Below, piece by piece: positions 1 through 27,268 of a stretch of 27,268 nucleotides of DNA (position 1 is its first letter; every line of letters begins with the position of its first letter). The DNA is taken from the IMG/VR virus record IMGVR_UViG_3300031758_000463, positions 1-27,268 of that record; one strand, written 5' to 3'. The notes under the pieces are model-generated. The model was not told where the DNA came from and ran no database searches. It saw only the letters and a program-made list of their open reading frames with translations. A program made the translations under genes and the position numbers. This DNA is from a virus.

Positions 1-2
1 AT

Positions 3-1022
3 TCCATCATCATCGCAAATAACGATTCGTTGGATGCCGTGAGTGGATCGGCTGCCGGATATACTTTCTCGGATGGTACCGTTGTGATTGGAGAAGACGG
101 TCTAGCGTTAAATGATATTACTCTACGAGATGCTTCGATAGAGGTGACTGGGCCGCTGTTTCAAGGAACGATAAGCGGATATGCTTCTGGGGGAGGCGAC
201 GGTCCCCCGGCGGGTCTCACAATAGAGAAGTTTTCATTTACGTCAGATGGAAATGCCACAGATGTTGGAGACTTAACTGTCCAAAGAGGATACGCCTCAG
301 GTCAAAGCAGTTCTGTTTCAGGATACACTTCTGGAGGACTCGCCGGCGGTGCTCTCAATACGATCGACAAGTTTCCATTTGCTTCAAATGCGAATGCCAC
401 AGATGTAGGAGACTTAACGCAAGCTAGAAGGAGTATCGGCGGCGGGGGCCAGACTTCTACTGTAAGCGGTTATACTTCAGGAGGCTTTGTTCCTGCAGCT
501 GTTAATACCATAGATAAATTTCCGTTTGCTGTAAATGCAAACGCCACAGATGTTGGGGACTTAACTGTAGGAAGGTATAACATTGCAGGACAATCGAGTA
601 CTGAATATGGTTATACCGCCGGTGGATCACCTTCGAATATAATTGACAAGTTTCCATTCGCTGCCGATGGCAATGCTACAGATGTAGGCGATTTATCAAT
701 AGGAAAATTGGGGCCAGCTGGACAGTCTAGCACCGTGTCTGGCTATACTTCCGGATCATTCCCAGGTAGCAACGTAATAGATAAATTTCCATTTGCTTCA
801 AATGCTAACGCGACGGACGTGGGTGACCTTAGCCAAGCAAGAGGGTCTAACGCTGGACAGAGTTCTACTACGAATGGTTATACTTCTGGCGGGACGTACC
901 AGTTCCTGCCTACTGCGGTCAAAAACACAATAGATAAGTTCCCATTTGCGGCGGATGCTAACGCTACGGACGTAGGTGATCTTACGGTTACAAGATCCTC
1001 CCCGACAGGACAACAGGTATAA
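3..1022 (+). CDS. Kelch-like six-repeat propeller protein, paralog 1 (5' partial)
   Basis: The reading frame is open from the first bases of the window, so the start lies upstream. A TTG at 30 is in frame but has no Shine-Dalgarno sequence. After an N-terminal stretch of about 45 residues ending in FQGTISGY there are six repeats of the form SGYTSGG-(5-15)-NTIDKFPFA-(4)-NATDVGDLTQAR-(4)-AGQSS. The last repeat ends GQQV and lacks the SST-SGY part. Six repeats, with the incomplete last one complemented by the N-terminal FQGT-ISGY strand, suggest a closed six-bladed beta-propeller of kelch/galactose-oxidase type. There are no transmembrane segments and few charged residues. It is probably a virion surface or adhesin protein, because it lies in a late region next to tail-fibre genes. 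It forms a tandem group with the genes at 1026 and 2045. The repeat pattern is certain; the role is inferred. Confidence 0.8.
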   Translation, partial: SIIIANNDSLDAVSGSAAGYTFSDGTVVIGEDGLALNDITLRDASIEVTGPLFQGTISGYASGGGDGPPAGLTIEKFSFTSDGNATDVGDLTVQRGYASGQSSSVSGYTSGGLAGGALNTIDKFPFASNANATDVGDLTQARRSIGGGGQTSTVSGYTSGGFVPAAVNTIDKFPFAVNANATDVGDLTVGRYNIAGQSSTEYGYTAGGSPSNIIDKFPFAADGNATDVGDLSIGKLGPAGQSSTVSGYTSGSFPGSNVIDKFPFASNANATDVGDLSQARGSNAGQSSTTNGYTSGGTYQFLPTAVKNTIDKFPFAADANATDVGDLTVTRSSPTGQQV

Positions 1023-1025
1023 AAC

Positions 1026-2018
1026 ATGGCAAAAGTAATTACAGAAAATTTCGCGTTTACACAGTATGCTGATGGTATAGAATTTAACGGTAAAGCCGTT
1101 GCGACTGCGTTTGATGTTCCACCAATATTTCAAGGAACTGTAAGCGGTTACGCAACGGGCGGGAGCTATCCTAGCGGAACAACTGCAATTAGAAAATTTT
1201 CCTTTGCGTCAAATGGAAATTCTGTAAGTGTAGGCAACTTGACGAACGCCCTGAGTGGAGGTGCAGGACAATCTAGTTCTACATCTGGTTATACAACAGG
1301 ATCCGGCACCGGCTCTATCAATATGATTAATAAGTTTCCATTTTCTGTTGACGCAAACGCAACGGATGTTGGTGATCTTACACAATTAAGGGTAAATCCG
1401 GCCGGTCAATCGAGTCCCGTATCTGGTTATGGTTATTCGTCTGGCGGCACGGGCGGCTCACCTTATTCAAATGTAATAGATAAGTTTCCTTTTTCAGCAG
1501 ACGCCAATGCAACAGATGTAGGAGATCTTACGCAATTAAGAGAGTATCCGGCTGGACAATCTAGTGTTACATCAGGTTATTCTTCTGGTGGATATTCACC
1601 TCCATTTAGAAATACTATAGACAAGTTTCCGTTTGCTTCTGACGCAAACGCAACTGATGTTGGAGACCTTACTGTATCTAGGTCTAGAGCAGCAGGACAG
1701 TCTAGTGATGTGTCAGGATATTCGTCTGGAGGCAGAGAAATTCCTACTCTTCTAAATGTAATAGACAAGTTTCCATTTGCCTCAAACGCAAACGCAACTG
1801 ATGTCGGAGATCTTACACAGAGCCGTAACGCGGCTTCAGGTCAATCTAGTACTGTTTCAGGTTATTCGTCTGGAGGCGATGGCACCCCGTCCCCCGCCTT
1901 TTCAAATGTAATAGATAAGTTTCCTTTTGCCTCAAACGCAAACGCAACTGATGTAGGCGATTTAGCTCAAGGAAATGTAGGTGGGGTAACTGGACAAACC
2001 GCAGGCCAACAGGTATAA
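1026..2018 (+). CDS. Kelch-like six-repeat propeller protein, paralog 2
   Basis: 330 residues. It starts at ATG 1026, three bases after the stop of the preceding paralog; AGGT at 1015-1018, inside the upstream gene's last codons, serves as the ribosome binding site. The N-terminal segment of about 38 residues (MAKVITENFAF...) differs from the other paralogs and ends in FQGTVSGY. Six repeats follow. The first is divergent (IRKFSFASNGNSVSVGNL) and the second has MINKFPF; the remaining four are canonical. The last repeat carries a short insertion before GQQV. The stop codon TAA lies inside a TATAAATA late-promoter box. It is likely a structural or adhesin propeller, as for its paralogs; the distinct N-terminus may be the part that docks it to the virion. 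Confidence 0.82.
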   Translation: MAKVITENFAFTQYADGIEFNGKAVATAFDVPPIFQGTVSGYATGGSYPSGTTAIRKFSFASNGNSVSVGNLTNALSGGAGQSSSTSGYTTGSGTGSINMINKFPFSVDANATDVGDLTQLRVNPAGQSSPVSGYGYSSGGTGGSPYSNVIDKFPFSADANATDVGDLTQLREYPAGQSSVTSGYSSGGYSPPFRNTIDKFPFASDANATDVGDLTVSRSRAAGQSSDVSGYSSGGREIPTLLNVIDKFPFASNANATDVGDLTQSRNAASGQSSTVSGYSSGGDGTPSPAFSNVIDKFPFASNANATDVGDLAQGNVGGVTGQTAGQQV

Positions 2019-2021
2019 ATA
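2014..2021 (+). promoter_or_regulatory. T4-type late promoter (TATAAATA)
   Basis: Exact TATAAATA, 24 bases before ATG 2045. The stop TAA of the upstream propeller gene (2016-2018) lies inside it. Confidence 0.75.
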
Positions 2022-2044
2022 AATGAAAATGTCAAGGATTTAAT

Positions 2045-3010
2045 ATGCCTATTACGTTAAACAAAGACTCGATTAACTTCGGTAACTACAGCATATCTCT
2101 GCATCCTAACGGCATTGAGATCGACGGTAAGTTTAAGTATGCGTCGAGTGATATATACGTGAGACCATTTCAAGGTACGATAAGTGGATATACTTCTGGC
2201 GGAACAATACCACCAAATAATAGTACTAACACAATTGATAAGTTTCCATTCTCGTCCAATGCTAACGCAACTGACGTGGGTGATTTGACGCAAGCAAGGC
2301 GCGAGAGCGCAGGCCAATCAAGTGCCGAATCTGGTTATACTTCTGGTGGTTATGGATCAGGAAACTCAAACGTAATAGATAAGTTTCCGTTTGCCGCGAA
2401 TGGCAACGCAACGGATGTTGGCGATCTTACACAAGCAAGAAATTCGCTTTCCGGAACTTCTAGTTCCGCATCAGGCTATTCAGCTGGAGGTTTTGGTCCT
2501 CTAAATACTGTTGACAAGTTTCCGTTTGCCGCGAATGGCAACGCAACGGATGTTGGCGATCTTACACAATCAAGGTATGGCCCGGCAGGTCAATCAAGTA
2601 CATCATCAGGTTATGCGTCTGGTGGTTTTACAACTGCAAACTCTAATGTAATTGATAAGTTTCCTTTTTCTTCTGATGCCAACGCGACGGACGTCGGTGA
2701 TTTGACTCTGGCAAGAAACCTTGTAACTGGTCAATCTAGTTCTGAATCAGGTTATGCGTCTGGAGGAGGAACCTCAAACGTAATAGACAAGTTTCCATTT
2801 GCATCTAATGCAAACGCAACAGACGTCGGAGATCTTACACAAGCAAGAACTGGATCGGCGGGTCAAAGCTCTACAGAATCTGGTTACACTTCTGGTGGAA
2901 GCCCATTTCTTAACACAATCGACAAGTTTCCATTTGCTGCAAATGCTAACGCAACAGACGTGGGTGATTTAACTCAAGGTAGACAATCTTCGGCTGGTCA
3001 ACAGATATAA
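2045..3010 (+). CDS. Kelch-like six-repeat propeller protein, paralog 3
   Basis: 321 residues, with AAGGA at 2034-2038 six bases before ATG 2045 and a late-promoter box at 2014-2021. The N-terminal 44 residues (INFGNYSISLHPNGIEIDG) resemble those of the paralog at 8534 (INFGDYTLTFTNDGFEFDG), suggesting a shared virion-attachment segment. Six repeats of about 43-49 residues follow, ending GQQI. Repeats 2 and 3 share a 54-bp exact DNA repeat. Repeat 5 is identical at DNA level over 121 bp to the last repeat of the paralog ending at 10419. The stop overlaps the next late promoter. Predicted as a six-bladed propeller in the virion; the ligand is unknown. Confidence 0.82.
   Translation: MPITLNKDSINFGNYSISLHPNGIEIDGKFKYASSDIYVRPFQGTISGYTSGGTIPPNNSTNTIDKFPFSSNANATDVGDLTQARRESAGQSSAESGYTSGGYGSGNSNVIDKFPFAANGNATDVGDLTQARNSLSGTSSSASGYSAGGFGPLNTVDKFPFAANGNATDVGDLTQSRYGPAGQSSTSSGYASGGFTTANSNVIDKFPFSSDANATDVGDLTLARNLVTGQSSSESGYASGGGTSNVIDKFPFASNANATDVGDLTQARTGSAGQSSTESGYTSGGSPFLNTIDKFPFAANANATDVGDLTQGRQSSAGQQI
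2381..2569 (+). repeat. Two 54-bp exact direct repeats within paralog 3
   Basis: 2381-2434 and 2516-2569 are identical, offset by 135 bases, which is exactly one 45-residue repeat unit. They encode the core from KFPFAANGN to DLTQ of repeats 2 and 3. Confidence 0.88.
2746..2866 (+). repeat. 121-bp perfect repeat shared by two propeller paralogs (copy 1)
   Basis: Identical base for base to 10290-10410. It covers nearly all of repeat 5 of paralog 3 (one repeat unit plus part of the next junction). Confidence 0.9.
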
Positions 3011-3013
3011 ATA
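3006..3013 (+). promoter_or_regulatory. T4-type late promoter (TATAAATA)
   Basis: Exact TATAAATA, 28 bases before the sulfotransferase ATG 3041. It contains the upstream stop codon (3008-3010). Confidence 0.75.
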
Positions 3014-3040
3014 ATCTTGTGAAACAACGAGAGTTATATT

Positions 3041-3868
3041 ATGAAACAATTGAATTTTTGCGCAGGTCTTCCAAGAACCGGATCGACCGTGCTTATGAAT
3101 ATCCTACAACAGAACCCAGAAATCTTTACAACCGCCACGGATCCCTTTCCTGAGATACTCAGCGAACAGATCCTCATTAAATCTCGTTATCGAGAATCCT
3201 TTCAGGCAATGAGCTGCGAACAAGCAGACGATGCCGTTTACGGAATGGCGATTGGTGCTACGAAGGGTTGGTACGAAGGACTCACAAAGAAACCAGTCGT
3301 GATCTCAAAGTCAAGAACTTGGTCGAACCTTCATCATCTCTTTCCAAACAACAAGATACTCGTCACAGTAAGAGACCTTCGAGACATCGTCGAGAGTTTT
3401 GATCGTGTCAACGATAAGATTAAAGCCCTTCATACCTTCGGTGATGGTAACATTCTCTACGGCTCTATGACTGAGACCGAGAAGTATCACTATCACTTTA
3501 AAGAATCAAACGCGTTTTCAGGCAATCTGAGACACGAGATACTCAAGTACATTGAACTCTTTAAGACCAATCCGGAAAGAGTTAAGTTTGTTCGATACGA
3601 GGATCTGCTTAAGGAACCAGTCTACATGCTTCGAAGAATATACGACTTCTTAGGTCTTGAATACTTTGAGCACGATTTGAACAACATAGAGCAGTCTGCA
3701 TTATTCGAACACGACAACGCGTACTTTCGTGAGAAGACGGATCATCATACGAAGCCTTCTCTTCTACCTTGGAAGGAACCAAAGAGAGTACTCTCAGAAA
3801 GTTTTCACGAAAAAGTCGTGAGCGAAAACACCTGGTTCTATAAATCCTTTTATCCTGACGCGATATAA
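3041..3868 (+). CDS. PAPS-dependent sulfotransferase family protein
   Basis: 275 residues. The N-terminal motif GLPRTGSTVL (residues 9-18) matches the 5'-phosphosulfate-binding loop of sulfotransferases. KILVTVRDLRDIVESF (105-120) matches the 3'-phosphate-binding strand and helix with R111 and D112. VRYEDLLKEP (184-193) matches the conserved late motif. The family transfers sulfate from PAPS to hydroxyls or amines of sugars, lipids or tyrosines. The gene has its own late promoter at 3006-3013 and a weak GAG ribosome site near 3031. It sits directly after three propeller genes and before three oxygenase genes, so a virion or surface glycan or a tyrosine is a plausible acceptor (inference). Family assignment is firm; the substrate is unknown. 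Confidence 0.85.
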   Translation: MKQLNFCAGLPRTGSTVLMNILQQNPEIFTTATDPFPEILSEQILIKSRYRESFQAMSCEQADDAVYGMAIGATKGWYEGLTKKPVVISKSRTWSNLHHLFPNNKILVTVRDLRDIVESFDRVNDKIKALHTFGDGNILYGSMTETEKYHYHFKESNAFSGNLRHEILKYIELFKTNPERVKFVRYEDLLKEPVYMLRRIYDFLGLEYFEHDLNNIEQSALFEHDNAYFREKTDHHTKPSLLPWKEPKRVLSESFHEKVVSENTWFYKSFYPDAI

Positions 3869-3871
3869 ATA
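3864..3871 (+). promoter_or_regulatory. T4-type late promoter (TATAAATA)
   Basis: Exact TATAAATA, 28 bases before the oxygenase ATG 3899. It contains the sulfotransferase stop (3866-3868). Confidence 0.75.
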
Positions 3872-3898
3872 ATACTATATGATGATACGGAGTACATT

Positions 3899-4456
3899 AT
3901 GAACGAACACGCGACTAACATTTTTAATGTTCCAATATGGGGATACGTTCTTACGAACGAAAAGTATCAAGCAGAAGATTATCTCGACAGAGTTCTAGAA
4001 CTATACGCTCAGGAACCGTCGGTATCAAAGAGTAACTCGGGCGGTGCCTGGCAGTCGAGAGACGATCTTCACGAGGATCCGATCTTTCGAGAGTTTGTAA
4101 AAAACATTCTACTCAAATCGATCGCATCAAACATTCTCAAGGACTACGGCATCACCGAGTTCAAGCTACAGAGCATGTGGGCAAACGTAAACGGTAAGCA
4201 CTCTTTCAATCACCATCACACGCACGAGGGTTATCTCTCGGGTGTATTCTATCTTAGAGTACCGCAGAACTCCGGTCGTCTCGTATTTACGAACCCAGCC
4301 ATTCGCAGCGAGAGACATCCAATTCGTGATAAGAACTATCCAATTCAACCACAACCTCTTGCGTGTATTGTCTTTCCGAGTTGGCTCGAACACTATGTCG
4401 AACCAAATCAGTCGGACGATACGAGAGTAAGTATCAGCTTTAACATAGGTGTTTGA
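3899..4456 (+). CDS. 2OG-Fe(II) oxygenase-like protein (2OG-FeII_Oxy_5 type)
   Basis: 185 residues, starting at ATG 3899 with GGAG at 3889-3892 and a late promoter at 3864-3871. The core layout QSMWANVNGKHSFNHHHTHEG, then SGVFYLRVP, then LVFTNP, then ACIVFPSWLEHYVEPN, then TRVSISFNIG (about 91-184) is that of a putative 2OG-Fe(II) oxygenase family common in marine phages and bacteria. Candidate metal ligands are in the HHHTHE cluster (105-110) and H165; R176 is the likely 2-oxoglutarate-binding arginine. The first ligand pair is not a standard HxD. It begins a run of three oxygenase genes separated by 2-3 bases. Substrate unknown. Confidence 0.8.
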   Translation: MNEHATNIFNVPIWGYVLTNEKYQAEDYLDRVLELYAQEPSVSKSNSGGAWQSRDDLHEDPIFREFVKNILLKSIASNILKDYGITEFKLQSMWANVNGKHSFNHHHTHEGYLSGVFYLRVPQNSGRLVFTNPAIRSERHPIRDKNYPIQPQPLACIVFPSWLEHYVEPNQSDDTRVSISFNIGV

Positions 4457-4458
4457 TT

Positions 4459-5031
4459 ATGAACCATAAAAAGTTACACATTAACGGCCGTGAAGTAGAT
4501 ATCTATGACGATCTGTTTACGTTTGAAGAGATCTCAAAGATGTTCATCGCGGTTCGTAATTTTCCCTACACAGCTACTAATTTTAGCGACGGGTTTAGAT
4601 CGCACATCTACGGCGAAAAGCACAAGCTCAAGTACGTGTTTGGATCGCGTGAAGAAGCAACTAACTTTGGCATTATAAATAGACTCAATCAGGTCAATCC
4701 ACATTTTGCTAAGAATTATATCGTTCACCGACAATATGTAAATCTTGCTACGACGAGCGACTTCGATACGATTCACATAGACGACAATCATCTAGAAAAG
4801 CCTAAGACGGCGCTATACTATCCTCACCCGGATTGGAACATTCATTGGGGAGGTCATACATTCTTCTTCAACGAAAAGTTGGATAGTATAGAATACACAG
4901 CAGCGTATAAACCTGGAAGGCTTGTCATCTTTGATGGTTCGATACCTCACTGTGGTTCGCCGCCATACGCATCTGCTCAAGATAAAAGATACGTTGTGAC
5001 CTGCAAGTTTCAATATACGAATGGAGAATAA
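4459..5031 (+). CDS. 2OG-Fe(II) oxygenase (prolyl-hydroxylase-like)
   Basis: 190 residues from ATG 4459. The in-frame TTG at 4453 overlaps the upstream stop and is less likely, because AGGTG at 4447-4451 is well spaced for 4459. A double-stranded beta-helix oxygenase signature is visible: H106-x-D108 in the short stretch TIHIDD, GGHTFFF (131-137), GRLVIFDGSIPHCG with H164, and R177 in KRYVVTCKF. This matches the HxD...H...R iron and 2-oxoglutarate-binding set. The fold family hydroxylates amino-acid side chains or small molecules. It is coupled to its neighbours by 2- and 3-base gaps. A TATAAATA box lies inside the gene at 4674-4681. Confidence 0.82.
   Translation: MNHKKLHINGREVDIYDDLFTFEEISKMFIAVRNFPYTATNFSDGFRSHIYGEKHKLKYVFGSREEATNFGIINRLNQVNPHFAKNYIVHRQYVNLATTSDFDTIHIDDNHLEKPKTALYYPHPDWNIHWGGHTFFFNEKLDSIEYTAAYKPGRLVIFDGSIPHCGSPPYASAQDKRYVVTCKFQYTNGE
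4674..4681 (+). promoter_or_regulatory. Intragenic late-promoter-like box
   Basis: Exact TATAAATA inside the second oxygenase gene, spelling codons within ATT-ATA-AAT-AGA. It could add transcription of the two-domain oxygenase and following genes, but the next start is over 350 bases downstream, so it may be chance. Confidence 0.3.
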
Positions 5032-5034
5032 ATT

Positions 5035-6351
5035 ATGAAAGACACGGTAAGTTACTTTGAAGAAAATGGTTATGTAGTTTTACAGAACGTCCTACCTAAA
5101 GAAAAGTGCGACGAATTAGTAGCGCATATGTTTAAGCTACACGAAGAAGGTAAACTGGTTCAGGATGATCAGTGCCCTCTTTCTGATGCCATCTACGGAG
5201 ATCCGGTTTTTGATAACCTTCTTCAGAACGTAGCAGAACCTCTCGGTAAAGCCGTTGGCAGAAAGCTGCTTCCTACGTATTCGTATGCAAGGATCTATCG
5301 TCCTGGCGACGTTTTAAAGAAACACCTCGATCGCCCTGCCTGTGAGATTAGTACAACGCTTACTCTTGGATACGACGCAAAGGTCAACTGGCCAATTCAT
5401 TTTGCAAACCAAGACGGAACGAAAGAAACAGCAGTGACTATGGAACCCGGTGAGATGGCTGCGTATAAGGGAACCGAGATGGTTCACTGGAGAAAGCCGT
5501 TTAAGGGTAACTGGCACGTTCAGGTCTTCCTACACTTCGTAGATGCTAACGGTCCTCATGCAAACCAAGCAATGGATGGAAGACAGTCTCTTGGTGTTGA
5601 CAAGACTGCGCAGACCATGACTCAAGCAGCGCAGCCGCCACAAAAGCAACAGGAAAATGTAGTAAACCAACCAAGAACGGACAACCTCAGTCTAAAGAAG
5701 AATAACGAGATGTTAATTCCGGATCCAATCTTTGGCGGTGTGATCCTACCGAGCACTGATAATACTCTTCCTGGTTATTTTCCAGTCAATAGCGAAACGT
5801 TTCCTACGATGATGTTCACAAACCAGGAGTGTGATCGTATCATTCAGATCGCGAAGGACTCGTATTCTTCTGCTGCGAGCGTTGGTAGTGGAAAGAGCGG
5901 AAGTGTTGCGAAACAAATCAGATCTGCCGAGATCTATCCGATAGAGAACAACGAAGAGAATCGTTGGATCTTTAAAAAGATCGCGAGTGTTGTTTCAGTA
6001 GTAAACACCGTACACTTTGAATACGACATCTCGGCTATCGAGTACGCGCTTCAACTCATTCACTATCCTTCGGATGCGGAAGTTCCTGGCCACTATAACT
6101 GGCACGTGGATGCCGGTCCTGGCGTAGTAGCAACGAGAAAGATCTCGTTTACTGCACAGCTCTCGGACCCGAATAGTTATACCGGTTGCGATCTCATTGT
6201 AGACGATCACGGCAATAAAATTCAAGCATCTCGTGAGAGAGGATCGTTCTCGCTATTTCCGAGTTATATGCCACACGTAGTTACTCCAATCGAGACGGGA
6301 GATCGTTATGCTCTCGTCATTTGGATACATGGATCAAGGAGGTTCAGATAA
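5035..6351 (+). CDS. Two-domain 2OG-Fe(II) oxygenase (tandem hydroxylase fusion)
   Basis: 438 residues, with GGAGA upstream at 5023-5027. The N-terminal domain (about 1-180) has YSYARIYRPGDVLKKHLDR with H97-x-D99, then MVHWRKPF with H151, then HVQVFLHFVD. No clear 2-oxoglutarate arginine is visible in the last strand; H161 lies there. A Gln/Asn-rich linker (about 183-225) follows. The C-terminal domain (about 226-438) has YNWHVDAGPG with H357-x-D359, RKISFTAQLSD, FSLFPSYMPHVV with H414 and R424 in GDRYALVIWIHG, a complete prolyl-4-hydroxylase-like set. The two domains are not close copies of each other, so this looks like a fusion of two different oxygenases. Substrates are unknown. Confidence 0.85.
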   Translation: MKDTVSYFEENGYVVLQNVLPKEKCDELVAHMFKLHEEGKLVQDDQCPLSDAIYGDPVFDNLLQNVAEPLGKAVGRKLLPTYSYARIYRPGDVLKKHLDRPACEISTTLTLGYDAKVNWPIHFANQDGTKETAVTMEPGEMAAYKGTEMVHWRKPFKGNWHVQVFLHFVDANGPHANQAMDGRQSLGVDKTAQTMTQAAQPPQKQQENVVNQPRTDNLSLKKNNEMLIPDPIFGGVILPSTDNTLPGYFPVNSETFPTMMFTNQECDRIIQIAKDSYSSAASVGSGKSGSVAKQIRSAEIYPIENNEENRWIFKKIASVVSVVNTVHFEYDISAIEYALQLIHYPSDAEVPGHYNWHVDAGPGVVATRKISFTAQLSDPNSYTGCDLIVDDHGNKIQASRERGSFSLFPSYMPHVVTPIETGDRYALVIWIHGSRRFR

Positions 6352-6352
6352 T

Positions 6353-7306
6353 ATGGAAGAAGAAAAGAAAACAACAGCGCGTGAACTCGCAGTATTCGAA
6401 GAGATCCGTAAGAGCGATATCGTAACAGCCGAGGATGCGGAGAGAATGAAGGTGCCTATGGCCATGGTCTTTGGTCATGGTACTACTGGAAATCTTCCTA
6501 GCTTTGGCGGTAAGACACTTAATGAAAACTCTCAGTTGGTAGACGTTGCTCTCAAGAACGTCGGCGAGCTACAGAATATTTGGAACCACAGCCACACTCA
6601 ATGGATGTGGAAGCATATCAACTTTAGCTATCACAGCCCGCATAAAAATATGCGCCAGATTGCAGCAGAACTTGCGAAGAAAAAATCTGCTTTGAATGAA
6701 GCAAAGTGGCGTCATATCAAGAAGGAAGCAAGAATTCGTAAGATCCAAGAAGAACTGCAAAACGCAGAAAATATGGATTACTGGCGTGAGGTCGACCTGA
6801 AGATTAAGCTTGCTGAGTATCAAGAAGGTGCGATCGAAGGCATGTCATATATCGAAGGGGCTATGAAGGACGTTCTCGCACTTCAGGAAGTCTTTGAGGA
6901 TCTAAAGAAAACAGTTAGCGATTTCAGTGAGCACGACATCGAGAAAGAGGAATCGATATCACACCTAAAGAGAAGTATAGTCCAGTGTATTCGTGACGTT
7001 CGCCAATCTGGACGCATTACAAAGGGTGAGCAGGAGTATATGGAGCAGATCGGGGTGAACCCAGGTAAGATGCAACGTATCCTTCAGTTATACGTAGAAA
7101 AAGAGATCGAACAGGACTCTTGGGATAGCGAAGGCCTCTTTGAGTTTGTCGATGGATTGGCTCGCGAACTCGTCGAGAAACATAAGGTCGACGTGAAGAG
7201 AATGGAACTACTCGGTTACGATCCAGAATCAAGAGAGGACATTACATACTCTACGAAGGTCGCTCTCTTAGATAACTTTATGGACGAGGAGTCGAATGAA
7301 GACTGA
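6353..7306 (+). CDS. Conserved T4-like marine phage helical protein
   Basis: 317 residues. ATG 6353 is chosen because a near-perfect AAGGAGGT (6336-6343) lies nine bases upstream, although the frame is open further 5' into the previous gene. The protein is charged and mostly helical: an N-terminal acidic segment, a short loop region (PMAMVFGHGTTGNLPSFGGKTLNE), then a conserved core NIWNHSHTQWMWKH (about 75-88), a long Lys/Glu-rich coiled-coil-like stretch (about 105-150) and SIRQSG-like and VDVKRMELLGYDPESRE segments near the C-terminus. I recognise it as a conserved uncharacterised protein of T4-like marine phages; no enzymatic motif is visible. It is embedded in the enzyme cassette and overlaps the downstream methyltransferase gene by 11 bases. 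Confidence 0.75.
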   Translation: MEEEKKTTARELAVFEEIRKSDIVTAEDAERMKVPMAMVFGHGTTGNLPSFGGKTLNENSQLVDVALKNVGELQNIWNHSHTQWMWKHINFSYHSPHKNMRQIAAELAKKKSALNEAKWRHIKKEARIRKIQEELQNAENMDYWREVDLKIKLAEYQEGAIEGMSYIEGAMKDVLALQEVFEDLKKTVSDFSEHDIEKEESISHLKRSIVQCIRDVRQSGRITKGEQEYMEQIGVNPGKMQRILQLYVEKEIEQDSWDSEGLFEFVDGLARELVEKHKVDVKRMELLGYDPESREDITYSTKVALLDNFMDEESNED

Positions 7307-8039
7307 GTTCTATAACAGACTCATAGAAGCAAAGAAGTATACCGACAGGATTGGTTCTATCTACGGAACTGAGGATCTGTCGGTATACCTTTATTCCGTG
7401 ATACGAATGATGAAGCCAAAGACCGTTGTAGAACTTGGTACGGGTCTCGGATCCACGATGTTATGGAGTGCTCTTGCTCTTGAAGAGAACGATGAAGGAA
7501 TGCTCTACACAGTTGATGATGGAAGCGAGTGGAAGAGAATTAGTACTGCAAAGGAAATGATCGGCGATCGCTTTCGCGTAGACTATGATCGATTTGTGAA
7601 GGATCTTATTCTAGAGTTTCAGATATACGAAAGAGTAGAGTTTATAAACGAGAAGATCTCAATCGTTGATGTAAATGATATCGACATACTCTTTAGTGAC
7701 TTTGCTCACGGAGTCTTCGATGTAACAAAGTTGCTCGCTGATTATCTACCAAAGATGAACGAACACGCTAGGATCTACATCGACAGCGCGAGTACTCACT
7801 ACGGATCCTACAGCACGATCGAGCGTATCGTTCAGATACTTAACAATGGAAAGATACCGCGATCTTTCGAAGAAATTTCAAATCTGGATTGCGACTCGTT
7901 CCTAAGAAAAGTGCAGAGAAGTTCTTTTTCGATAGAGCACATCATTGAGAATAAAGATCGTAATCAAAACAGCACGTGCTGTATCACAATCTCTCCAATT
8001 GATATTTTTCCGTATCCTAGGAAAAACATGAGAGTATAA
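7296..8039 (+). CDS. Class I SAM-dependent methyltransferase-like protein
   Basis: 247 residues. ATG 7296 overlaps the preceding gene, with GAGGAG just upstream (7286-7291). TVVELGTGLGSTMLW (residues 43-57) is a class I methyltransferase motif I binding S-adenosylmethionine. TVDDGSEW, around residue 73, fits the acidic end of the second strand. DIDILFSDFAHG fits motif II/III, and ARIYIDSASTHYGSYSTIER follows. It resembles the CmcI/Methyltransf_24 kind of small-molecule or sugar O-methyltransferase. The stop TAA is inside the late-promoter box at 8035-8042. It probably acts with the adjacent oxygenases and sulfotransferase; the acceptor is unknown. Confidence 0.72.
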   Translation: MKTEFYNRLIEAKKYTDRIGSIYGTEDLSVYLYSVIRMMKPKTVVELGTGLGSTMLWSALALEENDEGMLYTVDDGSEWKRISTAKEMIGDRFRVDYDRFVKDLILEFQIYERVEFINEKISIVDVNDIDILFSDFAHGVFDVTKLLADYLPKMNEHARIYIDSASTHYGSYSTIERIVQILNNGKIPRSFEEISNLDCDSFLRKVQRSSFSIEHIIENKDRNQNSTCCITISPIDIFPYPRKNMRV

Positions 8040-8042
8040 ATA
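8035..8042 (+). promoter_or_regulatory. T4-type late promoter (TATAAATA)
   Basis: Exact TATAAATA, 26 bases before ATG 8068, which also has a strong AGGAGG. It contains the upstream methyltransferase stop (8037-8039). Confidence 0.78.
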
Positions 8043-8067
8043 GAATAAACTAAACTAGGAGGCAATC

Positions 8068-8400
8068 ATGGCAGTAATAGAATATATGCTACACAGAATC
8101 AACGGAAGTTCTCGCGCTGAGATACCAGGATGGGTTGGAGACCGCGGTCACTGGTTTAATTCTGCAGATAACACATTCATCGGATGGATTGACGACGTTC
8201 GCGACTACTACGTTCCAGACACCGTAGTTTCTCTGACGAAAGCAGATCTCGTTACTCGTCAGCTCGCAATGCACGCCAACACTCCGTTCATGACAATGCA
8301 GGATGATCCAAGCGCAGAGCCGGTAGCAATGACCGACGCAGAAGTTACGACTATGACCGAAGCATGGTATGATGATTTTGTTGCTAAGAATAGCGCGTAA
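8068..8400 (+). CDS. Conserved hypothetical phage protein (110 aa)
   Basis: The start ATG 8068 is supported by AGGAGG at 8057-8062 and the late promoter at 8035-8042. This is the strongest ribosome site among the window's small genes, so the product is probably abundant. The protein is soluble and acidic with no membrane segment. It has Trp/Tyr-containing motifs (GWVGDRGHWFNSADNTFIGWIDDVRDYY, about 21-48, partly aromatic) and a segment FMTMQDDPSAEPVAMTDAE near the C-terminus. I do not recognise a fold. Its position before the 42-aa gene and two propeller genes suggests a virion or assembly role, but that is inference. Confidence 0.7.
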   Translation: MAVIEYMLHRINGSSRAEIPGWVGDRGHWFNSADNTFIGWIDDVRDYYVPDTVVSLTKADLVTRQLAMHANTPFMTMQDDPSAEPVAMTDAEVTTMTEAWYDDFVAKNSA

Positions 8401-8405
8401 TAATC

Positions 8406-8534
8406 ATGGAATTAATTTTAGCGAAAAAGATCGAAGAACTCGAGTTTAACGAACTTCTTGAAGTACTTAGAAAGTTTCAGACGGAAGATCGTGACGCATT
8501 TCAATTGTTACAGGAATTGGTAGAAGATATCTGA
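8406..8534 (+). CDS. Small acidic helical protein (42 aa), coupled to the next gene
   Basis: A 43-codon frame, ATG 8406 to TGA 8532-8534, fills the gap between two genes exactly. Its stop overlaps the start of the propeller gene as TGATG, typical of translational coupling. The predicted peptide begins MELILAKKIEELEFNELLEV and is rich in Glu and Leu with heptad-like spacing, so it should form amphipathic helices. There is no strong Shine-Dalgarno; it starts five bases after the upstream stop codon. It could be a small chaperone or assembly factor for the propeller protein, but no homology is recognised. Confidence 0.6.
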   Translation: MELILAKKIEELEFNELLEVLRKFQTEDRDAFQLLQELVEDI

Positions 8535-9511
8535 TGGCACAGATTCAGTTCAACGCGGATGGAACGATAAACTTTGGTGACTACACACTCACGTTTACGA
8601 ACGATGGGTTTGAATTCGACGGTGCTATCTTGGCTACTGAGCATGTAGAAGCTTATAGTTTTCAAGGAAGTGTGAGCGGATATACTTCTGGCGGGTTTTC
8701 TATGAACACGATTGATAAATTTCCTTTTTCTGCAAGTGCTAACGCGACGGATGTTGGCGATCTTACACAAGCAAGATATAAAACAGCGGGTCAATCGAGT
8801 TCTGAATCTGGCTACACATCTGGAGGAAATTACACCGTTAATATAATTGATAAATTTCCGTTTGCTGTTGATGCTAATGCTACGGACGTTGGCGATTTAA
8901 CTCAAGGGCGGCATATGGTGGCAGGGCAGTCAAATGCTGAGTCTGGTTATACTTCGGGGGGGAGTATATCAAATCCATCATATATCAATGTCATTGACAA
9001 GTTTCCCTTTTCGGCAAGCGCGAATGCAACCGATGTCGGCGATTTGACGCAAGCAAGGCGCGAGAGCGCAGGCCAAAGCTCTACTGTATCAGGTTATACT
9101 TCTGGCGGATTTGTCCCACCAGCAATTGATACAATTGACAAGTTTCCCTTTGCGACTAATGCTAACGCAACTGACGTAGGCAATCTTACGCGTGGAAGAT
9201 ATAGAACTTCAGGACAATCAAGCGCAGATTCTGGTTATACTTCAGGCGGAAGCCCACCGCTATTTGACACAATTGATAAATTTTCGTTTGCGTCTGACGC
9301 AAACGCAACAAACGTAGGACTATTATTTTCAGGAAGTAGAAATGGTGCGGGTCAGTCGAGTATGGAGTCTGGCTACGTTTCTGGCGGGGCAAATCCGGGA
9401 GGTAGTTATAGCGATGTTATACAAAAGTTTTCATTTGCATCTGATGGAAATGCAACGGATGTCAGCAACTTGACACAAGCGCGGTTGCAGGCAGCAGGTC
9501 AACAGGTGTAA
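8534..9511 (+). CDS. Kelch-like six-repeat propeller protein, paralog 4
   Basis: 325 residues. The start ATG 8534 overlaps the stop of the 42-aa gene. N-terminal residues 1-45 (MAQIQFNADGTINFGDYTLT) resemble the N-terminus of the paralog at 2045 and lead into FQGSVSGY. Six repeats follow. Repeats 1-4 are canonical; repeat 5 has diverged (ATNVGLLFSGSRNG in place of ATDVGDLTQAR) and repeat 6 has VIQKFSF and DVSNL. It ends GQQV. A 36-bp stretch (9041-9076) is identical to 2282-2317 in paralog 3. Predicted virion propeller or adhesin; it forms a two-gene group with the next paralog. Confidence 0.82.
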   Translation: MAQIQFNADGTINFGDYTLTFTNDGFEFDGAILATEHVEAYSFQGSVSGYTSGGFSMNTIDKFPFSASANATDVGDLTQARYKTAGQSSSESGYTSGGNYTVNIIDKFPFAVDANATDVGDLTQGRHMVAGQSNAESGYTSGGSISNPSYINVIDKFPFSASANATDVGDLTQARRESAGQSSTVSGYTSGGFVPPAIDTIDKFPFATNANATDVGNLTRGRYRTSGQSSADSGYTSGGSPPLFDTIDKFSFASDANATNVGLLFSGSRNGAGQSSMESGYVSGGANPGGSYSDVIQKFSFASDGNATDVSNLTQARLQAAGQQV

Positions 9512-9513
9512 AC

Positions 9514-10419
9514 ATGGCAATACGTATAACAAAAGATAAACTTGAAAGTATTGACATTACAGACACGTTTCAAGGTGAAGTAAGCGGTTATACTTCAGGG
9601 GGAGCAGACCCCGGCAACGTTAATACAATTGATAAATTTTCTTTTTCCGCTGATGCTAATGCAACTGACGTAGGAGATCTCACGCAAGCTCGCCGAGGCC
9701 CCGGCGGCCAATCAAGTACCATATCTGGTTATACTTCTGGTGGTTATACACCGTCTCGCGTAAACACTATTGATAAATTTCCATTCGCAGCAGACGCAAA
9801 TGCCACTGACGTCGGTGATCTTACACAAGCAAGAGATAGAGTGGTAGGTCAATCAAGTACCATATCAGGTTACTCTTCAGGGGGAACAAACCCCGCCGCT
9901 GTTAATACAATTGACAAATTTCCATTTGCATCTAATGCAAACGCCACTGACGTAGGCGATTTAACTCAAGCTAGGTCTAGAGCAGCAGGACAGTCAAGCG
10001 ACGTATCAGGTTATACATCTGGAGATGGCGCAGCGCCGCTATATAACGTAATTGATAAATTTCCCTTTGCTTCAAATGCAAATGCTACTGACGTAGGAGA
10101 TCTCACACAAGGAAGATTTAATGGTATTGCAGGCCAATCAAGTACCATATCAGGTTACGCTTCAGGGGGAGGAAACCCCACCAACGTTAATACAATTGAT
10201 AAATTTTCTTTTTCCGCTGATGCAAATGCCACTGACGTCGGTGATTTAACTCAAGCAAGAAGTTTTGTAGCAGGTCAATCAAGTACATCATCAGGTTATG
10301 CGTCTGGAGGAGGAACCTCAAACGTAATAGACAAGTTTCCATTTGCATCTAATGCAAACGCAACAGACGTCGGAGATCTTACACAAGCAAGAACTGGATC
10401 GGCGGGTCAACAGGTGTAA
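9514..10419 (+). CDS. Kelch-like six-repeat propeller protein, paralog 5
   Basis: 301 residues, the shortest complete paralog. It starts at ATG 9514, two bases after the previous stop; the upstream gene's terminal CAGGTG acts as the ribosome binding site. The N-terminal segment is only about 19 residues (MAIRITKDKLESIDITDTFQ) before GEVSGY, so the docking segment seen in paralogs 3 and 4 is missing or reduced. The six repeats are very regular. Repeats 1 and 5 share a 42-bp exact DNA match (9615-9656 and 10182-10223). Repeat 6 is identical over 121 bp to repeat 5 of the paralog ending at 3010. The regularity and DNA identity suggest recent expansion or conversion. Confidence 0.82.
   Translation: MAIRITKDKLESIDITDTFQGEVSGYTSGGADPGNVNTIDKFSFSADANATDVGDLTQARRGPGGQSSTISGYTSGGYTPSRVNTIDKFPFAADANATDVGDLTQARDRVVGQSSTISGYSSGGTNPAAVNTIDKFPFASNANATDVGDLTQARSRAAGQSSDVSGYTSGDGAAPLYNVIDKFPFASNANATDVGDLTQGRFNGIAGQSSTISGYASGGGNPTNVNTIDKFSFSADANATDVGDLTQARSFVAGQSSTSSGYASGGGTSNVIDKFPFASNANATDVGDLTQARTGSAGQQV
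10290..10410 (+). repeat. 121-bp perfect repeat shared by two propeller paralogs (copy 2)
   Basis: Identical to 2746-2866. It covers repeat 6 of paralog 5, including its synonymous positions, and stops where the terminal GQQV codons begin. Confidence 0.9.
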
Positions 10420-10426
10420 AACACCT
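10412..10426 (+). terminator. Short stem-loop at the end of paralog 5 (weak terminator candidate)
   Basis: AGGTGT (10412-10417) pairs with ACACCT (10421-10426) around an AAA loop. The stem includes the last codons, and the stop TAA lies across the loop. A pyrimidine-rich CTTTCTTTTA tract follows at 10431-10440. The stem is only six pairs, so this is tentative. Confidence 0.3.
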
Positions 10427-10489
10427 ACTACTTTCTTTTATGACAGCACGAGAGTACTCAAACGATTACCAAGGAAGAGTACTCCGCAT

Positions 10490-10497
10490 TATAAATA
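10490..10497 (+). promoter_or_regulatory. T4-type late promoter (TATAAATA)
   Basis: Exact TATAAATA in the 113-base gap before the RmlB-like gene, 36 bases before ATG 10533. Two GAGTACTC palindromes lie just upstream. Confidence 0.8.
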
Positions 10498-10532
10498 AAT
10501 GTACTGAAACACTTTTATTATGAGGTTAAATT

Positions 10533-11558
10533 ATGAAAAGAATTTTGATTACCGGTGGTGCTGGGTTTATCGCACATCATCTTGTCAATAAGGTGCTGAA
10601 AGAGACTGATTGGGAGGTCGTGACTCTCGATAGATTGGACTACAGCGGAAACCTTAACCGCCTCCACGACTCACTACAGGAGTTCGACGCAGAGACTCGT
10701 AAGAGAGTAAAGGTAGTCTTTCACGACCTAAAGGCGGACATGAATCCGCTCGTTCGAGCCGAAGTAGGGCGCGTGGACTACATTGCCCATCTTGCTGCTG
10801 GATCTCACGTGGATCGTTCGATAGATTATCCTATGGAATTTGTCCTTGACAATGTTGTAGGAACCTGCAATATTCTCGAATTCGCAAGGTCACAGAAGGA
10901 TCATCTTGCTCGCTTTATCTACTTTAGTACGGATGAGGTCTTTGGACCAGCACCCGATGGTATTAAGTATAAAGAGAACGATCGTTACAACTCAACGAAT
11001 CCTTACAGTGCGTCAAAAGCCGGTGGTGAAGAACTCGCTGTAGCCTACGAGAACACATACGGTCTTCCTATCTATATCACACATACGATGAACGTGTTTG
11101 GCCAGAGACAGCATCCTGAGAAGTACATTCCCATGTGTATTAAGAGAGCGAGGGATGGAGAAAGGATCACCATTCACAGCGATAGAACAAAGACGATCGC
11201 CGGATCTCGTCACTATATACACGCAGAGGACGTAGCAGACGCAGTTCTATTCCTACTCAATAACGAGTTTGATCTAAAGAGCGAGTGGGGTGGAGCTAAG
11301 TGCCCAAAGTTCAATATCGTTGGAGCAGAAGAGATCGACAACTACGAGCTCGCAAAGATCATCGCTGATGCGCAGGGTAAGGAATTGGTCTACGAGTTTG
11401 TTGATTTTCACTCGAGCCGACCAGGACACGATCTTCGTTATGCGTTGGATGGAAATAAGATGAAGGAACTTGGTTGGGAACCATCAAAGTCCGTTCGTGA
11501 AAGAATTGCAGAAGTTGTAAACTGGACTCTCGAGAACGATAGATGGCTCGTGTCTTAA
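10533..11558 (+). CDS. NAD-dependent dTDP-glucose 4,6-dehydratase-like (RmlB family)
   Basis: 341 residues, with its own late promoter at 10490-10497 and GAGGT at 10522-10526. The extended SDR fold is clear: GGAGFIA (8-14) for NAD binding, LAAGSHVDRS (88-97), STDEVFG (132-138) with the T-D-E triad characteristic of 4,6-dehydratases, and Y158-x-x-x-K162. RPGHDLRYALD (296-306) is a hallmark of RmlB. It would convert a nucleotide-activated glucose to the 4-keto-6-deoxy sugar, the entry point to deoxy- and amino-sugars. No RmlA, RmlC or RmlD gene is in this window, so it may feed host pathways or genes elsewhere in the phage. Family assignment is confident; the exact nucleotide sugar is not. Confidence 0.88.
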   Translation: MKRILITGGAGFIAHHLVNKVLKETDWEVVTLDRLDYSGNLNRLHDSLQEFDAETRKRVKVVFHDLKADMNPLVRAEVGRVDYIAHLAAGSHVDRSIDYPMEFVLDNVVGTCNILEFARSQKDHLARFIYFSTDEVFGPAPDGIKYKENDRYNSTNPYSASKAGGEELAVAYENTYGLPIYITHTMNVFGQRQHPEKYIPMCIKRARDGERITIHSDRTKTIAGSRHYIHAEDVADAVLFLLNNEFDLKSEWGGAKCPKFNIVGAEEIDNYELAKIIADAQGKELVYEFVDFHSSRPGHDLRYALDGNKMKELGWEPSKSVRERIAEVVNWTLENDRWLVS

Positions 11559-11608
11559 CGCATTAAAATATTACCGACTCTATATGAAAGTTGAGGACTT
11601 ATTTTTTT

Positions 11609-11616
11609 TATAAATA
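11609..11616 (+). promoter_or_regulatory. T4-type late promoter (TATAAATA)
   Basis: Exact TATAAATA directly after a run of T (11602-11609), 30 bases before ATG 11646 of the tail-fibre module. Confidence 0.8.
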
Positions 11617-11645
11617 AGGTAAACAACAGTTAGAGCTCGGTTAGT

Positions 11646-11987
11646 ATGCCTACGCAAGCAAACTTATATGTAGATCATGGAACAGATTTTGGAATAAATC
11701 TAGAATTAACTGCTGAAGTTAATCAAGGTGATGTGTTTGTTATAAACGACAAATCTTTCTTCTGCAATATCAGAAAGCATTATTCTACGAGTATCGTGGC
11801 AAATGCTGAGATAACGATACTCGAATCTGCAACGAACTCTATAGAATTCTTTTTATCCGGCGAGTCGACTAGCAACCTGGATACTGGAAATTATGTTTAT
11901 GATGTTATGATGGTAAGTCCATCTGGTGCAAGAACAAAAATTCTTGAAGGTCTATTAAAGATAGTTCCAACGGTAACAGAAACATGA
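11646..11987 (+). CDS. Phage structural protein, beta-sandwich-like (113 aa)
   Basis: Starts at ATG 11646, 30 bases after the end of a late-promoter box. The sequence is beta-rich with alternating hydrophobics (LYVDHGTDFGINLEL; TNSIEFFLSG; TGNYVYDVMMVSPSGARTKILEG). The pattern of a limiting strand followed by GNYVYDV and then a Leu-Glu-Gly strand resembles N-terminal domains of baseplate or fibre proteins of BppU type; I cannot confirm this without a profile search. It overlaps the next gene by ATGA and leads a tail-fibre module. Likely a virion component. Confidence 0.6.
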   Translation: MPTQANLYVDHGTDFGINLELTAEVNQGDVFVINDKSFFCNIRKHYSTSIVANAEITILESATNSIEFFLSGESTSNLDTGNYVYDVMMVSPSGARTKILEGLLKIVPTVTET

Positions 11988-12196
11988 TCACGAACAGAGA
12001 AGACATAAAGATTTTTGTAAACCAAAAGACAGGTATTGTTACTAGGTCTATATTTGATCTCGCGGACGTGAATTTAATAGGCATAGCAAACAATGAAGTA
12101 TTAGTTTACGATGGTGCTTCAGGAAAAATAGTTCCTTCGGATATATCCACAATTCTGTCTGTCGGTTTAGAACAAGTTGATGGCGGTGTATTTTAA
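11984..12196 (+). CDS. Small tail-fibre-associated protein (70 aa)
   Basis: The start ATG overlaps the previous stop (ATGA at 11984-11987). It contains the motif DLADV-(8)-NEVLVYDGASGKIVPSD (about 26-53), a pattern often seen in phage tail-fibre proteins just before a repetitive shaft (sequence similar to 'LSDV..G.VLVYD...G.W.P'). Here it forms a free-standing short protein. It is probably a fibre or baseplate component, or an attachment piece of a split fibre. Confidence 0.55.
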   Translation: MITNREDIKIFVNQKTGIVTRSIFDLADVNLIGIANNEVLVYDGASGKIVPSDISTILSVGLEQVDGGVF

Positions 12197-12198
12197 TT

Positions 12199-12206
12199 TA
12201 TAAATA
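12199..12206 (+). promoter_or_regulatory. T4-type late promoter (TATAAATA)
   Basis: Exact TATAAATA, three bases after the upstream stop and 35 bases before the GTG start at 12241. Confidence 0.8.
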
Positions 12207-12240
12207 TCAGAGTATTTAAAAACTTCGAGGTATAAGAACA

Positions 12241-13863
12241 GTGGCTACAATAAAGCACAAAAGATCTAGTGAACCAGGTAGAGTTCCTACGCTAAATCAA
12301 CTCGAGTTTGGTGAACTTGCGATCAATACCTATGACGGTAATATCTACACCAAGATAGAGCGCGAAGGTGTAGCTGAAATAGTAAAGTACACCTCGACAA
12401 ATCCAGTCGAAAACGTGTACTATGTTCAAAAGAACGGAAGCGACGCGAATAATGTAACTGGTACGACTTGGGATGACGCATTTCTTACGGTAGAAAGAGC
12501 TATTGAAGCTGCTAACGAAAGAGACGGAGCTTTAACTCTCATTGACGTTGGTCCAGGCGAGTACATAACTCAAGGTCATATCGACGTTCCTGATAACTGC
12601 TTACTACGCACCGTTCACAGGGCTGCTATTTTTAAGCCAGCATCAGGATACGAAGAAAGAAACGTTCTCAGATTAGGATCTGGTTGTTTCATTGAAGGAT
12701 TCGTCTTTGAAGGTTGGAGACTCAACAGCCTCGACAACCCAACTGAAGGATTTGCAGTATCATTTAGACCAGGTGCGGTCATTCGTAGAGCTCCATACGT
12801 CCATAAGTGCGTGGTTAGAACCACACCTTTCTGGGATACTGTAGCACCACCGTTGGATAGAGATAACGCTAACCCGCTCGTTGGAAGAGGAGCTGGAGTT
12901 ATCCTAGCTGACGGTTCGGTTTGTTCTCAGTACAGCATATATCCAAACATCATGGCATGGGGTGCAACACCAGTTTCTCACAACGGTATTGGATACTGTG
13001 CTAAAAATGGCGCGCTAATTAACGCGGTAAACGCGATTAGTCTCTGGGCTCATAAACATTTTCTCGCTCTTGCTGGCGGACAGATCATTCTGTCTGCGTG
13101 CTCCACGCAGTTTGGTGATTATACGATGGTCGCAAGCGGAACTAGAAATATTGTAGTTCCAACTGAAGTAGCTGATGGAACTCTATCGATACAGACCGCT
13201 GCGTATCAAGCTATCGACGCTTCGGCTAATACTATCATTGATGCGATGTGGACAGATCTACAGTCAAACGGGTACACTACTGGGTGGAACGCAGAAGATG
13301 AAGTATTTACAAGAAGAGACGCGAGAAACGTTCTTCAATCTGTAGAGTGGGTTCTACAAACAGCAAACGAAAAGCCTATGCTCGACTTTGCTAAAGGATT
13401 ATTTACAACAACTGGAACGAAAGCATATTCTATCGATAAAGAACCAGCATTCATACGTTCGTTTCAGTTCATGAGAGATGCAATCATCGCACTTCCTAAT
13501 GTGAATTCTACTGCGGATGGTATTGTTTCAGCATTGTTCGCAGCATTAATTAATACGATTCAAAATACCGTTACAATCGCAGAACCTTCTACGATTACTG
13601 CGATAGGTCATACGTGGTCTGCTCTTATGTCCGGTGTTGCTTTGACTAAGATACCACCAGCAAGAAACGCAACTACGATAGAAGAAAGCATATTAGAATT
13701 AAATAACGGTCAAGTTATTGCATCGGGGCAAGACGACCAGGGTTCAGCATTGTTCGTTGGAGGAATGAGAATCGACGCAGACACTGGAGAGCTATCGGGC
13801 CCGCCATTCGATCAAGCAGTAAATAGAATTGCCACAAGAGCAGCAATCGCAAGGAGTTTTTAA
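12241..13863 (+). CDS. Tail fibre / adhesin-like structural protein (540 aa)
   Basis: The start is GTG 12241 with GAGGT at 12227-12231, nine bases upstream, and a late promoter at 12199-12206. The N-terminus (IKHKRSSEPGRVPTLNQLEFGELAINTYDGNIY) is the typical short virion-docking domain of phage fibres and major-tropism-determinant-like proteins. Residues about 60-330 look like a right-handed beta-helix: YYVQKNGSDANNVTGTTWDDAF, then short Gly-containing strands, GSGCFIEGFVFEGW and NGIGYCAKNG. Residues about 330-480 look helical. The C-terminus (GMRIDADTGELSGPPFDQAVNRI) resembles the ends of marine T4-like fibre proteins. Likely a tail or baseplate structural protein that contacts the host surface. 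Confidence 0.72.
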   Translation: MATIKHKRSSEPGRVPTLNQLEFGELAINTYDGNIYTKIEREGVAEIVKYTSTNPVENVYYVQKNGSDANNVTGTTWDDAFLTVERAIEAANERDGALTLIDVGPGEYITQGHIDVPDNCLLRTVHRAAIFKPASGYEERNVLRLGSGCFIEGFVFEGWRLNSLDNPTEGFAVSFRPGAVIRRAPYVHKCVVRTTPFWDTVAPPLDRDNANPLVGRGAGVILADGSVCSQYSIYPNIMAWGATPVSHNGIGYCAKNGALINAVNAISLWAHKHFLALAGGQIILSACSTQFGDYTMVASGTRNIVVPTEVADGTLSIQTAAYQAIDASANTIIDAMWTDLQSNGYTTGWNAEDEVFTRRDARNVLQSVEWVLQTANEKPMLDFAKGLFTTTGTKAYSIDKEPAFIRSFQFMRDAIIALPNVNSTADGIVSALFAALINTIQNTVTIAEPSTITAIGHTWSALMSGVALTKIPPARNATTIEESILELNNGQVIASGQDDQGSALFVGGMRIDADTGELSGPPFDQAVNRIATRAAIARSF

Positions 13864-13866
13864 ATA

Positions 13867-14331
13867 ATGGCACGCATTACATGTAGAACACCGTCTACAG
13901 GAAAACCATTAAGAATTATTCAGAGTAACGTATCAAATACGTATATAACGATAGCCGAAGCACCCGACTTTTCAGTTCCAGACGCTTCGAGTAAGTTTCC
14001 TGACCGCGACCCAACGAATGCAACACGAGCAATACGCCCAGGAGAAATATTTTTCTTAACGCCAATGGCCGCAAAAAATAAAGACACCGAGGACAGATGG
14101 ATCGAAACCATTCTTGTCACCGAGGATGACGAAACAATAGAAGTTGCAACGGTTACGGTTCCAGCTGGTGATACCGCTCTTATTCCACTACAAGGTAGAA
14201 GCCTACTTAAAAGGACGGCAAACAACTCATCTGGTGATACACTGCAGATAAGAGCAGAGATCTCAGGCGTATTCGATATATGGATATCTGCAGAAGAAAA
14301 ACTATCAAACGAACACGTTGGGGTTGAATAA
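13867..14331 (+). CDS. Virion-associated hypothetical protein (154 aa)
   Basis: ATG 13867 with AAGGAG at 13851-13856, inside the end of the upstream gene. The protein is beta-rich without membrane segments; its notable part is RAIRPGEIFFLTPMAAKNKDTEDRWIETILV, followed by VTVPAGDTALIPLQGRSLLK (about 97-116). The gene sits between two fibre genes, separated by three and two bases, so it is probably a fibre or baseplate component. I do not recognise a named family. Confidence 0.6.
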   Translation: MARITCRTPSTGKPLRIIQSNVSNTYITIAEAPDFSVPDASSKFPDRDPTNATRAIRPGEIFFLTPMAAKNKDTEDRWIETILVTEDDETIEVATVTVPAGDTALIPLQGRSLLKRTANNSSGDTLQIRAEISGVFDIWISAEEKLSNEHVGVE

Positions 14332-14333
14332 AA

Positions 14334-16325
14334 ATGGTAAAATTAGTATCCGATTATACCGTATCTAATAGGATAGTAAAAACTCCTTCTACTGAAGTGT
14401 CTCCTGAAAGATATAGGTACGTTAATTTAGCTGAAACGGAGCCGGATCTTGGTGTTCCTCAGGCAAACGGATATATTCTTACATCGAATACTATTGGAAC
14501 CAGAGCTTGGATAGACGGTTCTACAATATTTGGGCAACAGGGTATTCAGGGTATACAGGGTATTCAAGGAAGCTTTGGTCAGCAAGGTATACAAGGTCTT
14601 CAGGGTACAAAGGGAGATCCATTTAAGGTTCTTGGATCCGTTCCTGACGTAAATGTGAATCCACCAAACAATCCTCAGACTACATTAAGCGCGGCCTTTC
14701 CAAGTCCATCTCTTGCAGATGGTGTTATTGATGAGGCGACATTTGATCTTTGGGTTTGGAATGGTACATCTTGGATAAACACAGGAGATATCGTTGGACC
14801 TCAGGGTATTCAAGGTATTCAGGGTCGTCAAGGTATCACCGGATCTCAAGGTGTACAAGGTATTCAGGGATCTCAGGGTGATCAGGGTATTCAAGGTACT
14901 ACTGGTGACCAAGGTATTCAAGGTACTGGAGGACTCGGTACACAGGGTGTTCAGGGTATCACTGGATCTCAAGGTGTTCAGGGTATTACCGGCGAACAAG
15001 GTATACAAGGCACTCAAGGTGCTCAGGGCACTACTGGTGAACAAGGTATACAAGGTATTAGTGGTACTGGGAACCAAGGGCCACAGGGCACTCAAGGCAC
15101 TACTGGTGAACAGGGTATACAAGGTGTTCAGGGCGTCCAGGGTATTCAGGGTACTTCAATCCAGGGTATCCAGGGTATCGCTGGATCTCAAGGCGTTCAA
15201 GGTATCCAAGGTATAGACGGTACACTAGGATCTCAAGGCGAGCAGGGTATCCAGGGTATTCAGGGTATCACTGGTTCGCAAGGTATACAAGGTATTCAGG
15301 GTACTGCTATTCAGGGCATTCAAGGTATCCAGGGTATCACTGGATCTCAAGGCGTTCAAGGTATCCAAGGTATAGACGGTACACTAGGATCTCAAGGCGA
15401 GCAGGGTATCCAGGGTATCACCGGATCTCAAGGTGTACAAGGTATCCAAGGTATAGACGGTACACTAGGATCTCAAGGTGTTCAAGGTATCCAAGGTATA
15501 GACGGTACACTAGGATCTCAAGGCGTTCAAGGTATTCAGGGTATTCAGGGTACTGCTATTCAAGGTATTCAGGGTATCCAGGGTATCCAGGGTATCGCTG
15601 GATCTCAAGGCGTTCAAGGTATTCAAGGTATAGACGGTACGCTTGGTTCTCAAGGCATTCAAGGTATCCAGGGTATCACTGGATCTCAAGGCGAGCAGGG
15701 TATCCAGGGTATCACTGGATCTCAAGGCGTTCAAGGCATTCAAGGTATCCAGGGTATCACTGGATCTCAAGGTGTTCAAGGTATTCAAGGAACCCAAGGT
15801 ATCCAAGGTATTCAAGGTATTCAGGGTCGTCAAGGTATCACCGGATCTCAAGGCGTTCAAGGTATTCAAGGTATTCAAGGGCCGGCGTCTGCTTCTGCTT
15901 CAGCAACAGATCTTCAAGCAACAAATAATACTTCTACGAACGCAAGCTTCTACCCAGTCTTCGTTGCAAACGTTGGATCTGTTCAAACAGTCAATGCTGC
16001 CGATACAAAACTTTATTTCAATCCAAGTACCGGAACACTCAACGCGACAAACTTTAACTCTCTATCAGACATTACTTATAAAGAAAATATCGAAAAGATA
16101 CCAAACAGTATAGAGATGCTAAATGCAATACAGACATATTCGTTCAACTGGAAAGATAATAAGAACAAGAGCTACGGGGTAATCGCGCAAGAGTTAGAAA
16201 AGGTTATGCCAGAACTCGTAGAAAAAAACGCTAACGGCGATAAGACAGTTTCTTATATGCCTTTGATCGCAATCGTTATTGAAGCAATAAAGAAGTTAGA
16301 TGATAAGATCGAAGGTAAAATATAA
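14334..16325 (+). CDS. Collagen-like tail fibre protein with C-terminal S74 chaperone domain
   Basis: 663 residues. An N-terminal region of about 66 residues ends NGYILTSNTIGTRAWIDGS. A short Gly-X-Y block (about 67-98) is followed by a globular insert (about 99-152, including DLWVWNGTSWINTGDI). A long Gly-X-Y block (155-517) is dominated by GIQ, GVQ, GSQ and GIT triplets and has few Pro or Lys. Triplet phase is broken by GTSIQG, two GTAIQG and one GTGNQG. The C-terminus carries SDITYKENI with S578 and K583, matching the Ser-Lys dyad of the peptidase S74 intramolecular chaperone, then YGVIAQELEKVMPELV. The family trimerises fibres and often cuts itself off before the Ser. Likely a trimeric tail fibre. 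Confidence 0.88.
   Translation: MVKLVSDYTVSNRIVKTPSTEVSPERYRYVNLAETEPDLGVPQANGYILTSNTIGTRAWIDGSTIFGQQGIQGIQGIQGSFGQQGIQGLQGTKGDPFKVLGSVPDVNVNPPNNPQTTLSAAFPSPSLADGVIDEATFDLWVWNGTSWINTGDIVGPQGIQGIQGRQGITGSQGVQGIQGSQGDQGIQGTTGDQGIQGTGGLGTQGVQGITGSQGVQGITGEQGIQGTQGAQGTTGEQGIQGISGTGNQGPQGTQGTTGEQGIQGVQGVQGIQGTSIQGIQGIAGSQGVQGIQGIDGTLGSQGEQGIQGIQGITGSQGIQGIQGTAIQGIQGIQGITGSQGVQGIQGIDGTLGSQGEQGIQGITGSQGVQGIQGIDGTLGSQGVQGIQGIDGTLGSQGVQGIQGIQGTAIQGIQGIQGIQGIAGSQGVQGIQGIDGTLGSQGIQGIQGITGSQGEQGIQGITGSQGVQGIQGIQGITGSQGVQGIQGTQGIQGIQGIQGRQGITGSQGVQGIQGIQGPASASASATDLQATNNTSTNASFYPVFVANVGSVQTVNAADTKLYFNPSTGTLNATNFNSLSDITYKENIEKIPNSIEMLNAIQTYSFNWKDNKNKSYGVIAQELEKVMPELVEKNANGDKTVSYMPLIAIVIEAIKKLDDKIEGKI
14796..15881 (+). 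repeat. Gly-X-Y coding repeat tract of the collagen-like fibre
   Basis: About 1.1 kb of near-tandem 9-base units (GGTATTCAG-like). A 45-base unit encoding GSQGVQGIQGIDGTL occurs five times (15183, 15342, 15423, 15468, 15600). A 79-base segment at 15181-15259 recurs exactly at 15340-15418. Such tracts expand and contract by recombination, so fibre length probably varies between relatives. Confidence 0.88.
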
Positions 16326-16515
16326 TGGCGCTTAACTTTTCAACATCTCAGAGTTTAGATCTAATACACCACCAAGATGGCACGTCCTATGAGTGGACCG
16401 GTTCAAAGTGGCGTAGAATCGATACTTTTGAAACGCGATATACAGACAAGCTCTGAGAGACGTTACAACTCAAGATGGATTTTCTTACACTGTTACTTGG
16501 CCTACGAAACCTTAA
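16325..16515 (+). pseudogene. Small tail-fibre-associated gene, split by an apparent frameshift
   Basis: A frame from ATG 16325, overlapping the upstream TAA, encodes 43 residues beginning MALNFSTSQSLDL and containing SYEWTGSKWRRID, then hits TGA at 16454-16456. GAAGG at 16311-16315 serves as ribosome site. In the -1 frame, open from 16432 to TAA 16513-16515, the sequence reads NAIYRQALRDVTTQDGF then SYTVTWPTKP. The YRQALRD...WPTKP pattern is the usual C-terminus of short phage tail-fibre proteins that begin MALNF...YxWxGxxW. The two halves therefore look like one protein of about 62-63 aa broken by one indel in the overlap 16432-16456. No canonical slippery heptamer is visible there, so decay or a sequence error is more likely than programmed shifting. 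Confidence 0.65.
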
Positions 16516-16529
16516 CACTGTTCTAAACG

Positions 16530-16537
16530 TATAAATA
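16530..16537 (+). promoter_or_regulatory. T4-type late promoter (TATAAATA)
   Basis: Exact TATAAATA, 47 bases before ATG 16584 of the GH130-like gene. It probably drives the second glycan cassette, which has no other box up to 22520. Confidence 0.78.
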
Positions 16538-16583
16538 ATATTAAGAAAGATGATGATAATTTGAAGTGAGGTGAAACTATATA

Positions 16584-17654
16584 ATGTCTTTTTTTGAAAA
16601 CACCAAGAACGGAACAGAAGTAGAAAATATATACAATTACGAAAACGATCGTAGTTTTGCAAAAACAGTACTAGAGGATGGTGGAGACATACATCCTCTT
16701 ATAATTCCATCAAATCTTACGAATGGTACAGGGTTGATGAATCCGTCTATATTGAATATAGACGGCAAACTCATTGTCAACATTCGTCACGTGAACTATA
16801 CGTTCTATCACTCAGAGAGAAAACTATTTCAGCACCCTTGGGGTCCTCTTACTTATCTGCATCCTGAAAACGATATGCATTTAAGAACTGAAAACTATTA
16901 CTGCGAACTAAACGATTCCTTTGAGATCTCTCGGTTTAATAAGATAGACACAAGTAAGTTTGACACATACTCACCTATGTGGGACTTCGTTGGTCTTGAG
17001 GATGCTCGTCTAATGCATTGGAATGGTAAGATCTTTACTTCTGGAGTTCGTAGAGATACGACGACGAACGGCCAGGGTAGAATGGAACTCTGTGAGATAG
17101 AAGTTCGTAACGACTCAGTAGTAGAAGTAGCGCGCTGGAGAATTCATCCACCGAAGGATAGAAATTCTTATTGCGAAAAGAACTGGATGCCGGTTCTAGA
17201 TCAACCTTACACATACGTAAAGTGGTGTAACCCAGTTGAGATCGTAAAGGTTGACGAAACGCCGTTGGACGATAAAGTATTCGAGTCAAATTGGGTAGAC
17301 TCAAAAACGATCCACCTCGGAGAACGTTTAAACTTTTCTCACAAGGATCCACGCGGTGGATCGCAACTCATACCTTTCGGAGATAACTATCTCGCGCTTA
17401 CTCACGAGGTCGATCTATTTAAGAGCGAAGTTGGTAGAAAGGATGGGGTGTATCGTCATAGATTCGTTCTGTTCGATAAAGATTGGAACGTGCTAAAATC
17501 TTCAAAAGACTTTTCATTAATGAATGGACATACGGAATTTGCATGCGGTATGTGCCACTATAAAGATAAGATACTTATTACATTTGGATTTCAGGACAAT
17601 GCTGCGTACATACTCGAAGTAAATCCTAAATCTATTGAAGACCTATTACTGTGA
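16584..17654 (+). CDS. GH130-like five-bladed propeller glycosidase/phosphorylase family protein
   Basis: 356 residues, with a late promoter at 16530-16537 and AGG at 16569-16571. Visible motifs are MNPSI (52-56), FVGLEDARLMHWNGKIF (135-151), CEKNWMPV (197-204), RGGSQLIPF (257-265), YRHRFVLFD (290-298) and HTEFACGMCHYKDK (316-329). The order N-P-S, G-x-E-D-x-R, E-K-N-W and then an E-F-x-x-G-M motif fits the beta-propeller of GH130-type mannoside phosphorylases/hydrolases and related proteins attached to glycosyltransferases. It would act on a beta-linked oligosaccharide, or as a sugar-binding propeller. Catalysis is not proven. The gene starts a second sugar-modification cassette. Confidence 0.6.
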   Translation: MSFFENTKNGTEVENIYNYENDRSFAKTVLEDGGDIHPLIIPSNLTNGTGLMNPSILNIDGKLIVNIRHVNYTFYHSERKLFQHPWGPLTYLHPENDMHLRTENYYCELNDSFEISRFNKIDTSKFDTYSPMWDFVGLEDARLMHWNGKIFTSGVRRDTTTNGQGRMELCEIEVRNDSVVEVARWRIHPPKDRNSYCEKNWMPVLDQPYTYVKWCNPVEIVKVDETPLDDKVFESNWVDSKTIHLGERLNFSHKDPRGGSQLIPFGDNYLALTHEVDLFKSEVGRKDGVYRHRFVLFDKDWNVLKSSKDFSLMNGHTEFACGMCHYKDKILITFGFQDNAAYILEVNPKSIEDLLL

Positions 17655-17669
17655 GAGGACGCATACATT

Positions 17670-19523
17670 ATGAACAGAACTGAAATTATTCAAACTCTCA
17701 TCGATAAGATAGATGCGAAGAGCTATCTTGAAATTGGAATTTCCGCTGGAGACAACTGGAAAAAGATACGCTGCGATCGCAAGTTGAGCGTAGATCCAGA
17801 ACCTCTATCAAAGGCAGATCGCGTTCTTACTTCAGACGAGTTCTTTGAAAAGAACGAAGAAACGTTTGACGTCATATTCATAGACGGCCTTCATCACGCG
17901 GATCAAGTACACAGAGACATAAAGAACTCGCTAGATGTGTTAAACGATGGCGGTTACATCGTATGTCACGATTTAAATCCACAGAAGAAGGAACATCAGG
18001 TCATACCGTTTACTGGCGGTACTTGGAACGGAGACTGTTGGAGATCCTTCGTAAGCTTGCGTCGAGATCGAGAAGATCTAGAAATGTTTACTATTGACAC
18101 CGACCACGGATGTGGCGTTATACGTAAGGGTACTCAAGAAACGTTGGATATACATCCTAGCACCGACGTAACATATGAAGACTTTGATAAGAATCGTAAA
18201 GAATGGTTAAACCTAATTAGCCCAGGTCAATTTAGAAAGATGTTTGGTATGAAAGATCTCAAGTCTATGATTAAGACATACATCATGGATCCTAGCAATC
18301 CCGAGAATAACTGGGACCTTGCTCTACACTACGATGGTCTAGGACAGACAGCATCAGCAGTTTCATTCTATATTCGCACGGCCGAAAGAACGAAAGACGA
18401 TCTGCTAAAGTACGAGTGTTTAATTCGCGCGGCAATGTGTTTTGAAAAGCAAGGGACGCGCAGGTTTACCGTGAAGGGTATCATACAGCACGCGATCGCA
18501 ACGAAGCCGCATCGCCCAGAAGGGTACTACCTCCTGAGCCGTTTACACGAAAACGATCCTGGAGATGGAAAGTGGTTCGATTCGTTTACGATGGCCTCTA
18601 TCGGCTATTCATTTGCCGATGGCGAACTCGAACCTCTTAGAACTGAGATAGACTATCCTGGAAAATACGCGCTTCTTTTCCAAAAAGCTCATTCTGCATG
18701 GTGGTGTGGCCTCGGCGAAGATTCAAGAAGTATTCTAATGGATCTATATCAAAACTATGATCTAAATGAATACTATCGCAATGCAGTATACCAAAATCTC
18801 CTAAGACTCGGTGCGTTTTCTTCTAAGAGTCTTACTCTATACAAGAAAGAGAAACATAAAGATCTTGCAGTTCAATTCGATGGTTCTGAAAAAATTAGCC
18901 AAAATTATTCCGAGGCGTATCAGGATATGTTCGTTCTTACTCTGTTAAAAGGTAAGAGAAACGGATCGTATGTTGAGGTTGGATCTGGCCACCCAACTTA
19001 TGGAAACAACACGTACCTCTTGGAAAAAGACTTTGGCTGGAACGGTGTATCGCTAGATATTAGTGAGGAGTTCGTAGCGGCGCATAATCAAGAAAGAAAG
19101 CATACTTGTGTACTTAAGGACGCAACGACTGTTAACTACGACAAGTTTTTAAACGGTCTTGGATTTGGTAAGGACATAGACTACCTTCAGATAGATTGCG
19201 ATCCTCCTGAGATAAGCTTTAAGGTTCTTCTTTCGATACCATTCGACTCAAGAAGATTTGGTGTCATTACGTTTGAACACGATCACTACGCGGATCCAAC
19301 CGGTGGATATAGAGAGAAGGCTAGAAAATACTTAGAGTCATACGGCTACGTTTTGTTCGCGAGTAATATTTCTCCAGATGAAGATAGACCATATGAAGAT
19401 TGGTTCGTTCACCCAGATATGATAAATATTAATGAATTTAGTATTCTAATGGATCAAACTGATTCTACGAAAAAAGCTGAAGATTATATAATGGGTAAGA
19501 TCAAGAATGGTGAAGCAGCTTAA
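17670..19523 (+). CDS. Methyltransferase – helical repeat – FkbM-like methyltransferase fusion
   Basis: 617 residues, ATG 17670 with AGAGGA at 17654-17659. Domain 1 (about 1-165) has SYLEIGISAGDNW (18-30) and FDVIFIDGLHHADQVHRDI (66-84), then GGYIVCHDLNP, a Methyltransf_24-like class I methyltransferase. Residues about 200-400 are helical with TPR-like spacing (NNWDLALHYDGLGQTASAVSF; RPEGYYLLSRLHE), as seen in glycosyltransferase-associated scaffolds. Domain 3 (about 410-600) has YSEAYQDMFVLTLL, NGSYVEVGSGHPTYGNNTYL (431-450), VSLDISEEF and IDYLQIDCDPP (503-513), an FkbM-like methyltransferase. It probably methylates sugars. The last 17 bases overlap the glycosyltransferase gene. Confidence 0.78.
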   Translation: MNRTEIIQTLIDKIDAKSYLEIGISAGDNWKKIRCDRKLSVDPEPLSKADRVLTSDEFFEKNEETFDVIFIDGLHHADQVHRDIKNSLDVLNDGGYIVCHDLNPQKKEHQVIPFTGGTWNGDCWRSFVSLRRDREDLEMFTIDTDHGCGVIRKGTQETLDIHPSTDVTYEDFDKNRKEWLNLISPGQFRKMFGMKDLKSMIKTYIMDPSNPENNWDLALHYDGLGQTASAVSFYIRTAERTKDDLLKYECLIRAAMCFEKQGTRRFTVKGIIQHAIATKPHRPEGYYLLSRLHENDPGDGKWFDSFTMASIGYSFADGELEPLRTEIDYPGKYALLFQKAHSAWWCGLGEDSRSILMDLYQNYDLNEYYRNAVYQNLLRLGAFSSKSLTLYKKEKHKDLAVQFDGSEKISQNYSEAYQDMFVLTLLKGKRNGSYVEVGSGHPTYGNNTYLLEKDFGWNGVSLDISEEFVAAHNQERKHTCVLKDATTVNYDKFLNGLGFGKDIDYLQIDCDPPEISFKVLLSIPFDSRRFGVITFEHDHYADPTGGYREKARKYLESYGYVLFASNISPDEDRPYEDWFVHPDMININEFSILMDQTDSTKKAEDYIMGKIKNGEAA

Positions 19524-21066
19524 TAACTTTCCTACTGTATACTACCTTTCTCTAAAGGATTCAACAGGTAGACAGCGCGACATTGAGTCTCAGCTCTGTG
19601 CGCGCGGCGTAAACTTTCGTATGATAGAAGGATACGACGGCAGAAGAGTTGATATTCGCGATCAGCTAAACATATCTGGGCCGCACATAGGATCGAACCA
19701 AATTACGTCTGAAGTTCTTTCCGTTGCAGTATCTCACATAAATATGATACGCCAATGGTATAAAGACACAGACGAAGAGATTGGATTCTTTTGTGAGGAC
19801 GATATCAATTTTTCTCTCGTTGATTATTGGAATTTTAACTTTCAAGATTTTATCTCAGAACTACCATCGGATTGGAAAGTAATTCAGCTATCTCTCATAA
19901 AAGAAACTCCTGTGAATTGGAGTGACATGAGAATGCGAAGAAAGAGATGGAACGATTGGTCGTGCTGTGCTTATATCGTTAATAGAAAGTATGCAAAGCA
20001 GATAGTAGAAGATTACTATGATGAAGAAAAGAATGAATTCACACTAGACATTAAGGGTACCGTTCATCACCCATTACCAGAAAACGTTGTGTATCCCTCA
20101 AATTATAAACAGTGTTATGTGTTTCCTTTCTTTACAGAAAACAGAGACCACGTTTCAACTCTTATGAGAGAAACGAATAAAGAAACGATAGATAACATTC
20201 AGAATCAAAGCAGTAATTTCATAACAAATTGGTGGAAAGAAAATGGCCACAAAGTTAACATAAAGGAGTTAGTAAGTATGATAGATAAAATACCAGTGAT
20301 TGGAGCTCCAGTAGTAAATAGCACGTACTGGATATCCAGACTTATTATGAGTGTTGATTATCCAGTCGAGAACTTCGTCATTATTAATAACAACGGGCGC
20401 GGAGAGTTGGACGAAGAACTGGATCGTCTTGCAAAAATGAATCACAAGTTCATCGATAACATCAAGGTAGTTCATATGCCAGCAAACATTGGTTGCGCCG
20501 GTGCATGGAACCTTATCATTAAGTGTTACATGTTAGCACCGTACTGGATTATCGCGAACGACGATGTTGCATTTGGTCCTGGCCTCTTAAAAGAGATGGC
20601 AGATAATATAAACTCAGATCCAATGCTTGGTATGATTCATCCAAACGCTGGTGACTTTGGAATCGGCGCGTGGGACTTATTCCTCATTCGCGAAAACGTA
20701 GTAAAGATCTTTGGTCTGTTTGACGAAAACACGTATCCAGCATACTGCGAAGATGCAGACTATATCATGAGAATGCATCATAGACCAATTCGCAAGATCA
20801 TTGGTCTAGAGTCTAAGTATATGCATGGCCACGGTGATAGTACGATGTATTATGAAACCGGCAGTCAGACAGAGAAAAATGAAGCTGGTTTGAAAGTAAA
20901 ATTGGATCATGCAAACAACCTAAATATAGAGTATCTTAGCAAAAAGTGGGGAGCTGGCTGGAGAAAAATTTCTCCGAATAAGGATCCCTTTGCAGGACAA
21001 GAAACACCAATTTCAATCACAACATATGATCTCGAATTCGTGAGACAGAAACACCTGGGGTTTTGA
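19507..21066 (+). CDS. Two-domain glycosyltransferase, GT25-like plus GT2-like
   Basis: 519 residues. ATG 19507 overlaps the preceding gene by 17 bases, with GGGTAAG just upstream. Domain 1 (about 8-220) has VYYLSLKDSTGRQ, FRMIEGYDGR (37-46), LSVAVSHINMIRQW (71-84) and FFCEDDI (94-100), the layout of GT25 enzymes (LPS galactosyltransferases, and in animals the collagen galactosyltransferases). Domain 2 (about 262-455) has VIINNNGRGE, MPANIGCAGAWNL (324-336), YWIIANDDVAFGP (346-358) with the metal-binding D352-D353, and CEDADYIMRM, a GT2-type GT-A fold. A strong internal AAGGAG (20263-20268) stands nine bases before the in-frame ATG 20278 (M258), exactly at the domain boundary. Donor and acceptor sugars are unknown. 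Confidence 0.82.
   Translation: MVKQLNNFPTVYYLSLKDSTGRQRDIESQLCARGVNFRMIEGYDGRRVDIRDQLNISGPHIGSNQITSEVLSVAVSHINMIRQWYKDTDEEIGFFCEDDINFSLVDYWNFNFQDFISELPSDWKVIQLSLIKETPVNWSDMRMRRKRWNDWSCCAYIVNRKYAKQIVEDYYDEEKNEFTLDIKGTVHHPLPENVVYPSNYKQCYVFPFFTENRDHVSTLMRETNKETIDNIQNQSSNFITNWWKENGHKVNIKELVSMIDKIPVIGAPVVNSTYWISRLIMSVDYPVENFVIINNNGRGELDEELDRLAKMNHKFIDNIKVVHMPANIGCAGAWNLIIKCYMLAPYWIIANDDVAFGPGLLKEMADNINSDPMLGMIHPNAGDFGIGAWDLFLIRENVVKIFGLFDENTYPAYCEDADYIMRMHHRPIRKIIGLESKYMHGHGDSTMYYETGSQTEKNEAGLKVKLDHANNLNIEYLSKKWGAGWRKISPNKDPFAGQETPISITTYDLEFVRQKHLGF
20263..20280 (+). promoter_or_regulatory. Internal ribosome binding site and start at glycosyltransferase domain boundary
   Basis: AAGGAG at 20263-20268 followed nine bases later by the in-frame ATG at 20278 (M258). 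It lies exactly between the GT25-like and GT2-like domains, so the GT2 half could also be made as a separate protein of 262 residues. Confidence 0.55.
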
Positions 21067-21067
21067 T

Positions 21068-21760
21068 ATGAAGAACTGGATTGTAAATGAAGAAGAACAC
21101 GTAGAACAAACCTACGTTCAGGATAAGATTGACGAAGGAAGAATTAGAATAAATCCTTCCTTACAAAAAAACAAGAGAGCATTCGTAATTGATAATTTCT
21201 ATGAGGATCCATATGCAGTGCGAGAATTCGCATTACAGCAAGAATTCTTTGACGATCCTGGATACATAGGAAGAAGAACGCGAACTCAGCATCTCTTTCC
21301 TGGCCTAAAAGAAACTTTCGAAAGCATAATCGGAGAAAAGATAAGCGAGTGGGAAACCTACGGAATGAACGGAAGGTTTCAGCACAATTGGGCCGGAGAA
21401 AAATTAGTCTATCACTGCGATCAACAGAGATGGGCAGGCATGATTTATCTGTCTCCTGATGCACCACCTGAAACTGGAACAACGATGTATCGTCACAAAG
21501 AGACTAAAATACATCACAACACTCAGATTGATTGGAATTCCGGTCAAGGTATGAAGGTATTCAATCAAAAGACATTCCTTGATAGAACTCCATACGAACC
21601 GGTTGATGTGTTTGGAAATATATTCAATAGACTCGTGATTTTTGACGGCGGCTGTATTCACGCAGCATCTGAATACTTTGGTAGCGACATTAACGATTGC
21701 AGACTGTGGCAAATGTTCTTCTTTGACGGAGAAAAATCAAACATTCATCTTGGGAGTTAA
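21068..21760 (+). CDS. 2OG-Fe(II) oxygenase-like protein (DUF6445-like)
   Basis: 230 residues, starting one base after the previous stop with GGGG at 21057-21060. FVIDNFYEDPYAVREFALQ (39-57) is the typical N-terminal strand and helix of a family annotated near DUF6445 or prolyl hydroxylases. Candidate iron ligands are H116-x-D118 (VYHCDQQ) and H198 in RLVIFDGGCIHAAS, with R212 in CRLWQMFFFD as the likely 2-oxoglutarate contact. MIYLSPDAPPETGTTMYRH (125-143) fits the central strands. It sits between a glycosyltransferase and a nucleotidyltransferase, so a sugar or a surface protein is the likely target. Confidence 0.72.
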   Translation: MKNWIVNEEEHVEQTYVQDKIDEGRIRINPSLQKNKRAFVIDNFYEDPYAVREFALQQEFFDDPGYIGRRTRTQHLFPGLKETFESIIGEKISEWETYGMNGRFQHNWAGEKLVYHCDQQRWAGMIYLSPDAPPETGTTMYRHKETKIHHNTQIDWNSGQGMKVFNQKTFLDRTPYEPVDVFGNIFNRLVIFDGGCIHAASEYFGSDINDCRLWQMFFFDGEKSNIHLGS

Positions 21761-21761
21761 A

Positions 21762-22520
21762 ATGAAAATAGTTTTGGTTACTGGTGGTTTTGATCCAATT
21801 CATTCTGGTCATATCGCATACTTTAAGGAAGCAAAGAAACTTGGAGATATGTTAGTCGTTGGAGTAAACAGCAACGAGTGGCTTACTCGTAAAAAAGGAC
21901 AACCCTTTATGGATGTCAACGAGAGAGTAGAGATAGTGAAGAACTTATCCATGGTGGACTCAGTGATCGTGTTTGATGATAGTGATGGAGGGGCATCTCA
22001 GGCGATCTATCACTGCCTTAACGCGTATCCAGACTCGGAAGTTATTTTCGCGAATGGTGGCGATAGAACAAACGATAATATCCCTGAGATGTCAATCCAA
22101 AACGAAAGACTATCCTTTGTGTTCGGCGTTGGTGGTACTCATAAGATGAACTCAAGCAGTAAGATTCTTACAGAGTGGAAGACACCAAAGACTGAGAGAA
22201 AATGGGGATACTATCGTATCCTCCATTCCGATGGACCTTCTACCAAAGTAAAGGAACTCGTAGTCGAACCAGGAAAGTCTCTTAGTCTACAAAGACACGA
22301 ACTTCGTAGTGAGTACTGGATCGTAAGCTATGGTGTAGCAACTGTCAATCATGGAGACAGTATAGAAAACATTCAAACTTCAGTACTTGAAAAACACGAG
22401 GAGATTGATATTCCAGTCGGTACTTGGCATCAACTTGTAAATTACACGAGTGATGAGCTACGTATCGTAGAAGTACAATACGGTAAGAACTGCATTGAAG
22501 AGGATATTGAAAGAATCTAG
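21762..22520 (+). CDS. Cytidylyltransferase–cupin fusion (nucleotide-sugar enzyme)
   Basis: 252 residues from ATG 21762, supported by GGGAG at 21752-21756. The frame is open further upstream, but that part overlaps the previous gene. Residues 1-140 have TGGFDPIHSGHIAYF (7-21) with the HxGH nucleotide-binding signature and KMNSSSKIL (128-136), as in RfaE/HldE C-terminal and related cytidylyl/adenylyltransferases. Residues about 145-252 are a cupin like the C-terminal mannose-6-phosphate isomerase domain of ManC: SLQRHELRSEYWIV (175-188), VGTWHQLVNYTS (219-230), IVEVQYGKNCIEEDIERI. The two activities would join activation of a sugar phosphate with isomerisation. Exact substrates are not readable. 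Confidence 0.78.
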   Translation: MKIVLVTGGFDPIHSGHIAYFKEAKKLGDMLVVGVNSNEWLTRKKGQPFMDVNERVEIVKNLSMVDSVIVFDDSDGGASQAIYHCLNAYPDSEVIFANGGDRTNDNIPEMSIQNERLSFVFGVGGTHKMNSSSKILTEWKTPKTERKWGYYRILHSDGPSTKVKELVVEPGKSLSLQRHELRSEYWIVSYGVATVNHGDSIENIQTSVLEKHEEIDIPVGTWHQLVNYTSDELRIVEVQYGKNCIEEDIERI

Positions 22521-22533
22521 ATTCCACCACTGC

Positions 22534-22549
22534 AAGAATATTAATTCTT
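22534..22549 (+). terminator. AT-rich hairpin between the glycan cassette and gp13 (weak)
   Basis: AAGAAT (22534-22539) pairs with ATTCTT (22544-22549) around ATTA. It lies in the 114-base gap before the gp13 promoter. It is AT-rich with no clear T run after it, so termination is doubtful. Confidence 0.22.
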
Positions 22550-22602
22550 ATTATATCAGCGCTACAAGAAATGTCAACAAAAAAATGATAGTTGCATGTT
22601 TT

Positions 22603-22610
22603 TATAAATA
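22603..22610 (+). promoter_or_regulatory. T4-type late promoter (TATAAATA)
   Basis: Exact TATAAATA, 25 bases before ATG 22635 of gp13; probably drives the neck and packaging genes. Confidence 0.82.
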
Positions 22611-22634
22611 GAAATAAAAATAAAGGGTTTTCTT

Positions 22635-23378
22635 ATGGCGTTACCAACTACAAGAGAAGAGTTCAAAGATTATGTTCTTCGCAAGATAGGAGCCCCGGTT
22701 ATCCAGATCAACGTCTCGGAAGAACAAGTGGATGACCGTATCGATGAAGCTATATCTTTTTGGCGAGACTATCACTATGATGGGAGCCAGATGGTATATC
22801 TCAAGCACGCTCTAACTCAAGAAGAGATTGATGATGGGTACATAGAAGTACCAGACAGCCTTCTAGGTATCACTCGTATTTTTGATCTGAGTTCATCTAT
22901 CTCTACCGGAACTGGTTTCTTTAACGTCCAGTATCAGTTCGTTCTCAACAACCTAGAGGACATTACTGGTTATAACATTCAACACTATTACATGGCACTG
23001 TCACATCTTCAGTTTCTACAAGAGATCCTTGTAGGTCGACCTCTTATAAGATACAATCGTCATATAAACCGTCTCTATCTTGATGTTACGAAATCAATTC
23101 TAAATCCTGGATCATACATTATCATCGAGGGATACGATATCATAGATGGTGAAACATACTCGGACGTGTGGCAGGATCGTTTTCTTCAGAACTATGCATC
23201 CGCTCTCATTCGTGAGCAGTGGGGTATGAATCTTACGAAGTTTACAAATATGCAACTCGTTGGCGGGGTTCAATTCAATGGAGAACAGATCCTCTCTGAA
23301 GCTAAGAACGATCGTAAAGAGATGGAAGACACCGCAAAGACGTCTCTTCAACCGCTCGTATATAACTGGATTGGATAA
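22635..23378 (+). CDS. 13: Neck protein gp13 (T4-like)
   Basis: 247 residues, with a late promoter at 22603-22610 and AAAGGG at 22622-22627. The sequence is typical of T4-like gp13: N-terminal LPTTREEFKDYVLRKIGAPV, VSEEQVDDRIDEAISFWRDYH (27-47), IEVPDSLLGITRIFDL, and GYDIIDGETYSDVWQDRFLQNYASALIREQWG (about 166-196). The C-terminus ends LVYNWIG. In T4, gp13 and gp14 complete the head neck after DNA packaging and allow the tail to join. Position and order match the T4 series 13-14-15-16-17. The endonuclease gene begins at the very next base after its stop. Confidence 0.92.
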   Translation: MALPTTREEFKDYVLRKIGAPVIQINVSEEQVDDRIDEAISFWRDYHYDGSQMVYLKHALTQEEIDDGYIEVPDSLLGITRIFDLSSSISTGTGFFNVQYQFVLNNLEDITGYNIQHYYMALSHLQFLQEILVGRPLIRYNRHINRLYLDVTKSILNPGSYIIIEGYDIIDGETYSDVWQDRFLQNYASALIREQWGMNLTKFTNMQLVGGVQFNGEQILSEAKNDRKEMEDTAKTSLQPLVYNWIG

Positions 23379-24047
23379 ATGTTTATAGAAAACAAATATA
23401 CTAGATGGTATTATTCTATAATCAATAATAGGATGAATAACCCGCACGATAAAGGGTCTTACACTGAAAGGCATCACATAATACCAAAATCGTTTGGCGG
23501 TCCTAATAAAAATGAAAACTTAGTAAGACTCAGCGCAAGAGAACATTTCTTAGTGCACTGGTTATTAACAAAAATGTGCAAATCTTTAGATCATAAAATA
23601 AAAATGAATCACGCTCTGCTAAGATTAATGAGCGCTTCAGAGTCGTTAGAATTGTACAAATGGTCTAAATGGCAATATGAAATCGCAAAAAACAAAAAAA
23701 CAGTAGCACTTAAAGAAGCAAGAATGAATGGTAAAGATCCGAGATTGGGCAAAAAACATTCTTTAGAAGCAAAAGAAAAAATGAGAAAGGCAAAACTTGG
23801 AGTTAAAAGGGATCCTTCCAAAATAAGCTATCTAAAAGAAAGAAGACACACAGAAGAAACAAAACAAAAAATAAGTGCATCTTTATATGGAAGATTTTTT
23901 TCTGAAGAATCTAGAAAAAAATCTAGTGAAACACAAAAGGGAAAATCGCAAAATAAAACTGTATTAGTTTGTGATAAGTGTGGCCATGAAAATTATGCAA
24001 CACAAATAAAAAGATATCACAATGATAATTGCAGATTGGCAGGATGA
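23379..24047 (+). CDS. Free-standing HNH homing endonuclease with NUMOD3-like repeats
   Basis: 222 residues, starting right after the gp13 stop. YTERHHIIPKSFGGPNKNENLVRLSAREHFLVHWLL (about 28-63) is an HNH nuclease motif of the kind found in phage homing endonucleases. Two NUMOD3-type DNA-binding repeats follow: GKKHSLEAKEKMRKAKLG (about 124-141) and RRHTEETKQKISASLYG (about 151-167). The C-terminus has VCDKCGHENYATQIKRYHNDNC, a possible zinc knuckle (CxxC...HxxxxC). The gene is visibly richer in A and AAA codons than gp13 and gp14, fitting insertion from elsewhere. Such enzymes cut unoccupied alleles of neighbouring genes and spread by repair. It carries AGGA near its end, which serves the gp14 start. 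Confidence 0.88.
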   Translation: MFIENKYTRWYYSIINNRMNNPHDKGSYTERHHIIPKSFGGPNKNENLVRLSAREHFLVHWLLTKMCKSLDHKIKMNHALLRLMSASESLELYKWSKWQYEIAKNKKTVALKEARMNGKDPRLGKKHSLEAKEKMRKAKLGVKRDPSKISYLKERRHTEETKQKISASLYGRFFSEESRKKSSETQKGKSQNKTVLVCDKCGHENYATQIKRYHNDNCRLAG

Positions 24048-24050
24048 TTG

Positions 24051-24725
24051 ATGGCGACAAATGTCTTCTTTAACAACTATGACTATATAAACGAACAGCG
24101 ACTGATTGACGATCTCGTCATTGAGTCCATTCAGATGTATGGTCTAGACACCTTTTATCTCACGCGTAGTTTACAAGCGGTGGATAACATACTCAACGAG
24201 GATGATCTTTCGATCTTTAATACAGCGTATGAGATGGAAGTATATGTTAAGAGCGTGGATGGATTTCAAGGAGAGGGCGACTTTCTTAGCAGATTCGGTC
24301 TTCAGATTCGTGATCAAGCTGTCTTTACAGTGGCTATTCGAACCTTTGAGAGAAACGTTACAAATATAAATCCAAGTATCTTAAGACCAAAAGAAGGCGA
24401 TCTTATTTACTTTCCTTTAAACAACAAGTTCTTTAAGATAATGCACGTTGAACACGAGAGTGTTTTCTATCAAAGTGGTGCATTACAAGTATTCGATCTT
24501 AAGACAGAACTATTTGAATACTCGAATGAAAGATTCAATACAGGAGTAATTGATATTGATACTTTCTTTGACGCATATAAAACTTCTAACGTAACATCTC
24601 TTACAACTCTTAAGGCTAGGGATCCTATTGCTAAGAACATAGACTTTGAAGATGAAAAGACCGACATTATAGACTTCACAGAGATAGATCCGTTTAGCGA
24701 GACTATCACGAACCCAACGGATTAA
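24051..24725 (+). CDS. 14: Neck protein gp14 (T4-like)
   Basis: 224 residues. ATG 24051 is preferred to the TTG at 24048 because AGGA at 24041-24044 is well spaced. The N-terminus ATNVFFNNYDYINEQRLIDDLVIESIQMYGLDTFYL is typical of T4-like gp14. DRFGLQIRDQAVFTVA-like (around 82-100), RPKEGDLIYFPLNNKFFKIMHVEHESVFYQ and LFEYSNERFNTGVIDID also fit this family. It forms the lower neck with gp13. Its ribosome site lies in the inserted endonuclease gene, so that gene's end and this start are translationally linked. Confidence 0.9.
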   Translation: MATNVFFNNYDYINEQRLIDDLVIESIQMYGLDTFYLTRSLQAVDNILNEDDLSIFNTAYEMEVYVKSVDGFQGEGDFLSRFGLQIRDQAVFTVAIRTFERNVTNINPSILRPKEGDLIYFPLNNKFFKIMHVEHESVFYQSGALQVFDLKTELFEYSNERFNTGVIDIDTFFDAYKTSNVTSLTTLKARDPIAKNIDFEDEKTDIIDFTEIDPFSETITNPTD

Positions 24726-24727
24726 TC

Positions 24728-25546
24728 ATGGCATTTGTAAATCATTTTTATAACGCTAGCACTAGAAAATATGTTGCTCTCTTTGGCATGCTGTTTAATA
24801 AGATAAGAATTACACGCAACGCTAACAATGGAACTCAAGTTCAAAGTATCATTGTTCCAATAGCATACGGACCGTTTCAGAAATTCTTAGCTAGAATTAC
24901 ACAAGACCCAAACTTAAGTAATCCGTCAGCAATCACTCTTCCAAGAATGTCTTTTGAAATGACAAACATGGTATACGATGGCACCAGAAAATTTTTGTCA
25001 AAACAAAAGGTTGTTAAGAATACAGATGAATCTAACGATCAAAGATTTTATGCTTGGTCTGCGGCACCGTATAATATAGACTTTTCTCTTTACATCATGA
25101 CAAAATATTCAGAAGATGCTACAAAAATTGTAGAACAAATTATTCCGTTCTTTAAACCAGAATGGACGTCTACTGTTAAGTTAATAGACGGCATAGAACC
25201 AATAGACATACCGCTGATCCTAAATGGAATTACGAATGAAGAGTTATACGAAGGCGCTTTTGAAGAAAGAAGATCTGTCCTATGGACTCTTAATTTTACA
25301 ATGAAAGTATGGTACTTTGGGCCAGAGCAAGCAAAACCAGTGATTAAGCTTATTGACACCGACCTATGGACCAGTTCAGATACTTCAAAGGATCCTGAAG
25401 TAGGTGTAAATGTATATCCAGGACTAAGCGCAAATGGTACGCCTGAAACTGACCCAGATCTAACTATCCCATACTCGGATATTGAATATAACGATGATTG
25501 GGGAGTTGTAAAGGTAGTCACTGAAGATCCAGAGGCAGAAGTATGA
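24728..25546 (+). CDS. 15: Tail sheath stabiliser / completion protein gp15 (T4-like)
   Basis: 272 residues, starting two bases after the gp14 stop. FVNHFYNASTRKYVALFGMLFNKIRITR (3-30), IVPIAYGPFQKFLARITQDP (42-61), LPRMSFEMTNMVYDGTRK and a middle region YAWSAAPYNIDFSLYIMTKYSEDATKIVEQIIPFFKPEWT are hallmarks of gp15, which caps the tail tube and sheath and binds the neck. The acidic C-terminus ends EDPEAEV. Its stop overlaps the gp16 start (ATG at 25543, TGA at 25544-25546). Confidence 0.9.
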   Translation: MAFVNHFYNASTRKYVALFGMLFNKIRITRNANNGTQVQSIIVPIAYGPFQKFLARITQDPNLSNPSAITLPRMSFEMTNMVYDGTRKFLSKQKVVKNTDESNDQRFYAWSAAPYNIDFSLYIMTKYSEDATKIVEQIIPFFKPEWTSTVKLIDGIEPIDIPLILNGITNEELYEGAFEERRSVLWTLNFTMKVWYFGPEQAKPVIKLIDTDLWTSSDTSKDPEVGVNVYPGLSANGTPETDPDLTIPYSDIEYNDDWGVVKVVTEDPEAEV

Positions 25547-25974
25547 ATGATGATAAATTATCAGAAGCTCTTGGCCTAAGGACATTGCTCGAAGCTAAAA
25601 AAGACGAACTCCCTGTGGTTGTCGAAGAAATAGAAGTTCTTCCTGTGCAAGTGACTGCTGAAGAAGATGATACTATACGCGACATAGAACAGGCTCGTGG
25701 AAACATTAAAAACATTATTGAACAAGGTGATGACGCTCTTAAAGAAATGATCTCTCTTGCAAAACAATCTGAGTCACCTCGAGCATTTGAGGTTGCTTCT
25801 ACACTAATGAAGACTCTTCTTGACGCAAATAAAGATTTTGTTGAGATGTCGACTAAAAAGAAGTACGCGAAAGAAGAACTTATGGGTCCTAAAGAAGCGG
25901 CACAGACTAACATAACTAATAATAATCTAATACTTTCCACGGCAGATCTTCTTAAAATGATAAAGGGTGAATGA
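25543..25974 (+). CDS. 16: Terminase small subunit gp16 (T4-like)
   Basis: 143 residues, ATG 25543 with AGAGG at 25531-25535. The protein is acidic and helical with a central core RDIEQARGNIKNIIEQGDDALKEMISLAKQSESPRAFEVASTLMKTLLDANKDFVEMSTKKK (about 46-107, helical-pair region), matching the oligomerising coiled-coil core of T4-like gp16. The C-terminus ends with a short helix, LSTADLLKMIKGE. In T4 it recognises phage DNA and stimulates gp17 ATPase. Its stop overlaps the gp17 start. Confidence 0.88.
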   Translation: MNDDKLSEALGLRTLLEAKKDELPVVVEEIEVLPVQVTAEEDDTIRDIEQARGNIKNIIEQGDDALKEMISLAKQSESPRAFEVASTLMKTLLDANKDFVEMSTKKKYAKEELMGPKEAAQTNITNNNLILSTADLLKMIKGE

Positions 25975-27268
25975 TGGGCGATGGGTATCTTGGTAATATT
26001 CATTTAAAGAAAACTGGAGAACCTATAGAGTGGAGTCCAGAACTCATTCGTGAGTATCTCAAGTGTGCAGAAGATCCTGTCTATTTTGCAAAGAAGTATA
26101 TTAAGATCGTTCACGTCGATCATGGTCTTATACCTCTAGATATGTACGAGTATCAGAAAGAGATCGTTGAAAAGATAACGAACAACCGTCGACTCGCTGT
26201 TCTGACCGCTCGCCAGTCCGGTAAGACTACGACTGCGGTTGCCGTGATCCTCCACTATATTCTCTTTAACGAGTTTAAGACTGTTGCGATCCTTGCAAAT
26301 AAAGGTGATGCCGCAAGAGAAGTTCTTGCTCGTATAAAGCTAGCATACGAAGCTCTACCTAAGTGGCTTCAGCAGGGTATTGAGGAATGGAACAAAGGTA
26401 ACATTGCATTGGAAAATGGATGCAACGTTCTTGCTGGTACAACATCTTCTTCCGCTATTCGTGGTAAGTCTGTGAACTTCCTCTATCTAGACGAAGTTGC
26501 GTTCATCGAGGGATACGACGAGTTCTTCGCGTCGGTATATCCTACCATCTCGTCGGGCGAGTCTACAAAGCTTCTCATGACCTCTACACCAAACGGATTG
26601 AACCACTTTTGGAAGACGTGTAAGGGAGCCGAAGAACAAACTAACGGTTACGAATTTGTTAAGGTTATGTGGTATGACGTTCCTGGAAGAGATGAAAAGT
26701 GGAGACAAGAAACTATCGAGTCGTTGGATCACGATGAAGAGAAGTTCAACCAGGAATATTGCTGTCAGTTCCTTGGTTCTTCAGGTACTCTCATATCCGG
26801 CGCAAAACTAAAGGATCTTGCTTACTCAATACCACTATATGCAAACGAAGGTCTATATCAATACGAAAAGCCGATTGAAAACCACATATACATAATGACG
26901 GTCGACGTATCGCGTGGTAAGGGTCTTGACTACTCTACGTTTAATATGATAGACGTTACATCCATGCCTTATAAACAGGTGTGTACCTTTAGAGATAACT
27001 ATATATCTCCGGTTGACTTCGCTGCCGTCATATATAGAGTTGGAACTGCATATAACGGTGCGCTGTGTCTTACTGAAATTAATGACATCGGCGCTCAAGT
27101 ATCTGACACGCTCGTCATGGATTTTGGTTATGAAAATATGCTATACACAGAGAATAATGGCCGTGAAGGAAAGAGAATTTCTAACGGCTTTGGAAAAGTA
27201 ACCGACACCGGAATTAGAACTACAAAATCTGTAAAATCGGTTGGGTGTTCTATGCTTAAACTTTTAAT
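25974..27268 (+). CDS. 17: Terminase large subunit gp17 (3' partial)
   Basis: The frame is open from ATG 25974 (or the adjacent in-frame ATG 25971, with GGG at 25965-25967) to the window end, about 431 residues; the C-terminus is missing. The ATPase domain shows a Walker A-type TARQSGKTT (78-86), VNFLYLDEVAFIE with the Walker B Asp/Glu (about 167-176), and the coupling motif TSTPNG. The nuclease domain begins with YIMTVDVSRGKGLDYSTFNMIDV, whose Asp fits the first metal ligand of the T4 gp17 RNase-H-like nuclease, and LTEINDIG carries a second acidic residue. It packages DNA into the prohead and cuts it. The gene is in place downstream of gp16. Confidence 0.92.
   Translation, partial: MGDGYLGNIHLKKTGEPIEWSPELIREYLKCAEDPVYFAKKYIKIVHVDHGLIPLDMYEYQKEIVEKITNNRRLAVLTARQSGKTTTAVAVILHYILFNEFKTVAILANKGDAAREVLARIKLAYEALPKWLQQGIEEWNKGNIALENGCNVLAGTTSSSAIRGKSVNFLYLDEVAFIEGYDEFFASVYPTISSGESTKLLMTSTPNGLNHFWKTCKGAEEQTNGYEFVKVMWYDVPGRDEKWRQETIESLDHDEEKFNQEYCCQFLGSSGTLISGAKLKDLAYSIPLYANEGLYQYEKPIENHIYIMTVDVSRGKGLDYSTFNMIDVTSMPYKQVCTFRDNYISPVDFAAVIYRVGTAYNGALCLTEINDIGAQVSDTLVMDFGYENMLYTENNGREGKRISNGFGKVTDTGIRTTKSVKSVGCSMLKLL

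Follow-up and report, generated by a model that had tools for sequence, protein, structure and literature searches.

The kelch motif consists of a GG doublet followed by a spaced Tyr and Trp. The kelch domains of KEAP1 and KLHL12, which accompany BTB/BACK domains, form closed rings of six four-stranded blades with GG after strand B, as does the designed SAKe6, whose blades have a regular repeated character. In phages, kelch-like propellers are already in print, with their function given as not elucidated in the available text of PMC7760394, and kelch-type propellers are found in jumbo phages, i.e. CBB_550, CBB_552 and CBB_554 of phage CBB, Eneladusvirus, and PhiPA3 and BcepSaruman in BFVD. CBB_552 was detected in the mature CBB particle, and this phage bears hair-like tail whiskers, which the kelch proteins are not stated to form in the text available (PMC5259590). 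A kelch-repeat protein of cyanophage P-HM2 is listed as unique relative to the co-isolate P-HM1 in the available part of PMC3037559. Synechococcus phage S-SKS1 (BFVD M4QT40) carries two 12-blade arrays with a sulfotransferase between them. Among the matches listed, mostly from non-subscription literature, no title or abstract dealt with kelch-like propeller arrays of T4-like phages; phage kelch proteins are known, and a paralogue array of the type described below seems a new form of them.

The window, i.e. the whole 27,268-nucleotide stretch of a viral record analysed here, encodes five such paralogues on the plus strand, as the preliminary description had noted from the letters alone, and its coordinates and its count of six repeats per protein were both confirmed: K1 (3-1022, blades at 171-1019), K2 (1026-2018, blades at 1140-2015), K3 (2045-3010, blades at 2180-3007), K4 (8534-9511, blades at 8672-9508) and K5 (9514-10419, blades at 9580-10416). 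Counting by repeat pattern gave six units in each and 30 in total, with a unit of about 47 residues and the conserved framework motifs GY.SGG, I.KFPF, NATDVGDL and GQSS. The window begins within K1, which therefore lacks its 5′ part, and the start of this gene is present in the relative L014; at 22 aa, the N-terminus of K5 is shorter than those of the other four. The last repeat stops at GQQV/I in all five proteins, just as described, while the N-terminal FQGT that had been ascribed to every protein was found in K1-K3 and is replaced by FQGS in K4 and FQGE in K5. In a longer contig from this phage, a sixth paralogue (L075:18800-19804) comes directly upstream.

The surroundings support the assignment of the row to a phage virion region, since tail-fibre and neck genes are among its neighbours. 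On the same strand, K3 is followed by a sulfotransferase (Sulfotransfer_3, 3041-3868), which was the commonest neighbour of propeller genes in our survey and also stands beside the S-SKS1 arrays, and three consecutive 2OG-Fe(II) oxygenase ORFs (3899-6351) lie between K3 and K4; methyltransferase genes are also among the neighbours of propeller genes. Downstream of K5, the tail-fibre genes (11646-16325, plus strand) comprise a fibre-assembly-like ORF (11646-11987), a tail fibre (12241-13863), a small ORF without PHROG match (13867-14331) and a collagen-like fibre with an S74 chaperone (14334-16325). A T4-type neck and packaging block (22635-27266, plus strand), which encodes a head-tail adaptor, head closure, sheath stabiliser and terminase large subunit, assigns the window to a T4-like myovirus.

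A closed six-bladed propeller, proposed earlier from the repeat count and the matching chain ends, was predicted with high confidence by AlphaFold for the two proteins modelled, K3 (mean pLDDT 94.1) and K2 (mean pLDDT 87.8), each with 24 strands within the ring. Structure comparison matched both models to kelch domains of solved structures, the nearest among the matches listed being the designed SAKe6 and human KEAP1 kelch domains, which aligned over the whole ring (VIA-align Z 38-40, rmsd 1.6-1.9 across 264-280 residues); identities to KEAP1, KLHL12 and SAKe6 were 14-21% among the matches listed. The models thus support the view of K1-K5 as six-bladed kelch-type β-propellers by fold. Velcro closure was predicted as well, in that blade 1 is built from both chain ends, but with a strand split that differs from the one first suggested: with strand letters assigned from strand order, the N-terminus of K3 supplies strands B (47-51), C (63-68) and D (76-80), and the C-terminal GQQI forms strand A (317-320) that completes the blade, whereas FQGT makes a one-residue bridge at most in the model.

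Unlike KEAP1 and KLHL12, the K propellers have a KFPF core without a conserved Trp and carry phage anchors in place of BTB/BACK domains. No Pfam kelch model matched any of 71 family members at E 0.01 or any of the five window proteins at E 1, so that K1-K5 are classed as kelch-like by fold only. Conservation of the GG doublet was 95% and 94% across 989 blades, among which no conserved Trp was found, the conserved aromatics being the Phe residues of KFPF. A profile from A1 hit four PDB chains, all kelch, at a weak E of 0.11-0.74, and phmmer with K3 against PDB returned only a tail tube chain (E 0.41). The profile of phrog_19111, a family without assigned function, matched all five window proteins (E 1.3e-14 to 1.3e-25), its best stretches covering most of the propeller in four of them and about half in K4. 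Matches to NucA/NucB, THDPS_M, DUF4907 and Peptidase_C57 in the 71-member Pfam scan, which yields counts only, are read as summed repeat noise, and no stretch of these models passed alone in the five window proteins; an NCBIfam scan gave weak matches to 7, 1 and 1 of the 71 members. Against GenBank phages, megablast (window 1-25000) and tblastn (K3) gave no useful match, perhaps through interference of the low-complexity filter, and a K2 search up to E 10 retrieved only S-SKS1 (two records) and AG-345-L05 (E 0.09-0.5); P-HM2 was among the listed matches of neither K3 (tblastn) nor K2, and it is likened here by description, with one kelch protein mentioned in the text available versus a row of paralogues in the window. 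The viral fold search (BFVD) returned BcepSaruman, PhiPA3 and CBB proteins among its matches at 10-18% identity.

A survey of homologues bore on whether the count of six is kept. It yielded, among the matches listed, 412 distinct ORFs with units, of which 117 open at an end were excluded, and 273 of the remaining 295 distinct closed ORFs, with alleles counted separately, contained six units. The protein scans lean toward full-length hits, since they took the best 80 of 206 matches, while two pattern scans were unselective as to unit count, their ORF totals applying to the matches listed; five MAG contigs with family members, found by a scan of genome contigs, are included. For 11 of the 22 closed ORFs without six scored units, the spacing fits six with at least one degenerate unit (L023_16, L029_2, L035_5 and L055_11 counted by eye, the other seven judged on spacing alone). 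Five others are frame fragments of S-SKS1, three are broken or unresolved (L145_0, L089_16 and L314_1), two are single blades (L043_7 and L080_55), and L055_10 lacks exactly one blade. The blade loss in L055_10 and the deletions in L003, L018 and L145 could be assembly errors in repeats. In the distant S-SKS1, which has the same unit plan at 28-32% identity, the 12-blade arrays (2 × 6) lie in broken reading frames, and in each of the two, blade 6 is followed by the same 14-residue linker.

Loop variation, also pointed out in the preliminary description, is real and resides in length mainly in one loop. Across the 551 blades parsed out of 1365 eligible (blades 1-5 from 273 proteins; divergent blades were dropped by the strict patterns), BC spans 2-19 residues, DA 7-11, CD 6-7 and AB 2-3, so that BC alone of the four loops varies widely in length. 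Distinct sequences numbered 527 for BC, 526 for DA, 108 for CD and 77 for AB, a contrast that such counts overstate because the AB turn has two residues; the per-position entropy summed to about 20 bits in BC as well as in DA, versus 6.1 in CD and 5.4 in AB. Per residue, the AB turn on the opposite face varies equally (2.7 bits versus 2.5 bits for BC and DA). Variation therefore centres on the BC and DA loops, both on one face, without being confined to that face, and reflects either tolerance or diversifying selection.

At the DNA level, the repeats of K1-K5 are neither chance nor recent DNA copies. Over a 19-residue core, pairs among the 30 blades (K3 blade 5/K5 blade 6 excluded) averaged 82% protein identity, yet shared residues used the same codon in 45.5% of cases versus 45.9% expected from codon usage (slightly more, 51.2%, within one protein); synonymous sites are thus randomised and the framework is held at the protein level, and this level of codon sharing ruled out recent tandem DNA duplication. 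The excluded pair is an exchanged blade: a 121-base tract in K3 blade 5 (2746-2866, plus strand) is identical to one in K5 blade 6 (10290-10410, plus strand), and both copies are also present in the separate contig behind L002/L076. Exact tracts of at least 40 bases occurred in 51 of 11678 same-contig blade pairs versus 1 of 14421 pairs drawn at random from different genome groups, and those other than K3/K5 were mostly 40-70 bases long. No same-contig pair of the survey reached 95% over 100 bases, the K3/K5 pair being absent from that tally because its sequence lay on two separate pieces; recent whole-blade exchange is rare. In its L145 allele, K5 contains a substituted patch for which no donor turned up among the sequences examined. 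The reverse transcriptase of diversity-generating retroelements (PF00078) was detected in none of nine records, possibly fragments, as against 3 of 14 control genomes. It is a tentative idea, less probable than its converse, that the variable face of the heads is rebuilt by recombining blade-sized DNA cassettes between positions and paralogues, which would make them combinatorial adhesins without a dedicated enzyme, with ring closure filtering the products back to six.

The propeller is C-terminal in all 273 six-unit ORFs, with at most 8 residues between the last unit and the stop in 267 and at most 25 in every case, and is preceded by 19-715 residues as measured from the previous stop. These N-terminal parts comprise several anchors together with collagen-like and other stalk-like extensions, and one anchor type is common to propeller proteins and an S74 tail-fibre-type protein. 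The family recurs in many metagenomic phage contigs, and six large contigs, chosen for having matches, held 6-12 copies each; the five-gene row of the window, which it had been suggested would be an unusual multi-adhesin set, is real, but less exceptional among such contigs than that term implied. For comparison, the available text on CBB names three kelch-domain proteins (PMC5259590), versus 6-12 near-regular paralogues beside tail fibres here.

On balance, we lean towards K1-K5 being exposed propeller heads borne on the virion of a T4-like phage, whose diversified face binds host-surface ligands and whose diversity arises through paralogy, loop replacement and blade exchange. The propellers would be carried as C-terminal heads of short anchors or longer fibres, at about 6-12 heads per phage, with the C-terminal strand closing blade 1 and the conserved framework holding the ring. 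Across all six blades, the BC and DA loops would then form one diversified surface on one face, which would most likely bind glycans or proteins of the host surface, and blade-sized DNA could move from blade to blade and from gene to gene, with the number of six maintained by selection for ring closure. Repeats, their count, loop variation, sequence exchange and gene context are observed directly and the fold is predicted; virion location, ligand binding and a benefit of diversity we infer, and the set probably acts as interchangeable gripping tips for host attachment.

Several similar copies per genome, many with short anchors, and dedicated tail fibres encoded next door would also suit virion decoration, whiskers or spacers that weakly and non-specifically bind environmental glycans or particles rather than the primary receptor. 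Variation also extends to the AB turn on the opposite face, as surface tolerance predicts, and phage CBB, with its virion kelch-like protein, also has tail whiskers in the text available (PMC5259590). The position of the cluster in the tail-fibre region speaks against such a role, which moreover leaves the near-universal uniqueness of BC and DA loops and the length variation of BC unexplained, and we regard it as rather unlikely. Poxvirus kelch proteins are thought to act as intracellular protein-protein interaction modules, and an analogous role within the infected cell, in host takeover or counter-defence, would agree with the peptide-binding kelch domains being the closest solved folds and with sulfotransferase, 2OG-Fe(II) oxygenase and methyltransferase neighbours that are not obvious virion parts. 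Placement among tail-fibre and neck genes, however, and fibre-like anchors and stalks, including collagen-like and S74-partner types, make this improbable. Least credible, with very little chance of being right, are host-surface enzymes, either galactose-oxidase-like or glycan-cleaving depolymerases: some enzymes do use propeller folds and BFVD has phage propellers named galactose oxidase, but no Cys, His or Glu is conserved in the 45 consensus blade columns or among the invariant or near-invariant A1 columns, the conserved Asp and Lys are repeated in each blade, as expected of framework residues, and the family profiles matched resemble summed repeat noise.

The heads of T4-like phages proposed here belong to a family that escapes the Pfam kelch models and may be under-counted, as the available text of a study of long-read marine viral data gives nine times more kelch-repeat proteins than assemblies (PMC9238414). 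Its rings form a natural series in which the framework is conserved while the loops are diversified, which makes testable which surface the heads bind and whether blade swapping diversifies adhesins in phages. The near-strict six, together with 12 = 2 × 6 in a distant relative, provides a natural record of ring closure constraining repeat number.

The five propeller ORFs, K1 to K5, lie on the plus strand exactly where the preliminary description had placed them (3-1022, 1026-2018, 2045-3010, 8534-9511 and 9514-10419) and are clear paralogues of one another; K1 lacks its 5′ end, as the window, a virus record of 27,268 bases, begins within the gene. By cutting before each SGY-type strand, 30 units of 43–54 residues were found, six in each protein, and the GQQV/I terminus was present in 5/5 proteins, as described earlier. 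The closed six-bladed propeller proposed from these features was supported by structure prediction for the two proteins modelled, K3 and K2. AlphaFold2, supplied with 71 sequences from the window and its relatives, modelled K3 with a mean pLDDT of 94.1, a pTM of 0.86 and 24 strands between residues 47 and 320, and K2, the first and last blades of which are by eye the oddest among the five proteins, with a pLDDT of 87.8 and a pTM of 0.85. In blade 1 of the K3 model, strands B, C and D are N-terminal and strand A is the C-terminal GQQI. The top PDB matches of K3 by Foldseek were KLHL12, KEAP1 and the designed SAKe6 kelch propellers; VIA-align superposed K3 on 7ona (Z 40.3, rmsd 1.7, 269 residues) and KEAP1 1x2j (Z 39.1, rmsd 1.6, 270 residues), and K2 on 7onc (Z 40.4) and 1x2j (Z 39.7). 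A kelch-type propeller is thus strongly predicted from the models. Sequence profiles do not reveal this fold: Pfam kelch models matched none of the 71 members, NCBIfam held no family for K3, and the best PHROG of the K proteins, phrog_19111, is annotated as unknown function.

Viral contigs were scanned with K3 and K2, yielding 66 and 77 loci, respectively, once the best 80 of 206 matches had been kept for each query, and with two single-blade DNA patterns blind to blade number, each returning at least 118 stretches. Among 412 distinct ORFs with units, 295 were closed by stops at both ends, and 273 of these had exactly six units (22 had otherwise), so that the count of six seen in the window is conserved among homologues. 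As for departures, L055_10 differs from L035_4 only by two substitutions and by a missing stretch of exactly 49 residues, i.e. one blade. L043_7 and L080_55, closed ORFs of 84–85 codons (L043:5911-6165, plus strand; L080:3277-3528, minus strand), consist of an N-terminal anchor and a single blade with the terminal strand still at the end, and are read as deletion remnants or, possibly, subunits that could build a ring. In S-SKS1 (L091), the two arrays whole in the record (1657-3500 and 4343-6192, partly unannotated, with reading frames broken by frame changes) each have 12 blades by anchor counting, only the C and A anchors being visible for the twelfth blade of one; in both, blade 6 is joined to blade 7 by the 14-residue linker VSGGASERIKGSRT, and a third array extends to the end of the record. 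The repeat number can change, yet is nearly always six or twice six.

Column entropies over 989 blades were mostly below 1.5 bits in the framework, a few columns (4, 15, 23, 25 and 41 among them) reaching 1.9–2.3 bits, versus 2.6–3.9 bits in columns 8–13 (BC loop) and 35–40 (DA loop), barring one Pro (1.4) and one Arg (1.5). A strict pattern parsed the loops of 551 of 1365 eligible blades, giving 527 distinct BC, 526 DA, 77 AB and 108 CD sequences, with a wide length range in BC only (2–19). Since AB has two residues only, per-position entropy was added, BC and DA being taken at the modal length of 8: sums were 19.9 bits for BC, 20.1 for DA, 5.4 for AB and 6.1 for CD, and per residue AB (2.7 bits) was on par with BC and DA (2.5), CD being lower at 1.0. 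Antiparallel A-B-C-D blades place their BC and DA loops together on one side, opposite AB and CD, so one face carries most, not all, of the loop variation. KEAP1 binds Nrf2 via these same two loop types. The CD loop, on the less variable face, keeps an N-x-T-like triplet, NAT, in most K1–K5 blades (by column over the 989 blades: N 88%, A 89%, T 83%), which may serve the structure or be a modification site.

Recent repeat expansion was ruled out by codon comparison. Among pairs of the 30 blades, with the K3 blade 5/K5 blade 6 pair excluded, the 19-residue core had a mean protein identity of 82%, and shared residues used the same codon in 45.5% of cases versus 45.9% predicted by codon usage alone. 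The rate was 42.6% for equal positions in different paralogues versus 44.3% for different paralogues overall, and 51.2% inside one protein. Given such usage-level sharing, the blade framework is old and maintained through selection on the protein.

Against a median longest exact match of 11 bases per blade pair in the window, K3 blade 5 and K5 blade 6, at different positions of different genes, share 121 identical bases, nearly a whole blade, and both copies also occur in a separate contig behind L002/L076. Exact tracts of at least 40 bases occurred in 51 of 11,678 same-contig blade pairs (31/2,354 within and 20/9,324 between proteins; 20 of 56 contigs) versus 1 of 14,421 pairs drawn at random between genome groups. 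No near-whole-blade pair (95% over 100 bases) was found inside one locus in the survey, a test that misses the K3/K5 pair because its genes are on separate loci. Between loci, L022_12 blade 4 and L024_16 blade 2 are 96.7% identical over 121 bases; L051_17 and L032_14 share an identical anchor and half of blade 1 and diverge after; and the L145 allele of K5 equals the window and L018 until blade 5, followed by clustered changes and a deletion. The deletions in L003, L018, L145 and L055, close to contig ends or repeats, may reflect misassembly. The nine records searched, possibly incomplete, yielded no reverse transcriptase.

In all 273 six-unit ORFs, at most 25 residues separated the final unit from the stop (at most 8 in 267 of them), and the stretch ahead of the first unit, from the preceding stop, spanned 19–715 residues (median 63), long ones including collagen-like and repeated stalk-like sequence. 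When ORFs of the collected loci were searched, a short type of anchor with 40 sequences was also found at the start of L015_7 (E 8.7e-6) and L009_2 (E 5.2e-5), both carrying an S74 chaperone (by Pfam and by eye, respectively); this common anchor is the best sequence evidence for a virion attachment.

The window contains a T4-type neck and packaging block and tail-fibre genes at 11646-11987, 12241-13863 and 14334-16325, the last with collagen repeats and S74. Its terminase is closest to phiM12-type Sinorhizobium phages at 57–58%, so no host name can be assigned. A longer contig, 99.91% identical to the window over 9,007 bases, adds upstream large ORFs, collagen-like fibre ORFs and a sixth propeller paralogue, K0. 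Counted by distinct C-terminal ends, the regions examined of other large contigs (G003, G004, G005, G006 and G008) hold 6, 8, 7, 12 and 7 propeller genes; G001 has six by position (K0–K5) and 7 by this tally. The 159 neighbouring ORFs, drawn from 77 loci with some overlap, fell into 53 clusters; among them recurred a sulfotransferase in 14 loci, the family represented at 6308-7306 in 13, the small ORF seen at 8068 in 11 and S74 proteins in 10, and S-SKS1 has a sulfotransferase between two arrays. The cassette between K3 and K4 (3041-8039) encodes a sulfotransferase, three 2OG-Fe(II) oxygenases, a methyltransferase and a 332-residue ORF without a Pfam or PHROG match; several of its genes recur beside propeller genes in other contigs. 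At 4453-6351, the PHROG labels ‘DNA endonuclease V’ (phrog_274) and ‘ferrochelatase’ (phrog_2954) look wrong, Pfam giving 2OG-Fe(II) oxygenases. An HNH-homing-endonuclease-like ORF (23379-24047, plus strand; HHIIPKSFGG motif by eye) sits between the genes for head-tail adaptor and head closure.

For the virion role and ligand, we infer that the K proteins would be C-terminal binding heads exposed on the particle, the diversified face of which would contact host surfaces; they would be carried as a set and diversified through recombination, with ring closure holding the blade number at six. They could instead be non-specific decoration of the particle or an intracellular interaction module; an enzyme is the least likely rival, since the conserved residues include no Cys, His or Glu.

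Phage kelch-like proteins are in print for CBB (three, one in the mature phage; PMC5259590), Eneladusvirus (PMC7760394) and P-HM2 (PMC3037559). Judged by title and abstract, none of the papers listed in the literature searches deals with T4-like phages in which propeller arrays of this kind combine diversified loops with an exchange of blades.
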